Part shown: positions 1 through 64,000 of the stretch, piece by piece
Numbering within the stretch: position 1 is the stretch's first letter
Layout of the letters: every line of letters starts with the position of its first letter
NCBI RefSeq assembly: GCF_000424985.1
Contig: NZ_AUKX01000010.1
Coordinates: forward strand, 1-64,000
Reading direction: 5' to 3'
Source: Arenibacter latericius DSM 15913
GTDB taxonomy: Bacteria > Bacteroidota > Bacteroidia > Flavobacteriales > Flavobacteriaceae
Length of the DNA stretch: 64,000 nucleotides
Translations under genes and position numbers: made by a program
Notes under the pieces: model-generated
What the model saw: the letters and a program-made list of their open reading frames with translations, nothing else
Database searches by the model: none
What the model was told of the DNA's origin: nothing

Positions 1-355
1 GATATTGTGCAGTGATGCATCGGTAATCTACAAAGGTTTTGCAATGGATCGAAAACTGGAACACCATGCCCTGAAGGGAATTATAAAACAACGGGTAAAG
101 CAAGGCGTTTACCATATACAACATGTGAATTCCACGCACAATAGACTAAAGAAATGGATAGACGGCACTTTTTGGGGCGTTTCGACCAAATATCTTCAGC
201 AGTATCTGAATTGGTTTAGGGTAAAGGAGCACCTCAAGGGTAGTAAGGACATGCTCCAGGCCTTTGTTCCCAAGACCGTTGAAGACATTGGAACCTATGC
301 CAGATACAGAAATATAGACACTAGGTATGAAAAACTAATATCAACGCAAACTTAA
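1..355 (+). mobile_element. IS1595-type transposase, C-terminal fragment (cut by left edge)
   Basis: The frame is already open at the first bases and ends with TAA at 353-355, so only about the last 118 codons of the gene are visible. The segment 'HVNSTHNRLKKWIDGTF' followed by 'VSTKYLQQYLNWFR' matches the C-terminal end of ISXO2-like (IS1595 family) DDE transposases, where the catalytic-domain Asn/His region is followed by a conserved 'YL..YL.WF' stretch. Whether the element is complete depends on sequence to the left. No convincing terminal inverted repeat was recognised in the 75 bp before the next gene. The family assignment rests on motif resemblance only. Confidence 0.7.
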
Positions 356-431
356 ACTAGAGCCCTAAAAAGATATAAATTATTGATTACTAGCAGCTTA
401 TTTTATATATTTAATTCATAAATTTTTCACT

Positions 432-1154
432 ATGAAACCTGTAAAACACCTCCTTTCGGCAGCTATTTTCCTAACGCTATTTTTTTCTAACTCTCTTTAC
501 GCTCAAATTAGCTCCAATGTATATCATTTTAAAGAAAAAAAGAATGATGAAACTCTAACACATGAATTGAAGATAGATAACAACTATTTTGTTCATAGCA
601 CCTATAAAGAATCGCCACCCACCTATATAAGAACCTATGGCGGATTTTATACCACTGACAATAACCAAATAAAAGTAGCACTGGAATTTGATTCGGACTA
701 CGAAAATCAGCATCTCAAAACTATCGCTATCCCTTTCCGAGTAGAAAATGGTAAGCTTATTTTGGAAAACAGTTCCTCAATGACTTTTATACCGGCAAAC
801 AAAAATCCACAGTCATTAGATGGGAAATGGTTGTTTTCAGGAAGGGTGACCGATAAAGGTGAAAGCAGAGTAGATACTTCTAGACCTAGGAAAACTATGA
901 AGTTTTTGATGGATGGACATTTCCAATGGATAGCTTTCAATACAGAAACCATGGAGTTTTTTGGCACTGGCGGCGGCACCTACTTAGCCAAGGATGGTAA
1001 ATACACGGAGAATATAGGTTATTTCTCTAGGGACAATTCTAGAGTTGGTGCTACCCTTACTTTTGATTTTGAATTAAAGGGGGAAGACTGGCATCATAGT
1101 GGAAAAAGCAGTAAGGGAGACCCTTTGCATGAAATTTGGATAAGAAGGGAGTAA
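432..1154 (+). CDS. secreted lipocalin-like hypothetical protein
   Basis: This 240-residue protein begins with a clear type I signal peptide (Lys-rich start, hydrophobic core, cleavage near 'LYAQ', residue 25). The mature part is rich in beta-strand patterns. The C-terminal half (about residues 128-240) begins 'LDGKWLFSGRV', contains 'GTGGGTY' and ends 'HEIWIRRE', a pattern resembling the lipocalin-like DUF4488-type proteins common in Bacteroidota. No catalytic residues are evident. It stands alone, with a strong hairpin terminator just after the stop codon. Function unknown; the periplasmic or secreted location is inferred from the signal peptide. Confidence 0.7.
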   Translation: MKPVKHLLSAAIFLTLFFSNSLYAQISSNVYHFKEKKNDETLTHELKIDNNYFVHSTYKESPPTYIRTYGGFYTTDNNQIKVALEFDSDYENQHLKTIAIPFRVENGKLILENSSSMTFIPANKNPQSLDGKWLFSGRVTDKGESRVDTSRPRKTMKFLMDGHFQWIAFNTETMEFFGTGGGTYLAKDGKYTENIGYFSRDNSRVGATLTFDFELKGEDWHHSGKSSKGDPLHEIWIRRE

Positions 1155-1171
1155 TAATATTATAAAAAAAA

Positions 1172-1203
1172 TGCCCGTCCATGTTTTTAAGCATGGGCGG
1201 GCA
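1172..1203. terminator. bidirectional hairpin terminator between convergent genes
   Basis: Twelve-base arms (TGCCCGTCCATG at 1172-1183, CATGGGCGGGCA at 1192-1203) pair with one G-U wobble around an 8-nt loop. An A-run lies on the left (1164-1171) and a T-rich stretch on the right, so the hairpin can end transcription from both the gene ending at 1154 and the opposing gene ending at 1233. Confidence 0.85.
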
Positions 1204-1232
1204 ATTATTAAAATAGTTATCCCCTACTCTAA

Positions 1233-1754
1233 TTAGGCCACTTTCTTTCCAACGATAGCAGTTTTAGCAACCTCATTAATCAAGGCTTTCCATTTCTCAG
1301 CTCTCTTAAGCTCATAATCCTCTCCATAGATTTGCTCTACAGTATAAAAATTAAGAACAAGAAGCTCATCAAGATGGGCAAAATAGGTGATTTCTACATC
1401 CAACCTTTGCAAAACATTTTCTTTTCTGGAATTGGTTTTTACCATTTTGGTTTCCATTTGGATGCTTGCTTTTTCTACTTGCCCCAAAGCCACCTCATTT
1501 ATAACTACCTCCCCATTCTTCATACTGGCAAAAACTAAGATCCTCTTACTTTTGTCTATCCCAATAAATCTATTGCCCCAACTTTCCTTCGTATCAAAGC
1601 TTAGATGGGCGTCTTTTGCAAATTCTTTTATTTTATTAGAGATTGTTTTAGCCTCCCCTTTACCAGAGGAATTTAAAATTAGGAAAGGTATAACTACTGC
1701 TAGCACTAGAAGTGCAGATAATATAATCATTGAATTGTTCATTGTTCTATTCAT
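1233..1754 (-). CDS. membrane-anchored hypothetical protein
   Basis: This 173-residue protein has a single hydrophobic segment at about residues 7-28 and is otherwise soluble and charged. The soluble part contains 'GIDKSKRILVFASM', an alternating beta-strand pattern, and ends in a Lys-rich helix. No family was recognised. The start at 1754 is supported by a Met just before the hydrophobic helix; a second Met at codon 5 is an equally possible start. It is convergent with the secreted protein at 432-1154 and shares its terminator. Confidence 0.6.
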   Translation of the reverse strand: MNRTMNNSMIILSALLVLAVVIPFLILNSSGKGEAKTISNKIKEFAKDAHLSFDTKESWGNRFIGIDKSKRILVFASMKNGEVVINEVALGQVEKASIQMETKMVKTNSRKENVLQRLDVEITYFAHLDELLVLNFYTVEQIYGEDYELKRAEKWKALINEVAKTAIVGKKVA

Positions 1755-1974
1755 TTAGCTTGGACACCTTTATATCCTAGAGTTCTATTTTACAGAACGT
1801 AGATACCATACTCAGAGCTACATTTAGTTTAGCCCGATGGTAATGATAAATAGGTGGATGTTAAAAGAGTCCAGATTTATAATTGTTTTGTACTATAGTA
1901 CCTTCCGCATAGTAGAAGCGGTTAGGCGCATCAATAGGAATTCTATTGAAATTATTCAATTATAAAGCTAGCAT

Positions 1975-2328
1975 TTAGAAAAATGTATGGAAGGGGTAAA
2001 TAAGTGTCAGGCTATCTAAGCCTACTGTGATATCTGCTTTCTTGTAAAAGGGCAGTTGCGGTTTACTACAAACTAAAGAAAGATAGTTTTTAGCGTGCCG
2101 GGTAAGAAAGTTAACATTGGAAGGAAAAGATATTTCCGAACTACTCTCATACAACAAACTATTTGTGGAAGTAGGAAGATCCCCATACTGACGGTGATCA
2201 TCTTTTTGCACCCCAAAATCGGACACAACAGTATCCTGGGGAATATCTGCTGGGGTGGCCATTACGGCCCTGCCCAGTCCCAAAAAGAAAACTAAAAATA
2301 ATAACTTTAAATACGCAGTTACTTTCAC
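1975..2328 (-). CDS. small secreted hypothetical protein
   Basis: A 117-residue protein with an N-terminal signal peptide (hydrophobic residues 7-21, possible cleavage after 'VMA'). The remainder is Ser/Thr-rich with no recognised domain. It lies 51 bp upstream of moaC on the same strand's far side, that is, downstream of the moaE-moaC pair, and could be co-transcribed with it, but nothing links it to molybdenum cofactor synthesis. Its reality rests on the plausible signal peptide and on the lack of a better frame. Confidence 0.45.
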   Translation of the reverse strand: MKVTAYLKLLFLVFFLGLGRAVMATPADIPQDTVVSDFGVQKDDHRQYGDLPTSTNSLLYESSSEISFPSNVNFLTRHAKNYLSLVCSKPQLPFYKKADITVGLDSLTLIYPFHTFF

Positions 2329-2379
2329 ACTATAAAGATAATACTATATTGTATTAACAACATGTTAAAAATCAGGTGA

Positions 2380-2823
2380 CTACTCCATTTTTGACTCCTC
2401 CGCACCAATATCTGACTTCCCGCCTGTTTTTAGAATCAATTTTATATGGTGAATCTCCACTCCCTTATCAATTGGCTTTAGCATATCGTACATATTTAAG
2501 GCTACAATACTAGCCCCGTGCATCGCTTCTACTTCTACCCCAGTTTTGTAAATGGTTTTCACGGTCACCAACACCTGAATCTGAAGGCCATTAATAGAAT
2601 AGGCAATATCGGTATATTCTATGGGTAAGGGGTGACAGTCCGGCAACAGGTCTGCTGTCTTTTTAACCCCCAACAATCCTGCAGCTTTGCTCATAGCAAA
2701 CACATCGCCTTTAGGGACGGTGTTATTCTTTATAGCGGCTATAGTATCCTCTGAACTTACCTGTACCACAGCCTGGGCTATTGCGGTACGCAAGGTGTCT
2801 TTTTTATGGGTTATATCTACCAT
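2380..2823 (-). CDS. moaC: cyclic pyranopterin monophosphate synthase MoaC
   Basis: MoaC acts with MoaA in the first step of molybdenum cofactor synthesis, making cyclic pyranopterin monophosphate in the cytoplasm. The 147 residues are of normal family length. The segment 'KGDVFAMSKAAGLLGVKKT' followed by 'DLLPDCHPLPI', and later 'GVEVEAMHGAS', are the family signatures. The C-terminus is a charged tail after the 'IHHIKLILKTGGKS' region. It lies 2 bp downstream of moaE on the same strand, so the two are surely co-transcribed. No moaA, moaD or moeA is in the window, so the rest of the pathway must be elsewhere. Confidence 0.95.
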   Translation of the reverse strand: MVDITHKKDTLRTAIAQAVVQVSSEDTIAAIKNNTVPKGDVFAMSKAAGLLGVKKTADLLPDCHPLPIEYTDIAYSINGLQIQVLVTVKTIYKTGVEVEAMHGASIVALNMYDMLKPIDKGVEIHHIKLILKTGGKSDIGAEESKME

Positions 2824-2825
2824 AC

Positions 2826-3266
2826 TTATTTATTTACTTTCCATTGATAGGAGTCGTCCTTAAACACCTCTTTCCCAAAAACGGGAACCTTAATTTTTAT
2901 TTCTTCCACAATATGGTGCAATGCTTCAAAGACTTCTTTTCTATGTGCAGACGATACAAATACAAACAAGCATATTTCTCCAGCTTTCACAGTTCCTAAG
3001 CTGTGATAAATATGCATACAGCTTAGATCAAATTTATCAAAAGTAGCTTCCCTTATTTCATGAAATATATTATTTGCCATTTCCTCATAAGCGGTGTACT
3101 CTATTGCAGCTACCTCTTTATCATCAATAATATCTGCCCTCACCTGCCCCAAGAAGATATCATGGGCACCAATTGTAGTTTTAGATTGATGTTTGGCAAT
3201 AGAATTCGCAATAAATTCAGGACTTATAGCGCCTTGAACAAATACATTTTTCTTCTTTTTCTCCAT
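2826..3266 (-). CDS. moaE: molybdopterin synthase catalytic subunit MoaE
   Basis: MoaE is the large subunit of molybdopterin synthase; it transfers sulfur from thiocarboxylated MoaD to cyclic pyranopterin monophosphate. The 146-residue protein shows 'GAHDIFLGQVRAD', 'IEYTAYEEMA', 'HSLGTVKAGE', the 'HRKEVF' segment and the C-terminal 'VPVFGKE' followed by 'WKVN', which carries the catalytic lysines of the family. It is first in a two-gene unit with moaC (2 bp gap). The unusually Lys-rich first residues do not affect the domain. Confidence 0.95.
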   Translation of the reverse strand: MEKKKKNVFVQGAISPEFIANSIAKHQSKTTIGAHDIFLGQVRADIIDDKEVAAIEYTAYEEMANNIFHEIREATFDKFDLSCMHIYHSLGTVKAGEICLFVFVSSAHRKEVFEALHHIVEEIKIKVPVFGKEVFKDDSYQWKVNK

Positions 3267-3455
3267 GCAAATAAAATTAAGGTGTGTTACGTTCTACTTA
3301 TACCTAACCTAAGGGTTATTAACTTTTGGACAAGTTATAAATTTATCGAAGATTTACGCTCTATATCCTTAAAAAGGGTGAAAGGCAGAATGTTTTTCAC
3401 TTATTCCTTCTCCTAACGGATAGCTAGGACCATTGATTCTCCTTAAAAAGAAAAA

Positions 3456-3500
3456 GACCGATTATCCTAAAAAGCATAATACGCTTTTCGATAATCGACC
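3456..3500 (-). terminator. hairpin terminator after the MliC-like lipoprotein gene
   Basis: Read on the minus strand, GGTCGATTATC pairs with GATAATCGGTC (two G-U pairs), with an inner AAAAGC/GCTTTT stem, and is followed by a run of T with one C (complement of 3446-3455). It sits 40 bp after the stop of the gene ending at 3540, in the right orientation. Confidence 0.85.
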
Positions 3501-3539
3501 TTCTTATTTGTAATACTGTCTAGAAGCTAAATAGCAGTA

Positions 3540-4118
3540 TTAGTTTTTAAATACGGTAACTCCATCTTTTGTAAGCTCTAGGTTATCCCCTTTTCCTCTT
3601 AACTCGTACTGGTCATTTTTATACCAGATACCGGATGCTGCTTTTTCACCTTTCAACTCAATTTGCTCACCACCATTTAGGTACACCTTAACCGTGTTTG
3701 CAGTGTTGTTGAAAGTCATATCGAGCGTTTCCCCTTTATCATTTTTCAGCGATGTGTTTACAATATCGTCGCTATGGGTAAAAACTACCTCCCCGTCTTT
3801 TAATAGCTCTATATCATTTCCTTTCCCTCTTAGTTCGTAATTGTCATTTTTATACCAAATTCCAGACGCTGCTTTTTCTGCTTCTAATTCTATAGTTTCT
3901 CCATTAAAATCTAGCGTTGCAGTTCCCTTAGAATTATTAAAAGTCATTTGCAACATTTTCCCATCATTGTCCGTAGCTGTAGTGGTAACAATATCTTCAA
4001 TGTTTTTCTCAATTGTTTCTGTAGTTTCCGTTTCCACATCTCCCTTCTTTGGCGCTTCTTTACAAGAACCTAAAAACAATGCTGATAATAGTGCAAGGGT
4101 TAAAATACCTTTTGTCAT
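3540..4118 (-). CDS. lipoprotein with two tandem MliC-like domains
   Basis: This 192-residue protein has a lipoprotein signal (lipobox 'LFLGSC', Cys at about residue 19) and then an acidic linker. Two copies of a module of about 65 residues follow, at roughly 52-117 and 123-190. Each runs 'G..L.MTFNN', 'NGE.I.L..EKAASGIWYKND', 'YELRGKG', 'EL.KDG..VF'. This is the pattern of MliC/YbxF-type domains, known in other bacteria as membrane-bound inhibitors of C-type lysozyme; the 'SG..Y' loop is the part that enters the lysozyme active site. The near identity of the two modules suggests a recent internal duplication. Lysozyme inhibition is inferred from the family, not shown. Confidence 0.7.
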   Translation of the reverse strand: MTKGILTLALLSALFLGSCKEAPKKGDVETETTETIEKNIEDIVTTTATDNDGKMLQMTFNNSKGTATLDFNGETIELEAEKAASGIWYKNDNYELRGKGNDIELLKDGEVVFTHSDDIVNTSLKNDKGETLDMTFNNTANTVKVYLNGGEQIELKGEKAASGIWYKNDQYELRGKGDNLELTKDGVTVFKN

Positions 4119-4354
4119 TTTACTTTTTTAATTTATATGTTGTTAAAATCCTATATTTCCCTCCATTCGGGAAATCCTTCTAACATTATCCAAAAACCTT
4201 GCCAAACCATTTAATTACTAATCCATATTTCCATGTGATCCGAACTAATTTTTCATGGCGAGTATTGGGTTTAAGAGTTATGATGGAACAAGAGCTAAAG
4301 CAGGACTAACACAGCCAATTATTAATCTCCTAAAAATAAGCTTATCTTCGCGAA

Positions 4355-5254
4355 ATGTGGATGTATTTAGGGCTTTTAGCCGCACTTTTTCTAGGGTTAC
4401 ACAATTTATGTAAAAAACATGCTGTACAGGGAAATGAGGTATTTCCGGTGCTCTTGGGAACTATTGGCTCGGGTTTCATTTTTATTTTGCCTGTGTTTTT
4501 CAGTTCTGTTTTTCTCCCCGAGTATAGCAAGTCAAGCGGATTCTATATTCCCTCTATTCCTTGGGAGGTCCATGGCTTTATATTTATAAAATCGGCTATT
4601 ATGGCGGCGTCTTGGATTTTAGCTTATCAGGCGTTAAAACATTTACCCATAACAATTGTTACCCCTATACGGTCTGCTGGTCCCTTTTTTACTTTTATAG
4701 GTGCCATTTTTATTTATAATGAACGGCCTAACCTACTGCAGTGGCTTGGGTTTTTTGTTATTATTTTTTCTATGATTTTGTATTCTAGAGTAGGAAAGAA
4801 AGAGGGTATAAATTTTAAAAAGAACAAATGGATATTTGCTATTATAGGCGCTACTTTTTTAGGCGCATCTAGCGGTTTGTATGATAAGTTCCTTGTTCAG
4901 TATGTGGAATTAAATCCGCAAACCTTAATTTTTTGGTTCAGTTTTTATGTGATTCTAATCTTGCTTGTCATTTTATCGATCAGCTGGTTCCCTAATGCTG
5001 AAAAGCGAAAGGCCTTTAAATGGCGATGGAGTATCCCTGCAGTGGGTATTTTTCTATTTTCTGCCGATTATTTTTATTTTAAAGCCCTGCAAGATCCGGA
5101 TGCCTTAATAATGCTGCTTTCTGCCATTAAACGGAGTCAGCTTTTAATTGCGGTAGTCATAGGCGGACTTATTTTTAAGGAACAGAATAAGCGAAAGAAA
5201 TTGGTGCCTTTAGCTGGCGTTCTGTTGGGGGTGTTTTTGATTTTGTATTCCTAG
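4355..5254 (+). CDS. EamA/DMT-family transporter
   Basis: A 299-residue integral membrane protein with about ten hydrophobic helices arranged as two repeats of five, the layout of drug/metabolite transporters (EamA domains). The motif 'PIRSAGPFFTFIGAIFIYNERPNLLQWLGF' region (spanning the end of the first repeat) is typical, and the second repeat ends with 'GGLIFKEQNKRKKLVPLAGVLLG'. The substrate cannot be told from sequence; members export amino acids or metabolites. It stands alone on the plus strand between two minus-strand genes. Confidence 0.85.
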   Translation: MWMYLGLLAALFLGLHNLCKKHAVQGNEVFPVLLGTIGSGFIFILPVFFSSVFLPEYSKSSGFYIPSIPWEVHGFIFIKSAIMAASWILAYQALKHLPITIVTPIRSAGPFFTFIGAIFIYNERPNLLQWLGFFVIIFSMILYSRVGKKEGINFKKNKWIFAIIGATFLGASSGLYDKFLVQYVELNPQTLIFWFSFYVILILLVILSISWFPNAEKRKAFKWRWSIPAVGIFLFSADYFYFKALQDPDALIMLLSAIKRSQLLIAVVIGGLIFKEQNKRKKLVPLAGVLLGVFLILYS

Positions 5255-5293
5255 AATGATAGCACAAACGATGCTTCTGGCATTACACAAGAG

Positions 5294-6145
5294 TTAATTA
5301 GAAAGCTCCACATTTATTGCGATATTTTTATTGCTACCTGTAAATGCCTTTAGTTCATCTGGCGCAATCCATTTTCCGCTGTAACCGAGCCAAGTATTCT
5401 TTTGACTATCCTCTTTCTCCATACCTATTGCGGGTTGCAAAATACTAACCGCCACTTTATTACTGTTCTTATTCTCTTTAAGATTAAGACGATCAACCAC
5501 TACATAGAATCCATCTTTAGGGAACATCAATTTTTCTTCTGTAAAGTCAACAATAACTTCATTTACTCCTTTTTCAGTCTCTAATATGTAATAATCACTC
5601 AAAATTTGGTTTGAAGGTTTCCCATCTTTATCAGCTTTTATTAAATGTACTTTAAACTTAACTTTATTCTTAAGCGTACTACTAACTACTATTGATAGTT
5701 TTTTAATAAAGGGGGTATTGTCATATTCTTCCTGGTACGCGTAAAATCGAGCTAAAGAATAATGACCATTATAGTAATATTCAGTAATTTTTTTGAATTT
5801 CTTATACGAAGTGATCGCCTTAAAATGCTCATTTAGCATAGGTATAATCAAGACCTCATCTAACGCTATTGAACTTGGTATTAATTGGACTACATTTTCA
5901 TTTTCTGCAATAAATTGCATCTCTTGATATCCTAAATATGAGATTAATAAAGTGTCACCAACATTGGCATGTTCAAAATAAAAATTTCCATTTGCGTCTG
6001 TTGTTGTGCCTCGTAAGGTATTTTTAATCCATATATTGGCAAAATCAATTGGAAGTTTACTTTTACTATCAGAAATATTTCCTGAGATTTGACCGTAACT
6101 ATGGACTGAAATGAAAATAAATAATAAGTAGCTGATTTTTTTCAT
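5294..6145 (-). CDS. CarboxypepD_reg-like domain protein
   Basis: The start at 6145 (Met followed by 'KKISYLLFIFISVHSYGQ') gives a clean signal peptide; a longer frame to 6178 would add 11 residues before it. Residues of about 20-105 form a carboxypeptidase regulatory-like beta-sandwich ('GNISDSKSKLPIDFANIWIK', 'GTTTDANGNF', 'VGDTLLISYLGYQE'), a common N-terminal module in Bacteroidota surface proteins. The remaining 170 residues are beta-rich and unassigned. There is no TonB receptor barrel, so this is a stand-alone protein, probably periplasmic or outer-membrane associated. It ends close to the opposing EamA gene. Confidence 0.75.
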   Translation of the reverse strand: MKKISYLLFIFISVHSYGQISGNISDSKSKLPIDFANIWIKNTLRGTTTDANGNFYFEHANVGDTLLISYLGYQEMQFIAENENVVQLIPSSIALDEVLIIPMLNEHFKAITSYKKFKKITEYYYNGHYSLARFYAYQEEYDNTPFIKKLSIVVSSTLKNKVKFKVHLIKADKDGKPSNQILSDYYILETEKGVNEVIVDFTEEKLMFPKDGFYVVVDRLNLKENKNSNKVAVSILQPAIGMEKEDSQKNTWLGYSGKWIAPDELKAFTGSNKNIAINVELSN

Positions 6146-6271
6146 ATTCGTATTAATATATTTAAGTAGAACAGACAAAACAGAAGTTTCCCAACGAAAC
6201 CCTACTTAAAATTTATCTTGATGTTTTATTAATAAATTTAACACATAAATATCTCCAACCCGCAAATTACT

Positions 6272-7186
6272 CTATTCCTTTCTATATAATGCGGAAAGAA
6301 TTTTATTTGCACTATCCGACGATATGGATCGATTAGGTTTTTTCACAAATATTTGTTGGGTAAGGGTAACGTTTTCATAATTACTATCTTCCAAAGAAGC
6401 GCTAAACTTTAATGTTTTTGGAACATTAGAAATCCTTTCCTTACCTACTACTGAAATAAGTGGTTCATGCGAAGAAACAAAGACTTTTGTTGCAGGTATA
6501 TCCCAATAATCACTTGCCTTGAACTTAGAAATTCCCTTATTTAAAACTTCGTCATTATTCCACTCAAGCCGAGGAAAGTTTATTCCGAATCTGGTAAAAT
6601 AGCCATCAGAATTTATTAAACAATAGGCAGCAAACAAACCTCCTAATGATTCTCCTGAAATACCTCTATCAGAATTTGTTTTATGGTGTTTATCTACAAA
6701 TGGAATTATTTCTGACTTTAAACTTTCCAAAAATTTGTCCGCTCCTCCAGCTTTTAAGGTCCCTTTAGGAAATTTATAAAAACTTTCCATTCTTCTCATA
6801 TCTACGGTGTCAACAGATGGCGTGAAATCGTGATATCTTTTAACAAACGAATCGTATGAAGTATTATTCTCGAAACCAATTCCTACAATAATAACGTCTT
6901 CCACTTCCCCCTCAGAACCCAATTTTTTCTATGCTTCTTTAAAGTCGAATAACCCCAAAGAATTGATAACATATAATACGGGGTAAGATACTGTATCGTT
7001 TAATGAATAACTTTCTGGAAATGATAATTCCAGAAGATAATCGTGACCCGTTATTTTAGAAGAAATAGTGTGGGTGTTTGCTGTTACGCCTTTACTCACT
7101 TGTAACGCCTGACAATACGAGGACTGACTGAAAGTTAATACTACTAGTACAGTTAAAATATAATTTAAATATTTTAGAGTATTCAT
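6272..7186 (-). pseudogene. secreted esterase (alpha/beta hydrolase), interrupted by an in-frame TAG
   Basis: Reading from 7186, a signal peptide and the start of a BesA/Fes-like esterase ('HDYLLELSFPESY', 'YPVLYVINSLGLF') run to a TAG at 6929-6931 (codon 86). The same frame then continues without any shift ('EDVIIVGIGFENN') to 6272. The nucleophile motif 'SGESLGG' (Ser about 180) is kept. The C-terminal position where this family usually has a catalytic His ('E.H.S') reads 'KPNRSIS' instead. The simplest view is a gene decaying by a point nonsense mutation; a sequencing error at one base, or restart at a TTG codon, cannot be excluded. The neighbours DoxX and cupin are on the same strand but well spaced. 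Confidence 0.75.
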
Positions 7187-7271
7187 TTAGATGCACCTTA
7201 AAAGTTAGTATACATTATATTTTCGTGGGTTATCCACATTATAGTCAAGTTATCCCTAGACTAAACTCCAC

Positions 7272-7709
7272 TTAAGAATTATTAGTTGCAGCTTTCTTCT
7301 TAATAATACTATCTAAGGAAAACTTGTCCCATTCTCGCGGCAGTAAAAGCAGAGCTACTAACAGGATGGTTCTAAACAATACATGTGATAAATTCCAAAT
7401 AGGCTCCGCTAATCCATGACCAAAAGTTACAATAACCAAAACGGAGGCAAGCGCATACAGGGCATAGTTTGTTTTAAGTCCTAACACCAGCAGCAACCCA
7501 GCAATTAATTCCACATAGGAAGTATAATAGGCGGTTATCCAAATAATAGACTCGGGCAACATCCCTTCAAAAGTCCCCTGAAAGAAGTCGGCCTGATAAA
7601 CCTTTTCCATTCCCCAAGTAACGACTTTCCCAAAGCCTTGCATTAAGAAAATGAATCCTAATATTAATCTAACGGTAAGAACAGCAACTGTTTTATTTAA
7701 GTCGATCAT
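7272..7709 (-). CDS. DoxX family membrane protein
   Basis: A 145-residue protein with four hydrophobic helices. The first carries 'RLILGFIFLMQGFGKV', the second 'YVELIAGLLLVLGL', then 'ALASVLVIVTFGHGL' and a last helix before a basic tail. This is the DoxX/DUF417-like fold, a small membrane protein often linked to oxidative stress or quinone-related functions, though the biochemistry is not settled. It is not tightly coupled to its neighbours. Confidence 0.8.
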   Translation of the reverse strand: MIDLNKTVAVLTVRLILGFIFLMQGFGKVVTWGMEKVYQADFFQGTFEGMLPESIIWITAYYTSYVELIAGLLLVLGLKTNYALYALASVLVIVTFGHGLAEPIWNLSHVLFRTILLVALLLLPREWDKFSLDSIIKKKAATNNS

Positions 7710-8012
7710 AGTTATAAAATAATTCTCCTGAGGGATGATTGTCTAGCCTCCCATTTCGGGTAAAAGTAAAGGATTTAATTAAGGTCTCGACCCCTGCCTA
7801 CACATTTACCAAAGGTTCCAAACACATACAGCTGCCTTCTAAATACACCAAAACCCGACCTTTACTATAGTCTTGGTAAGTATCAGCCTACCTTAAAATG
7901 GCTTATTTGGGCCGATTTATATTGATTTAACCAGAGTTATGGCTAATCTATATATATTGAATTTTGCGGTTATCACTCCTAAAGTCAGGACTCCACTCAA
8001 CTTATTTTACCC
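7710..8012. other. gene-free stretch
   Basis: About 300 bp between DoxX and the cupin gene. No plausible reading frame, tRNA-like fold or strong hairpin was seen. It presumably holds the promoter of the DoxX gene, but no convincing Bacteroidota -33/-7 pair was identified. Confidence 0.5.
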
Positions 8013-8405
8013 TTAGGACGATTTCCATGCGGAATAACAATCGCTATATTTCTTATTCTCTTCAACAGTTATGGGCAACTCATCTGTTCCGGCATAAAAC
8101 ACAATAATTTCGGCAGGAGAATCCCCGTTATTTTCCCCAAAATGGCAAGAGTTTACCAGCTCTACCAAGGCATCGCCAGCTTTTAGAACCAGAGTCTCAT
8201 TATCCTCATCAACCACCGTTAATTCCCCCTTTGTTAGCACACCGGCATTGATTACCGGGTGCCTATGAATATTTAACCTAGACTGTGGCGGAATGGTTAT
8301 TTTTAAAATGGTAATCTTTGGTTTTCCCTCCGGATATTTAGGTAAATCTTTACCATTCCAACTTTTGGTTGATTCTATTAATGTGACTGATTCAATTTCA
8401 TCCAT
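8013..8405 (-). CDS. cupin domain protein
   Basis: A 130-residue single-domain cupin. The first cupin motif reads 'IPPQSRLNIHRHPVINAGVLTKGE' (split around the metal-type His pair HRH), and the second is 'LKAGDALVELVNSCHFGEN' with a later His. The protein lacks a signal peptide, so it is cytoplasmic. Such small cupins may act as isomerases, dioxygenases or sensors; nothing specifies the substrate. It lies 38 bp downstream of the DUF5694 lipoprotein gene and may be co-transcribed. Confidence 0.8.
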   Translation of the reverse strand: MDEIESVTLIESTKSWNGKDLPKYPEGKPKITILKITIPPQSRLNIHRHPVINAGVLTKGELTVVDEDNETLVLKAGDALVELVNSCHFGENNGDSPAEIIVFYAGTDELPITVEENKKYSDCYSAWKSS

Positions 8406-8443
8406 ATCCCTTTCCGTTTGAATTAATATTATTCAATATACGC

Positions 8444-9274
8444 TTAAAAATTGGTATACTTAGACGGATCTTCTAAAACAAACTTCTCGCTATTCCCAAT
8501 AAATATATCCAAATAAGCAGTATGCGTTGCCCCTGCTAAAATAAATACTCTGTCATTTTTGGATAGCTTCAAATCATTTAGATTGGAGTACATCCGCAGG
8601 TTTCTTTCATAAAACCGTGCAATAACCGCCGCTCCTTCGTAGTTTCCTTCGGTATGCTGAGTAGCTAAAAAGTTATAAAAATCGAAGGTTCTCATTTTAT
8701 ATTCGGTAGTATTAATCTCTCTGAATTGCTCCTTTAACTTAAGGGTATTCACTTCCTTATAAGACGCCATCATATCCACCACAAATAAACTATCTGCCTC
8801 CTTTCTATTTGCCAATGACACTAAGCTTGGATAATCAAAACCAATCTGACTATCTATACCATAAATCCTTTCAGCTCCACTTAATCTTGCCACCTCTAAG
8901 CCTATTAGATTAACTTCTTCAGAATAATTAAGCCTTTCGTTTTGATCGATTTTATATTTGGAAAAAGTTTCTTGAATATAGTCGTTGTTCTTCGGTTCTA
9001 ATTCCAGCAGAATAACTGTAGGTTTAAATTCCGCTATTTTACGAACCATTTTATCTAAGTCGGCTTTCTCCTTTGAATCTTCTAGATTTATCATAGAAGA
9101 ATAAGCGTCTGATGTAAAGCTTAAATGGGCAGAACCGAAATTAAGCACTCTAATTTTATCACCCTTATGTTCTTCCACTTTAAAGGAGGAATCTATTGGT
9201 ATTATCTTTTCAGTTGATTTTTGATGACAGGCAAAAGACAGACTAATAATTATTCCAAGAACTATCTTCTTCAT
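8444..9274 (-). CDS. DUF5694 (TraB/GumN-like) lipoprotein
   Basis: A 276-residue protein with a lipoprotein signal ('LSFACHQ', Cys at about 16). The body reads 'RVLNFGSAHLSF', 'FKPTVILLELEPKN', 'YGIDSQIGFDYPS', 'RFYERNLRMYSNL' and 'DRVFILAGATHTAYLDIF'. This is the pattern of DUF5694 proteins, which are related to the TraB/GumN/PrgY superfamily through the paired Gly/His loops at both ends ('GSAH' and 'GATHT'). Members are suggested to be membrane-linked metalloproteases, but activity is unproven. It precedes the cupin gene by 38 bp. Confidence 0.75.
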   Translation of the reverse strand: MKKIVLGIIISLSFACHQKSTEKIIPIDSSFKVEEHKGDKIRVLNFGSAHLSFTSDAYSSMINLEDSKEKADLDKMVRKIAEFKPTVILLELEPKNNDYIQETFSKYKIDQNERLNYSEEVNLIGLEVARLSGAERIYGIDSQIGFDYPSLVSLANRKEADSLFVVDMMASYKEVNTLKLKEQFREINTTEYKMRTFDFYNFLATQHTEGNYEGAAVIARFYERNLRMYSNLNDLKLSKNDRVFILAGATHTAYLDIFIGNSEKFVLEDPSKYTNF

Positions 9275-9349
9275 TGGAGAAATTTGTTTTTCGTATTAAC
9301 GACAAAGCATTTTGTTGAGCAAGGAAAGAAGCTATTTGCTTGATGATAC

Positions 9350-9841
9350 CTATGCTCTATTCTTTTTGGTGGTTAAGTAGATTAGCGGACCAACAAGTGG
9401 GACAAATATAGAAATAATAGTATACACCAACTTCTCCGTAGGGGCTACTGCCGATTGAATAATTCTTCTAAGCGCTATCCATAAAAATAAAATATGCAAG
9501 AGAATTAAAAAAGGTATGAGAAAAGGAATTAGAAAAAATATATGCCCAAAACTATTAGCTCCATGAGCATAGCTCACCTCAATATTTTGATTTTCCGACT
9601 GTATTTTATTTAGTAGAACATCAAAACTATTTGACCCTTCATCTTTAACGCTATACGTTTTGTTATCACTTGTAGCTACTAGGAATAACTCATTATTTTC
9701 TATTGAAACACTATTTATTTCAGCCTTTGGAAGCACGTTCTCCAAAAATTCCGATTGTGATATATCCACGTAATCCTTGTTGCAAGAGAATAATAGTAAA
9801 GAGATTAAAATTGATAAAATTAAATACGAGGTTATTTGCAT
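9350..9841 (-). CDS. lipoprotein with C-terminal PLDc_N-like membrane segments
   Basis: The start at 9841 is chosen because Met followed by 'QITSYLILSILISLLLFSCNKD' gives a proper lipoprotein signal; the frame extends 18 codons further upstream without one. The mature part has a small soluble domain (about residues 25-95). Two hydrophobic helices follow, and the end 'LVYTIISIFVPLVGPLIYL' resembles the PLDc_N/short membrane module found in many bacteria. A lipoprotein signal followed by transmembrane helices is somewhat unusual. Function unknown. Confidence 0.6.
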   Translation of the reverse strand: MQITSYLILSILISLLLFSCNKDYVDISQSEFLENVLPKAEINSVSIENNELFLVATSDNKTYSVKDEGSNSFDVLLNKIQSENQNIEVSYAHGANSFGHIFFLIPFLIPFLILLHILFLWIALRRIIQSAVAPTEKLVYTIISIFVPLVGPLIYLTTKKNRA

Positions 9842-9927
9842 ATCACTTGTTTTATGGTTGGTTAAAGAGGATATAGACAGGAGTCTTATACCCAAATTAT
9901 AAATCTAAGTAAAATTATATTTTTAAG

Positions 9928-9957
9928 AAAGCCCTATCAAACTAAACTTAGGGCTTT
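9928..9957. terminator. hairpin terminator
   Basis: Perfect 9-bp arms (AAAGCCCTA at 9928-9936 and TAGGGCTTT at 9949-9957) enclose a 12-nt loop. It lies 24 bp after the stop of the M28 peptidase gene; the T-rich flank on the minus strand suits termination of that gene. Confidence 0.8.
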
Positions 9958-9980
9958 TAAATATGGAACAACAATCTCAT

Positions 9981-10961
9981 CTAAACCTCATCCATTAAGA
10001 AGGAGTCATAATTTTCAATAGCCTCAATAATCAATTCCACCGCACTTACATAAAATGCTGTATTAATATTATCGTAGGTATCGGTAGGCCGGTGATAATC
10101 TTTATGATCTTCTACCCCAAAATAAATGAATGGAATCTGTTTTTTATGAAATATACGATGATCAGAAGAGAACGTCCAATCTGCCTTTGCCACATCATTA
10201 GGATCATCATGACCGTATAGCAACTCTATTTGGGCGGACTTAATATTATCTAAAGGCTGTCTTAAATGTGGGTTATGGTATAGGCCAGCGGCATAAAGTT
10301 GAAACGCATCATTACGTCCTATCATATCCATATTAATATTGAGCGCAATATTTTCTATGGCTATGGGGAAATTATTTAGTAAATAATCGGCTCCTAAAGA
10401 CCCTATCTCTTCGGCATCCACTGCCGCGAAAATAAGGGTATGGTTTGGAAATTTGTTTTTAAAATGATCTGCTATGGCCAGTAATGCTGCTGTTCCAGAG
10501 GCGTCGTCATCGGCACCATTAAAGATTTCACCATTCTTTATCCCTAAGTGGTCTAAATGGGCGGTTATTACAATAGCCTTATCGCTTTTCCCTTTAATCA
10601 TGGTAACCACATTCCCGCCTGTTACCGTGGTATCTGGCACATTACTATAGTCTTCAGCCGGATTGGCAATAGGATATATGCACTGTCTAAATTTCCCTTT
10701 AAACGTATGGGGGAATTGCTGTATACTCCCCGATGCAAATGCGGGTGCTATTCCAAGCGCCTTAAACTGATCTGCAACATATTGTTGCGTTTTATAATTC
10801 CCTTCGGTTCCAAAAAACCTCCCTTGCATAGAGTCATGAGAAATCACCTTTAGATTATAGAGCAACTTTTCTTTATCTATACTTACAGTTTCGGGTGTTA
10901 TTTGGGTTTTACAGGCTAGTACAAGCGCAATACAGGAAAATAAAAAAAAGTATTTTTTCAT
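9981..10961 (-). CDS. M28 family zinc aminopeptidase, lipoprotein
   Basis: The start at 10961 (Met then 'KKYFFLFSCIALVLACKTQ') gives a lipoprotein signal; the frame is open 7 codons further. The protein of about 326 residues has the M28 peptidase domain with all five zinc ligands visible: His in 'TAHLDHLG', Asp in 'NGADDDASG', Glu in 'VDAEEIGSLG', Asp in 'NMDMIGRND' and His in 'DYHRPTDT'. M28 enzymes remove N-terminal amino acids from peptides; this one would act on the periplasmic side of a membrane. It is a single-gene unit, followed by a good terminator. Confidence 0.92.
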   Translation of the reverse strand: MKKYFFLFSCIALVLACKTQITPETVSIDKEKLLYNLKVISHDSMQGRFFGTEGNYKTQQYVADQFKALGIAPAFASGSIQQFPHTFKGKFRQCIYPIANPAEDYSNVPDTTVTGGNVVTMIKGKSDKAIVITAHLDHLGIKNGEIFNGADDDASGTAALLAIADHFKNKFPNHTLIFAAVDAEEIGSLGADYLLNNFPIAIENIALNINMDMIGRNDAFQLYAAGLYHNPHLRQPLDNIKSAQIELLYGHDDPNDVAKADWTFSSDHRIFHKKQIPFIYFGVEDHKDYHRPTDTYDNINTAFYVSAVELIIEAIENYDSFLMDEV

Positions 10962-11122
10962 CGTGGAGATTCTCTTTGGCAATGGTTAACTCACTTTATA
11001 TAATTGGCTAATGTAGCAAATCCTATTGAAACCTACCTCCTATAAAATATAGCGTTACCGCAAGGCGGGGTTAAGAAGTAGGAAGCCATTGTTCCTCCAT
11101 TTAAACATGGGTATAATAAAAG

Positions 11123-11200
11123 AAACGATCAGGGCCGAGAACAGAAGGTACTGAGTACCTTTGGTTGGAGGAGCCAGCTGGAGCGATGACCAACTAGCTA
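11123..11200 (+). repeat. dispersed intergenic repeat, copy A
   Basis: Core words in order: AAGAAACGATCAGGGCCGA, AAGGTACTGAGTACCTTTG, GAGGAGCCAGCTGGAGCGA and TGACCAACTAG. The middle word is a near-perfect inverted repeat (AAGGTAC...GTACCTT). The same order of words is seen in copy B (11394-11460) and copy C (41653-41750). Confidence 0.75.
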
Positions 11201-11335
11201 ATTATCCCCTTACAGGAAAATAGTCTTACGAACTTAACACGGCCGCAGTGTCCAGGTCGCCTACCTCCGATAGGTAAACCTTCCTAACGGCAGGTAAACT
11301 TTCCAACGACTAAGGTGTACATGCGTTGCCGGACA

Positions 11336-11355
11336 CCTGCCTACCGGCAGGCAGG
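11336..11355. repeat. GC-rich palindrome (CCTGCC...GGCAGG type)
   Basis: CCTGCC TACC GGCAGG followed by CAGG forms a short, strong hairpin in AT-rich surroundings. Related sequences occur at 13087-13112, 55931-55950 and 55986-55998, all between genes. Confidence 0.65.
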
Positions 11356-11393
11356 CCTTCCATCACCCAATGTGAAAACTTCTTGATTTGCTA

Positions 11394-11460
11394 CAGGGCC
11401 GAAAAGTGAAGGTACGGTGTACCTTTGACTTTGAGGAGCCAGCTGCAGCGATGACCAAGA
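11394..11460 (+). repeat. dispersed intergenic repeat, copy B
   Basis: Words in order: CAGGGCCGA, AAGGTACGGTGTACCTTTG, GAGGAGCCAGCTGCAGCGA and TGACCAAG. It lacks the AAGAAACGA lead of copies A and C, so it may be shorter or more decayed. Confidence 0.75.
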
Positions 11461-11847
11461 ATTCTAATTCAATAATTTATTTCAGTATAAGGCCGGAATA
11501 CCATTAAGAATGATTTTACATAAAAGTGAAGGAGTAATATTTCAAGTTAAGATGTTACAGGTTGGTACCAAACAAATCTAACTACTTAATACTTTGTACT
11601 AGTAAAAAAACTGACGACTGTTCACTTTTACTGATTACTGAGTTCATCTCACTGCTTAATACTAGAAAAACTAGCTGCTGAAAACTGAACCGTATTGTTA
11701 ATTGTTTATTGTTTACTGTTAATTGATTAAAGGTTTGTAACGAACCAATCTAACTACTCACTACTTAATACTATGTACTTTGTACTAGAAAAAAACTATA
11801 TGCACTTCTCATTGCAGCATAGCGCTATTCCTATTATCGTGTATGAC

Positions 11848-12339
11848 TTAATTAACCAAAATTTGGTCTAGCACCCATTGCGTACTATCACTATTTTCAT
11901 TAATCCATATCACCAGAGCAAATCCAAGAAAGGCCAATCCTAAAGAGAAAGGATAGTTAATGGAATAATTAGCTCCAACAGTTAGGGAGGACTGAGATGG
12001 TTTATTGGGGTTATAATACACTTTCACCTGGGTACCTTCCTTTAATTTTTCCAAGAGTTTATTTCGGTCCACTCCGTTGCTTCCCGAGGTACCCATGTAT
12101 GGAAAAAGATTATCCCCTACTAGGGTTTGCTCCTCTCCTGGCACCTGGTAATTATATTCTAGATCTACAGTTTCTTTTATCTTCTGATTTCCATCTGAAT
12201 CTTTAGATATTTTTTCCACAAGTTGAGCCTTGCTAATGGTTCCAACGGTATGATGCCATCTTTTAGCCCTATGATCTAGCACTTTTACAACTATTCCAAA
12301 TAAACTGAGGGCCAATCCGATTAGTAAAGTAATTATCAT
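11848..12339 (-). CDS. DUF3592 membrane protein
   Basis: A 163-residue protein with one hydrophobic helix at each end (about 2-18 and 132-147). Between them is a soluble domain containing 'VDLEYNYQVPGEE', 'GTQVKVYYNPNKPSQSSL', the pattern of DUF3592 proteins. Their role is unknown. The start codon overlaps the stop of the preceding gene by 4 bp, so the two related DUF3592 genes form a translationally coupled pair. Confidence 0.75.
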   Translation of the reverse strand: MIITLLIGLALSLFGIVVKVLDHRAKRWHHTVGTISKAQLVEKISKDSDGNQKIKETVDLEYNYQVPGEEQTLVGDNLFPYMGTSGSNGVDRNKLLEKLKEGTQVKVYYNPNKPSQSSLTVGANYSINYPFSLGLAFLGFALVIWINENSDSTQWVLDQILVN

Positions 12340-12887
12340 CCTACAACAGTTATTTTATCTAATACGTAATTATCTGGATATCTCTTATATACAAAAATCC
12401 AATACCCAAATAAGAGGGGAAATATTAACATAACAATTCCTTCACCCATCTTTCTTAGGTCAACATCATATTTAACAAGGGCAGATTGTGCAGGATTATT
12501 GGGATTGTAGTACACTATTACCTTATTTTTATCTTCCAGTTTTACGTACAAATCGTTGTGAAAGCTGCTATCATAGTCCTTATTGCTATTGAGTCCTATA
12601 GAAGCGTTGGTATAGGTTTCCCCATTATGACTATAAGCATATTTAACGATGCATCTCTTGATTGGAAAGACCATGGCCATCTCTTCGGGCAGATCTGGAT
12701 CAGGACGCTTATTCAGGACCACTTCCACGATATCTCCCTCAACTTGCTCCCATTGATAACGATCGTTATAAGTAAGGGTATTATAGGTTTTATACAAATT
12801 ATACCCACCCTTCCCAACGAGGAATAACATAGTGCCAACGAATACGGTAACAAATAGGTAGACTATTAAAGACGTTATTAGGTTCAT
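12336..12887 (-). CDS. DUF3592 membrane protein (paralogue of the next gene)
   Basis: The start at 12887 (Met then 'NLITSLIVYLFVTVFVGTML') places the first transmembrane helix at the N-terminus; the open frame runs 21 codons further, without added support. The central part shows 'CIVKYAYSHNGETYTN' and 'NKVIVYYNPNNPAQSALV', the same layout as the neighbour at 11848-12339, and a second helix follows near the end. The two genes overlap by 4 bp and look like a tandem duplication that has diverged. Function unknown. Confidence 0.75.
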   Translation of the reverse strand: MNLITSLIVYLFVTVFVGTMLFLVGKGGYNLYKTYNTLTYNDRYQWEQVEGDIVEVVLNKRPDPDLPEEMAMVFPIKRCIVKYAYSHNGETYTNASIGLNSNKDYDSSFHNDLYVKLEDKNKVIVYYNPNNPAQSALVKYDVDLRKMGEGIVMLIFPLLFGYWIFVYKRYPDNYVLDKITVVG

Positions 12888-13071
12888 GATAATTGGTATA
12901 ACCTGTTTATTAGCAACGGGAAAAGCGGTGAAAAGTTGTGCTATTAGCACTACAAGATAAAAATCTATTCCTCACCTAATGGAAAAACTAGATGTTTTTC
13001 CATAGAAAAGCATTGGTGAAAAAGTAGAAGGAGCGGGTTAAGTTTAAATGTTGAAACTATACGTAGGTTAA

Positions 13072-13120
13072 GGCACGAGAGGGACTCCTGTCTGCCGACA
13101 AAGGCAGGCAGGCTCGTGCC
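13072..13120. repeat. long GC-rich hairpin
   Basis: GGCACGAG (13072-13079) pairs with CTCGTGCC (13113-13120), and inside it CCTGTCTGCC (13087-13096) pairs with GGCAGGCAGG (13103-13112) with one G-U. A 7-nt bulge lies on the left side only. It lies downstream of the gene ending at 13174 and upstream of the DUF3592 pair, so it may act as a terminator although no clear T-run follows. Its core belongs to the CCTGCC/GGCAGG palindrome family. Confidence 0.65.
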
Positions 13121-13173
13121 AGCGGGAAATAAAAATTTTTAGTACAAATTATATTAGTTATAGAATAACAATG

Positions 13174-13806
13174 TTAAAAAAACTCCGATGGTTTTAGACT
13201 ACGCTCTTGCATAGCTTTACCTTCTATAATTTGCGTTTCTAAGGTTATTTCAAAATTTGAGGAATAAGTATATTGTTCGTCAGAGGTCACTTGGAACGTA
13301 AGTATATCACCATCTTTGTCCGAAATCACAAATTGCTCATCGTTATCAAAACCACCAGTAACTATACCTTTTGTTTTACGGTTGGGATTCCAGTCCCGTC
13401 CGTAATAATATTTTGTATAACATAGTGAATTTGGAATTTTTGTCATTTCATACTCGGATTTAGCCTGGACATATTCATTCCTAATCATTTTATCTCCAGT
13501 TTTCTCGATTAACATTACTATTACATCCGTTGAACCATTATTGATAATCTTTAAACTGTGCCTCGTTTCTGCGTAAACACTTTGACCATAAAGTACGTCG
13601 TATGGTGATGCACCGTTTTCTAATTTATTACCTAAATATTCTGATACTGGTTTTTCAACAACAATAGTCTCTACTTTGTCTATTATGTCTTTATCATAAT
13701 CAACATCTTTTTCTATTGGATTCCGCTTTAAATAAGAGCTATATGCAAAAATTCCGGTTACGGCGATTAGTCCGAGCCAAAATATGGTTTTGGTTTGTTG
13801 TTTCAT
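13174..13806 (-). CDS. membrane-anchored hypothetical protein
   Basis: A 210-residue protein with one N-terminal hydrophobic helix (about residues 9-24) and a soluble part facing the periplasm. The soluble part begins with an acidic stretch and has beta-rich segments such as 'SLKIINNGSTDVIVMLIEKTGDKMIR' (an immunoglobulin-like look), then 'TKYYYGRDWNPNRKTKG'. No family was recognised. It is 92 bp downstream of the HEPN-motif protein gene on the same strand, so a shared transcript is possible. Confidence 0.6.
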   Translation of the reverse strand: MKQQTKTIFWLGLIAVTGIFAYSSYLKRNPIEKDVDYDKDIIDKVETIVVEKPVSEYLGNKLENGASPYDVLYGQSVYAETRHSLKIINNGSTDVIVMLIEKTGDKMIRNEYVQAKSEYEMTKIPNSLCYTKYYYGRDWNPNRKTKGIVTGGFDNDEQFVISDKDGDILTFQVTSDEQYTYSSNFEITLETQIIEGKAMQERSLKPSEFF

Positions 13807-13898
13807 TTAGGCATTGTTTTGTTTTGAGTGTTCTCCAATGTTAGTTAAGTAACGTCTCGGCTAAAAAGCGTTACTGTCCCGCAGGGCAGCTATGATTT

Positions 13899-15215
13899 TT
13901 AGCTTTTGTTGGGCTCCGTATTCTTTTTAAATTCCTTTACCTTTTCGTTGTTTGCTATAAATTCATCAAATGATTTAGTAGCTCTCATCTCTTCTAATAT
14001 CGGGAAGTCAAACAGATACTTTACGGGAAGTTCTTCTGAATTAATAGCTCTTGGTAATAATTGGAAAAAGGTTTCTTCATTTTCTCTTAATGCCTCTAAT
14101 GCTAATTGGATTACTATAGACTTATCTGAATAGTCTTGTTTGTCAAGCTCAGATTTAACTTTATCAAGTCCTTTTTCTCTTTTCTCACAAAGCCAACAAT
14201 TTAACTGCGCATAGGTTTTGGGTATAACAGGTTGTTTAGCGTCTCTTGATAGAAAAGTATTGGGCAATTTTGCTACTATCCATTTTCCTTGTTTAAGGTA
14301 ACCATAGTTTAACTCCATTAAGAAATCCGCTCGCTGTTCGTCATTGGGTAATTCATTTTTCCAGAGCTCACAAGCAATAAGACTAAAAAGCACATGAATC
14401 TTATCAATAGCATTGTCAAGATATTCTTCTTCAACAGTAAGTTTATCACCTATTGACTTATCACTCTCAGGAACTTTTGATAAATAAATTGAATTAACAA
14501 CACCTCCATTATGCACAAATAAATTACGTCTTTGATAGATTTCAACAAGTTCATTATTAAAATCTGACATGTAACCAAGTCCCAAACCAAGCTCGGTTTT
14601 TAGAGTATCAATCCAATCCGAAAAGCTTGAACGGAGAAGTCCTTCAATTTTGGAGTCTATTAAATACTTTTCAGCATCCTCTATTGTTCCAAAGGACTTT
14701 AACTCTTCAAGAGTCAAGGTCTTTTTCTTAATTCCTGCTACATGTGGATTTTTGTCATAAAAGAAATGGAGAAGCTGTGAATAGAACCATTCTGCTGAAC
14801 TTAAAAGGCTAATCAGGGAATTTACATATAAGAGATTTTTTTGTTCGCTAGATTTCATACGAAATTCAAATGCAGCGTCAATTTTTGAAGTATCACCTTT
14901 TACTCTGAATGCAAATTTTTTATTCGTTTTAGATTCTGATTTTTGGTCTTGTTCGTCTCCATCTGAATCTTCGTCTTTAGTCACAACTTCAATTTCCCCT
15001 TCAAATATTTCTTTTAACTTTTCTTGAAGTTGATTTTTCTTCTTTTCGTCTTCCTCTTGTTGGATTTGTTCAGCAATTGCTAGTGGTTCAAAAGCTTTGT
15101 CATGTTTTTGAAACTCTGTTTTGTGATATTCGGTTAACATTGGTTGAATTAGGTCTACAAAGTCCCGTAATCCTTCAATACTACTTTTAAACCTTTCCAA
15201 TAATTCTATGTACAT
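13899..15215 (-). CDS. uncharacterised protein with a HEPN-type RNxxxH motif
   Basis: This 438-residue cytoplasmic protein has an N-terminal helical part, a very acidic/basic low-complexity linker (about 50-100), and a helical core. At residues 230-235 it reads 'RNLFVH', preceded by 'YQR' and followed by 'NGG'. R-N-x3-H in a helical setting is the catalytic signature of HEPN-domain RNases, which occur in toxins and defence proteins. Upstream 'LISLLSSAEWFYSQLLHFFY' could be the partner helix. The C-terminal 140 residues are unassigned. No recognisable defence gene is adjacent apart from the toxin-antitoxin remnant 1.7 kb away. An RNase role is inference from one motif. Confidence 0.5.
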   Translation of the reverse strand: MYIELLERFKSSIEGLRDFVDLIQPMLTEYHKTEFQKHDKAFEPLAIAEQIQQEEDEKKKNQLQEKLKEIFEGEIEVVTKDEDSDGDEQDQKSESKTNKKFAFRVKGDTSKIDAAFEFRMKSSEQKNLLYVNSLISLLSSAEWFYSQLLHFFYDKNPHVAGIKKKTLTLEELKSFGTIEDAEKYLIDSKIEGLLRSSFSDWIDTLKTELGLGLGYMSDFNNELVEIYQRRNLFVHNGGVVNSIYLSKVPESDKSIGDKLTVEEEYLDNAIDKIHVLFSLIACELWKNELPNDEQRADFLMELNYGYLKQGKWIVAKLPNTFLSRDAKQPVIPKTYAQLNCWLCEKREKGLDKVKSELDKQDYSDKSIVIQLALEALRENEETFFQLLPRAINSEELPVKYLFDFPILEEMRATKSFDEFIANNEKVKEFKKNTEPNKS

Positions 15216-15437
15216 ACTATTTCTTTTTTATGTGTGCCAACGTACAGATATAGCAACAAGCAACTATCCATCCATTTTAACATTACTAATCTAGCGAAAA
15301 ACTAAAAATAAAACACTGTCTACCAGTTTATTGGATTCATTCTAGATAATGAGGCGTAATTTTTAGAGAAATAAAATAACGCATTAAACAATTTAATCCC
15401 CTTCTGTTTCGGGGGTGGTTTCTACCAGTTCAACTAC

Positions 15438-15953
15438 TTATAGCCCCAGTTTTTTATTCTTAAAGCGTATGGCTTTTATTAAATAATACGCCGTGGGAAT
15501 AAATATAAGGCCTAAAATTAAGGGTAAAAACCAGGTACCAAGTCCGTCTGCATTCCCTTTTACGTTTTCAATGATTTTAAAAACAATGAGTCCAAAAACG
15601 ATTACGATAATCAATTTTAAGAATCGTATCATTCGGGTTGCATTGGAATAATGTGGAAGTGCGTTTTCTTTCGTTATGGTACTCGGATAATTAAAAACGT
15701 GTGGATACTTATTCAGTACTGTCATCCCAATAAATAATATGGTAGACACTATTGGCAAAGAAAGAATATTCTCTTTGTTTCCAAATCCGTCTGCTTTACC
15801 AGCACCGTTAAAATGGATCGGTATTGTTTCTGGCAAGGAAGAATAATTGACCAAGGTTAGAACCCAAATTCCAATTAAGGCTAGCCATCCGACTAACTCA
15901 ATCGCTTTGTCAGTAGTCGTTAATATCGGTTTTATTTTTGGTCGGGTATTCAT
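15438..15953 (-). CDS. DUF1648 domain membrane protein
   Basis: A 171-residue protein with four hydrophobic helices. The loop 'YSSLPETIPIHFNGAGKADGFGNKE' is the hallmark of the DUF1648 domain (also part of SdpI-type immunity proteins). The start overlaps the stop of the upstream lipoprotein gene by 4 bp, so they are co-translated. The function of stand-alone DUF1648 proteins is not established. Confidence 0.8.
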   Translation of the reverse strand: MNTRPKIKPILTTTDKAIELVGWLALIGIWVLTLVNYSSLPETIPIHFNGAGKADGFGNKENILSLPIVSTILFIGMTVLNKYPHVFNYPSTITKENALPHYSNATRMIRFLKLIIVIVFGLIVFKIIENVKGNADGLGTWFLPLILGLIFIPTAYYLIKAIRFKNKKLGL

Positions 15954-16519
15954 CTATTTTTAAACAGTTCAAGTGCTTTTAAATATTTCTTTCCGCCAGA
16001 CTTTGTTTGATCATGTAGAAATCCATTTAATTCAGGGTGATTTTCGTCAATCCAGCTAACAAGTATCACTCTGTTTTTAAGAAATCTCATAACGTCAAAG
16101 ACTTCATATTCCACTCTTTCAATGCTGTTTATCTTATTATTTTTAAAACGAATAACTTCGTTCCAGATCATTGGTTCTTCGTGAAGAAAAAAGATTCTTT
16201 TATCTATTTTGGATATTCTTGCTTTGACGATTTCACCTTCCTGCTCAATTTCAAGAATTTTGTAGGTAGGTCCGAATACGGAATCCCATTCCAACCATTT
16301 TATATATCCTTTTTGAGAAAAACGCTCTACGTAATCGTCTTCATTTTCTCTTATTACAATACTATCACCCAATAAAGTAATCATTCCAGCGCTATCAGAA
16401 GTATCAAGAAACTTATAGTATTTTTTAGCTATTTCCAGTTTATCAACTTCCTTTTCAGCTGTTTTACAGGATATAAATCCAAAGATCAAAAACAATGATA
16501 GCACTATAATTCTACTCAT
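15950..16519 (-). CDS. hypothetical lipoprotein, possibly NTF2-like
   Basis: A 189-residue protein with a lipoprotein signal ('FGFISCKT', Cys about 19). The following 'LEIAKKYYKFLDTSDSAGMITLLGDSIVIRE' and the later strand pairs ('YKILEIEQEGEIVKARISKID', 'WNEVIRFKNNKINSIERVEY') look like the helix-then-curved-sheet order of NTF2/SnoaL-like domains. This is a fold guess only. It is coupled to the DUF1648 gene by a 4-bp overlap. Confidence 0.6.
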   Translation of the reverse strand: MSRIIVLSLFLIFGFISCKTAEKEVDKLEIAKKYYKFLDTSDSAGMITLLGDSIVIRENEDDYVERFSQKGYIKWLEWDSVFGPTYKILEIEQEGEIVKARISKIDKRIFFLHEEPMIWNEVIRFKNNKINSIERVEYEVFDVMRFLKNRVILVSWIDENHPELNGFLHDQTKSGGKKYLKALELFKNR

Positions 16520-16950
16520 ACCTATTTCATTTTGGGTAATGCACTACAACCAACAGCTTTGGCAATAAATTACTAAACATTCATATAAGAATTAATAATC
16601 TAGGGATAATTTTAAATTTAAAGTATTGGTCGCCTGATATTATGAAGCTAGATTAGAAGTAAAGAAGTAATACAAGGCCATAGAATTGGGCAGCATAAGA
16701 ACTGAAAATTGTAGTGGCAGGTGTTGCAGATTGGTAAACTTGAAGAATCTACATTTTGTAATTTAGTCGAATAAAAATACCCAATATCAATATACCTGAT
16801 AAAATTAAAATCAATCTAATTGCAACAAGTTCTATGATGAGCGGAATGATAAACTTTTCTACAATAGACTGCACTTAGAAGACTTTACCCCGATAAATGA
16901 AATTCTATGGACGGGAATTTGTATCTTTATTTTGTAAAAACAATAGATAA
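16520..16950. other. gene-free stretch upstream of the toxin-antitoxin pair
   Basis: About 430 bp between divergent genes. No credible reading frame or RNA gene was seen. TATCTTTA at about 16921-16928 differs by one base from the Bacteroidota -7 consensus (TAnnTTTG) and could serve the antitoxin gene, but no matching -33 TTG at the usual distance was found. Confidence 0.4.
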
Positions 16951-17199
16951 ATGGGAACCTTAGATTTAAAACAGAGCGTACAGAATTATATTGACAAGGC
17001 AGACCACAGGCTTCTTAAAATGATAAAGGCATTGGTAGAAAGCTACCATGAAGATGATACCGCTGTAGCATATACCGTTGATGGAAAACCGTTGACAAGA
17101 GCACAGTACAATAAGGAACTTTTGAATGCGGAAGATGAAATTAAAAAGGGCGAACTTACATCAGCAGAAGATTTAGAAAAAGAATCCCAAAACTGGTAA
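16951..17199 (+). CDS. type II antitoxin, addiction-module type
   Basis: An 82-residue acidic protein. The opening 'LDLKQSVQNYIDKADHRLLKMIKALVESYHEDD' and the later 'TRAQYNKELLNAEDEIKKGEL' match small Bacteroidota antitoxins that precede RelE/ParE toxins. The second half would wrap the toxin. Its stop codon overlaps the ATG of the toxin gene (TAATG), the standard arrangement. Because the toxin gene carries a stop codon, this antitoxin may be an orphan kept for regulation or not yet lost. Confidence 0.75.
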   Translation: MGTLDLKQSVQNYIDKADHRLLKMIKALVESYHEDDTAVAYTVDGKPLTRAQYNKELLNAEDEIKKGELTSAEDLEKESQNW

Positions 17200-17504
17200 T
17201 GTCAAAACTCAAAGCCGTTTGGACCCATAAGGCTAAGGCCCAATTGAAGCAGATACATGATTACCTGAAATACCAAAGGAAGACGCCTCAAGGCGCAGCG
17301 AATGTAATGGCTGACCTAATTTAAGCAAGTAAGGAAGTTACCTACCCAGAACAGTACCAAAAAGACGATATAAATCCCAATTACAGGAGAATCGTAGTCA
17401 GACACTACAAACTAATCTACAAAGAAGATAAGGGGAAGATTATTATTTTACGTGTCTTTGACACATTAAAGAACCCAGAACAACTACTGCAAGGAAACGA
17501 ATAA
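17199..17504 (+). pseudogene. RelE/ParE-family toxin with in-frame TAA at codon 42
   Basis: Read from the ATG at 17199, the frame encodes 'MSKLKAVWTHKAKAQLKQIH' and 'DYLKYQRKTPQGAANVMADLI', then TAA at 17322-17324. It then continues in the same frame with 'NPNYRRIVVRHYKLIYKED', 'IIILRVFDTLKNPEQLL' to a stop at 17504. Together this is a full-length ParE/RelE fold (101 codons), with the Arg-rich strand and 'RVFDT.KNP' C-terminus of the family. A single nonsense change therefore seems to have inactivated the toxin. It directly follows the antitoxin (TAATG overlap). Confidence 0.8.
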
Positions 17505-17580
17505 CTCCAATTCAAAATAGTTCTCGAAACACCTAACAACCAACGACCTCGAAAAAGGATTTTCAACTAATCGAGAAACA

Positions 17581-17619
17581 AAAAAATCCGATTATTTTAG
17601 ATTAAACAATCGGATTTTT
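17581..17619. terminator. hairpin terminator between converging transcripts
   Basis: Arms AAAAATCCGATT (17582-17593) and AATCGGATTTTT (17608-17619) pair perfectly around a 14-nt loop, with A-run and T-run on the two sides. It serves the toxin-antitoxin transcript from the left and PUL 1 (ending at 17760) from the right. Confidence 0.85.
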
Positions 17620-17759
17620 ACTTTAAACTAAGTCCTAATAAGAATAACAAATTGATTAAAAGCGAGTTATTTAACTAATCTCCAAACTAAAATGGAGACA
17701 TCAATGGAAGAATAATCCCCTTTAAAAATCAATGAATCCATTGCTAAATTAAGTTTTAA

Positions 17760-18923
17760 TTACAGCTTATTAGGATCAATTACAACATGCTTGATAGATT
17801 CTCTCATATAGGTATAAGTTATATGTACAAGACCATCCGAAGATTGTATTATAGCAGGATAAGAGTAACCAGATTTAACGGGTTTTGATTCTAGTGTCAA
17901 AACTGGTTCCCAATTTTTCCCATCATTTGAAATTGCCAAATTCAACATATTTCTATTTTTAGGCTCTACACCTTCCTTAGTAGTATGATTGTAAACTAGT
18001 AATTGTCTTCCATCTTTTAAGGTTACAGCATCTGTCCCAGAGTTTGGATTTGGCAAACTAGTAGCCGTCATTTTGCTCCAAGTTTGACCGTTATCCTCTG
18101 ACCAACTTTCGGATACCACATTTTGTATTGTCCTACATAAAACCTGTAATCTACCATCCGGATACGTTAATATACTTGGCTGAATAGCGTCGAACTCAAC
18201 CCCATCGTTGATTGGTCCGACAACTTCCCAAGTTTTCCCATTATCTTTAGATATTTCAAAATGAACCATCCATTTAAGATCTCCATTTTCATCCTTTATC
18301 TCGGTACTAGAAGGGTTAATAATTGTACCGTCTTCCAATTGTATCGGTTTATTCTTAATTGGTCCAAGTAGATCCCCTATTTTCTCATCGTACCCCAATT
18401 TCACACCTTCTGACCATGTGTTTCCATGATCATTTGATGTCATTACCATGCCCCACCAAGAAGTTGGGTCTGGTCCTACTTTGTAAAATAATAATAATGG
18501 TCCTTCTTTAGGTTGAAAAAGTACAGGATTCCAGGTTGGGTAGCGTAAAGTATCATTTACGACACCGTCGGCAACTTCCACCGATGTGGTCCATTTTCCA
18601 TCAACCAATCTACTTGTTCTTATACCCACATCTGGATGTTTTTCATGTGTCCCCGCAAAGAAAGTTACAAGCAATCCAGAAGGTGTTTCTATAATACTAG
18701 AGGAGTGACATTCTTCAGTGGGCTTATTGTCCAGCTCATATATTAATTCTCCACTTAAATATGCACCTTGACCAGGCTGGGCCAATGGCGGTAATTTATA
18801 ATGACCTGTTACTTCTATAATTTCATTAGTCTCAGAAATCTGAGTTTTATCCTTACTATCTTTATTTTTACATGAAAATATGGACAAGGATAATAACGCG
18901 ACTATGTAAATATTATGTTTCAT
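17760..18923 (-). CDS. sialidase-fold (BNR repeat) glycoside hydrolase, lipoprotein
   Basis: A 387-residue lipoprotein (signal with 'LSIFSCKN', Cys 18). It contains four Asp-box repeats, 'SNDHGNTW', 'SKDNGKTW', 'SEDNGQTW' and 'SNDGKNW', which define the six-bladed propeller of sialidases and related enzymes. Residues near 'ECHSSSIIETPSG' and 'VGIRTSRLVDGKW' fit the first blade. Sialidase-family enzymes (for example GH33) release 2-keto-3-deoxy acids such as Neu5Ac, Kdn or Kdo, but other propeller hydrolases share Asp boxes, so the substrate is open. It is the last gene of PUL 1, 86 bp after its paralogue. Confidence 0.8.
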   Translation of the reverse strand: MKHNIYIVALLSLSIFSCKNKDSKDKTQISETNEIIEVTGHYKLPPLAQPGQGAYLSGELIYELDNKPTEECHSSSIIETPSGLLVTFFAGTHEKHPDVGIRTSRLVDGKWTTSVEVADGVVNDTLRYPTWNPVLFQPKEGPLLLFYKVGPDPTSWWGMVMTSNDHGNTWSEGVKLGYDEKIGDLLGPIKNKPIQLEDGTIINPSSTEIKDENGDLKWMVHFEISKDNGKTWEVVGPINDGVEFDAIQPSILTYPDGRLQVLCRTIQNVVSESWSEDNGQTWSKMTATSLPNPNSGTDAVTLKDGRQLLVYNHTTKEGVEPKNRNMLNLAISNDGKNWEPVLTLESKPVKSGYSYPAIIQSSDGLVHITYTYMRESIKHVVIDPNKL

Positions 18924-19009
18924 ACTGTTTTTTTATATAGTTAATAAAAGGCAAAGCAAATTTGCCGAAAAATTTTAAAATCTTATTAATTTATAATTTA
19001 ACCAATAGG

Positions 19010-20197
19010 TTATTTATAATCTGCGGGATCAAAAATTGTTGAAGCAATGAATCTAAAGGGCTTTTTATCAGCATCTAAAGCATGGTTCCAATAGTAAACC
19101 ATAACAATTTTCCCATCTTTTCGTTGCGCAATTCTTGGATATCCAACATCACGACTAGCACCATCGCCACTGCGCAGAGTTATTTCGTCCTTCCATGTTT
19201 CGCCATTATCTTCACTGAATCTTACATGAACCCGAGACCCAAAATTACTTCTGTATATATAACCTAGTGCCAACCTACCATCTTTTAACTTAATTAAAGC
19301 CGGTGGAGAGCCTGCACTTCCCGTGTAGGGAGCTGGATCCTTGAGCCTCTTCCAATTTTCACCATTATCTACAGACCTATAACTAGAAATTAAATCCATA
19401 CCGTCCTTGGTACGAGTTCTGATTGTAGTTAACAATTCATTATCTGAGATTCTAACAGATGAAGGCATAATATCAAAACCACCCTGTTCCTCTGTGATAT
19501 ATGAAATAATATCCCAAGACAATCCACCATCATGTGTTCTAAAAAGGGCAACACGTCCCTCCTTTTTATTAGACTTTGCAGTAGTAACAAAAACACTTAA
19601 CGTCTGTTTGGCGTCAATTAAATAATCTGTACGATTAGCAATTCCAGCTGTTTCGAGATTTGGGAAAGTAAATGCTCCCTCCCAAGATTTGCCCCTATCC
19701 TGGGAATAATAAAAATGTGTAGGACCATTATGATTATTGTGCCTTAAAAAAGTTAATATAAAATCCTCATCTGTAAAATCCTCAACGGCTTTAATCAAAG
19801 GTTTAGGCTTTTCGGCTCTATCTGGGGATATATTATTATCATAGCCCCATGCCTTCTGACCTGCCTCGAACGCATCGGTAATCTGCCAAGTTATCCCACC
19901 ATCTAAACTACGAGCATACTTATTAGCAGTAGTTGATTTATCGTACGGATGTAGCCCGGCATTCTTTTCACTGTAAGATGCTTCCACAAATCCAACTAAT
20001 ATCTCATTATCCCAAGTCCAAATTCCATGATTTGCTGGCCATGCACCATATTTACCATCCTCAGAAAAAACGATTTCATGTCTAACCTCTACCCCGTCTG
20101 ATTGGGAAAAACAATACATTCCTTGAAATATGGCAAATAACATTAGTACAGATTTCAACATCGTGAATGCAAACTGATTATTAAAATTTAGTTTCAT
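19010..20197 (-). CDS. sialidase-fold (BNR repeat) glycoside hydrolase, secreted
   Basis: A 395-residue protein with five Asp boxes: 'SLDGGITW', 'SQDRGKSW', 'THDGGLSW', 'SVDNGENW' and 'SEDNGETW'. A Met at codon 13 gives the more typical signal peptide ('LKSVLMLFAIFQGMYCFSQ'), so the true start may be 20161; the longer start is given because it also keeps a hydrophobic core. Unlike its neighbour it has no lipobox, so the two enzymes may work in different places (soluble periplasm versus lipid-anchored). It follows susD by 220 bp. Confidence 0.8.
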   Translation of the reverse strand: MKLNFNNQFAFTMLKSVLMLFAIFQGMYCFSQSDGVEVRHEIVFSEDGKYGAWPANHGIWTWDNEILVGFVEASYSEKNAGLHPYDKSTTANKYARSLDGGITWQITDAFEAGQKAWGYDNNISPDRAEKPKPLIKAVEDFTDEDFILTFLRHNNHNGPTHFYYSQDRGKSWEGAFTFPNLETAGIANRTDYLIDAKQTLSVFVTTAKSNKKEGRVALFRTHDGGLSWDIISYITEEQGGFDIMPSSVRISDNELLTTIRTRTKDGMDLISSYRSVDNGENWKRLKDPAPYTGSAGSPPALIKLKDGRLALGYIYRSNFGSRVHVRFSEDNGETWKDEITLRSGDGASRDVGYPRIAQRKDGKIVMVYYWNHALDADKKPFRFIASTIFDPADYK

Positions 20198-20417
20198 GGC
20201 TTATTTATTTATTATTTATCAATATCACACCTATCAAAGCATTAACCTCCAGTTATTTAACTGTGTCACACCTTCAATTCTCAGTTAACAAAAATATCCC
20301 ACAACAACGCTATTATTCTAAATATGAATACGAAAAAAGAACAACGATTTTACTTTACTATTAATCCGCCATACTTTTCTTGCATTCATATTTTGTTGTT
20401 AAACATTATAACTATTA

Positions 20418-22064
20418 TTAATAACCTGGATTCTGTTCCAAAACTGCTCCAAAATTAGCGTCAATCGCTTCTTGCGGAATTGGCCATAAATTGTGATAAT
20501 CTTGGATAGTGTTTCTCCAACTTTCAACAAGCCCATATTTACGAACCCTTTCTACTAGAACACCCATACGTATTAACGTCTTCCTGCGGCGCCCCTCATA
20601 CATCAACTCCCTTGCTCTTTCATCAAGAATAAAGTCTAAGGACACCTGATCTGCATCAATTTCACCAGCATTGGATCTATTTCTTATAGCATTTAGATCG
20701 TCAGCAGCTTTATCCAATTCACCGTTTTTAAAGTAAGCCTCAGCTCTCAGCAGATAAGTTTCTGCTAAACGGTAAACATAAACATCTTCCTCAGTTTGCC
20801 CGCTAGTGAACTGACCTTCCCAAGGAGTACCTTCTACTTTTCTAGGATATGGATATAAATTACGTAGAGAATCCTCAGCTACAGTAATGGGCAGAACAGG
20901 TTGACCAAAATATTCGGATTCTGGATTGTTATAGAAAAATTCTCTTCTAAAGTTATGCTCTGAGTTACGTATATCCGTAGGACTTTCTTTCCAAATATCA
21001 TATAACGAATATTGAGTTCCTCTTAAACGACCAACACCCCTATTTAATTCATAGGTTGGAATGTTTCTAACTCCATTTGGATCACTAAATTTATTTAAAA
21101 AGGGCCCAAGGTTACGAATACCCCTGTTTCCGCCAGATGATGCTCCACCACCTTCTGTGAAGGACTGAAACTGCCAGGTATAAATAGTTTCTAGATTACC
21201 GGAGCTTCTGTTAAAATTACCTGTAGCGAATAAATCGGAATATACATCACCAGGTTGGTCCTTGGAAACTCCAAAACGCTCCGTCATTAATTGATATAAT
21301 CCAGAATCTATAACATCAGATGCGCTATCAATTGCATTTTGATATTGTCCAAGACCCAAATACACCTCTGTTAACAAGTGATCTGCTGCGGCTTTTACAA
21401 TTCTTCCTTCCTTAGACTTACTTACGGTCTCTGGAAGCCACTTTGAAGCAAATTCCAAATCTTCCTTTGCAAAATTATATACTTCCTCTCTACTAGCTCT
21501 AACATAATCAAATTTTGGGGCGGCTTCAACCGACTCAACTATGGGAACACCACCATACAGATTTGCTAAAAAATTATAGGTATACCCACGAAAGAAACGA
21601 GCTTCTGCGATGATAGCATTTTTTTCAGCTTCATTGTCCCAAATATGATCTAACTCTGGTTTATTGGCATACGTTATAATTGTATTTGCCTGAGCTATCA
21701 TCATTCTATAGGCCCAATTCCAATTGTTTCGCACCTCTGGGGTTACCGGAGTTAAATAGGACACCCAATTCCTATATGTAAAATACTCGCCACCTGCATC
21801 CGATCCTACATCCGTTCCTGAAAAATTGGTAGCGAAATAAGTGTTATCATCTTGCCCATATTCTTCTCTGGCACTTCTTATTAACCCTATAATGTAGGAT
21901 TCAAAGCCCTCTTTAGAGCTAAGCACACCTTCATTATCTAATGATGACAAAGGTTGCTCCCTTAGAAGTTCTTCCTCATCACAAGAAGAAAGACAGAAAA
22001 GAAACCCAACTGCTAGTACATATTTAAGCAAACTTAAATTTGGTGTCATTTTGAATGTTTTCAT
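20418..22064 (-). CDS. susD: SusD/RagB nutrient-binding lipoprotein
   Basis: A 548-residue surface lipoprotein (lipobox 'LFCLSSCDEE'). Typical SusD features are the N-terminal 'LSSLDNEGVLSSKEGFESYIIGLIRSAR' helix pair, 'IAEARFFRGYTYNFLANLYGGVPIV', TPR-like helices and the C-terminal 'RRKTLIRMGVLVER', 'LWPIPQEAIDAN', ending 'LEQNPGY'. SusD forms the lid that captures glycans on the SusC barrel. It starts 26 bp after susC and defines this locus as a PUL. Confidence 0.97.
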   Translation of the reverse strand: MKTFKMTPNLSLLKYVLAVGFLFCLSSCDEEELLREQPLSSLDNEGVLSSKEGFESYIIGLIRSAREEYGQDDNTYFATNFSGTDVGSDAGGEYFTYRNWVSYLTPVTPEVRNNWNWAYRMMIAQANTIITYANKPELDHIWDNEAEKNAIIAEARFFRGYTYNFLANLYGGVPIVESVEAAPKFDYVRASREEVYNFAKEDLEFASKWLPETVSKSKEGRIVKAAADHLLTEVYLGLGQYQNAIDSASDVIDSGLYQLMTERFGVSKDQPGDVYSDLFATGNFNRSSGNLETIYTWQFQSFTEGGGASSGGNRGIRNLGPFLNKFSDPNGVRNIPTYELNRGVGRLRGTQYSLYDIWKESPTDIRNSEHNFRREFFYNNPESEYFGQPVLPITVAEDSLRNLYPYPRKVEGTPWEGQFTSGQTEEDVYVYRLAETYLLRAEAYFKNGELDKAADDLNAIRNRSNAGEIDADQVSLDFILDERARELMYEGRRRKTLIRMGVLVERVRKYGLVESWRNTIQDYHNLWPIPQEAIDANFGAVLEQNPGY

Positions 22065-22090
22065 ATTCTAAATTTTATAATTATTATATT

Positions 22091-25000
22091 TTAAAATCCT
22101 ATGTTTAATCCTAGAGAGAATGTTCTAGGCATTGGATATAAATCACTCGTACCCTGTTCGGTATATGAACCTCTATTACTTTCGGGGTCAGACCCTAACC
22201 AATTGGTATATGTATACAAGTTCTTAGCACTCAGCGAAATTCGCAGACTAGAGACATGCAACTTATCTAAAATAGATTGATCAAATTGATACCCCAAAGA
22301 AAGGTCACGTATTCTAACAAAATCTCGACTTAGGTACCAGTTTGTTTTCAATGGGTTACTATATTTTAAACCTGGTCTATTATTTGACTGATTCTCAGGA
22401 GTCCACCAACCTGCATCAATTTGATTAAAACTTCTATCAGGAACCAATGGATTTATCAAATTGAAAGGAGCATCCCATCCTAACATGGAATTCACAAAAA
22501 CAGATAGGGAAAAGTTACCGTAAGTGAAGGTGTTCCTTAAACCTAAAACAAATTCTGGGTTAGTACCCGATCCCACAACCGTCCTATCTGCAGGAGTAAT
22601 AGCTCCATCGCCGTCTAAATCCTTAACTCTAACAAATCCAGGCGCCGAGCCTTCTGGTATATTTGTATCACCTACTTGATAGATACCATCAAATTGATAA
22701 TCGTAGAAGGAGTTTATAGGCTGCCCAATAAACCAGCTGTTAGCAACACTATCATCCTCTTTACCATCCCCGTCTAAATCTGTTCCAAATAAACTCGTAA
22801 TCTTATTCTTGTTATAAGAAAAGTTTAGACTGGAATTCCATTCAAACTTATCGGTCTTGATGTTTGAGGAATTTAATAATAATTCAATACCACGATTGTT
22901 TGTTTCTCCTATGTTAGTTAGAATACTGGTATATCCTCCCATTACTGGAATACTTCTTCTAACCAATAAATCTTTGGTTCTACTGTCATAAAACTCCAAT
23001 GATCCCCCAAGTCTGCCCTCAAACACGTTGAAGTCCAGGGCTATGTTTGATGTATAGGTAGTTTCCCATTTTAATGAATTATTTCCTAATGATGAGGTCA
23101 CAACACCTAAACTGCTTCCTCCTCCTTCACCGAACACATACCTCTCGGTTTTGGATAAACTAAGTGATTGATAGGGGGAAATGGCTTGATTCCCAACTGC
23201 TCCATAGGACAACCGTAACTTTAATAAATCAATTTTTGAGTTATCTTTTAAGAAAGGTTCGTCAGAAATAATCCACGCAAAGGCTCCTGATGGAAAGGTC
23301 GCATATTTATGATTGGCGGAAAACACCGAACTACCATCTCTTCTAGCTGTTAGAGTAACCAAGTATCTATTTTTAAATTGATAGTTTAAACGTCCCATAT
23401 ACGAGACACCTTCCGTATTTTGGGCATAAGAAGAATTCTTTAAAATGGCCCCTAAGCCAAGATTATTAAATCCAAGACCATCTATACTAAGTTGATCAGC
23501 TTCTGCCGTTGTAGACTCATATTCCGTATGATTACGGCTGTAAAGCAAGGTTAAATCTAGACCATGATCATCTCCAAATTGACGTTTGTAGGTTACTATA
23601 TTTTCTTGTAACCAGTCAAAATCATTTCTATTAAATTTTCTAGCACTAGTATTGTTATACTCTACTCTTTTATCCTGTCTTACATAATTGTAATCATTAT
23701 TCCATCTAATATTGGGAGAGAAATTGAGTCTATAACTAATTGAACCTCCGAATAATTTCGCATTTATTTCAGCGTAAAAATTGCTAAACAAGTTATTCGA
23801 AATGTTTTCGTTGGTCGTTAAGTTTGCCAACCAAATAGGATTGGTAGCAGCCCGCTCTGAAGGTACTGGAAATTGAGTTGGTGTACCATCTTCATTATAA
23901 TATGTACCGAAAGGACTTGTTCTATATGCATCGTTCAAAGAACCTTCTCTCCCGGACAAATCGCGCCTCGAATAGGTAGCATTTACACCTGTTTTAATCC
24001 AATCTGCAAGCTTAACATCAACGTTGCTACGAAAAGTCATACGCTTTTCTTCATCATTATAAATTAACCCCTTGTTCTCACTAAAGGAGGAAGAAAGGTA
24101 ATAATTAACGCTTTCTGACCTTCCCGAAATATTCAGATCTATAGAATTTATAGAACCTTGCTGAGAAACTACATCCCATGGGTCTGTACTTCTTCCAGCA
24201 AGATAATTTTCCGCCTCCAGAGTGGATAAATAATCGGCAATATTTTCAGCGATTGCTTCTTGTCCTGAGGCTCTTCTCCAATCTAGTCTTCGCTCCAAAT
24301 ACCTCTCTGGGCTTAACAACTCTATCCGATTGGCAGATTCCGACAATCCACTAAAAACATTCACATTTACTGATGGTTTGGTAGTTGTTCCTTTTTTAGA
24401 GGTAACCAATATAACCCCATTAGATGCACGAGATCCATAAATTGCTGCTGAACTGGCGTCTTTTAGAATATCTATAGTTTCAATGTCCTGAGGGTTTATA
24501 TCATTAAGGCTACCATTAAAAATAATCCCATCTAAAACTACAAGGGGAATATTGTCTCCACTTAGTGAATTCTGACCTCTAATTAATATGTTCCCTGCTT
24601 GACCGGGTCTACCATCCCCAATAAATTGAACTCCTGCAACGCCACTTAATGATTGGGTGACATTTACGTTGGGCAAATTCTTATTTGCATCGTCCATATC
24701 AATAGATGAAATAGCTCCAGTAATATTTCTTTTACTCTGAGTACCGTACCCAACTACTACAATCTCATCAAGTAAACTAACATTCTCTTTCAGCACCACA
24801 TCTATCTGTGTTCTTGATCCTACAAGGATTTCTTGAGTAGCAAATCCCATATAGCTAAAAACTAGGGTTGCATCATTGGAATCGACCTGAATACTGTAAT
24901 TACCATTAAAGTCTGTTATTACTCCTGTGTCCGAATTTTTGATCAATACACTGACACCTGGTAAAACTTCATTAGTGGTTTCATCACTAACCGTTCCTAT

Positions 25001-25114
25001 TACCGTAGTTTGAGCATAAGTAAACGATATCGTAACTAAACTAATTATTATAAAGCTTAATAAGCTTTTATACGACCTTGCTCCTTCTTGATTTTTAATT
25101 AAGTAATCATGCAT
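22091..25114 (-). CDS. susC: SusC/RagA TonB-dependent outer membrane receptor
   Basis: The start at 25114 (Met-His-Asp-Tyr) is preferred over a longer frame to 25153, because it gives a standard long SusC signal. After the signal comes a carboxypeptidase-like domain ('GTVSDETTNEVLPGVSV'), the TonB-box-like 'DEIVVVGYGTQSKRNITGAI', the plug ('GQNSLSGDNIPLVVLDG', 'DILKDASSAAIYGSRASNGVI') and a 22-strand type barrel ending with 'FSLGLNIGF'. About 1007 residues, normal for the family. It lies 71 bp after lacI, and a possible LacI operator sits in that gap. It imports the oligosaccharide of PUL 1. Confidence 0.97.
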   Translation of the reverse strand: MHDYLIKNQEGARSYKSLLSFIIISLVTISFTYAQTTVIGTVSDETTNEVLPGVSVLIKNSDTGVITDFNGNYSIQVDSNDATLVFSYMGFATQEILVGSRTQIDVVLKENVSLLDEIVVVGYGTQSKRNITGAISSIDMDDANKNLPNVNVTQSLSGVAGVQFIGDGRPGQAGNILIRGQNSLSGDNIPLVVLDGIIFNGSLNDINPQDIETIDILKDASSAAIYGSRASNGVILVTSKKGTTTKPSVNVNVFSGLSESANRIELLSPERYLERRLDWRRASGQEAIAENIADYLSTLEAENYLAGRSTDPWDVVSQQGSINSIDLNISGRSESVNYYLSSSFSENKGLIYNDEEKRMTFRSNVDVKLADWIKTGVNATYSRRDLSGREGSLNDAYRTSPFGTYYNEDGTPTQFPVPSERAATNPIWLANLTTNENISNNLFSNFYAEINAKLFGGSISYRLNFSPNIRWNNDYNYVRQDKRVEYNNTSARKFNRNDFDWLQENIVTYKRQFGDDHGLDLTLLYSRNHTEYESTTAEADQLSIDGLGFNNLGLGAILKNSSYAQNTEGVSYMGRLNYQFKNRYLVTLTARRDGSSVFSANHKYATFPSGAFAWIISDEPFLKDNSKIDLLKLRLSYGAVGNQAISPYQSLSLSKTERYVFGEGGGSSLGVVTSSLGNNSLKWETTYTSNIALDFNVFEGRLGGSLEFYDSRTKDLLVRRSIPVMGGYTSILTNIGETNNRGIELLLNSSNIKTDKFEWNSSLNFSYNKNKITSLFGTDLDGDGKEDDSVANSWFIGQPINSFYDYQFDGIYQVGDTNIPEGSAPGFVRVKDLDGDGAITPADRTVVGSGTNPEFVLGLRNTFTYGNFSLSVFVNSMLGWDAPFNLINPLVPDRSFNQIDAGWWTPENQSNNRPGLKYSNPLKTNWYLSRDFVRIRDLSLGYQFDQSILDKLHVSSLRISLSAKNLYTYTNWLGSDPESNRGSYTEQGTSDLYPMPRTFSLGLNIGF

Positions 25115-25155
25115 ATTTGCGCTTTTTATTGTTAGAAATAGGTGTTTGGGCAATC

Positions 25156-25173
25156 TGTTTAATCATTTAAGCA
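25156..25173. promoter_or_regulatory. possible LacI-family operator before susC
   Basis: TGTTTAATCATTTAAGCA is an imperfect palindrome that resembles the one right in front of lacI (26216-26237) at about 12 of 18 core positions. It lies between the lacI stop codon and the susC start. Confidence 0.4.
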
Positions 25174-25185
25174 AAAAGATAAAAA

Positions 25186-26214
25186 TCATTCCGATGATAG
25201 CATATCTTGTTCAAAACTCGATGTAATTAATTTCGGTTCTAAAAATAAATTCATTTTCTTCATTTCATAATTATTTATTTGGTTAATTAAAATTGTTAGG
25301 GCTTTGCTAGCCATTTTTTCGATAGGTTGTTTTATATAAGGAATAAAGCTTTCTAGAAAGTCAAATCCTGCATTTTGATCAAAAACAACAACTTTTATAT
25401 TCTTATAAAAATCACGATTATAGGCAAGCAATTGCTTTAAACCTTCCGCTGCCAATGTATTATTGTGGAAATATAGCGCATCCACATTTTGCCGCGCAAG
25501 TTCCTTAATTGCTTGTTCTATGTTTACCAAAAGTAGTTTTGGATCAATAGCCATAATTATACTATTGTCTACCAATATATTTGCACTTTTCAAGGCATGT
25601 ATATAGCCATCGAACCTGTCTTTATAGTGATTTAATTGAGAAGTATTTAATAACGTTCCAATTCTTCTGCAACCCTGATCAATTAAATAGTTGGTCGCCT
25701 GAAAAGAAGCTTTAAAATTATCTATTACAACACTATTCGCATCAATTGATAAAAAATATCTATCTATTAAGACCATCGGAAAATTCCTATTTGCTAATTT
25801 TTCAATTGATTTAACGGATCCTTCCGGTGGTGCAATGATAAAACCATCAACTTGTTTGGTAAGCATAAAATCCATCACCTTTTCAAATTTTTCAATATTC
25901 TCATCCGAGGAACCAAAGATTACTGTATAGTCTTGGTGAAACGCAACATCTTCTATAGCTCTTGCCAGATTAGCAAAAAAGGGATTGGAAATATCAGCTA
26001 AAATCACCCCTATAGATCTTGTTTTATTAGTTTTTAGACTTCTAGCATTAAGGTTTGGATGATAATTTAATTCCTTGGCAGCCTTCCTAATTTTTGCTGC
26101 CGTTACAAGGGACACCCTATTTTCTTTTTCTTTATTATTTAAGACATAGGACACAAGTGATGTGGAAACCCCCACCAACTTGGCAATATCTTTAAGAGAT
26201 GATTTCTTTTTCAT
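25186..26214 (-). CDS. LacI family transcriptional regulator
   Basis: A 342-residue regulator. Residues 5-25 form the LacI helix-turn-helix ('LKDIAKLVGVSTSLVSYVLNN'), followed by the hinge helix ('ELNYHPNLNARSLKTNKT') and a periplasmic-binding-protein-like effector domain ('SIGVILADISNPFFANLARAIED', 'VDGFIIAPPEG', 'FPMVLIDR'). Such regulators respond to a free sugar or an early intermediate. It sits between the catabolic genes and susCD of PUL 1, and palindromes lie before both lacI and susC. It probably represses both sides until the monosaccharide appears (inference). Confidence 0.93.
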   Translation of the reverse strand: MKKKSSLKDIAKLVGVSTSLVSYVLNNKEKENRVSLVTAAKIRKAAKELNYHPNLNARSLKTNKTRSIGVILADISNPFFANLARAIEDVAFHQDYTVIFGSSDENIEKFEKVMDFMLTKQVDGFIIAPPEGSVKSIEKLANRNFPMVLIDRYFLSIDANSVVIDNFKASFQATNYLIDQGCRRIGTLLNTSQLNHYKDRFDGYIHALKSANILVDNSIIMAIDPKLLLVNIEQAIKELARQNVDALYFHNNTLAAEGLKQLLAYNRDFYKNIKVVVFDQNAGFDFLESFIPYIKQPIEKMASKALTILINQINNYEMKKMNLFLEPKLITSSFEQDMLSSE

Positions 26215-26215
26215 A

Positions 26216-26237
26216 ATTGCTTTAACGATTAAGCAAT
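26216..26237. promoter_or_regulatory. palindromic operator candidate upstream of lacI
   Basis: Arms ATTGCTT and AAGCAAT flank an 8-nt centre, TAACGATT, which contains the central CG usual in LacI-type operators. It lies one base upstream of the lacI start codon and suggests autoregulation. Confidence 0.5.
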
Positions 26238-26504
26238 GTTATTAATTAAATTATTATAATCAAAATAATAATTGATTTTAATTATCAATATGATAGTTTT
26301 AGAGCGCAAACATCCCTTTATCTCATTTAAACTATTCTAAAACTTTCAATATGATATTAGTAACACTCCATCTATTACTACTAATTAATACACAAGTAGT
26401 TTGAAAAAATATTCCATTTTGGATTAAAATAGATGCTAATGCACTCTTCCTGATTATGCCCTTTTATATGTAACCTATCCACCATACATTTTATATTGAG
26501 AGAT

Positions 26505-28184
26505 TTAGGAAGTGCAATCAATTCTAGGGTTAAATCCTTCTTCTAATTCCCCTAATCGCTGATACAATAGATATTTTGCATCATAAATCTTCTTATTCTT
26601 TAGGTCCGGCTCATACACTTCATCAAATCCAGGCCCCATATTATTAATTGCTTCATCCATAGTCTGATAAACACCGGAGGCAACAGCAGCATACATTGCG
26701 GCTCCCAAAGCGGGCGTTTGGGTAGAAGCAGTAATCTTAATAGAACGACCTAGAATATCTGCCATGGTCTGCATTACTAATTTGGATTTATTTGCTACCC
26801 CTCCAATAGCGATCACCTCTTCAATATGTATTCCCTCTTCTTCAAATCGATCAATAATTCTCCTAGAGCCAAAGCATAATGACTCAACCAAGCTTTTGAA
26901 AATATGGGCGGATTGTGTTCCCATTTTAAGTCCCATAATTGCTCCCTGTAGCGATTCATTCACATAAGGAGATCTACGTCCATTTATCCAATCTAGTGAA
27001 ACAACTGTACTGTCCTCTACTGACAATTCGGATGCCTCCTTGGACAACTGAATAATCATGGAATCCATGAGCTCTTGCGTTAATGCTTTTTTGGTGTTGT
27101 GATCTAGGAGTTGACTCTCTTTAATTAGTGAAACTGACGCAGTTAAAACTAGTTGTGCAAACCAGGCCAAAACGTCTCCAAACGCTGATTGTCCAGCTTC
27201 CAGTCCAAAAAATCCAGGTAAAATTGAACCATCTACCTGCCCACATATTCCACTTACAAGTTTCTTACCTAAAGAATCTTTTGAAGCTATTAACATATCA
27301 CAGGTGGAAGTACCTACTACTTTTACCAAAGCATTCTCTTTTATTCCAGCACCTACAGCCCCTGCATGTGCATCTATAGTTCCGACCGCGATAATTGTAT
27401 TATCTGATAATCCTAGTTTTGCTGCCCATTCCTTACTTATATAACCAGCAGGCATATCAGAGGTATAGGTTTTAGAATATAAGTTATCACGGAGCGATCC
27501 CAGCGTAATGTCTAGTTTAGACAGGAACTCCTTAGGTGGCAACCCATCCCAGTCCTTATGCCAAAGTGCTTTATGGCCGGCTGCGCATCTACTTCTTTTT
27601 AAATTTTCTAAATCCAATCCAGTGAGTACTCCTGTTACATAATCACAGTGCTCCATCCAAGAAAATGCCGCCTTGGATATTTCTTTATCTTTTCGGTGTA
27701 TAGAAAGAATTTTTGACCAAAACCATTCTGAAGAATAGATACCTCCTGAATATTTGGTGAAATTTTCTCCTCCCCAATTTTCAGCTAATTTGGTGATCTC
27801 TGTCGCTTCTTTAATAGAAGTATGATCTTTCCACAGAATCATCATAGCATTGGGGTTGTCTTTAAATTCAGGTAAGAGCGCCAAAGAGACTCCATCCTTA
27901 TTTACTGGCATGGGTGATGAACCTGTGGTATCTACACAGATTGCTTTTATCTCCTTTGAGTAAATTTTAGAATTTTTCACTAACTCTGAAATTGTAAATT
28001 GCAAGCCCTCTAAATGGTCTAGTGGATGTTGTCTGTACAAGTTTTTCTCCGGATCACAGTAAAGCCCTTTTTTCCAACGCGGATAAACAAAAACTGATTT
28101 TTCTAATATTTCCCCATCGGTGCAGCGCACCAAAATTGCTCGCACAGAATCTGTCCCATAATCCAGCCCGATCACATATCTCAT
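26505..28184 (-). CDS. araB: AraB-like ribulokinase (FGGY family)
   Basis: The 559-residue protein has the FGGY kinase fold and follows Escherichia coli AraB closely by eye: 'IGLDYGTDSVRAI', 'YPRWKKGLYCDP', 'WKDHTSIKEA', 'GGIYSSEWFWSKIL', 'VGTSTCDMLIA', 'GICGQVDGSILPGFFGLEAGQSAFGD', 'LDWINGRRSP' (longer runs split). AraB phosphorylates L-ribulose and, in E. coli, also accepts other 2-ketopentoses including D-ribulose. The start overlaps the stop of the symporter gene by 4 bp. No araA or araD is present; instead a FucI-like isomerase and a DapA-family aldolase are in the operon, which points away from ordinary L-arabinose use. Confidence 0.9.
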   Translation of the reverse strand: MRYVIGLDYGTDSVRAILVRCTDGEILEKSVFVYPRWKKGLYCDPEKNLYRQHPLDHLEGLQFTISELVKNSKIYSKEIKAICVDTTGSSPMPVNKDGVSLALLPEFKDNPNAMMILWKDHTSIKEATEITKLAENWGGENFTKYSGGIYSSEWFWSKILSIHRKDKEISKAAFSWMEHCDYVTGVLTGLDLENLKRSRCAAGHKALWHKDWDGLPPKEFLSKLDITLGSLRDNLYSKTYTSDMPAGYISKEWAAKLGLSDNTIIAVGTIDAHAGAVGAGIKENALVKVVGTSTCDMLIASKDSLGKKLVSGICGQVDGSILPGFFGLEAGQSAFGDVLAWFAQLVLTASVSLIKESQLLDHNTKKALTQELMDSMIIQLSKEASELSVEDSTVVSLDWINGRRSPYVNESLQGAIMGLKMGTQSAHIFKSLVESLCFGSRRIIDRFEEEGIHIEEVIAIGGVANKSKLVMQTMADILGRSIKITASTQTPALGAAMYAAVASGVYQTMDEAINNMGPGFDEVYEPDLKNKKIYDAKYLLYQRLGELEEGFNPRIDCTS

Positions 28185-29683
28185 ATTTCAATACTTTTTT
28201 TCTTGTTATAAATGAAGTGAGTCAAAAGAAATCCGACTATAAATATTGTAAGTGTACCCATTACTATTGTTAAATTAGTATGAAGTCTATTTTGGAAACC
28301 CTCAAAATCTGTCCCCCCTAAAACAATTGGTGAGAGGCTCATCCATCCGATTACAACAACTCCACAAAGAACACCGATTGCTGCAGCTTTACTAGGCGTT
28401 TTTCTCACCACAAAACCTAACAAAAACAATCCTAATATTCCGCCACTAAATATAGAGGATAATGCCCACCAAGCTTCTAGGGCACTTGTTACTCCATTAA
28501 ATGCTAAACCCACTACAATACTTAATCCGCCCATTATAAATGAACTGATCAATAAAACTCTCATTGATTGTTTTTCGTTAGCGTTTTTGTGAATATATTT
28601 TCTATAATGATCTGACAGAAATACCGTTGCCGAGCTATTTATACTTGTCGAAACCGTACTCATACCCGCTGCAAAAATAGATGCGATTAAAATTCCGGTA
28701 ACTCCTTTGGGAAGACCCGATACAATGAAATAAGGGAAGACCTTATCTGCATTTTGCGCCAAATGTAATTCTGAAGGTAATAAATCCGGGAAAACCTGAT
28801 AATAGGAGAATAGCGCGGTTCCTATGAAGAAAAACAGAAGAGAAACAGGCACATACAGCAAGCTTCCCAACCATGTAGACTTTACTGCCTCCTTTTCAGT
28901 TTTCGCACTTATATAACGTTGAATATAACTTTGATCTATCCCAAAATTCTGCAAGTTAATAAACAGTCCATAAATCAGAATCATCCAAAAGGTGGACTCT
29001 ACAAAATTAAATTTAAAACTCCCCAAACTAAATTTATCTGCTTCTGCGGCTATAGTAATTACTTCTTCAGGTCCATTAGGCATGGAGAACAAAATCACGA
29101 AAAGACATAACAAGGCTCCTGCAATCAAGATTATCCCCTGAATGGCATCCGTCCAAATTACTGCTTCTATTCCGCCTAACATTGCATAAACTATAACACT
29201 AATTCCAGTGCAAATGATAATAACAGGAATGCTCCATCCAAAAAGTGCATTCATAGGTAGTGCCAACAAATACATTATAGCTCCCATTCTTGCTAGTTGG
29301 GTTAATAAATAACAAATTGACGCATAAATTCTTGCCCAAGATCCAAATCTTGTTTCCAGGTAATAATATGCAGATTCGTTTTTTAAATTTCTATAAAGTG
29401 GAACAAAATATTTAACAGCAATCCAAGCCGCAAAAGGTATAGATAAACTAAATACAAACCCGTTCCAGTTAGACAGATAAGCATTGCCAGGCAGTGCCAA
29501 AAAACTTATACTACTCACAAAAGTGGCGAAGATGGACATTCCTATTGCCCAACTTGGAAGTCTCCCTCCTCCTGTGGTATATTCCAAGGAAGTCCTTTTT
29601 CTAAATGAAAAAGAAATACCAAACACCACTATGGCAGCCATGTAAACAAAAAAAACGATTAAATCTATAATTGGTAAATCCAT
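28181..29683 (-). CDS. sodium/solute symporter (SSS family)
   Basis: A 500-residue inner-membrane protein with about 13 hydrophobic helices. Family features include 'TGGGRLPSWAIGMSIFATFVSS' (helix 1 with the Na+-site region), 'GGIEAVIWTDAIQG' and 'SIFAAGMSTVSTSINSSATV' (the helix-8 Na+ site Ser/Thr). SSS members import sugars, inositol and, in several bacteria, sialic acids. In this operon it is the likely inner-membrane importer of the acid or sugar released by the two propeller hydrolases. It overlaps the kinase gene by 4 bp and follows the aldolase gene by 39 bp. Confidence 0.93.
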   Translation of the reverse strand: MDLPIIDLIVFFVYMAAIVVFGISFSFRKRTSLEYTTGGGRLPSWAIGMSIFATFVSSISFLALPGNAYLSNWNGFVFSLSIPFAAWIAVKYFVPLYRNLKNESAYYYLETRFGSWARIYASICYLLTQLARMGAIMYLLALPMNALFGWSIPVIIICTGISVIVYAMLGGIEAVIWTDAIQGIILIAGALLCLFVILFSMPNGPEEVITIAAEADKFSLGSFKFNFVESTFWMILIYGLFINLQNFGIDQSYIQRYISAKTEKEAVKSTWLGSLLYVPVSLLFFFIGTALFSYYQVFPDLLPSELHLAQNADKVFPYFIVSGLPKGVTGILIASIFAAGMSTVSTSINSSATVFLSDHYRKYIHKNANEKQSMRVLLISSFIMGGLSIVVGLAFNGVTSALEAWWALSSIFSGGILGLFLLGFVVRKTPSKAAAIGVLCGVVVIGWMSLSPIVLGGTDFEGFQNRLHTNLTIVMGTLTIFIVGFLLTHFIYNKKKSIEI

Positions 29684-29722
29684 TGATTAGGGTATGTTAT
29701 AGTTGGTTTTGACAATTTGGAA

Positions 29723-30658
29723 TTAATATATACTCATCTTATCGCTAATTTGAAAATATCTTTTTTTCAATTCTTCTACTTCTATGGTCGAAAATGGATA
29801 TATGGGAGGAGCAAAATGTGCTTGGCAAAGTCCCGCAAAGGAAAGAGTTGTTTTCAATCCCTTTAAATAACTTGATTTATAACCACCCAACTGATATATA
29901 TTTTTACTGATTTCCATTACAATTGCTTGAAGACTTTTTATCATTTCAAAATCATTCCTAATGGCAGCTTCATACAAGTCCACGTACAGCCTAGGAAACA
30001 CATTTGCACCACCACAAACGCCTCCATGGCCACCCATTAATACGGTCTCCACCATCATTTCTTCTGGACCTACCATAAGCACAAAATCTTCTTGATCTTT
30101 AAAGAAATGGCACAATGATTGAAAATAAACAGAATGTGCTGAACTGTCCTTTAACCCAATGATACGTTCGTGTGAAGAAAGCCTAATTGCAGTATCCAAT
30201 TCTATATTAAGTTTGGTATGAGAAGGCATATTGTACAGGAACATGGGCAAGGATATTGAATCTGCTAACTGGTTAAAATAAGTGTACATTTCCTGCTGGT
30301 CAATATTCATATAGAATGGAGGCGCCGCAACTACTGCATACGCCCCAGCTTTTGCGGAATAATTAGCCAATTGAATACTTTCTTCTAAAGAAACATCCGT
30401 GATTCCAACTAAAACTGGGATCCTTCCAGCTACTATATCGCAGGTCGCACTTATTAACTCCTTACGGATTTTATAACTCAGTCCTGAAAACTCCCCTGTA
30501 GTTCCAAGGATAAATATTCCATGAACGCCCCCTGAAATTAGGTGTTCAATCAGTTTCTTTACACAATCTAAATCTAATGATCCATCAAAATTCAAAGGAG
30601 TTATCATTGGAGGCACTATACCTCTTAAGGGTAAATTATCATTAATTTTTAAGTTCAT
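29723..30658 (-). CDS. DapA/NanA-family aldolase (pyruvate lyase)
   Basis: A 311-residue class I aldolase of the DHDPS/N-acetylneuraminate lyase family. The Schiff-base lysine is K170 in 'IIGLKDSS', the proton-relay tyrosine is Y142 in 'LYNMPS', and the carboxylate-binding loop is 'GTTGE' at residues 52-56. Members cleave or make 2-keto acids with pyruvate as one partner. The C-terminal 'GGYKSSYLKGLKTTLSFAGL' is closer to catabolic lyases than to DapA. With sialidase-fold enzymes and an SSS symporter beside it, a role in cleaving a 2-keto-3-deoxy sugar acid is likely; which acid is not known (see findings). Confidence 0.88.
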   Translation of the reverse strand: MNLKINDNLPLRGIVPPMITPLNFDGSLDLDCVKKLIEHLISGGVHGIFILGTTGEFSGLSYKIRKELISATCDIVAGRIPVLVGITDVSLEESIQLANYSAKAGAYAVVAAPPFYMNIDQQEMYTYFNQLADSISLPMFLYNMPSHTKLNIELDTAIRLSSHERIIGLKDSSAHSVYFQSLCHFFKDQEDFVLMVGPEEMMVETVLMGGHGGVCGGANVFPRLYVDLYEAAIRNDFEMIKSLQAIVMEISKNIYQLGGYKSSYLKGLKTTLSFAGLCQAHFAPPIYPFSTIEVEELKKRYFQISDKMSIY

Positions 30659-30871
30659 TTTATAAATTTAAAAGATTTGTAAGATTTGTAGGTATTTAAC
30701 ATCCTCCACTCTGTTAAAAGCGAATGTACGCTCAGAATTAGATCAGTTCTTATTATTATTTAGACAACAAAATTGTCCACTGACAGTAATGCACGTGATC
30801 TTTCTCATTTATTACAGCAGAGATGAATATCACGCTGAAAACCTGCTAAAATTTAGGCATCCTTATCACTT

Positions 30872-32491
30872 TTATTTAGTTACCTCAGGAAAATCACCAC
30901 ATATCGAAGTATTGATACCTAGAGAATTAAACACGGACGCCTTAAACTTGGCAGCATTAATCGCGCTCTCCTTTGAATCTGCGTAAACCACTTGAATATG
31001 GTTGGCTTTATGTCTCCCCATCATTTGGTTTTTAGAAATTCCCGGCAATACGGCGTGCATAATGGGCCATGCCGGAGTGGTATTCTCCCACCTTCTATTG
31101 GTTTCTTCTTCTGATAAAGACACTACCTCTCCTATTCCTAAGTCGCAGTGAAGCTCGTCTTCTTGTATAAAAATTCTGCTCCATACAATAAAACCAGGCT
31201 TGCTAATCCCTTTAAGACTTCCGCCTCCTTTTTTGAAATACATGGGGGGTTGTCTTTCACTACTTGCACCAGCATAGCCTCCAATAAAATGAGCAGGAGG
31301 AGCAGCTCCAGAAATCAAAAAGACCCATACAAATTCCAATTTTCCATCAACAAGACATTCTTCTCCCCATCGGATATCATGTAGCGTAGTTTCAGGAGAA
31401 AGACCAAGTTCTTTCCAGAGTCTAGTAGTAATCAATGCATCAATTCCAGCGCACTCATCAACTTCATTAAAATGAGGAATAGAGTTTTTGGCATAAAGCT
31501 CTTTATTGGCAGAGTCAAAAACTGGGGGACGGTCTTCATTGTTTAATAAACCTTCTACCAAATCACTGGCAGCTACCAAATCTTTTAAACCTTGTTGATA
31601 TTGAATTCCAATAGTGTCACAACCATATTGGTCAGCAATTCTAATTGCGGCTATGTACATTTTACATTGCTCTAATGTTTGTTCTTTAGTGAGCTCTGTA
31701 TCCGGATTGGTACCCCAGTTGAAACGCATACCTTTATTAAGTAGCCAATTCAATACATCTGTTGCTTCCGAATCGCCCACTTTTAACATTTCTGCATAAA
31801 GTGCAGATTGACTCAAGCGCTCTTTAAATATACCTAATCGATTAAGGAGTTTATCTGGAACAATGGCATTGAACATACCCATGCAACCTTCATCGAAAAT
31901 TCCCATGATTGATTTCCCATGAAAAAACTCAGTTGCAAACCGCTCAGACTTCTCCTTTATATCACCATTAATTTTTAGAGTTTCAAAGGAGGTAACATGA
32001 GAGTCATCATGGCTAATCGTTCCCGTTTTTAGCCATTCATGCAATTTTGTTTTAAAATATTCATCCTTAAAATCGTGACTCCACAGCGTGCTATATTCCA
32101 CTTCTGCTTTAGTTAAAGATCCATTTAAGTTTAGCATTCCCACTAAACCAGAAGATAACCCTTCCCAATTGGCCAAAGTCAATATTGGACCTTTATGGGT
32201 CATTAATCCTGGTAAAACATGATGAGAATACTGCCATACACTTTCAGCAACTATTATTGGAAGATTGGAATCAAGGTTTTTAAAGACCTCCATCCCCATC
32301 TTTTGAGAATCTATAAAACCATGTTGTTTTTCCGAATCAAAAGCATGTCCCCGCTTAAGTTGATAGCCTAAGTCTGACAAGGATGCTTCAAGTTGTTGCT
32401 CCATTATTGTTTGGAATTCCCACCCTACTTGATTGGCATCTAAACGCAAATCTCCGCTAGAAACTAGTAGTATTTTTTTTCGATTATCCAT
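30872..32491 (-). CDS. L-fucose/D-arabinose isomerase-like protein
   Basis: The start at 32491 gives 539 residues; the frame is open 18 codons further but the first residues there are not family-like. It is a divergent member of the L-fucose isomerase superfamily. By eye the three metal ligands are kept: Glu346 ('NEVDECAGIDAL'), Asp372 ('TLHDIRWGEE') and His498 ('GRHKANHIQVV'). The region 'FHGKSIMGIFDEGCMGM' matches the N2 domain of FucI. FucI-type enzymes interconvert L-fucose/L-fuculose and D-arabinose/D-ribulose. It is the promoter-proximal gene of PUL 1, 213 bp before the aldolase, and is divergent from the AraC gene. Confidence 0.72.
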   Translation of the reverse strand: MDNRKKILLVSSGDLRLDANQVGWEFQTIMEQQLEASLSDLGYQLKRGHAFDSEKQHGFIDSQKMGMEVFKNLDSNLPIIVAESVWQYSHHVLPGLMTHKGPILTLANWEGLSSGLVGMLNLNGSLTKAEVEYSTLWSHDFKDEYFKTKLHEWLKTGTISHDDSHVTSFETLKINGDIKEKSERFATEFFHGKSIMGIFDEGCMGMFNAIVPDKLLNRLGIFKERLSQSALYAEMLKVGDSEATDVLNWLLNKGMRFNWGTNPDTELTKEQTLEQCKMYIAAIRIADQYGCDTIGIQYQQGLKDLVAASDLVEGLLNNEDRPPVFDSANKELYAKNSIPHFNEVDECAGIDALITTRLWKELGLSPETTLHDIRWGEECLVDGKLEFVWVFLISGAAPPAHFIGGYAGASSERQPPMYFKKGGGSLKGISKPGFIVWSRIFIQEDELHCDLGIGEVVSLSEEETNRRWENTTPAWPIMHAVLPGISKNQMMGRHKANHIQVVYADSKESAINAAKFKASVFNSLGINTSICGDFPEVTK

Positions 32492-32673
32492 CTTTTTGAT
32501 TTTGAGTTTACTTAGATACACAACAAACTTAGGCGGAATTGCCATTCGTTAATTGTTAGATTTTGCCAATAACTTATACTATCTTATCAAAACAAGATTA
32601 AAATAGCTCTATATATTGTCAATTGAATACAATCACTTACATTATGATAAAATATATACTCAAAATTTTTAAA

Positions 32674-32687
32674 TTGCTTTCAAGCAA
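32674..32687. promoter_or_regulatory. small palindrome in the isomerase/AraC divergent promoter
   Basis: TTGCTT TC AAGCAA is a perfect short palindrome whose arms match those of the palindrome before lacI, with a shorter centre. It lies 23 bp before the araC-type gene start. Confidence 0.35.
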
Positions 32688-32710
32688 GCGATCAATTTAA
32701 ATAAAGCGAA

Positions 32711-33592
32711 GTGAAACCACATTTTTACAACATACCAACTACGTCTGAGAGTTCATTTAGTGTTAGACATGATAGGAAATCAAATTTTGGTACACTATGG
32801 CATTTCCATCCAGAATTAGAATTACATTATATTATTAAAGGCCAAGGCACACAATATATAGGAGATTCTGTAAGCAGCTTTACAGATGGCGACCTCATTT
32901 TTTTGGGAGAAAACCTACCTCACACTTGGAGATGCACAGATGAATATTTCCAAGGACAAGATAATATTGAGGTGGAAGCTGTTGTTATTCAATTTTTACC
33001 TACTTGTTTTGGGGAGGATTTTTTCAAATTACCAGAAACCCAGTCCATTTCTACTTTATTTGAAAAAGCAAAAAAGGGAATGATTTTACACGGAAATACT
33101 AGAGAAAGACTTATTGATATCTTAATGAAAATTACTAAAGCCACTCAATTAGAAAGGGTTATTCATTTTCTAGAAGCACTTAAAATCTTAGGAACAACTA
33201 CCGAATATGGGACTATCTCGCCTGGCTATGCAAATAGCCATTTAGTAAATATCTCAGAAATGCAAAGATTAGAAAAAATTTATACTTATGTCCTTGCAAA
33301 TTATAAGGAGGAAGTTAGTTTGGAGAAAATAGCATCATTAGCACACCTAAGCATTTCTAGTTTTTGCAGATATTTTAAGGCTAAGACTAATAAAACTTTT
33401 TTTGAATTCTTGATTGAAATACGGATATCAAATGCATGTAGAGCTCTACTTGAAGATAAACTACCCATAGAAATGATCTGCTACGAATGTGGCTTTAATA
33501 ACGTTTCTAATTTTTATAAGCATTTCAAAAAGATTACTGGAATGACACCTTTTGCGTACAAGAAGAAATATTACTCCACCCCTTATCTATAG
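32711..33592 (+). CDS. AraC family regulator with cupin sensor
   Basis: A 293-residue regulator starting at GTG. The N-terminal cupin domain shows 'LWHFHPELELHYIIKGQGTQYIGD' (split) and 'GDLIFLGENLPHTWR'. The C-terminal AraC DNA-binding domain has two helix-turn-helix units, 'SLEKIASLAHLSISSFCRYFK' and 'IEMICYECGFNNVSNFYKHFK', and ends 'GMTPFAYKKKYY'. It is divergent from the PUL 1 catabolic operon. It is clearly paralogous to the AraC gene at 60730-61602 ('W H.HPELEL.YI', 'LG.NLPH.W'). The GTG start is taken because this aligns with the Met start of the paralogue. Confidence 0.92.
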   Translation: MKPHFYNIPTTSESSFSVRHDRKSNFGTLWHFHPELELHYIIKGQGTQYIGDSVSSFTDGDLIFLGENLPHTWRCTDEYFQGQDNIEVEAVVIQFLPTCFGEDFFKLPETQSISTLFEKAKKGMILHGNTRERLIDILMKITKATQLERVIHFLEALKILGTTTEYGTISPGYANSHLVNISEMQRLEKIYTYVLANYKEEVSLEKIASLAHLSISSFCRYFKAKTNKTFFEFLIEIRISNACRALLEDKLPIEMICYECGFNNVSNFYKHFKKITGMTPFAYKKKYYSTPYL

Positions 33593-33756
33593 AACCACAT
33601 TATTTAAATTAGAGTAAATCCATAAAAGTCTAAAAATGTTGTTGTTGTTGTTGTAAGGCAAAAAATAAAGTGCCTACGGAATAGGATAGTAGCAGTGAAA
33701 AATTTCGATGATCTGTGAATTGAAATGCTTACTTCCCAGTAATAGATAAGAAACTA

Positions 33757-33792
33757 AAAGTCCGAATATTTTATAATAAAACATTCGAACTT
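33757..33792. terminator. hairpin terminator
   Basis: AAGTCCGAAT (33758-33767) pairs with ATTCGAACTT (33783-33792) with one G-U, around an AT-rich loop. It lies about 170 bp after the AraC gene and just after the tRNA on the opposite strand. Confidence 0.6.
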
Positions 33793-33805
33793 ATAAGTCA
33801 ATTAA

Positions 33806-33822
33806 TGACCTCCCCAAGAATC
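33806..33822 (-). repeat. partial copy of the tRNA-Arg 3' end
   Basis: TGACCTCCCCAAGAATC matches the tRNA 3' end (TGACCTCACCAAGAATC at 33892-33908) at 16 of 17 bases. The 69 bp between the two copies are noticeably richer in G and C than the surroundings. It could be an attachment-site scar or a repeat that travels with tRNA genes. Confidence 0.7.
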
Positions 33823-33891
33823 CCATTCGACTCGCCTCAGGACATGCCTCGATTCGCAAGTTACGCTTGTCGTGCTTCACACGTTTGTTCG

Positions 33892-33963
33892 TGACCTCAC
33901 CAAGAATCGAACTTGGATCTAAAGTTTAGGAAACTTCTATTCTATCCGTTGAACTATGAGGCC
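33892..33963 (-). tRNA. tRNA-Arg (anticodon CCT)
   Basis: Read on the minus strand the 72 bases fold into a cloverleaf. The acceptor GGCCTCA pairs with TGAGGTC (one G-U), and the D-arm is GTTC...GAAT. The anticodon stem GAAGT/ACTTT carries the loop TTCCTAA (anticodon CCT), and the T-arm is CCAAG TTCGATT CTTGG. The discriminator is A and no CCA is encoded. It decodes AGG codons. Confidence 0.93.
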
Positions 33964-34076
33964 ATTTGCAGTCTATAATATAAAACTGCGGGTGCAAAAA
34001 TAAAGTTTATTTGCCAAAAAATAGAATTAGATGCTTTAATGTTTTCAATAATTTATCGTTTTAAAAAACCATCTGT

Positions 34077-35237
34077 CTATAGAAGATGATTAGGAAAATC
34101 TTTTACTTCCTCACAGCATACCTGCTCCATTACCTGTTGCAGTTCTGTTTTTAAGAGAGAAATAGTGTGATCTCCTCCTTCTTTTCCTAATGCAGCCACT
34201 CCGTACATAAAGGAACGCCCCAAGAAGGTAAATTCTGCTCCACTAGCCAAAGTTCTAGCAATATCTGGACCGCCTCTTAGACCACTATCCATCATTACTT
34301 TTATTTGATTTCCGTATTTTTCGGCTATTCTCACCAAGGGTTTTATAGTAGATTCCCCAGCATCTAACTGCCTACCCCCATGGTTAGAAACGATAATCCC
34401 ATCTAATCCCAACTTAATGCATCGCTCTGCATCTGCCTCATTAGCCACACCTTTTATCACCAATTTTCCTTTCCACATATCGCGGATGGGTTTTATTTTC
34501 TCTTCGTTTAATCTACCCGTAAAAGTCTGGTCCATAAATTTCCCTAACTGCGCTAAGTCGAGCCCCTTAGGCATATACGGCCTTAAGGTCTCAAAATTAG
34601 GTTGACCGTATTTTAGGGTATTCATTGCCCAACTAGGTTTCCCTAACACTTGAAGGATGTTCTTAACAGACATTTTTGGCGGCATGGCCAGTCCGTTTCT
34701 TATGTCTCGTGGCCTAAACCCAAAAGTAGGTACATCGGCCAAAATAACTAGGACAGGGCATTCTGCAGCCTCGGCCCTTTTAATAATATCATCTCTAACA
34801 CTATCTTCCGTAGGATGGTATAGCTGAAACCAAGACTTACCCTCGGTAATCTCACTAATTCGCTCTATACTACTGGTACTTACGGTACTCAGGATAAAGG
34901 GAATGTTATGCTCAAAAGCGGCTTTTGCCAATATTTCTGGAGAGTTAGGCCACATAAGTCCCTGTAAGCCTACAGGTGCAATACCAAAAGGAGCGTCGTA
35001 AGTGTGTCCAAACAGCTCTGTTTTCATACTAGAGCCCGTATGCTTACTTAAATAGTAAGGCAAAAGCTCCACTTCCCTAATTTCGGAGGTATTTTTATGC
35101 AAGTTTACATCCTCGTTACAGCCCCCATCCAAATATTCGAAAGCAAATTTTGGAATCCTTTCTTTTGCCCTATTCCTTAAATCGGTTACGGAAGGGTATT
35201 TGGTATTGATTTTTATCTCTTTCTTTTTTTGCTGCAT
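34077..35237 (-). CDS. lldD: FMN-dependent alpha-hydroxy acid (L-lactate) dehydrogenase
   Basis: A 386-residue FMN enzyme of the lactate oxidase/glycolate oxidase family: 'PKFAFEYLDGGCNEDV', 'PFGIAPVGLQGLMWP', 'WFQLYHP', 'LVIKGVANEADA', 'VSNHGGRQLDAG' (catalytic His and Arg) and 'VMMDSGLRGGPDIARTLA'. It oxidises an L-2-hydroxy acid to the keto acid. L-lactate is the expected end product, with pyruvate, of the fucose route encoded upstream, so a lactate role is likely. It is the last gene of PUL 2, 47 bp after the mutarotase gene. Confidence 0.88.
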   Translation of the reverse strand: MQQKKKEIKINTKYPSVTDLRNRAKERIPKFAFEYLDGGCNEDVNLHKNTSEIREVELLPYYLSKHTGSSMKTELFGHTYDAPFGIAPVGLQGLMWPNSPEILAKAAFEHNIPFILSTVSTSSIERISEITEGKSWFQLYHPTEDSVRDDIIKRAEAAECPVLVILADVPTFGFRPRDIRNGLAMPPKMSVKNILQVLGKPSWAMNTLKYGQPNFETLRPYMPKGLDLAQLGKFMDQTFTGRLNEEKIKPIRDMWKGKLVIKGVANEADAERCIKLGLDGIIVSNHGGRQLDAGESTIKPLVRIAEKYGNQIKVMMDSGLRGGPDIARTLASGAEFTFLGRSFMYGVAALGKEGGDHTISLLKTELQQVMEQVCCEEVKDFPNHLL

Positions 35238-35284
35238 AACGCTTATATCCTATGATGTGTTTACTTATTCTTCTTTAACTGGAC

Positions 35285-35614
35285 TTACAATTGGAAAACC
35301 TTTTCCATTAGTATCCACTTTTCACCTGGTTTTGCAAAAGGCAATGCCTGTTGGTATTTCCACATTAATTCCTCCCATTTTTCATTTTCGGGGTACTTCG
35401 CATCTATTTTCGCCTTCTTTTCGAAAGAGAAACTTTCATCGGCATCAATAATCATAAACATCCGATTCCCTACCCTATAAATCTGCATATCCTGTATTCC
35501 AGATTCCTTAATACTTTGTAGTATCTCTGGCCAAACTTCCTTATGGTAATCGTCATATGCCTTAATCAACTCAGGGTCGTCCTTAAGATCTAAGGCTAAG
35601 CAATATCTTTTCAT
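35285..35614 (-). CDS. L-rhamnose/L-fucose mutarotase (RhaM family)
   Basis: A 109-residue small alpha/beta barrel protein. 'YCLALDLKDDPELIKAYDDYHKEVWPEI' (split), 'DMQIYRVGNRMFMIID' and the ending 'WILMEKVFQL' match the DUF718/RhaM mutarotase family, including the His of the 'YH..VWPE' motif and the Trp in 'EKWEELMWKYQ'. The family speeds the alpha/beta anomer exchange of 6-deoxy sugars. Being next to fucP, it probably works on L-fucose rather than L-rhamnose. Confidence 0.9.
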   Translation of the reverse strand: MKRYCLALDLKDDPELIKAYDDYHKEVWPEILQSIKESGIQDMQIYRVGNRMFMIIDADESFSFEKKAKIDAKYPENEKWEELMWKYQQALPFAKPGEKWILMEKVFQL

Positions 35615-35736
35615 CTGTTTAAATTTTATTGTTTTTTATTGGTCAGATGTAATTCGCCATTAAACATTTCGGTTAGTATCAACTTAATTGTTATGGCGCA
35701 TTTCATATCTTTTATTTTAGACGTTATAACTATACT

Positions 35737-37050
35737 TTACACCAACTCTGTTTCGTACTTTTTAAATACGCGTAATCCATACCAAGCTATAAAGACAAAA
35801 CACAAGAATGGAAGGATAAAGGAAAAGTTAACCTCTGTAACCCCTGCAATTCTAATATCGTCTACTTCATTACCACCTAAATCTATAATCATCCCCTGTA
35901 GTTTAGGCATTAAAGCACCACCAACAATAGCCATAACTAAACCTGCTGCTCCAATTTTGGATTCTTCTTCATTAAGACCAGTAAGTGCTACTCCATAAAT
36001 TGTTGGGAACATCACAGACATAAATAAGGTAATTCCAACTAAACTATACAGGCCTATGATACCTTCTATATATATGGCTCCTAGGGCACATAATGCAGCA
36101 CTTATTGCAAAGTACATCAGCAATTTCCCTGGACTCATGAAACGTAACATATAGGTACCAATAGCTCTACCCACTAGAAATAGTATAAAGGCGAGTATCT
36201 GATAGTTAGCAGCATCTTCACTAGACATTCCTATGGCCTCTGCATATTGGTAGATATAGGTCCAACACATAATTTGGGCTCCCACATATAAAATTTGTGA
36301 GACCACTCCCAATACATATTTCTTATTTTTTGCCAATCCGTTAAAAGTATCCTTTAAACTAGGAATGCCCCCTTCTTCTTTGGCTTGTGGCATTTTACTA
36401 ACAAGGATTAGGAAGAATATAGCTAAGATTACCAATCCTAATATTACATAGGGATTACGAATCGCCATAAGGTCCGATGTACGGATCATCGCTTTTTTCG
36501 CTTCTGAAAGTACCGAGAAATCATCGTATTCCACCGACTGAAGTCTCTTAAGCACAAATTGTTGTGCAACCAATAATCCCAATAGAAGTCCCACCGGATT
36601 AAAGGCCTGGGCTAAGTTTAAACGCTGAGTAGCCGTTTCTGGCGCTCCCATTGCCAAAATATATGGATTAGCAGTAGTTTCTAAGAATGCCAATCCAAAG
36701 GTGAGTATATACAGTCCCAAACAGAAAAACCAAAACTGCTCCGTTATAGCTGCTGGATAAAATAACAATGCTCCAGCTGCATAGAGGGCCAGTCCAATTA
36801 ATACACCCACTTTATACGAGTATTTACGAACAAATAAAGCTGCCGGCAGAGCCATACAGAAATACCCTCCGTAAAATGCCATTTGCACCCAAGCAGCCTG
36901 GGAATTGGAGAGTTCCAAAACTTTCTTGAAGGCTTGTACCATGGGATCGGTTACTGCATTGGCAAAACCCCAAAGGGCAAATAAGGAAGTGATTAAAATA
37001 AATGGAATAATCACCTTTTTAGATACTACTGGTGGCTTTTGGTCTTTCAT
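35737..37050 (-). CDS. fucP: L-fucose:H+ symporter FucP
   Basis: A 437-residue MFS transporter with about 12 helices. The signatures 'LFALWGFANAVTDPMVQAFK', 'WVQMAFYGGYFCMALPAALF' and 'GLAFLETTANPYILAMGAPE' with 'RLNLAQAFNPVG' are those of the FHS (fucose-galactose-glucose:H+) family. It carries fucose across the inner membrane. It lies between an SDR dehydrogenase (51 bp upstream) and the mutarotase, matching a fucose-use operon. Confidence 0.93.
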   Translation of the reverse strand: MKDQKPPVVSKKVIIPFILITSLFALWGFANAVTDPMVQAFKKVLELSNSQAAWVQMAFYGGYFCMALPAALFVRKYSYKVGVLIGLALYAAGALLFYPAAITEQFWFFCLGLYILTFGLAFLETTANPYILAMGAPETATQRLNLAQAFNPVGLLLGLLVAQQFVLKRLQSVEYDDFSVLSEAKKAMIRTSDLMAIRNPYVILGLVILAIFFLILVSKMPQAKEEGGIPSLKDTFNGLAKNKKYVLGVVSQILYVGAQIMCWTYIYQYAEAIGMSSEDAANYQILAFILFLVGRAIGTYMLRFMSPGKLLMYFAISAALCALGAIYIEGIIGLYSLVGITLFMSVMFPTIYGVALTGLNEEESKIGAAGLVMAIVGGALMPKLQGMIIDLGGNEVDDIRIAGVTEVNFSFILPFLCFVFIAWYGLRVFKKYETELV

Positions 37051-37101
37051 TAGATTATTGAATGTTATATTTTACTTCTATTTTTAATTACGTATTCAGT
37101 T

Positions 37102-37884
37102 TTATGATATTGCTCGGTCTAAATGGGTATATCCCCCATCTACAAAGAGTAATTGCCCAGTGGTATGACTAGATCTCTTGGAAAGCAAAAAGGCCACGGT
37201 ACTAGCAATCTCCTCTGAGGTAGTCATTCTTTTCCCTAACGGAATATTATCGGTAATACTTTTTAATTTTTCTTCTGGGTTATCAAAGGTTTTAATCCAC
37301 CTGTCATATAATGGTGTATAGCATTCAGCAACAATAACCGCATTTACACGAATATTATATGGAAGCAGTTCTACCGCCCATTCTCTTGTTAATGCATTAC
37401 GGCCCCCATTAGCTGCGGCGTAACCCGAAGTCCCCCCCTGTCCGGTAACAGAAGTTTTGGAACCAATGTTTACAATGGCACCTTCGGTCTTTTTAAGTTC
37501 TGGCAGAACGTAATGGGCCATCAGATAATAATGAGTAAGGGTCCGATTTATAGAGCGCAGAAAATCCTCATAATTTCCATTTTCTAAACTAACGTTATCA
37601 TTAACACCTGCATTATTCACTAGGCCGTCTATTCTACCAAACCGCTCTATGGTACGTTCTACCGCTAATTTACATTGTTCCGGATCTGTAAGCTCAGCCA
37701 AGGCATAATAGGCCTTGCCCCCTTCTTTTTCAATCTCCACAACCGCTTCTAAAACACTCTTCTTATCTCTTCCAATAATAACAGGAATAGCCCCCTCTTT
37801 AGCGAGTAGAACACTTATTCCGTGACCAATTCCCTTGGAACCACCTGTTACTAGTATTACTTTATCCTTAAGTTGTAAATCCAT
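37102..37884 (-). CDS. SDR oxidoreductase, probable L-fucose dehydrogenase (Lys-less active site)
   Basis: A 260-residue Rossmann-fold dehydrogenase: 'VTGGSKGIG' nucleotide loop, 'NNAG' motif, Ser142 ('NIGSKTS') and Tyr155. The canonical YxxxK motif reads Y155-A-A-A-N159, so the catalytic lysine is Asn. The rest ('GRNALTREWAVELLPYNIRVN') is well kept. L-fucose dehydrogenase makes L-fucono-lactone with NAD(P)+, and this gene, next to fucP, is the natural candidate for that step. It follows the GH43/117-like gene by 17 bp. Confidence 0.8.
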   Translation of the reverse strand: MDLQLKDKVILVTGGSKGIGHGISVLLAKEGAIPVIIGRDKKSVLEAVVEIEKEGGKAYYALAELTDPEQCKLAVERTIERFGRIDGLVNNAGVNDNVSLENGNYEDFLRSINRTLTHYYLMAHYVLPELKKTEGAIVNIGSKTSVTGQGGTSGYAAANGGRNALTREWAVELLPYNIRVNAVIVAECYTPLYDRWIKTFDNPEEKLKSITDNIPLGKRMTTSEEIASTVAFLLSKRSSHTTGQLLFVDGGYTHLDRAIS

Positions 37885-37901
37885 TATTATAATTTAAAAT
37901 T

Positions 37902-38945
37902 TTATTCTATGGGAATAAATACAGAATAGGATTCATCCCCTTTTTTTATCGCTAGGGTTAACACTTTTGGCAACCCGTCCTCGTGATAGATAAAGGGGCG
38001 TTCCATTCTATCTGGAATTATCGAGGTTCCATCATTTCTCTCGATATTCTTTTCCATTACCACAAAGTTATTGGCTTTTTGCCAATCCAAGCCATTTTCG
38101 GAGGTTAGCAAACCAACATAGTTGTGAGCGTGAAAAACACCATAAAACCGATTACGGTTTTCATCAAACCATATCGACATATCTTCAGTATCCATGTAAT
38201 CTATTACTGGTTTCTCCTGTATCGCAAAAGGTCCAATAGGACGATCCGATATCGCTACAGCTTGGTTGCGGACAAAATTTTTATCATTTGGTTTATCACC
38301 CTTTACAACCAAATAATACTTACCATCCTTACCCCTGTCGATTGCAGGATTAACTGTAAGGGTTGTAATAGGGCCTGCTGGCTCCACTAAAGGTTTCTCC
38401 ATTCTATTCCATGGGCCATTTAGTGAATTTGATACTGCCACTCCCGTTCTTTGATTTGGTCGCAGTATCTTCCAGTTAGTATGGTTATACCCTACCTTGG
38501 CTATCTCCACCAGTTCATTTTCAGTATATTCTTTACCTCCCATATTTGTAGCTATATAGTACAAATAGAATTTACCTTCAAAATATTTAATTTTAGGATT
38601 GTGTGCTGTAACTCCATCCCAATAACCAACACCCCTCCCTTTAAGCACCGTTTCTTTATATTTCCACGGCCCAGCGGGTGTATTACTGGTGGCGTGGGCA
38701 ATTTCTGAATGAGTTAACCATCCTGTAAATCCATATTCTTTTTTCCAACGGGAATAAAATAAATGATATTTGCCATCGCTTTCCTTTATTATTGAACTTC
38801 CCCAATTGTAATATCCGGCTGTCTTAAAAATATTATCTTCAGAAATCCGCTTAAAAAGACCATTTAGCTTAAGATCATCCTCCTTTTCTTGAGTAAAGCC
38901 CAAGAAAAGATAAAAGCAACATATCCAGAATAATCTAAATGCCAT
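37902..38945 (-). CDS. five-bladed beta-propeller glycoside hydrolase (GH43/GH117-like)
   Basis: A 347-residue secreted protein with an N-terminal signal. Blades show repeated 'DGKYHLFYSRW', 'EGKFYLYYIAT', 'DGKYYLVVKGD' and 'RNRFYGVFHAH' units, as in GH43-type and GH117-type propellers. 'WGSSIIKESDGKYHLFYSRW' and 'YWDGVTAHNPKIKYFEGKFY' resemble GH117-like sequences. The substrate is probably a terminal sugar on algal galactan or fucan, but it is not certain. It ends 17 bp before the SDR gene and starts 5 bp after the sulfatase, so it is clearly within the fucose operon. Confidence 0.68.
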   Translation of the reverse strand: MAFRLFWICCFYLFLGFTQEKEDDLKLNGLFKRISEDNIFKTAGYYNWGSSIIKESDGKYHLFYSRWKKEYGFTGWLTHSEIAHATSNTPAGPWKYKETVLKGRGVGYWDGVTAHNPKIKYFEGKFYLYYIATNMGGKEYTENELVEIAKVGYNHTNWKILRPNQRTGVAVSNSLNGPWNRMEKPLVEPAGPITTLTVNPAIDRGKDGKYYLVVKGDKPNDKNFVRNQAVAISDRPIGPFAIQEKPVIDYMDTEDMSIWFDENRNRFYGVFHAHNYVGLLTSENGLDWQKANNFVVMEKNIERNDGTSIIPDRMERPFIYHEDGLPKVLTLAIKKGDESYSVFIPIE

Positions 38946-38950
38946 CCGTC

Positions 38951-40516
38951 TTATTTATTATTTATATTTAAAACCTCATCTGGGTAGGGAATTTGCTCCC
39001 CTGATTCTTTTTTAGCTGGTATTTGCGCCTCCACTTCACGCAAATAATCGGACAGAATTTTTGCCAATTCCTTTGTTTTTTCAGGCTCCTCCTCCACTAA
39101 ATTTTTGGTTTCCCCAATATCGTCTTTTAGATTAAAGAGTTCCATTCTACTATCCATATAGTAATAGATTAGTTTATAATCTCCTACGCGAGTAGTACTA
39201 GAAGCTCCTATTCCCGGTCCAGATGGCCCCCATTCATTGGGATAATGCCAAAAGAGAGGTCGGTCTTCAAAATTGTTATTCTTATTTTCTAAAGTTGGAA
39301 CAAAACTAACTCCATCAACGGCCTGTACCGTTTTGTAGTTTTTTACGCCTGCCATTTCTAAAATAGTAGGATAAAAATCTTCGATGATAACTTGATTATC
39401 GGTAACCGAATTGGGAGCTGTTCTCCCAGGCCATTTCACCAACATTGGTTCACGGATTCCCCCTTCATAGGCAGATCCCTTCCCGCTATTAAGTGGTTTA
39501 TTATGGGTGTTTCTTTCTCCCCCTCTAGCGTGTACACTTAATCCGCCGTTATCGGACATAAAAAGGATGATGGTATTGTCTGTCTGACCTTTATCTTCTA
39601 GGAAATCCATAATATCCCCCAAGCTCTTATCCATTCCCTCTACTAGGGAAGCATATTTTGCCTCGATGGTATCTAGCCCCTTGTCGTAGTATTTTTGCAC
39701 AAATCGGTCGTCCGCCATTATCGGAATATGAACCGCATAATGCGACATGTTTAAAAAGAAAGGTTGATTTTTCTCAATTGCAGCATCCATAGCCTCCATG
39801 GCTTCCACAGTAATAGCCTCGGTAAGAAAAATATCTTCACCGTGGTATTTTTCCAATCCGGGAACTGCCCATACTTCCTTGCCTTTTTTTCCGTTTCCAA
39901 AATTCTCCGTACCCAAATAACTCTCTGGTGCACCCGCAGCGTGACCTGCAATATTTACATCAAAACCTAGGTTTAGGGGATCCTCTCCGGGAGTACCAAT
40001 AGCCCCTAAATGCGCTTTCCCTGCATGAATGGTAAAGTAGCCCGCTTCTTGCAATAACTGTGGCATTGGAGTAGCGTAAACCGCTTTATTAATGCCCTCT
40101 ACCGGACTCATTCCGTTTACATTCCATTCCGGAAAGGATAAGGTCTTATGATTGGTTTCCATGGGCTGCAATTGATCCTTTCGCAGCGTCCAATTGGTTA
40201 CCCTATGTCTGGCAGCATTCATCCCTGTCATTAAACTAACCCGTGTTGGAGTACAAACTGCTGTAGCATAAGCTTGGGTAAATTTCATCCCCTCATCTGC
40301 CAAGCGCTCCATATTTGGAGTTTGATACAAGTCGTTGTAGGGAGTCCTCTCTGTCCAAAAAGGAACAGAGGTATCTTGCCACCCCATATCGTCCACAAAA
40401 AACAGTACGATATTGGGTTGGGCAGTTTCCATTTCAGATTTCTCCTTTGGCTTTTCTTTACATCCAACCAATAAGAACGACCCAAAAAAGGCAATTAGTA
40501 GTTTACCGCTATTCAT
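38951..40516 (-). CDS. S1 family formylglycine sulfatase, lipoprotein
   Basis: A 521-residue lipoprotein (lipobox 'LLVGCKE', Cys 19). The sulfatase signature is C88-T-P-T-R92 in 'AVCTPTRVSLMTGMN'; the cysteine is converted to formylglycine after translation. Metal ligands are seen in 'FVDDMGWQD' and 'LFMSDNGG'. It removes sulfate esters, here probably from fucan or galactan oligosaccharides. It lies 12 bp from the phosphodiesterase-like gene and 5 bp from the GH43/117-like gene. No maturase gene is in the window. Confidence 0.93.
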   Translation of the reverse strand: MNSGKLLIAFFGSFLLVGCKEKPKEKSEMETAQPNIVLFFVDDMGWQDTSVPFWTERTPYNDLYQTPNMERLADEGMKFTQAYATAVCTPTRVSLMTGMNAARHRVTNWTLRKDQLQPMETNHKTLSFPEWNVNGMSPVEGINKAVYATPMPQLLQEAGYFTIHAGKAHLGAIGTPGEDPLNLGFDVNIAGHAAGAPESYLGTENFGNGKKGKEVWAVPGLEKYHGEDIFLTEAITVEAMEAMDAAIEKNQPFFLNMSHYAVHIPIMADDRFVQKYYDKGLDTIEAKYASLVEGMDKSLGDIMDFLEDKGQTDNTIILFMSDNGGLSVHARGGERNTHNKPLNSGKGSAYEGGIREPMLVKWPGRTAPNSVTDNQVIIEDFYPTILEMAGVKNYKTVQAVDGVSFVPTLENKNNNFEDRPLFWHYPNEWGPSGPGIGASSTTRVGDYKLIYYYMDSRMELFNLKDDIGETKNLVEEEPEKTKELAKILSDYLREVEAQIPAKKESGEQIPYPDEVLNINNK

Positions 40517-40528
40517 TTAATTTCTTTT

Positions 40529-41443
40529 TTAATTGCTAAACGCCTCTAACACTGGTTTACCTCTCCAAAAATCGGGAGTTTTTAATCCAAGAGCATGTGC
40601 AATAGTAGCTGCCGTATCATAGGTGACTATACTTGAATTTAATTTTCCTTTAGCAGGAATATTAGCTCCATAGATTATCCAAGGAATTTCTACCTCAGCC
40701 AAGGTTTTCCCTCCATGGCCTTTTCCAATTCCTCCATGATCGGAGCTAAAAATAATTAGGGTATCGTCCATCATCCCCGCCTTCTCTACGGATGCCAAAA
40801 TTTCTCCTACCTGAGCATCTACCTTTTCTATTGCAGCATAATATTCGGGCGTTCCATGCCCAATCTCATGACCTTCATTATCTGGATGGGTTAGATGTAT
40901 AAAGGTAAGCGTCGCCTTATCACCTAAATGAAAATCCATCGCTTTTTCAATCGTCTCATCATCTGTTCTTCCATTAAAATCCAGATCTACCATGTTTTTT
41001 TCAAACAAATAGCCAATTCCGCCCCAAGTATAGGAAACTCCTTTTTTGGCAGATGGCATCTGTTCATCAACCAAACTAAAGATAGTAGGGTAAATATCAC
41101 CTTTTCCTATAATTCTAGACGGCAACTCTGGGGTCTTGCTTCCCCATTCTGTATACCCATGTAATTCTGGACCTGACCCCATAATCATAGAAGCCCAGTT
41201 TACGGCGCTAGAAGATGGCAATACCGATCTTGCCTGTAAGGAATAGGCTCCGCCCGCCATCAACTTTCGTAGGTTTGGAAGTTTGGCCTTCTCAAAAGCA
41301 TAGGCACCAAATCCATCGGACCCGATTAAAATAACGTGTTTTGCTAGGGGCTTTTGCTCTACTGCAGATTGACTGCTTTTACACGAAATTAGAACGGCAA
41401 ATAAGGTTGTAGCTACCGCTATATTTTTTAGTAAATGATTCAT
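40529..41443 (-). CDS. alkaline phosphatase superfamily phosphodiesterase-like lipoprotein
   Basis: A 304-residue lipoprotein ('VLISCKSS'). It shares metal-binding motifs with sulfatases ('LIGSDGFGAY', 'THPDNEGHEIGHG', 'FSSDHGGIGKGHGG'). The nucleophile region, however, reads 'PSSSAVNWASMIMGSGPELHG', with Ser and no C-x-P-x-R motif. This matches nucleotide pyrophosphatase/phosphodiesterase-type members of the superfamily. It would hydrolyse a phosphate ester or diester, or possibly a sulfate without formylglycine. It opens the operon segment after a 522-bp gap. Confidence 0.8.
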   Translation of the reverse strand: MNHLLKNIAVATTLFAVLISCKSSQSAVEQKPLAKHVILIGSDGFGAYAFEKAKLPNLRKLMAGGAYSLQARSVLPSSSAVNWASMIMGSGPELHGYTEWGSKTPELPSRIIGKGDIYPTIFSLVDEQMPSAKKGVSYTWGGIGYLFEKNMVDLDFNGRTDDETIEKAMDFHLGDKATLTFIHLTHPDNEGHEIGHGTPEYYAAIEKVDAQVGEILASVEKAGMMDDTLIIFSSDHGGIGKGHGGKTLAEVEIPWIIYGANIPAKGKLNSSIVTYDTAATIAHALGLKTPDFWRGKPVLEAFSN

Positions 41444-41652
41444 TGGTTTGGTTATATTATTTTTAATTTTTCAGTTTCTCTATATCCAATTTAGTACTTA
41501 TCTATAATTGACTCCAAACACTAGATAATACATCTCAAAAGTCAACATTGTAATTCTCTAATGAGCTCTATTTAGCCTCTTGTTGTCATTTTATTTACAT
41601 CTAAGCATAAAGCAATCTACCTCTTTTGTCCGCCTTTCATTTCTTTTGCTCG

Positions 41653-41750
41653 CCCAAAAGAAACGAACAGGGCCGATAAACTAAGGTACGGTCCACCTTG
41701 GTTTAGAGGAGCCAGCCGTAGCGAAAGCCAGCGCGCCAACTGGCCCCTCA
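41653..41750 (+). repeat. dispersed intergenic repeat, copy C
   Basis: Word order AAGAAACGAACAGGGCCGA, AAGGTACGGTCCACCTTGG, GAGGAGCCAGCCGTAGCGA and CAACTGGCCCCTCA follows copy A at 11123-11200, where the last word reads CAACTAGCTAATTATCCCCT. It is 30 kb from the other two copies. Confidence 0.75.
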
Positions 41751-41794
41751 CTTTTAATGCAAATCGTTGCATTTTCCGTTCGGTCCTAATGAAT

Positions 41795-41818
41795 TTTTTC
41801 GACAACAAGGTCGAAAAA
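41795..41818 (-). terminator. hairpin, likely terminator of the GH29/GH95/esterase unit
   Basis: TTTTTCGAC and GTCGAAAAA are perfect arms with a 6-nt loop. It lies about 150 bp downstream of the GH29 stop codon, in the orientation of the minus-strand genes. Confidence 0.55.
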
Positions 41819-41965
41819 CCATGTCCGAAACTCCGCGTCGCTACGTTCCTCCGCTCCTGATCTCGGAGCTTTCGACCACTATTCTGCGGATAAGGAAATC
41901 TGCTTCGCTAAGACTAAAAACTTCAACTACTTTTTCTATAAACGAACTTTTGAAGTCGCACTACT

Positions 41966-43306
41966 TTAATTACTCTCTATCACAGCTCCGTCTTCACGGT
42001 AAAGATCCACCTTACCGTCTAACAATACAGCAATTACTGTCATGTTTTCATCCAACACATGTTCGGGCAACTTAATATACTTTATACCTGGATAATGACT
42101 CCAATATACTTTCCCTATCACCTGATGGGATAGTTTAGTGCCTTCACCAACTACCCAAATACGATTGATATTATTTTTAAGTCCGCGCAAAACTACTTCT
42201 CCGCCTGGATTACCTTTCACGAATAAATACAGAATAGTTTGATCCTTAGACAAGGTGGTAGGCCCATAAAAATGCTCTTTGGGAATACCTGAACGAGTAC
42301 CGTAAATGGCCTCTTTATGCTTATTGGTCCATCTTCCTAATCCTTCTAAAATAGCCACTTGCTCTTCTGGAATTGTTCCATCACCTTTAGGACCTATATC
42401 TAGCAGGAGGTTACCGCCATTACTAATGACATCGGCAAAAGTGCCAATAATCTGGTCCGTAGTCTTATAATTGTGGTCATTTTTTTGATAACCCCAGGAG
42501 TCGTTCATAGTAAGGCACAATTCCCAGAATTTATTCTCTGGCCTCGTAATAGGCATTCCTTGCTCTGGGGTAGCGTAGTCCCCCTGATCATTTAATCGTG
42601 AATTAAGAATGGTATTTGGATTCCTATCTAATAGCATCTGTCGCACTTTTGGTGCCTGCCATTCTTCTGAGCTATGTTCCCAATCCCCATCAAACCAATA
42701 TAAATCTGGATTATAGGTATCAGAAAGTTCTTTTAGTTGCCCCTGATAGTATTTTAAGAATTTGTCCCATCTTTTAGGTTCATCAGCAATTTTGTATCGC
42801 ATAGAATCCCGGGTAAAGTGGGTATAATCAGCATAGGACCAATCTGGCAAAGAATAATAAATCCCCACTTTTAAATTGTTCTTTCTAAGCTCGGAAACAA
42901 AGGGGGTTAGTACATCTTTTTTAGAAGATGCTCCTTTAACCGCATTAAAGTCGCCAAATTTTGTATCCCACAATGCAAATCCATCGTGGTGTTTAGAGGT
43001 GATGACCGAATATTTGGCCCCACTCTTTTTTATAAGATCTACCCAAGCGGTTGGATCATATTTCTTGGCCGTAAATCCCTTAGTTTGTTTTAGGTAATCT
43101 TTATGAGAGATATACCCATTAAAAAAGGACCAAGATTCATCTATACCATTAACGGCATATAACCCCCAGTGGATAAAAATCCCCAATTTGGCATCTTTAA
43201 ACCATTCCATTTTTTCCTCATTTTGGGAAAGGTTTCCTTGGGCTTGTTCTTGGGCAAAATTTGAACTAATGGCCAATAAAAAAATAGAAGTTATCAGTTT
43301 CTTCAT
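41966..43306 (-). CDS. alpha-L-fucosidase, GH29
   Basis: A 446-residue secreted GH29 enzyme with a signal peptide ending 'SSNFAQ'. Family features are 'KLGIFIHWGLYAVNG', 'SKHHDGFALWDTKFGDFNA' and the nucleophile Asp206 in 'DLYWFDGDWEHS'. It uses a retaining mechanism to release terminal L-fucose from oligosaccharides. No carbohydrate-binding module is attached. It follows the GH95 gene by 41 bp. Confidence 0.94.
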   Translation of the reverse strand: MKKLITSIFLLAISSNFAQEQAQGNLSQNEEKMEWFKDAKLGIFIHWGLYAVNGIDESWSFFNGYISHKDYLKQTKGFTAKKYDPTAWVDLIKKSGAKYSVITSKHHDGFALWDTKFGDFNAVKGASSKKDVLTPFVSELRKNNLKVGIYYSLPDWSYADYTHFTRDSMRYKIADEPKRWDKFLKYYQGQLKELSDTYNPDLYWFDGDWEHSSEEWQAPKVRQMLLDRNPNTILNSRLNDQGDYATPEQGMPITRPENKFWELCLTMNDSWGYQKNDHNYKTTDQIIGTFADVISNGGNLLLDIGPKGDGTIPEEQVAILEGLGRWTNKHKEAIYGTRSGIPKEHFYGPTTLSKDQTILYLFVKGNPGGEVVLRGLKNNINRIWVVGEGTKLSHQVIGKVYWSHYPGIKYIKLPEHVLDENMTVIAVLLDGKVDLYREDGAVIESN

Positions 43307-43347
43307 GTGTAAATAAGTAATTTTAATATAGTTCTCCCATTAGGGGA

Positions 43348-45714
43348 TTAATCGATTTTTTTAAGCTCCGAATTTAACCAAACCTTTTGGTCTTTTTTCA
43401 GAATTACATTGGCATTTGTATTACCGTACACCAATTTAACCTCTGTATTCTTTTTGGACTTTAGGCCCACTCTTTCCAGTTGACCATTTTTCCATTCCAA
43501 ATCAACTTCAATATTACCACGCGCTATCAAACCAGTGATACTCCCCGTACCCCAATTTTGCGGTAATGCAGGCAGTAATCTTAAAAACCCTTCATGGGAT
43601 TGCAATAGCAATTCTGCTACTGCGGCGGTATATCCAAAATTACCATCTATTTGAAATGGCGGATGCTCATCAAACAAATTATCCGCAACGGAAATCTGCA
43701 TAAACTTATTAATATTTTCTTCTGCAGATGCAGCATCCAATAATCGGGCATTAAAATTAATCATCCAGGCTCTACTCCATCCTGTACCTGCACCCCCGTG
43801 CTGCAAACGGAAGTCGATTGTTTTCTGAGCTGCTGCAAAAGCCTCCTTATCTTTTGAGGTGATAGCAACACCAGGGTGAAGCGCATAGAGGTGAGACATA
43901 TGACGATGCCCTTTTTCTGGCTCTTCATATTCTTCATTCCATTCCAAAATCCGACCATCTTTTCCAATCTTAACTCCAGGGTAGAGACCATCCAATTTCG
44001 CTTTCACTTCTTTTATAAAGTCATCCTCTATCTGCAATACTTCTGCAGCTGCCAAGGTATTTCCAAATGCTTCAGCTATAATTTGATGTCCCATAGCAGA
44101 TCCGGTGGTCATAGCGGCAGGCTTTCCATCTGCTGCGTAATAAGAATTCTCTGGGGAGGCTTCTGGGTAAGAAATCCATTTATCACTGCTTTCATCTTTT
44201 TGCAACCAGTCCAAATAAAACTCGCTTATCCCTTTTAAGTATGGATAGGCACGTTTTTGAAGAAACTCCTCATCCTCCGTAAATTTATAATGTTCCCAAT
44301 AATGTTGGGCTAGCCATCCACCACCGTGAATCCATGCGCCCCAATAGGCTCTTTCTGCACGCATCCATGGGGTTGCCCATAAGTCTGTTGCGTGATGCAT
44401 AACTGCTCCACGATTAATTCCATATTGTTGCTTAGCCGTAGCTCTTCCTCTTTCTAACAAGCGGTCCCCAAGATCGAACAAGGGCATGTGCAATTCTGAG
44501 AGATTAGTCACCTCAGCCGGCCAATAATTCATTTGCAAGTTGATGTTAAGATGGTAATCTGCATTCCATGGCGCCTCTAAATGATTGTTCCAAATCCCTT
44601 GTAGATTAGCAGGATTAGTTCCTGGTCTAGAAGACGATATTAGCAAATAACGACCATAGTGAAACAATTTAGCGGCTAAATCGGGGTCATCGTTACCATC
44701 TTTAATTCTCTGTAACCTTACATCTGTAGGTAGGGAATCTAGCTCCTTACCTCCTAGGTCTAAAGTAACTCGGTTATACAAGGAAGTATAATCTTCAATA
44801 TGCCTGTTTAAAAGGTTTGAAAAGGTCTTCCCCTCCACGCTTTCTAGCGTTTCAGTATTTTTAACTTTATAATCGTCCGAATAAAAAGATGTATTAGCCA
44901 CAAGGTAAATAGTAGCTTCTTTTACCCCTTTTAGGCTTAAAGTTCCATTATTGGCACTTACTTCCCCTGAGGTATTTTTAACTTTTAGTCGAGTTTCAAA
45001 TTTTACACCGTAATTGATCTCAAAAGGTTTAGATTCTTTTTTCCCTCCGTATTGGGTCACCATTCCTAGCATACTAATTTCTTTGTCTGAAGGGTTAGAA
45101 GTAGTTACCGTTTTATGACCGTGATCTTGTGGTCGATCTAACTTTAAGTCAAAATCCATACCCTCTGCAGCTGTAGTGCTCAGATAAATTACCATAACGT
45201 CATCTGCATTAGAAGAAAATACTTTCTCAGAATATTCAGCTCCGTTACTAGTATAGCTTACTTCTGCCAAGGCATTATTTAGGTCTAAAGATCTTTTGTA
45301 GTTCTCTACATTCTTTTTCCCTTTAAAATCGATAAAAAGATCGCCCATAGTTTGGTGTGATCTTACCACTGTTTTATAGGAAAACTTGTCCATGTAGGTA
45401 GCATCTACTTCATGTGGTTTTCCTTCCCTTAGCAATTTTCTAAAATGCTCTAAGTCCTCTGGAGTTCCTTTGGAGTCTCCCCAATCTGGACCACCGGGCC
45501 ACATAGAATCTTCATTTAGCTGAATACGCTCATTATTCGGATCCCCAAAAACCATTGCTCCCAATCTACCATTACCAACGGGTAAAGCCTCCATCCATTT
45601 GGCCGCTGGTTGTGCATACCATATCTCGTTGGAAGGCAAAACCTTTTCCTGAGTCTGACAGCAGTAAAATATTAACCCAACTAATGTTAGTACAAGCGTC
45701 TTAATCTGATTCAT
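43348..45714 (-). CDS. alpha-L-fucosidase, GH95
   Basis: A 788-residue lipoprotein (signal with '[10 protein letters not shown]'). The N-terminal beta-sandwich starts '[23 protein letters not shown]' (split at 20) and the (alpha/alpha)6 barrel holds '[20 protein letters not shown]', '[16 protein letters not shown]' (Glu acid) and '[21 protein letters not shown]' (split; Asp base). These are the catalytic positions of inverting GH95 fucosidases, which usually cleave alpha-1,2-linked fucose or L-galactose. It overlaps no gene but is 11 bp from the esterase gene. Confidence 0.94.
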
Positions 45715-45725
45715 TCTTTATTTGA

Positions 45726-47132
45726 TTATTTAATTGTTTTTTCTAATTCCCAATCATCGGTTCTAAATGCAGAAGCGGGTAATCCGGCCGAATTGTAAAG
45801 GTTTGGTATCGCCCCGTTCGTAAAGGCAAATCTAACCGCCTTTGGTTCTTCTACTTTTTTGGATGACACACTTATGTTATTGTCGTTAATTTTAGCCTTC
45901 GCTGGATAAAACACTTTATCTTCTCCTGCGATATAAAACTCAACCAATTCCTTTCCTTTTTTTATCAACCCATTTTCTGCAAAGTCAAAACTAAGCACAA
46001 TTTCCTTTTTCTTTATTTCCATGGACTTATAAACGGGACCTGAATACACCAATTCTTGATTTCCATAGGTTTTTGCTAAAGCCCATTGTGCTAATCGGTA
46101 TCCAACATCTTGTTTGTTAATAGGGTGGATGTTATCTAAATTTCCAATATCATTGGTGACCACCATACCGGTATTAGCTACATTTTGCATGGTATATAAT
46201 TGCGCATCTCGCACATGAGCAGCGTCTGTAGCCTTGGGATCATCATACTTATATGGAGCAATCTGTACAAAATAAAAAGGAAGGTTCTTACCCCATTCCG
46301 CTCTCCACGATTTTATCATTGAACGAAATGATTTATAGTAGGAATCTGGATTAACTCTATTAGATTCTCCTTGATACCATATAAAACCTACAATATTGAA
46401 TTTTGTAATAGGATGAATCATGGCATTATAAGCATAACCAGGATCATTGGGCCACCAGGCAACCTCCCTTAGTTTACTTGCAGCTTTGGTTAATTCCGCA
46501 TCCTCGGTAATCAATTCTTTTTTCATCCAAACTTCTACGGGTGTTCCTCCCCAACTGGAATTAATTAGTCCCACGGGAACCGATAATTCACGATGTAATT
46601 CTCTACCAAAAAAGTATGCTACGGAACTAAAGTTTTGCATAGTCTCTGGTTTACAAACCACCCATTCCCCTCTTAATTGATCTTGCGGGGAGGCTGATAT
46701 TTGTTGTGCTACCTGAAAAAAGCGGATTTCCGGGTAATTGGCATTTTTTATTTCTTCCTCCGCGTTCTCCAATCCTTGTTTGGGCGTCCATTGCATATTA
46801 CTTTGGCCAGACCCCAACCACACTTCACCTATTAAAACATTGCTTATTTCCAGTTTTTCATGACCTTCTACTATTACTTTATAAGCTCCTCCTGCCTCTG
46901 GGGTTGGCAATTGAACGGTCCACACTCCTTGATGGGCTTTAGTGGTTATCTTTTTATTGTTCCAAGTGCCATATACGGTAATCTCCTCACTGGTAGCAGT
47001 AGTCCAGCCCCAAATAGTTACATCAGATTGCTGTTGCAGCACCATATTGTCTGATAATATGGAGGGGAGCCAAATCTCTCCATACATATTAGTGGTAATA
47101 AGCAAAAGCAGTAAACCTAATAACTTTTTCAT
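45726..47132 (-). CDS. sialate O-acetylesterase family carbohydrate esterase
   Basis: A 468-residue secreted enzyme of the SASA (SGNH-type) family. Features are 'PSILSDNMVLQQQSDVTIWGW' (jelly-roll start), nucleophile Ser in 'WLGSGQSNMQW', 'NSSWGGTPVEVWM', 'GFIWYQGESN' and the Asp/His pair in 'DNIHPINKQDVG'. Members remove acetyl groups from sugars; in a fucan locus an acetylated fucose or xylose is the likely target, not sialic acid. It follows the three-domain esterase gene by 43 bp. Confidence 0.88.
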   Translation of the reverse strand: MKKLLGLLLLLITTNMYGEIWLPSILSDNMVLQQQSDVTIWGWTTATSEEITVYGTWNNKKITTKAHQGVWTVQLPTPEAGGAYKVIVEGHEKLEISNVLIGEVWLGSGQSNMQWTPKQGLENAEEEIKNANYPEIRFFQVAQQISASPQDQLRGEWVVCKPETMQNFSSVAYFFGRELHRELSVPVGLINSSWGGTPVEVWMKKELITEDAELTKAASKLREVAWWPNDPGYAYNAMIHPITKFNIVGFIWYQGESNRVNPDSYYKSFRSMIKSWRAEWGKNLPFYFVQIAPYKYDDPKATDAAHVRDAQLYTMQNVANTGMVVTNDIGNLDNIHPINKQDVGYRLAQWALAKTYGNQELVYSGPVYKSMEIKKKEIVLSFDFAENGLIKKGKELVEFYIAGEDKVFYPAKAKINDNNISVSSKKVEEPKAVRFAFTNGAIPNLYNSAGLPASAFRTDDWELEKTIK

Positions 47133-47175
47133 TCGTTTATATTTTATTACAGATAACCAATGTTACCAAATTTTT

Positions 47176-49311
47176 TTAATCGATAATTGAATTAAAGCTT
47201 TCACTAATGATTCTCCCCAACACTTTATATCCTTCAGGTAGTAAATGAATTCCATCTTTAGCATATAAATCCGCTCTCAAGAACCCATTATTATCCGAAA
47301 ACTCGTCGATTACATTGTAATAGTAAATCGTTTTTTGATTTCCTAAGTTCTTTATAAGAGAATGAATTTTATTGTATTTTACTCTTCTATCCGTTTTCGG
47401 ATTTAAGCCGGTAGGCAAGGGTCCTAACAGGATGACTTTTGTAGAGGGAGCAAATTTTTCTTTTGCTATCATTAAGATCTTTTGAATCCCTCCTGCGATC
47501 TCTTCCGCTGTATTTTCTCCAAAATTATTTACACCGATCGCCAATACAACAACCTTAGGATTTGCAGCCTCATAGTTCCCATTTTTAATACGGTATAGAA
47601 CGTGTTGGGTCCTATCTCCAGAAATTCCGGCACCGATCCAGTTTAAATCCTTAAAATAAAGTGCTGCGGCTTCCTTTCCTGGAGCATAGGTAACATTGGG
47701 TCTATTTCCACCCCAACCTTGCGTAATGGAGTTCCCAATTAGCAGTAGGTCGGTTTCTTTTGTGGCTTGGCATAGCGAATCAATATCTTTAGCCTGTGCC
47801 CACCAGTCTTTTCCTTCTATCCAACCTGCGGCCGATCTATATTCCGCCGAAGGAGAGGGGATAGCAGCAAAATTTACTTTTTGATTCGTTGCTCTAAGGA
47901 TAAAATCGACTATCGGACTGGGGTTTTCCAAACTATGTGGATGATGTCCAATTCCTTCTTTGTATATGGCTTCTATTACACCCCCATGTGCTTTAATGCC
48001 TTCTTCAAATAGTTTGGTATTTTCTGCCACGGGAACCACCTCATCTGAAGCACCACAAACGTGCATCATAGGATACCCCCCTTTAGCAATAGTTTTTATC
48101 TTATGAATGGGGTTGCCTTTAAAATTGGATATATCCTTATCACTCTTTAAGTAATACACTTTTTTAAATGCTTCCCAATCTGAGGCACTCCCTTTGCCCT
48201 TACCCAACCCACCAGGCCAGCTTTTTCCATCAAGAACGGGAGCATCGGCATATACCGCTGCCACTTTTTCAGGATTCTTCTCCGCCCAATTATAAACGAT
48301 TAATCCACCTCTACTCATCCCCTCCAGCACTACTTTTTTGGGAAGTCCAGCTTGGGTCATTAACTCATAAAAATCATCCCAACGTTTAACCGCTTCGGGA
48401 CCGCCAAACAAATTGGCAACATCATAGTAAGCAATATGAAAACCTCTTTCCAGTAAAGCAATATCCGTTTGAGGTTCATGCCCCCAGAATCTTGCTCTCA
48501 ACACCCAAGGTCTCCCGGCGGCAACTTTTTTAGGTTGTACTACTTTAGAAGGGATTCCCTTATATTCAAAATTGGTTTGTGGGTATCCGTGAAAGTTTAC
48601 GGTTTCATTATTTTTTATATCGTCGGATTCAAAAATAGTTATGGGTTTGCTTTCTTGCAGCATCACAGTTTCATAAAGTCGCTTTGCAATCACTGTAGCC
48701 CCTAATGAGGAAGGGTGCACCATATCTGGTAATAATTGGGGTTGGTCTATAAAAAGTTGATACAGATCCAACACTTCGGATTTGGTCTTGTAGGCAACTG
48801 AACGAGCCTTAGGAATAATTTTATTTTTTATAATTGGATTCCAAATATTAGTAGTGTCGGATGTAAATGCAGGTAATGGCAATAGTATTACTATCCTTAC
48901 TTTATCATTTACTGCTTTAAAACTTGCTATTAAATCGGTATAATCGGATTCGTATTCCTCTAAATAAACCCTGTTTTGAAGTTTACTATCGTTGGTGCCC
49001 AATTTTATAAAAACAATGTCTGGTTTAAATTCCAAGGCATTGGAATAAGCCTCTGTTTCCCAATAGGGTCTATCCCCTTTTTTTAAAAGGGTCCTTCCGC
49101 TTACTCCAAAATTACGAACCTCGTAAGAGTCACCCAATAACTCCTGTAATTGGGCGGGATAGGAATTCTTTTCCCTATTAGCTACCTTAGATCCATAGGT
49201 GATGCTATTTCCTACAGTAGCAATTTTGATTGGCTCTTGAAGCATCGCCCAAGAAGCTTCCACAAATAGGAAAAAACCTAAAACCAATATTACGAGTTTG
49301 TTTTTTCCCAT
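47176..49311 (-). CDS. three-domain esterase: SGNH + alpha/beta hydrolase + SGNH
   Basis: This 711-residue secreted protein holds three separate hydrolase domains. Residues 28-220 form an SGNH domain with Ser36 ('GNSITYG'), 'GTND' at 105-108 and Asp196/His199 ('DMVHPS'). Residues 235-475 are an alpha/beta hydrolase with Ser333 ('GMSRGG'), Asp423 and a His cluster at 456-459. Residues 520-711 are a second SGNH domain with Ser528 ('GNSITQGWGG'), 'IGVNNF' and 'DGIHLLPEG'. All three seem active by motif. The start overlaps the stop of the sulfatase gene (TAATG). It probably removes several kinds of acyl group from the glycan. Confidence 0.85.
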   Translation of the reverse strand: MGKNKLVILVLGFFLFVEASWAMLQEPIKIATVGNSITYGSKVANREKNSYPAQLQELLGDSYEVRNFGVSGRTLLKKGDRPYWETEAYSNALEFKPDIVFIKLGTNDSKLQNRVYLEEYESDYTDLIASFKAVNDKVRIVILLPLPAFTSDTTNIWNPIIKNKIIPKARSVAYKTKSEVLDLYQLFIDQPQLLPDMVHPSSLGATVIAKRLYETVMLQESKPITIFESDDIKNNETVNFHGYPQTNFEYKGIPSKVVQPKKVAAGRPWVLRARFWGHEPQTDIALLERGFHIAYYDVANLFGGPEAVKRWDDFYELMTQAGLPKKVVLEGMSRGGLIVYNWAEKNPEKVAAVYADAPVLDGKSWPGGLGKGKGSASDWEAFKKVYYLKSDKDISNFKGNPIHKIKTIAKGGYPMMHVCGASDEVVPVAENTKLFEEGIKAHGGVIEAIYKEGIGHHPHSLENPSPIVDFILRATNQKVNFAAIPSPSAEYRSAAGWIEGKDWWAQAKDIDSLCQATKETDLLLIGNSITQGWGGNRPNVTYAPGKEAAALYFKDLNWIGAGISGDRTQHVLYRIKNGNYEAANPKVVVLAIGVNNFGENTAEEIAGGIQKILMIAKEKFAPSTKVILLGPLPTGLNPKTDRRVKYNKIHSLIKNLGNQKTIYYYNVIDEFSDNNGFLRADLYAKDGIHLLPEGYKVLGRIISESFNSIID

Positions 49312-50771
49312 TACAATAAATTATAAATAGGCTTTAAATTGAGCTGATCGCCCATCTTTTCTTGAAGCAGTAATAGTTCCTCAAAAAGCTGTTTTATTAA
49401 GGCAGCATTTTCAGGTGCTTTTGCAATATCATTTAATTCCTCAGGATCAGTTTCCAGGTTATAAAGTCGCACTACCTCCGATTTTGGATACACAATAAGT
49501 TTATATCCATCTTTCCTGATCATGCGCTGAGAACCTTTCTCATAAGTACCATAGATAGCGTTATAATTGCCGGTATCTTCCGTTTCCCTTATCAAATTCA
49601 TCAGGCTATTAAATTCTACATAGTCGGGCTTTTCTACCCCTCCCAAATCCCGTGCTGTAGCCATTACATCTTGTAGGTACACATCAGCTTCCACTTTTTT
49701 CCCTTTTGGAATATCTGGTCCAACTACCATTAAGGGAACCCGAATACTATGATCGTACATACTCTGCTTCCCCATAAGGCCATGCTCACCTACGGCCAAT
49801 CCGTGGTCTGAAGTATAAATGATATAGGTATTATCCATTTGACCGTTCCTTTCCAAGGCTTCCAAAATATCCTTTAACTGATCGTCTAAATGGGTGGTAA
49901 TGGCGTAATATTCTTGTCGGTTTACTTTTACCGAATATTCAGTTCTTGGGAATGGCGCTAATTTCTCATCTCGTAGCGTTGGTCCGGCTCCCATGGTTTC
50001 CGCATAGGGATATTGCGGTAGAAAACTATTTGGAACAGCTATATCCTCTAGGGGATACATTTCTACATATTCTTTTGGCGACTGCCTAGGATCGTGTGGC
50101 GCATTAAAGGCGACATACATAAAGAAGGGATTCGTTCTATTAGCCGCGCTATCTAAAAAAGCTACCGCATCTTCCTTTACTAGTTCGCTCCAGTGTTTTC
50201 CTCCTTTCCAATATCCGCCAAATTCCTTTTTCCATGGTTTCCAAACCGTATCATGGACATTTAACGGTCTATTATACCCTTCGGGCGTATCAAAGGGCAT
50301 TCCCCTGAGTACATGCCCCACATGGTTAAAAATGTCCTTTGGTTTTGCATTAACATGCCATTTTCCGGTCATATAGGTATCATAACCAGAAGTCTGCATT
50401 AGTTTAGGCCAAGTTTTTTCGGTTTCTTCGTCCTTGGTATATTGGTCGGAAATCTGTTGTGCTCTCCATATAGAGCGACCGCTAATGATCATTGCCCTAG
50501 AGGCAACACAAATGGCTCCATTCCAACCGCCCATATTGTAAGCATGGGTAAAAGTAGTTCCTTCTTTCACCAACTTATCCATGGTGGGAGTTATAACCTC
50601 TTTATTCCCTAAGGCATGCACGTCCTTAAAACTCTGATCGTCTGAAAAGAGAAAAATGATATTTGGTTTTTTATGCTCCTCCAATTCTGGAGTCACCTCT
50701 TTTTTCCCATCTGGTTTACAGTTGGAAAAGAGGGCACACAGAATAAGCAGTGAGAATATATTCCTTCTCAT
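49311..50771 (-). CDS. S1 family sulfatase, lipoprotein
   Basis: A 486-residue lipoprotein ('LFSNCKPD', Cys 18). The formylglycine site is C88-V-A-S-R92 in 'GAICVASRAMIISG', a C-x-A-x-R variant. 'LFSDDQSFKD' and 'YTSDHGLAVGEHGLMGK' provide metal and leaving-group positions. The overall look ('TPTMDKLVKEGTTFTHAYNMG') is that of sulfatases near the iduronate/fucose-sulfate acting subfamilies. The substrate is inferred from context as a sulfated fucan. It is translationally coupled to the three-domain esterase. Confidence 0.9.
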   Translation of the reverse strand: MRRNIFSLLILCALFSNCKPDGKKEVTPELEEHKKPNIIFLFSDDQSFKDVHALGNKEVITPTMDKLVKEGTTFTHAYNMGGWNGAICVASRAMIISGRSIWRAQQISDQYTKDEETEKTWPKLMQTSGYDTYMTGKWHVNAKPKDIFNHVGHVLRGMPFDTPEGYNRPLNVHDTVWKPWKKEFGGYWKGGKHWSELVKEDAVAFLDSAANRTNPFFMYVAFNAPHDPRQSPKEYVEMYPLEDIAVPNSFLPQYPYAETMGAGPTLRDEKLAPFPRTEYSVKVNRQEYYAITTHLDDQLKDILEALERNGQMDNTYIIYTSDHGLAVGEHGLMGKQSMYDHSIRVPLMVVGPDIPKGKKVEADVYLQDVMATARDLGGVEKPDYVEFNSLMNLIRETEDTGNYNAIYGTYEKGSQRMIRKDGYKLIVYPKSEVVRLYNLETDPEELNDIAKAPENAALIKQLFEELLLLQEKMGDQLNLKPIYNLL

Positions 50772-50842
50772 TTCATATAGAGTTTATGCGAATGCTTTTT
50801 TTATTGGTCGATTTTCATCGTACCAAGTTTTATTAAATTTAG

Positions 50843-50873
50843 ATTGCCCTCATACAAATCCTATGAGGGCAAT
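50843..50873. terminator. perfect hairpin downstream of the FAH gene
   Basis: Twelve-base arms ATTGCCCTCATA (50843-50854) and TATGAGGGCAAT (50862-50873) are fully complementary with a 7-nt loop. It sits 18 bp after the stop of the FAH-family gene. The T-run is weak, so it may attenuate rather than fully stop transcription into the sulfatase gene. Confidence 0.7.
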
Positions 50874-50890
50874 ACTTCTAAATCTAATTA

Positions 50891-51748
50891 TTATCCTTGG
50901 TAGGCTCTTGCTGTTTGCTTAGAGGTTCCCAATCCTTCAATCCCTAATTCAACCACATCACCTGGTTTTAAGTATTTAGGAGGATTAAATCCTAGTCCAA
51001 CCCCAAACGGAGTACCAGTAGAAATAATATCCCCTGGCAATAGGGTCATAAACTGACTGATATAACTCACTACTTCCTGAATGTTAAAAATAAAGTCGGA
51101 TGTAGAACTATCTTGTACTTTCTCTCCGTTCAACTTTAACCAAAGGTTTAGGTTATTAGGATCTTTAATTTCGTCTTTTGTAGCTATAAAAGGACCAACT
51201 GGAGCAAAGGTGTCACAGCTCTTCCCTTTTACCCACTGACCTTCACGTTCTGTCTGAAATTCTCTTTCGCTATAATCGTTATGCAGCACGTAACCAGCAA
51301 CATGGTCTAGCGCATTTTCTTCTGAAACATAGGAAGCCTTTTTACCGATAACCACCGCTAATTCTACTTCCCAATCTGTTTTCACACTGTTTTTAGGGAT
51401 AATAACGTCATCGTTAGGACCTACTATAGCAGAGGTGGCTTTAAAGAAAAGAACTGGTTCTTTAGGTACTGCCATTCCACTTTCAGCTGCGTGTTTCGCA
51501 TAATTAAGTCCAACACATACAATCTTTGAAGGTCTAACCAAAGGAGCTCCTAAACGAACGCTATCGTCCACTTTAGGGCAGCTACTTTCATTTTCTTCCA
51601 ACCATTTTTTTAATTGCTCTATTCCGTCAGTTCCAAAGAAATCCTCATTGTAATCCCTTCCAAAAGCAGATACGTCTAACCTAGTACCATTTTCCAATTG
51701 CACACCAGGTTTTTCTTTTCCTACCTCTCCAAATCGAATTAATTTCAT
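50891..51748 (-). CDS. FAH family hydrolase, probable 2,4-diketo-3-deoxy-L-fuconate hydrolase
   Basis: A 285-residue fumarylacetoacetate hydrolase-family enzyme: 'IVCVGLNYAKHAAESGM', 'EPVLFFKATSAIVGPND', metal ligands in 'TDWEVELAVVIGKKA' and 'GYVLHNDYSERE', then 'GKSCDTFAPVGPFIAT' and 'ISTGTPFGVGLG'. In the oxidative L-fucose route this family cleaves 2,4-diketo-3-deoxy-L-fuconate to pyruvate and L-lactate. The presence in the same cluster of fuconate dehydratase and two SDR enzymes makes this assignment likely. No signal peptide, so it is cytoplasmic. Confidence 0.87.
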   Translation of the reverse strand: MKLIRFGEVGKEKPGVQLENGTRLDVSAFGRDYNEDFFGTDGIEQLKKWLEENESSCPKVDDSVRLGAPLVRPSKIVCVGLNYAKHAAESGMAVPKEPVLFFKATSAIVGPNDDVIIPKNSVKTDWEVELAVVIGKKASYVSEENALDHVAGYVLHNDYSEREFQTEREGQWVKGKSCDTFAPVGPFIATKDEIKDPNNLNLWLKLNGEKVQDSSTSDFIFNIQEVVSYISQFMTLLPGDIISTGTPFGVGLGFNPPKYLKPGDVVELGIEGLGTSKQTARAYQG

Positions 51749-51837
51749 CTTCTTATTATTTTAAATTACTGTTCCTTTTAACTTATTTCAATTATTTCAT
51801 ACAAAGCGCATACTCTCTCTTGGCGAAAACATATCTA

Positions 51838-51888
51838 AATACTTAATAATCAATACTATGTACTCAATACTTTGTACTTTGTACTCAC
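51838..51888. repeat. TACTTAATACT/TTTGTACT simple repeat block
   Basis: Tandem variants of 'TACT.AATACT' and 'TTTGTACT' fill the gap between the sulfatase and FAH genes. The same words occur at 11.58-11.80 kb and 56018-56062. Confidence 0.65.
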
Positions 51889-51891
51889 TCC

Positions 51892-53490
51892 TCACATCTC
51901 CTCACCAAACACTTCCAATTGCTTCCAATTCTTACTTCCATAACCTTCTGGGTCGTTCTCTTGATTTTCCCCAGGCGTACTTCTTCCATTCTTAATATAG
52001 GCAACCATCAATTGAGTAAGTTCTTTTTCCACTTCCTCAAACTGTCCATAAAGATTAGTTGATTCTTTTGGATCATTAGCTAAGTCATATAACTGGAATT
52101 TAGGAAGCTCCCCAATATTTTCCGAATTTGGCTTGGGATCACTCCAACCTCCCGAACCCGGACTAAATATCATTTTCCAATTCTCTTTTCTAATCGCAAA
52201 ACTTCCGTTTATAGAATGGTGTACGGTAGCCTCTCTTGTATAGGCTTCAGAATTGGCATCATTTAGTAAGGGTAAAATAGAAAAACTATCTTCTCCCTCA
52301 TTATCCTTTAAATCTACCCCAACAATATCTGCACATGTAGCTAAGAGGTCGGTAGTACAGATCGTTTTATTGGAAACTGAACCCGGCTTTATCGTGGATG
52401 GCCATTTTACCATAAACGGCACTCGGTGTCCTCCTTCAAAAATATCGGCCTTGTGACCTCTATAGATTCCGTTAGGACTATGCCCTTTTGCTAGCATCTC
52501 ATTAATATCTGCTGCAGGTGAACAGCCATTATCGCTCGTAAAGATAACGATAGTATTATTTTCTATACCCGATTCTTTAATGGCATCTGCCAACTGCCCC
52601 ATATAAGAATCTATCAGCATCATAAAATCCCCATAGGGATTTAAATTACTTTTTCCTGCCCATTCTTCGGTGGGCAAAATTGGGGTATGTGGTGATGGGA
52701 GTGCCAAGTATAAAAAGAAAGGGTTTTCACTTGTGGATTTTTGTTTGACATAGTCAATAGACCTTCTAAAAAAATTTGGGGTAACATCCTCAAAATCGAA
52801 GTCACGCGCCGTAGGGCCTTTTCGCCACCACCCATATTTATCTTTGCTTTCGGTAACCGTATCGGGTACCATAGTAGGCATTCCATTTTCTACATAAACA
52901 TAAGGGGCCATATCTAGCGACCCGCTATGGCCGTAAGAATAGGTAAAGCCTAAATCTTTGGGTGAATTCTTTACTGGTTTTGAAAAATCAATATTTTCAA
53001 AATCGTTTGGATTCCAACCATCACCAGATTCTACATTAGGGTCTTTAAGAGCCCAGTCCCATCCCAGATGCCATTTTCCAATGAAAGCCGTTTCATATCC
53101 TTCCTTTTGTAATAATGAAGCAACAGTAGTCCTATTATTAGGGATAAGCGCCTTAGAGTTCCCGGTAAGCACACTGCTTTTTAAAGGACTTCTCCAATTA
53201 TACCTTCCTGTTATAATCCCGTAACGAGTAGGAGTACATACTGCAGAGGAGGTATGCGCATCCGTAAACCGCATTCCTTGTTTAGCAATAGCATCTAGAT
53301 TTGGAGTCTTTATTTTACCATCAGGATTAAAAATAGCGATATCTCCATAACCAAGGTCATCGGCAAGCACATAGATTATATTAGGCAATGTTTCCTCTTT
53401 TACTGCCATTTTCTTGCTTGTAGAACCACAAGAAATTAATGACCAGGCCATTATTACCAAAATTAAACAACTTAAAAATCTACTATTCAT
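51892..53490 (-). CDS. S1 family arylsulfatase-type sulfatase, lipoprotein
   Basis: A 532-residue lipoprotein ('WSLISCGSTS', Cys 21). The active-site motif is C85-T-P-T-R89 in 'SSAVCTPTRYGIITGRYNW', followed by 'FIGKWHLGWDW' (family Lys/His) and 'IFTSDNGCSPAAD'. The closeness of 'GKWHLG' and the C-terminal 'LYDLANDPKESTNLYG' is typical of arylsulfatase-A-like members. It is 14 bp from the beta-helix gene and so belongs to the same transcript. Confidence 0.93.
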   Translation of the reverse strand: MNSRFLSCLILVIMAWSLISCGSTSKKMAVKEETLPNIIYVLADDLGYGDIAIFNPDGKIKTPNLDAIAKQGMRFTDAHTSSAVCTPTRYGIITGRYNWRSPLKSSVLTGNSKALIPNNRTTVASLLQKEGYETAFIGKWHLGWDWALKDPNVESGDGWNPNDFENIDFSKPVKNSPKDLGFTYSYGHSGSLDMAPYVYVENGMPTMVPDTVTESKDKYGWWRKGPTARDFDFEDVTPNFFRRSIDYVKQKSTSENPFFLYLALPSPHTPILPTEEWAGKSNLNPYGDFMMLIDSYMGQLADAIKESGIENNTIVIFTSDNGCSPAADINEMLAKGHSPNGIYRGHKADIFEGGHRVPFMVKWPSTIKPGSVSNKTICTTDLLATCADIVGVDLKDNEGEDSFSILPLLNDANSEAYTREATVHHSINGSFAIRKENWKMIFSPGSGGWSDPKPNSENIGELPKFQLYDLANDPKESTNLYGQFEEVEKELTQLMVAYIKNGRSTPGENQENDPEGYGSKNWKQLEVFGEEM

Positions 53491-53503
53491 ATCCTATCAG
53501 CAT

Positions 53504-55855
53504 TTAGATTTTTGTGTTTATTATAATTTTCTTTTCCTTTTGATCCCTAATAATGGTAAGGTTTAATTTTCCCATCCAATTATAGGTTTGGTACGCTTTC
53601 ATTAGATCTGCCACCGTATCTATTTGGTGTCCTTCTGCTGCAACAATGACATCTCCTTGCTGTAATTCCGAATTTCCAGCGACGGATTCCACTTCAATGG
53701 ATACTAATAAAACACCGGCGGTCTTATTTAATCCGGATGCCGAGCGTTCTGCCATAGTGGTAATGTTCTTTATTTTAGCACCCAACCAATCGAATATTGC
53801 TTCCTTATCACTGTCCTCTCCAAAAAATAGCTGAGGGTTCTCAGGGGTTTTAGCAAGGGACTTCAATTTATCATTAGTAACTCCAAACTGATCCATCTCA
53901 AAATTCTTGAATCCAATTTCCAATGCAGGAGAACTTTCTTTAACCTTATAATTCCCGGCTTCTGCATCTATGAACTGAGCCTCACCATACCTACTATTGT
54001 TATCAACTCCCTTATTTTGAGCGTATAACAAACTTTCTTGGTCCGGGAAAAGATTATAATCCACCTCCTTACCCCAAGCATCCAAACGAATATCCTTATG
54101 CTGTGTAAAAACGATATTATGCTTAAAAACATCTTCACTGTTCTTAAACCATACGTGAGGATGAAATCCGTTATTCAACATGATATTATTTTCTACGGTG
54201 CGATAAAATCCTTCCCGTAATTTGATACCTCCGTTTAAACAGAGATTGTTATAGATATGATAATTGGAAGAACCGTCATCCAAGTCTATATCCCATCCAT
54301 GATCACAGCGGAATCTATTATTTCTAATAATCGTAGTCTTGATGGCATCCCATTTAGGCATCTCTGGATTATCGGTTACAATCTGATTCATCGTATTCCG
54401 ATTTGGGTGCCAAAAGCGGTCTCTGCCCCAAGAATTAAATGCCCCGTGATCTCCAGATTCCAGTACAGTATTAAAAACATCGTTGTACTCAAGTATATGT
54501 CCGCCCCAAGTACCGTCCCCAATATTTATCCCCGCTCTAGGCACATCATAAATACTGTTATGGCTTACGGTTATATCCATCGCCATGGCAATTTGCACAC
54601 CTGCCGTTTGCTTTTCTACTCTTCCCGTACGATGAATTAAATTATTATCTACAACAGAGTTACTAGGATAGGTATTGTTTTTTGGCCCTCTAACAGAGTC
54701 CATTTCTGCTACGGGAACAAATTCACCATACTGAAAGGATGGGGACCGTACTGCTCCGGGGCTTCCTACAAAACTAATACCCGATGCTCCCACGTTATGA
54801 ATATGGTTTTCGGATAGGGTTACCTCCCTATTATAATTACTTACAAAGATGGCATTACCCCCTAGGTTGGTCAGTTCACAATTCTGTAAGCTTACATTGT
54901 ATGTTCCTTCCAAGAAGATCGCTCCTCCTCTGTAGATGGTCCAATCGCTTCTTAGCAAAGGCTCATATTCCTCCATAATAGTACGTTGAGCATGTTCAAA
55001 GCGAATTCCACTTATTCCAATATCACGCACCGGATTTTCCTCAACGCCCACTATCTCTAGTAAGTGCTTTTGTTGAACCCCTTCTATTATGGCATTCGTA
55101 ATATCTACTCCTTCTTTAGGCCAGTAAAATAACTTGTAATCCTCATCGAAGAACCACTCTCCTGGAGCGTCCAATTCTTCAAATACATTCTCTACCATAC
55201 GATACCTATTATGCATATCTGAAGGACGGTTATTCTGATGTCCGCCAGACAATATAAGTTCGCCATTTTCATGGATCCCGGTAGAAATGTAATGGAATCC
55301 TCCCCATTCCCCACTATGCATAGCATGGATTATTGCTCCTTCGGGATTGGACCAAGTTTTAACTATTTCGGGGGATATAGCATCGGCAGCATGACCTTGC
55401 CAGTGCCCTCCATTCTCATTATAATTGGGGTAACGAGCCAATATTTGCTGTTTTCCATCCACAAAAAGCTGATCAAAAATATCCTCTTTTTGTAATTGTG
55501 CTACCCAGATATTCTCGTTATACTTTTCCCATTTAGGGGTAAGCAGTTTGGATCCTTTAATTATAGTCTTATCTGCACCTTTGCCAACTATTTTTAAAGG
55601 TCCATGTTCTGGTTTAATCCTAATTGGGGAACTTAACCGATGCTCCCCTTCCATTAGGTGAATTGTGAAAGAACCTTGCTCCCCTTCGTTTCTCAATTGA
55701 ACAACGGTATTAAGTCCCTCTTCAATAGTATTAAAAACCAGTTCTCCATTTTTAGATTCACCACCATTGGCAGATATATAAATATCGGATACCGATGGGG
55801 AACAGCCTATTAAGCATAAGGCTATCATTAAAATAAATGGCACTATTTTTTTCAT
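53504..55855 (-). CDS. right-handed beta-helix hydrolase (probable GH141) with C-terminal PDZ domain
   Basis: A 783-residue lipoprotein ('LCLIGCSPS'). From about residue 24 to 640 it is a long right-handed parallel beta-helix ('VVDNNLIHRTG', 'ITVSHNSIYDVPRAGINIGDG', 'TIIRNNRFRCDHG', split). Motifs such as 'LFVDGKQQILARYPNYN' and 'ESGDHGAFNSWGRDRFW' resemble GH141, a family with alpha-L-fucosidase and xylanase members often found in fucoidan loci. The last 80 residues form a PDZ domain ('KTAGVLLVSIEVESVA', 'LQQGDVIVAAEGH'). Family assignment is by resemblance only. Confidence 0.68.
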   Translation of the reverse strand: MKKIVPFILMIALCLIGCSPSVSDIYISANGGESKNGELVFNTIEEGLNTVVQLRNEGEQGSFTIHLMEGEHRLSSPIRIKPEHGPLKIVGKGADKTIIKGSKLLTPKWEKYNENIWVAQLQKEDIFDQLFVDGKQQILARYPNYNENGGHWQGHAADAISPEIVKTWSNPEGAIIHAMHSGEWGGFHYISTGIHENGELILSGGHQNNRPSDMHNRYRMVENVFEELDAPGEWFFDEDYKLFYWPKEGVDITNAIIEGVQQKHLLEIVGVEENPVRDIGISGIRFEHAQRTIMEEYEPLLRSDWTIYRGGAIFLEGTYNVSLQNCELTNLGGNAIFVSNYNREVTLSENHIHNVGASGISFVGSPGAVRSPSFQYGEFVPVAEMDSVRGPKNNTYPSNSVVDNNLIHRTGRVEKQTAGVQIAMAMDITVSHNSIYDVPRAGINIGDGTWGGHILEYNDVFNTVLESGDHGAFNSWGRDRFWHPNRNTMNQIVTDNPEMPKWDAIKTTIIRNNRFRCDHGWDIDLDDGSSNYHIYNNLCLNGGIKLREGFYRTVENNIMLNNGFHPHVWFKNSEDVFKHNIVFTQHKDIRLDAWGKEVDYNLFPDQESLLYAQNKGVDNNSRYGEAQFIDAEAGNYKVKESSPALEIGFKNFEMDQFGVTNDKLKSLAKTPENPQLFFGEDSDKEAIFDWLGAKIKNITTMAERSASGLNKTAGVLLVSIEVESVAGNSELQQGDVIVAAEGHQIDTVADLMKAYQTYNWMGKLNLTIIRDQKEKKIIINTKI

Positions 55856-55930
55856 TTCTATTATAAAGTCATCTTACCTACATTCTTTCTACTGGGTCCT
55901 AGGTTCTCAACTATATACATTTAGACTAAC

Positions 55931-55998
55931 CCTACCTTTCGGTAGGCAGGCTCAATCTCTTATCCAATCGGTGGCGGAGTTTATCTGCCCATGGCAGG
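55931..55998. repeat. two GC-rich palindromes (CCTACC/GGTAGG and CTGCC/GGCAG)
   Basis: CCTACC TTTC GGTAGG CAGG at 55931-55950 and CTGCC CAT GGCAG at 55986-55998 lie in the 210-bp gap between the GH29/CBM gene and the beta-helix gene, and belong to the same palindrome type as 11336-11355 and 13087-13112. Confidence 0.6.
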
Positions 55999-56017
55999 CG
56001 TAGTCGAAGCCACATCT

Positions 56018-56062
56018 CAATACTCAATACTTTGTACTCAATACTTAGTACTTAATACTATC
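56018..56062. repeat. TACTTAATACT/TTTGTACT simple repeat block
   Basis: Variants of 'AATACT', 'TTTGTACT' and 'TAGTACTTAATACT' repeat directly after the stop codon of the GH29 gene, as at 51838-51888. Confidence 0.65.
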
Positions 56063-56065
56063 TAA

Positions 56066-58309
56066 TCAGTCTACCAAAAAATCGACCTCAGCGATTGCTG
56101 CAACTTTACCGCCACCTGCAATTTCTTTAGACTCCACTCTGATATATCTTGTGGTAATGGCAGATTTAAAGTCATGCTTTCTTGTCACCGGATCATTTAT
56201 CAGGTTTCCAAATTCAAAATCTTCTACCGCTTTCCAAGATTTTCCATCAGCACTAGATAGTATTCTACCCTGCTGAATCATTCCTTCCGAAGACACAGTT
56301 TGTGGAGTATAAGTAAACCCTTTAATAGTATACTCTTGTCCTAGATCTATATTGATATAATGTGGAGCTCCTTTATCTCCAGATTTCCAGAAAGTAGCGG
56401 GATTCCCATCAAAAGCCTTTTCTGCTGTTTGATCTCCTGTGTGGCTGTCTGCCCCCAATGATTTCCAATCCTTTTTAATTATGCCAAACTCTGTACTGGT
56501 TACGCTTCCCATTTGATCCTTTATTTGGGATACCGCGTTTATCTCTCCCGAAGGGAACATAAAGCTTTCGGTATAAATAGGGGAATCTGCTGTTGGAGTA
56601 GATCCATCCTTGGTATACCTAATTGTATACTCACCATTTAAATTCCCACTAATATCCTGACCGTGAGGTTTCCATCCAAAATCTTCCTTTTTAGGAGCAA
56701 TTGTCACCATTCCATCAACATTTCTTTCTATAGTAAGTTGCGGAGGGCGCGTATTATAATAATAGGCACCAGCAAAAGAAATTGCAGGATACCATCTAGA
56801 TTGCGTTAGCCTTACCCTTAGCTTATTAGTAGTTACTTCCTGGAATCTTAAAATTCTCTTATACCCAATATTAGTAGATACCGCTATTTCTTTCCACTCA
56901 TTATCTATCCAAGCATCCAAAGCATGTTTTTCTACTCTTTCTCCATGGGTAGCAATCGCTTCTTGCAGCACAAATCTATTAAGGGTAATCGGATTTTTTG
57001 TGCTTATGATTATTTCACTATTCTCCTTATCGAACACCTCAAAACTTTCCGTATTCGCATCCAAGATATTATTAGGGCCATCTGAACCGTCCAATAAATT
57101 ATTGGTATAGGTTTCTTTTATTCGTTGCCCTACCTCTTTTAATACTCTAACATCTTCCGGAGAAAATTTCCCTTCCCTATTTGGGGGAATATTTAGTAGG
57201 AAGGTAGAATTGCCACCTACTGATCTCTCGTAAATATCAAAAACATCGTCTGTACTACGCACCTTCTGATCGGTATCGTCCCTATAAAACCAGCCTTCTC
57301 TTATAGAAGTATTGATTTCTGCTTGTTGATAATGCAAAAACTTAGCGTTATAGAGTTTTTCACGACTTCCTATATCTTCAGCAGTTATATCATCAAATCT
57401 GTTTAGGTTTGCTGGATCCTCCAGGTACGGAATAACATTCCACTCGGTATCTCTAGTATCTCCTGCCTCATTACCACACCAACGAATATCCTCTTTTCCG
57501 AAAATTACCGTTTCTGGCGCCAATGTTCTTATCAATTCTTTCCAAGCTAGGTAATTATAGGTCTGTCCTCCCTTGCGTTTCGGGTGAGCACCGTCAAACC
57601 ATACTTCGTGTATTGGACCGTATTCGGTTAATAGTTCAAAAAGCTGATTTAAGAAATACTCGTTATAATCATCAACCTTAAAAGTAAAAGTGGTCTTATT
57701 TTCAAAAGGCCTACCTTCTACTGGTCTTGGAATGGTGCGTTCTGTATATTCACTTAAGTTTCCATAAAGTCCTTCCTCATTTTCTATCTGATACAGGTCT
57801 GCTGGAGACAAATACACCCCTAATTTAAGACCGTACTTTTTACATGATTCTGAAAGTTCCCTTAACACATCACCCTTACCATCTTTAAAAGGAGTAGACA
57901 TTATCCCGTGATCGGTATACCTACTTTGCCAAAGCACAAATCCGTCGTGATGCTTTACTGTAAGGATTACCTTTTTCATTCCGGCATCGCTCATGGCCTT
58001 AACCCATTGATCTGTGTCCAAATTTTTAAGATCGAATATCTTGGGATCCTCCATTCCATTCCCCCATTCCATTCTAGTAAAAGTGTTTGGGCCAAAATGG
58101 ATAAACGCAATAAATTCGTTTTTTAAGGCCTCGTACTGGTTAGGCGTAGGAACTACATGCGCCGCTTTTAAAATAATGGAATCCTTGGTATCTGTATCCT
58201 TCACAGGAATAGTACTGGAAACTGGCATTATCAAAGCATCGAACTTTGGTTTTTGAGCACAAGCCGATAAAAAAACTGCTATGGCTAAAAATTGAAATAT
58301 TTTATTCAT
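56066..58309 (-). CDS. alpha-L-fucosidase GH29 with chitobiase-like and F5/8 (CBM32-like) modules
   Basis: A 747-residue lipoprotein (lipobox 'VFLSACAQ', Cys 17). The GH29 barrel (about 55-410) has 'NEFIAFIHFGPNTFTRMEWG', 'VKHHDGFVLWQSRYTDH' and nucleophile Asp239 in 'IHEVWFDGAHPKRKGG'. A small domain of the chitobiase C-terminal type follows ('TIRYTKDGSTPTADSPIYTE', about 560-610). At the C-terminus is a discoidin F5/8/CBM32-type domain ('AFDGNPATFWKS', 'HYINIDLGQEYTIKGFTYTP') that binds sugars. It differs from the simple GH29 at 41966 and likely has another linkage preference. Confidence 0.93.
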   Translation of the reverse strand: MNKIFQFLAIAVFLSACAQKPKFDALIMPVSSTIPVKDTDTKDSIILKAAHVVPTPNQYEALKNEFIAFIHFGPNTFTRMEWGNGMEDPKIFDLKNLDTDQWVKAMSDAGMKKVILTVKHHDGFVLWQSRYTDHGIMSTPFKDGKGDVLRELSESCKKYGLKLGVYLSPADLYQIENEEGLYGNLSEYTERTIPRPVEGRPFENKTTFTFKVDDYNEYFLNQLFELLTEYGPIHEVWFDGAHPKRKGGQTYNYLAWKELIRTLAPETVIFGKEDIRWCGNEAGDTRDTEWNVIPYLEDPANLNRFDDITAEDIGSREKLYNAKFLHYQQAEINTSIREGWFYRDDTDQKVRSTDDVFDIYERSVGGNSTFLLNIPPNREGKFSPEDVRVLKEVGQRIKETYTNNLLDGSDGPNNILDANTESFEVFDKENSEIIISTKNPITLNRFVLQEAIATHGERVEKHALDAWIDNEWKEIAVSTNIGYKRILRFQEVTTNKLRVRLTQSRWYPAISFAGAYYYNTRPPQLTIERNVDGMVTIAPKKEDFGWKPHGQDISGNLNGEYTIRYTKDGSTPTADSPIYTESFMFPSGEINAVSQIKDQMGSVTSTEFGIIKKDWKSLGADSHTGDQTAEKAFDGNPATFWKSGDKGAPHYINIDLGQEYTIKGFTYTPQTVSSEGMIQQGRILSSADGKSWKAVEDFEFGNLINDPVTRKHDFKSAITTRYIRVESKEIAGGGKVAAIAEVDFLVD

Positions 58310-58406
58310 TTTATTATTCTTTCACTTTTCGTTGATCGAAATTATTACCAATACGCACTCTGGTTATGCTATCAAATTGAGCAATCACCGCATTAATATA
58401 TCTCCA

Positions 58407-58482
58407 AATTGACACATTGACTCATTGGTACATTGGTACATTCACTAATTGGTACACTGGTTCACTAATCAATTGCTACATT
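58407..58482. repeat. CATTGGTACA-type short tandem repeat
   Basis: Seven or so degenerate units such as CATTGACTCATTGGTACATT and CACTAATTGGTACACTGG follow one another in the gap between the SDR gene and the GH29 gene. The periodicity is about 10 nt. Confidence 0.65.
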
Positions 58483-58494
58483 AACCCAATAATC

Positions 58495-59271
58495 CTATCC
58501 ATTCAATTTTATAAACCCTCCATCAATCGGGAAATCGGTTCCCGTTATAAAGGAGGCTTCATCTGAACATAGGTACAAAGCTAAATTGGCAACTTCCTCT
58601 GGTTTACCCATTCTACCAATAGGCTGGGTTTTAGAAAGTTTCTCAAACATCTCTGCTTCCTTTCCAGGATAGTTTTTTCCTATAAATCCATCTACAAAAG
58701 GTGTGTGGATTCTTGCAGGAGAAATACTGTTACAACGGATACCCTCTTCTAAATAGTCCTTTGCTACAGAAAGTGTCATAGTTAACACTGCACCTTTAGA
58801 CATGGAGTAGGCGAACCTATCAGATATCCCAACTGAAGAAGCAATAGAGGCCATATTAACAATAACTCCACCTTTCTCCTTCATCTTTCCTACTACAGCA
58901 TGCATACAATTATACACCCCTTTAATATTCACATTATAAATCCGATCCATATCATCTTCGGCCGTTCCCTCTAAATTTCCAACGTGGGCAATACCTGCAT
59001 TATTGATCAGAATATCTATATATTGTTTATCAGCTATGGCATCCACTATTTGCGCAACCTGCTTTGTATTAGAAACATCACAGGCATGGAATGTTGCATT
59101 GCCTCCCGCGGAAGAAATCTCTCCTACCACTCTATTTCCATTTTCGGCATTAAATTCCAAAATATGCACATGAGCCCCTTGAGCAGCAAATTTTTTGGAA
59201 ATAGCCTCGCCAATACCACTAGCACCGCCAGTAACAATAGCTGTTTTATTCTTTAAACTAAAAAGTGTCAT
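58495..59271 (-). CDS. SDR oxidoreductase, probable 2-keto-3-deoxy-L-fuconate dehydrogenase
   Basis: A 258-residue SDR with the full classical set: 'VTGGASGIG' loop, 'NNAG', Ser142, Tyr155 and Lys159 ('YSMSK'). It lies 35 bp after the L-fuconate dehydratase gene, so it most likely acts on the dehydratase product, oxidising 2-keto-3-deoxy-L-fuconate to the 2,4-diketo acid that the FAH hydrolase splits. An alternative role as the first L-fucose dehydrogenase is possible, since the SDR at 37102 has an unusual active site. Confidence 0.82.
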   Translation of the reverse strand: MTLFSLKNKTAIVTGGASGIGEAISKKFAAQGAHVHILEFNAENGNRVVGEISSAGGNATFHACDVSNTKQVAQIVDAIADKQYIDILINNAGIAHVGNLEGTAEDDMDRIYNVNIKGVYNCMHAVVGKMKEKGGVIVNMASIASSVGISDRFAYSMSKGAVLTMTLSVAKDYLEEGIRCNSISPARIHTPFVDGFIGKNYPGKEAEMFEKLSKTQPIGRMGKPEEVANLALYLCSDEASFITGTDFPIDGGFIKLNG

Positions 59272-59306
59272 ATTCGTCAGTTTAATATTCGTTATTACGT
59301 ATTTTA

Positions 59307-60632
59307 TTACTGCGCTTTTTCCGCCGCATCTTGCTGCCAGATAACACCATTTGGAAAACTATAATCTTCCAAAGATTGCTCTTTCATGGTTATACTATAT
59401 CCTGGCAATGAAGGAGGCATATAAGCTCCGTTCTTAATCACTACTGGGTCGTAGAAATGTTCGTGCAAATGATCTACATATTCAATTATTCTATCCTCAA
59501 GAGTTCCGCTAATCGCAATGAAGTCGATCATAGACAGGTGTTGCACATATTCACACAATCCCACCCCACCAGCGTGTGGACATACAGGAATTTCAAATTT
59601 TGCTGCCATTAAAAGAATGGCCAAAATTTCGTTCACTCCTCCAACTCTACAGCTATCTATCTGGCAGATTCCCAAAGCCTCAGCTTGCATCAACTGCTTA
59701 AAAATCACTCTATTCTGACAGTGCTCACCTGTAGCCACTTTTATAGGATCTACGGCCCTCGCAATTTTAGCGTGACCTAGTATATCATCTGGACTAGTAG
59801 GCTCTTCTATCCACCAGGGATCAAACTTTTTAAGTTTAGCCATATTCTCTATAGCCTCATCTACATCCCATTTCTGATTAGCATCCATCATCAGCCTTAA
59901 ATCTGTACCAATTTCTTCACGGATAATGGCAGCACGGCGCATATCGTCTTGTAGATCGGAACCTACTTTAATTTTCATATGCTTAAATCCGGCTTCTTTC
60001 GCCTCCCTACAGAGACGTCTCATTTTATCATCCGAGTACCCTAACCACCCTGCAGAAGTAGTATAGGCAGGATAACCATTTTTAAGCAAATAGTCTATTC
60101 TTTCTTGCTTGGTAGCCTCTTTTTCTTTTAGAAACTGTAATGCCTCTTCTGGTGTAACAGCATCTGTGATATAGGTGAAATCGATACAGGACACCAGTTC
60201 TTCTGGAGACATATCTGCCAATAATTTCCATAGTGGCTTTTTCTCCATTTTAGCATAAAGATCCCAAACAGCATTTACCACAGCCCCTGTTGCCAAATGA
60301 ATTACTCCTTTTTCTGGCCCCAACCATCTAAGCTGACTATCTCCAGTAATCATCTTCCAGAAAGCACCCATATTCTGGATAAAACTTTCCATAGATTTTC
60401 CTTTTACCAAGGGAGCAAGGGAGTGAATTGCTGCAGCACAAAGCTCATTCCCTCTACCTATAGTAAAGGTTAGCCCATGACCTTCCAATCCATCTGGATG
60501 GTCGGTTTTCAAAATTACATATGCAGCGGAATAATCTGGATCAGGATTCATAGCATCTGAACCATCCAAAGATTTACTAGTTGGAAATCGAACATCTTTC
60601 ACCAAGACATCCGTAATTATTGTTTTACTCAT
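59307..60632 (-). CDS. L-fuconate dehydratase (enolase superfamily)
   Basis: A 441-residue cytoplasmic enzyme of the mandelate racemase subgroup. The start region 'DVLVKDVRFPTSKSLDGSDAMNPDPDYSAAYV' (split) is specific to L-fuconate dehydratases. Active-site residues are visible: Lys in 'HMKIKVGSD', Mg2+ ligands Asp/Glu in 'LMMDANQKWD', 'WWIEEPTSP' and 'VATGEHCQN', and His in 'VCPHAGGVG'. It dehydrates L-fuconate to 2-keto-3-deoxy-L-fuconate. It is the first gene of the fucose operon on the minus strand, 98 bp from the AraC regulator. Confidence 0.94.
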   Translation of the reverse strand: MSKTIITDVLVKDVRFPTSKSLDGSDAMNPDPDYSAAYVILKTDHPDGLEGHGLTFTIGRGNELCAAAIHSLAPLVKGKSMESFIQNMGAFWKMITGDSQLRWLGPEKGVIHLATGAVVNAVWDLYAKMEKKPLWKLLADMSPEELVSCIDFTYITDAVTPEEALQFLKEKEATKQERIDYLLKNGYPAYTTSAGWLGYSDDKMRRLCREAKEAGFKHMKIKVGSDLQDDMRRAAIIREEIGTDLRLMMDANQKWDVDEAIENMAKLKKFDPWWIEEPTSPDDILGHAKIARAVDPIKVATGEHCQNRVIFKQLMQAEALGICQIDSCRVGGVNEILAILLMAAKFEIPVCPHAGGVGLCEYVQHLSMIDFIAISGTLEDRIIEYVDHLHEHFYDPVVIKNGAYMPPSLPGYSITMKEQSLEDYSFPNGVIWQQDAAEKAQ

Positions 60633-60729
60633 TATTTATCATATTAGAACAACAAAATTAAGACTACCCCTACAACATCTCAACCACAACAAGACTCATT
60701 TTCGATACTTTTTTAACCCTAAATAGTCT

Positions 60730-61602
60730 TTAATCTTGTTTTTGAGTATGAAGCTTCACATATTCAGAAGGCGACATACCCATAATTGATTTAAAGTGGC
60801 GGTTAAAATTGGAGATATTATTAAATCCAGATTCATAACAAACAGGGGTGATGTTATCCCGATTTTCTATTAGCAATTTACAGGCGTAACCTATACGTAT
60901 CTCATTAAGATAACGGGTAAATGTTTTTCTATGCACCCTTTTAAAGAACCTACTAAAAGCGGAAGGGTTCATCTTAGCAATTTCTGCCACATCTTTTGAC
61001 CCTATAGGCTGATTAAAGTTTTTGAAAATATACTCATAGATTTCATCTAAACTTTTATTATCGGTCTTATTAAAGGAATTTAAAAAACCTGGACTAGATA
61101 ATAGTTGATATTCCTCATGAGTAGCAAGTAGGTGAAGCACCTCTAATAGCCCAATGATTTTATGAAAAGGATCCATATTAAGTAGATCTTTAATTTTCGT
61201 TAGCACACTATTATCTATATTAACGAATTTAATCCCTTGCCTCGCTCTTTTTATTAATTGAGAAATGGGCTTCATTTCTATAGCCTTTAAAAATTCCTCC
61301 CCCAAAAAGTCTTCTTTAAAATGAACAGCGATTGCTTCTGCAGTCAGACTAGCATCCTCATCAAAGTAAACCTCATCATTGAGCCACATATGGGGCAGAT
61401 TCTTCCCTAAAAGCACTAGCTCACCTTCCTCAAATTTTTCTATTCCATCTCCTATAAATCGCGTTCCTGTACTCTTTACAATGTACACCAACTCCAATTC
61501 GGGATGATAATGCCAAACTTTTAAAAAATGAGAAAAACTATTCTGTGTAACAGTAAAAGAACTATTCTGCAAACTAGCCCTATTAAGTAAATGTAGCTTC
61601 AT
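60730..61602 (-). CDS. AraC family regulator with cupin sensor (second paralogue)
   Basis: The start at 61602 is chosen because Met followed by 'KLHLLNRASLQNSSFTV' lines up with the start of the paralogue at 32711; a hydrophobic 40-residue extension to 61722 looks like read-through of intergenic DNA. The cupin part shows 'WHYHPELELVYIVKSTGTRF' and 'ELVLLGKNLPHMW'. The DNA-binding part has 'SKDVAEIAKMNPSAFSRFFK' and 'VCYESGFNNISNFNRHFK'. It precedes the fuconate dehydratase gene by 98 bp on the same strand and is divergent from the partial susC, so it probably controls the fucose locus. Confidence 0.92.
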   Translation of the reverse strand: MKLHLLNRASLQNSSFTVTQNSFSHFLKVWHYHPELELVYIVKSTGTRFIGDGIEKFEEGELVLLGKNLPHMWLNDEVYFDEDASLTAEAIAVHFKEDFLGEEFLKAIEMKPISQLIKRARQGIKFVNIDNSVLTKIKDLLNMDPFHKIIGLLEVLHLLATHEEYQLLSSPGFLNSFNKTDNKSLDEIYEYIFKNFNQPIGSKDVAEIAKMNPSAFSRFFKRVHRKTFTRYLNEIRIGYACKLLIENRDNITPVCYESGFNNISNFNRHFKSIMGMSPSEYVKLHTQKQD

Positions 61603-62055
61603 AATAAGATTTGAGTAATAAACTAAAACAACTAGACCATAGCCAACAAATATACTCGATTTTAATGGTATTTCTTTATAAAGCAAAAAAAGTATTGAAA
61701 TATTACCATATATTAGTTGCAATACATGGAAAATACAGAATACCTTCGACCATTCCCATTTTTATGTAAGCTCTTTCTTATAGAGAAAATTGACTGTAAG
61801 AGTAGTTAATTCATAAAAGAATGAAGGCTATGGAATCAGCTTTATATAAATCACAAAAACTTTTCAATTGGGATTATAATAACATACAAAAGAAACACAA
61901 CTAGCTATACTAACTTAAAAACACACGTACAAAATGAACTGACAAAGAGAAAAAACAATAAGATCACTTTCACTAAAAACCGAAGATTGTTGAGATAATT
62001 CCAACAAAATAAAGTGAGCAAAACAAAAAAGTTAACCAACTAAACTTATTAAAAA
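61603..62055. promoter_or_regulatory. divergent promoter region between araC-type gene and susC
   Basis: About 450 bp between two divergent genes, with no gene of its own. A weak inverted repeat TTGTTG (61987-61992) / CAACAA (62002-62007) lies 50-70 bp before susC. No clear consensus promoter (TTG / TAnnTTTG) was identified. The region is AT-rich throughout. Confidence 0.45.
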
Positions 62056-64000
62056 ATGAGAACAATAAACTCAGCGGAGCCCTTCCATTCGGATTGGCCT
62101 AGTACGTATCATTTAAAAATGAAACTGACCGCCCTTTTACTTATAATTTCACTATTTAAGATTCAGGCCAACACCTACACCAAAAATTCGAATTCCACAT
62201 TAGATCCTAAAAATACTTCCATTCCACAACATTCAGTTAGCGGTACCGTTACGGATACTCACGGGGATCCACTTCCAGGGGCGAACATTGTAGAGAAAGG
62301 AACCACCAATGGGGTAACTTCTGATTTTGACGGTAATTTTTCGATTAACGTTACAAATGAAAATGCAATTCTTATTGTTTCGTACATTGGTTTTGCTTCT
62401 AAAGAAGTTCCTTTAAACGGACAAAGCACCATTTCCGTAAACCTTGAGGAAAGCGCTTCCGGACTAGATGAGGTGGTCCTAATTGGATACGGATCTCAGA
62501 AAAAAAGTGACCTCACCGGTGCTGTGGGCTCCGTAAAGGCCGAAGAATTAGCAGAAAGACCTGCAGCCTCATTAAACCAAGCCATGGCCGGTAGAGTATC
62601 TGGTGTAAACGTATCTTCTGGCTCAGGGCGACCTGGCGGAAGAACTACCGTAAGAATTCGTGGAAATACATCAGTAAGTATTGCAAACACCCCTCTCTAT
62701 GTAATTGATGGTGTTATCTTAAGTGCTGCCAGCCTACCTAATGGCAGTACACCAATAGACTACATGAACCCCAATGATATTGAATCTATCGAGGTTTTAA
62801 AAGATGCATCGGCAACAGCTATTTATGGTGCAAGAGGCGCCAATGGTGTGATATTAGTAAGCACAAAAAAAGGCTCTAAAACTGGACGCACTAATGTTAA
62901 CTATGATGTAGATTTTAGTTTAGGAACCTTACCAAAAAAATTAGACCTTCTAAATTCCGAAGAGTTTTTACTTGTTGAGGAAATAGCCTACGCCAATGCT
63001 GAAAAGTTTGATCCTGATGGATGGGCAGGTGGAAGATATACCGATCCTAGATTAAAGAGGACAGACCCTAGACTTTTTGACAGTAATGGGAAACCCCTCT
63101 ACGATACAGATTGGCAAGATGAAACCATTAGAGATGCCTTTATCCAAAACCACCAACTTTCATTTACCGGCGGCAATGAAAACTCTAATTTTGGACTATT
63201 CATGGGTTTCCGTGATGAAGAGGGACTACTCATCGAATCATGGTTAAAGCGATATTCAGGAAGGTTTACTTTAGATACCGATGTTAATGACTGGCTAAAA
63301 GTTGGAGGTAGCCTAAGCTATAACGACCAAAACGAAAAACAAGTAGACGAACTTGGGGGTGGTGGTATCACTACAATGCGACAAGTTTTTGAGGCCTTAC
63401 CAATTATACCTGTTCGTTATGAGGATGGCACTTGGGGGTCTAACATCGACTATCCTGGAATGGAAGGTGGCGGTAGCCCCGTTGCAGTAGCAAATGACCG
63501 TAGGTACTTCTTAAAAACCCAGACTGTTCTGGGTAATTTCTACAGTAATATTAAATTTAATGACAACCTACAACTACGCACCACTCTAGGAGCTAACATC
63601 ATTAATCAAAGAAACGATTATTATGGCGGTAAAGACCTTAGATACATAGCCAGACCAGACGGTGCTGCACATGTGAATAATGCTCGTTATAATTCATGGC
63701 AATTTGAAAATTATTTGACCTATAACAAAGACTTTGATAGTGACAATTCGCTATCGGCTATGCTTGGTCTTTCTTGGCAGCATATTGATGAGTTTTCTGC
63801 AAGAGCATCTACCCGTGGATTTGCTGATGACTTTTACGGATTTAACAACCTTGGTGCAGGATCTAAACCTCAGGCGCCTTCTTCTAGTAAGATTGCATAT
63901 GGATTAAACTCTTATTTTGGACGTGTTAACTATAACTATAAGAATAAATATTTGTTGACCCTTACTGGTAGAGCTGACGGATCCTCTAAATTTGGTCCAG
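62056..64000 (+). CDS. susC: SusC/RagA TonB-dependent receptor, N-terminal part (cut by right edge)
   Basis: The frame opens at ATG 62056 and stays open to the last base, giving at least 648 residues. A long signal region ends 'LKMKLTALLLIISLFKIQA', a form common in SusC proteins. Then come the carboxypeptidase-like domain ('VSGTVTDTHGDPLPGANIVE'), the TonB-box 'LDEVVLIGYGSQKKSDLTGA', the plug ('GRPGGRTTVRIRGNTS', 'EVLKDASATAIYGARGANGV') and the start of the barrel. It probably imports the fucose-containing oligosaccharides broken down by the minus-strand enzymes. The susD partner would lie beyond 64000. Confidence 0.95.
   Translation, partial: MRTINSAEPFHSDWPSTYHLKMKLTALLLIISLFKIQANTYTKNSNSTLDPKNTSIPQHSVSGTVTDTHGDPLPGANIVEKGTTNGVTSDFDGNFSINVTNENAILIVSYIGFASKEVPLNGQSTISVNLEESASGLDEVVLIGYGSQKKSDLTGAVGSVKAEELAERPAASLNQAMAGRVSGVNVSSGSGRPGGRTTVRIRGNTSVSIANTPLYVIDGVILSAASLPNGSTPIDYMNPNDIESIEVLKDASATAIYGARGANGVILVSTKKGSKTGRTNVNYDVDFSLGTLPKKLDLLNSEEFLLVEEIAYANAEKFDPDGWAGGRYTDPRLKRTDPRLFDSNGKPLYDTDWQDETIRDAFIQNHQLSFTGGNENSNFGLFMGFRDEEGLLIESWLKRYSGRFTLDTDVNDWLKVGGSLSYNDQNEKQVDELGGGGITTMRQVFEALPIIPVRYEDGTWGSNIDYPGMEGGGSPVAVANDRRYFLKTQTVLGNFYSNIKFNDNLQLRTTLGANIINQRNDYYGGKDLRYIARPDGAAHVNNARYNSWQFENYLTYNKDFDSDNSLSAMLGLSWQHIDEFSARASTRGFADDFYGFNNLGAGSKPQAPSSSKIAYGLNSYFGRVNYNYKNKYLLTLTGRADGSSKFGP

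What the first reader, a model, noticed from the sequence alone, without database searches (positions are those of the whole stretch)
47176..49311. One esterase with three catalytic domains (SGNH, alpha/beta hydrolase, SGNH)
Three hydrolase domains, each with its own visible nucleophile (Ser36, Ser333, Ser528) and Asp/His residues, are fused in one 711-residue secreted protein. Multi-esterase proteins are known in gut Bacteroidota, but this order, in a sulfated fucan locus, suggests stripping of more than one acyl type from one glycan.
Basis: partly seen in the sequence, partly recalled or inferred. Interest (0 to 1): 0.6.

Follow-up and report, generated by a model that had tools for sequence, protein, structure and literature searches.

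The report
Three-esterase enzyme from fucose-glycan locus
A marine bacterium makes one protein that carries three separate ester-cutting enzymes, apparently to strip small chemical caps off fucose-rich seaweed sugars; the same three-part design turns up in many related bacteria, and its middle enzyme belongs to a family without a solved structure.

Summary
Window 47176-49311 (-) encodes one 711-residue protein with three esterase domains: D1, SGNH (residues 23-225); D2, alpha/beta-hydrolase (226-480); D3, SGNH of PAF-acetylhydrolase type (481-711). The nucleophiles are Ser36, Ser333 and Ser528, as stated. The order is not peculiar to this locus: 53 of 97 D2-bearing ORFs classified have it, in marine, soil, lake and gut Bacteroidota. 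D2 and D3 catalytic residues are invariant in 45 full-length rows; the D1 serine is lost in 6 of 77, so D1 looks dispensable.

D2 is the more interesting part. It has no solved sequence relative at E<0.001 and is fused elsewhere to GH29 or GH95 fucosidases, a CE20-like esterase, or other SGNH domains. GH95 genes lie within 10 kb of 6 of 16 D2 genes (0.13 expected). Best reading: a de-O-acylase, probably mostly a deacetylase, that unblocks fucose-containing oligosaccharides for fucosidases and sulfatases. Removal of 'more than one acyl type' is untested. A three-esterase-domain enzyme (Fll4, CE6-CE1-CE1) was published in 2025, so this is a new variant of a known kind.

The parts
47176..49311 (-). 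tri-esterase gene, 711 aa, D1-D2-D3
49246..49311 (-). N-terminal hydrophobic segment, residues 1-22, likely signal peptide (no lipobox seen)
   Evidence: read by eye; model shows helix 2-23
48637..49245 (-). D1, SGNH hydrolase, residues 23-225; Ser36 (49204-49206), Gly69, Asn107, Asp196, His199
   Evidence: (C-terminal half of NCBIfam AxeA1 model, 196 bits)
47872..48636 (-). D2, alpha/beta-hydrolase, residues 226-480; GMSRGG nucleophile Ser333 (48313-48315), Asp423, HHPH His456/457/459
47179..47871 (-). D3, SGNH hydrolase of PAF-acetylhydrolase type, residues 481-711; Ser528 (47728-47730), Gly562/565, Asn595, Asp686, His689
49311..50771 (-). upstream sulfatase gene; its stop overlaps the tri-esterase start by one base
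45726..47132 (-). downstream CE20-like SASA esterase, 468 aa
43348..45714 (-). GH95 enzyme (fucosidase or L-galactosidase)
41966..43306 (-). GH29 alpha-L-fucosidase
56066..58309 (-). GH29 alpha-L-fucosidase with F5/8C domains
50891..51748 (-). FAA hydrolase, best NCBIfam model 2,4-didehydro-3-deoxy-L-rhamnonate hydrolase at 353 bits (cut-off 500)
59307..60632 (-). enolase-superfamily (MR/MLE) protein, probable L-fuconate dehydratase
   Evidence: function inferred from context

Best explanation
An exported three-domain carbohydrate de-O-acylase of a fucose-glycan utilisation locus. Each domain uses a Ser-His-Asp triad: the serine attacks the ester carbonyl, an acyl-enzyme forms, water releases the acid. 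D1 (AxeA1-type) and D3 (PAF-AH-type) most likely remove O-acetyl groups at different positions; D2 removes an ester next to, or on, the L-fucose (or L-galactose) that GH29/GH95 must reach. Joining them lets one protein clear neighbouring ester caps on the same oligosaccharide so that exo-fucosidases and sulfatases can continue. Shown: three domains, intact motifs, conservation, fusion and neighbourhood of D2 with fucosidases. Inferred: that all three are active, acetyl as the main leaving group, the positions, and the cooperation.
For: In 45 full-length three-domain rows (window included) Ser333, Asp423, His456, His457, His459, Ser528, Gly565, Asn595, Asp686 and His689 are invariant. The D2 Ser, Asp and three His are invariant in 78 of 78 D1-D2 rows. 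D1 matches the catalytic half of the acetylxylan esterase model AxeA1 in 45 of 45 members. D3's nearest solved relatives are PAF acetylhydrolases, then a Bacteroides sialate O-acetylesterase. D2 fusions: GH29 (L037, L108, L111, L120), GH95 (L071), SASA (L100). In 199 same-family genomes GH95 (E<1e-100) is in 12 of 15 with D2 against 34 of 184 without (p 1.8e-6), and lies within 10 kb of 6 of 16 D2 genes (window included), 0.13 expected. GH29 (E<=1e-20) is in 15 of 15 against 61 of 184. Fucoidan L-fucose 'may be acetylated' (PMC7699409, passages). The founding CE20 enzyme is a xyloglucan acetylesterase encoded with a GH95 fucosidase (PMC8245568, passages); a CE20-like gene is the neighbour here.
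Against: No activity of any D2-bearing protein was found. D1 has lost its serine in 6 of 77 rows, so D1 is not always a catalyst. In the published three-esterase enzyme Fll4 one of the three domains had no activity on any substrate studied (PMC12247016, conclusion). D2-bearing genomes may simply be richer in sugar-degrading loci, which would inflate the genome-level co-occurrence. 10 of 16 D2 genes had no GH95 within 10 kb, and neighbours of non-marine relatives are mixed. GH95 does not prove a fucoidan: a CE20 enzyme of Flavimarina lies in a glucuronoxylan locus that also holds GH95 (PMC12313940, passages).
Confidence: 0.6

Rival explanations
1. Only D2 and D3 (or only one of them) are catalytic in practice; D1 serves as a structural or glycan-holding domain, a step on the way to loss of function.
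For: D1 serine missing in 6 of 77 and Asn107 changed in 7 of 78 rows, while D2's catalytic residues are kept in 78 of 78 and the D3 serine in 52 of 52, four of these re-fetched copies. One domain of Fll4 was silent.
Against: In the window protein and the eight named Arenibacter relatives L013-L020 the D1 motifs GNSxT, NFG, GTND and DxxHP are complete; 71 of 77 rows, window included, keep the serine.
Confidence: 0.2
2. D2 cleaves something other than O-acetyl: a bulkier acyl ester or a sugar methyl ester, so the protein removes at least two kinds of group.
For: D2 has a different fold from D1 and D3 and no close solved relative. Its best fold matches are S-formylglutathione hydrolases/esterase D and S9 peptidases. 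The Arg after the nucleophile (GMSRGG) recalls the GCSRxG of CE15 glucuronoyl esterases (recalled, not tested).
Against: A shared fold shows no function. D2 sits with acetyl-type esterases, and no source of feruloyl or methyl esters was identified for this locus.
Confidence: 0.3
3. The fusion is mainly a convenience (co-expression of three unrelated esterases) with no joint action on one glycan.
For: D3 is absent from 31 of 78 D1-D2 rows, with 7 changes on the tree, 6 forced by well-supported branches.
Against: D1-D2 occurs with a third SGNH domain of at least two, probably three kinds, at either end, which suggests that the combination is useful. The full-length model packs confidently (pTM 0.91).
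Confidence: 0.2

Closest known systems
Fll4 of Flavimarina sp. Hel_I_48 (CE6-CE1a-CE1b), PMC12247016
   Same: One protein with three carbohydrate-esterase domains (one SGNH, two alpha/beta-type) in a marine flavobacterial sugar locus; described there as the first enzyme with three distinct esterase domains (abstract, passages and conclusion seen).
   Different: CE6 first, two CE1-type domains, an extra central domain, xylan locus, acetyl and feruloyl activity; here SGNH-ABH-SGNH in a fucose locus. No sequence comparison with Fll4 was made.
BoCE6-CE1 and FjCE6-CE1, PMC7110780
   Same: Fused esterases of Bacteroidota; synergy between the fused domains of the B. ovatus enzyme is reported (passages seen).
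   Different: Two domains, xylan.
AxeA1 acetylxylan esterase (NCBIfam NF042968)
   Same: D1 matches its C-terminal SGNH half, model positions 270-457 of 459.
   Different: 196 bits against a cut-off of 700; its N-terminal half is absent and it has no D2 or D3.
Platelet-activating factor acetylhydrolase Ib (1fxw, 1es9, 1wab)
   Same: D3: phmmer 2.6e-22, profile 9.5e-32, TM-score 0.88 on the target.
   Different: Bacterial, probably exported, fused; a PAF substrate is not expected.
CE20, XacXaeA (7kmm), PMC8245568
   Same: Acetylesterase encoded with a GH95 fucosidase; the neighbouring gene 45726-47132 is CE20-like.
   Different: CE20-like is the neighbour, not this protein; a SASA domain is fused to D2 in L100.

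Membership tests
SGNH hydrolase superfamily (D1, D3) | Blocks I Ser, II Gly, III Asn, V Asp-x-x-His | tested here: met
   Pfam PF13472/PF00657 over cut-off; residues S36/G69/N107/D196/H199 and S528/G562 or G565/N595/D686/H689
alpha/beta-hydrolase superfamily (D2) | Fold plus nucleophile elbow GxSxG and downstream acid and His | tested here: met
   Model pLDDT 93.8; VIA Z 20-22 to esterase D-type and S9 chains; Ser333, Asp423, His456/457/459 invariant. Which His is catalytic was not resolved
AxeA1 equivalog NF042968 | Whole-protein score of 700 bits or more | tested here: not met
   196.3 bits, C-terminal half only
Peptidase S9 (PF00326) | Over cut-off, with an S9 catalytic domain and usually a propeller (propeller recalled) | tested here: inconclusive
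   24.3 against 22.6 bits, partial match; no propeller-like part in Pfam or in the model's secondary structure
Three-esterase enzymes of the Fll4 type | CE6-CE1-CE1 order around a central domain | tested here: not met
   Order here is SGNH-ABH-SGNH without a separate central domain (Fll4). CE family models were not available and Fll4's sequence was not compared
CAZy CE1 / CE3 / CE15 for the single domains | Membership by CAZy family models | not testable with these tools
   No CAZy/dbCAN library. Weak profile hits only: D1 to 5b5s (8.9e-6; CE3 recalled), D2 to 6xyc acetyl xylan esterase (0.57; CE1 recalled)
Carbohydrate esterase (function) | Release of acyl groups from a glycan | not testable with these tools
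   Needs an assay

The most novel reading that the evidence does not exclude
D2 founds an unclassified carbohydrate esterase family specific for esters that block L-fucose or L-galactose residues. Bacteroidota have assembled SGNH-ABH-SGNH tri-esterases around it more than once, with the third SGNH domain from different sources (PAF-AH type; a C-terminal SGNH with an extension in other Arenibacter; an N-terminal SGNH in Spirosoma, Runella and Flavobacterium), and have also fused it directly to GH29 and GH95 enzymes.
Probability: 0.35. Interest if true: 0.62.

Novelty: new variant of a known kind. Interest (0 to 1): 0.43.

Why it matters
[quoted passage not shown] The fucoidan searches listed no paper on an enzyme that removes its esters, though only listings were seen. 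A widespread esterase family fused to or beside fucosidases gives concrete, cloneable candidates for that step, and a natural case (different three-esterase fusions around one core) for asking why esterase activities are joined in one chain.

Tried and rejected
Peptidase reading of D2 (S9): not preferred because the Pfam match is partial and barely over cut-off and in the window and its close relatives D2 sits with esterases, sulfatases and fucosidases; not excluded. Recent duplication of D1 and D3: not supported; they match different families and gave no hit to each other at E 1e-3, with only 13-15-bit cross hits in three relatives. Fucan-specific architecture: rejected. Link between presence of D3 and decay of D1 (serine lost in 5 rows with D3, 1 without): not significant, p 0.39. 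One origin of the D1-D2-SGNHb form with D1-D2-D3: D2 of three of its five members lies in the main D2-SGNHb clade (98 and 96 SH-aLRT) and D1 of all five lies outside the D1-D2(-D3) clade (96). This fits separate assembly, but an old D1 lost in the D2-SGNHb line is not excluded. One D2-SGNHb protein (L115) fell outside that clade on a long branch. Both are quick trees without bootstrap. The SGNHb and N-terminal SGNH domains are distantly alike (blastp to 2e-11), and the N-terminal one weakly like D1 (3e-5), so 'three kinds' of third domain is probable, not shown. The C-terminal part of L063 looks like another SGNH by eye, but no Pfam family matched it, so it is not counted. The plasmid search gave 14 records, one with most of the protein (Phocaeicola massiliensis, 47%). 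CE families absent from the fold lists are not excluded. The GH29 list was cut off, so GH29 distances are lower bounds. The AxeA1 paper search found nothing.

Full report
What is there. The ORF at 47176-49311 (-) encodes 711 residues. Pfam gives two SGNH/GDSL stretches and a weak alpha/beta-hydrolase/S9 match between them. D1 (23-225) resembles the C-terminal catalytic half of the acetylxylan esterase model AxeA1 and only distantly any solved SGNH (best 2.5e-8 by profile). D3 (481-711) is clearly of the PAF-acetylhydrolase type (9.5e-32 by profile; Foldseek TM 0.88 on the target). D2 (226-480) has no solved relative at E<0.001 even by profile (best 0.0049), although its predicted fold is an ordinary alpha/beta-hydrolase nearest to esterase D/S-formylglutathione hydrolases and S9 peptidase domains (Z 20-22). 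The codons for the three nucleophiles and their partners were checked. The gene starts on the last base of the upstream sulfatase gene.

Conservation. A scan of genome contigs with D2 gave 288 pattern matches, 256 of them encoding relatives; the best 80 were kept. With loci from the genome search added, 97 D2-bearing ORFs were classified: 53 D1-D2-D3, 33 D1-D2 (some with other extra domains), 11 D2 without D1 or D3. These include the window, four probable re-fetches and two truncated ORFs (L027, L079). In 45 full-length three-domain rows without those re-fetches, the D2 and D3 catalytic residues are invariant while Ser36 of D1 is not. Over 78 D1-D2 rows, D2's Ser, Asp and three His are invariant; D1's serine is replaced in 6 of 77, apparently in three places of the tree, two of them on long branches. 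So D1 can be lost as a catalyst; D2 and D3 showed no loss in these rows.

Distribution. The three-domain form occurs in marine Flavobacteriaceae and also in Phocaeicola, Alistipes, Chitinophagaceae, one Spirosoma and lake MAGs; the five rumen-type rows have D1-D2 without D3 (habitats judged from record titles and general knowledge). It is patchy: D2 in 15 of 199 genomes sampled from the family and in 10 of 395 from the phylum at E<=1e-20. The window's genus is taken to be Arenibacter, as the nearest named relative is Arenibacter certesii at 94-95%. In that genus 12 of 18 genomes carry the full protein. Five others (G580, G583, G590, G591, G596) carry D1-D2 followed by a different SGNH domain with a C-terminal extension, called SGNHb here. 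None of the 18 had both forms among the listed matches; one (G581) had no D2 match. In 8 of 8 named Arenibacter loci (L013-L020) the SASA/CE20-like gene follows directly, and the FAA hydrolase and a sulfatase lie upstream.

D2 as a hub. D2 is fused to GH29 in L037, L108, L111 and L120, to GH95 in a Kiritimatiellales MAG (L071), to a SASA domain in L100, to SGNHb without D1 in six proteins (L105, L106, L115, L116, L118, L123), and D1-D2 carries an N-terminal SGNH in L034, L043 and L046. SGNHb and the N-terminal SGNH gave no hit to D3 at 1e-3; they are distantly alike to each other. So the third SGNH domain of D1-D2 proteins is of at least two, probably three kinds. The window's genome also holds two other double esterases: a D1-like SGNH fused to a SASA domain (697 aa, L010) and a 593-aa protein with two SGNH domains (L011). 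Mixing of esterase modules is thus common in this organism.

Link to fucose. Among 199 same-family genomes GH95 (E<1e-100) occurs in 12 of 15 genomes with D2 and 34 of 184 without (p 1.8e-6; 6e-6 without the window's genome), and lies within 10 kb of 6 of 16 D2 genes where 0.13 were expected. GH29 (E<=1e-20) occurs in 15 of 15 and 61 of 184 (p 2e-7). Counting fusions and both families, 9 of 16 D2 genes have a fucosidase-family domain within 10 kb or in the same protein, a lower bound. Genome-level co-occurrence is confounded by richness in sugar-degrading loci; proximity and fusion are less so. In non-marine relatives 127 adjacent proteins were mixed: GDSL 10, beta-helix 8, GH29 6, sulfatase 5, GH2 5, pectate-lyase-like 5, GH31 3, GH95 2 (first 25 of 109 families shown). 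GH95 also occurs in a glucuronoxylan locus with a CE20 enzyme (PMC12313940, passages). The link is therefore to fucose-bearing plant and algal glycans in general rather than to sulfated fucan alone.

Locus. Around the gene lie two GH29, one GH95, three sulfatases, a phosphodiesterase/sulfatase-like protein, a GH43-like protein, an MFS transporter, two short-chain dehydrogenases, an enolase-superfamily protein, an FAA hydrolase and an FMN-dependent dehydrogenase. These fit the oxidative route from L-fucose to pyruvate and L-lactate (pathway recalled, assigned by family only). Fucoidan L-fucose can be acetylated (PMC7699409, passages), which gives the esterases a natural substrate.

Comparison with print. 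Fll4 (CE6-CE1-CE1) is described as the first enzyme with three distinct esterase domains (PMC12247016; abstract, passages and conclusion); two-domain CE6-CE1 fusions showed synergy (PMC7110780, passages). A CE20 acetylesterase encoded with a GH95 fucosidase is known from Xanthomonas (PMC8245568, passages). The SGNH-ABH-SGNH order and the D2 family did not appear in the listings of the searches aimed at multi-domain esterases or at fucoidan and Arenibacter. Most subscription papers are not held, and CAZy assignments could not be checked.

Verdict. The strongest new point is D2: an alpha/beta-hydrolase without a solved sequence relative, more conserved than D1, and found joined to fucosidases and to different further esterases.

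Noticed in passing
L038, L039, L044, L058, L083, L085 (D1 region): D1 has lost its catalytic serine (for example GNSIT to GNGVT, GNELT, GNGFT), apparently in three places of the tree; GxND is also changed in most of these and in L068 and L072, while D2 stays intact: a pseudo-esterase domain kept in place.
   Followed up: partly
In L121 and L122 it lies between a sulfatase and a SASA-GH27-like fusion, not beside fucosidases in the stretch read.
   Followed up: partly
L071 7872-11105 and 13664-14578 (Kiritimatiellales MAG): D2 fused directly to a GH95 catalytic domain, then a GH29-like gene, then a second, more distant D2-type gene.
   Followed up: partly
window 45726-47132: CE20-like esterase of 468 aa matches 636-644-aa CE20 structures in two pieces, apparently without their inserted ancillary domain.
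   Followed up: no
L010 1465-3558 (own genome C27): Another double esterase: D1-like SGNH fused to a SASA domain, 697 aa; similar proteins in four other genomes of the genus (L124-L127).
   Followed up: partly
L011 1480-3261 (own genome C8): 593-aa protein with two SGNH domains, the second like D3.
   Followed up: no
window 53504-55855: Right-handed beta-helix protein with a C-terminal PDZ domain, seen in 6 of 8 named Arenibacter copies of the locus within the flanks held; function unclear.
   Followed up: no
window 17760-32545: A second locus: a BNR-repeat protein and, by eye only, SusC/SusD-like, sugar kinase, sodium-solute symporter, DapA-family aldolase and a 557-aa sugar-isomerase-like protein that had no Pfam hit at 1e-6.
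   Followed up: no
N-termini of three-domain relatives, e.g. L021, L022, L024: Export signal differs: the window protein has no lipobox, while some relatives show a Cys in a lipobox-like place by eye; a crude pattern hit 2 of 52, one probably false.
   Followed up: no
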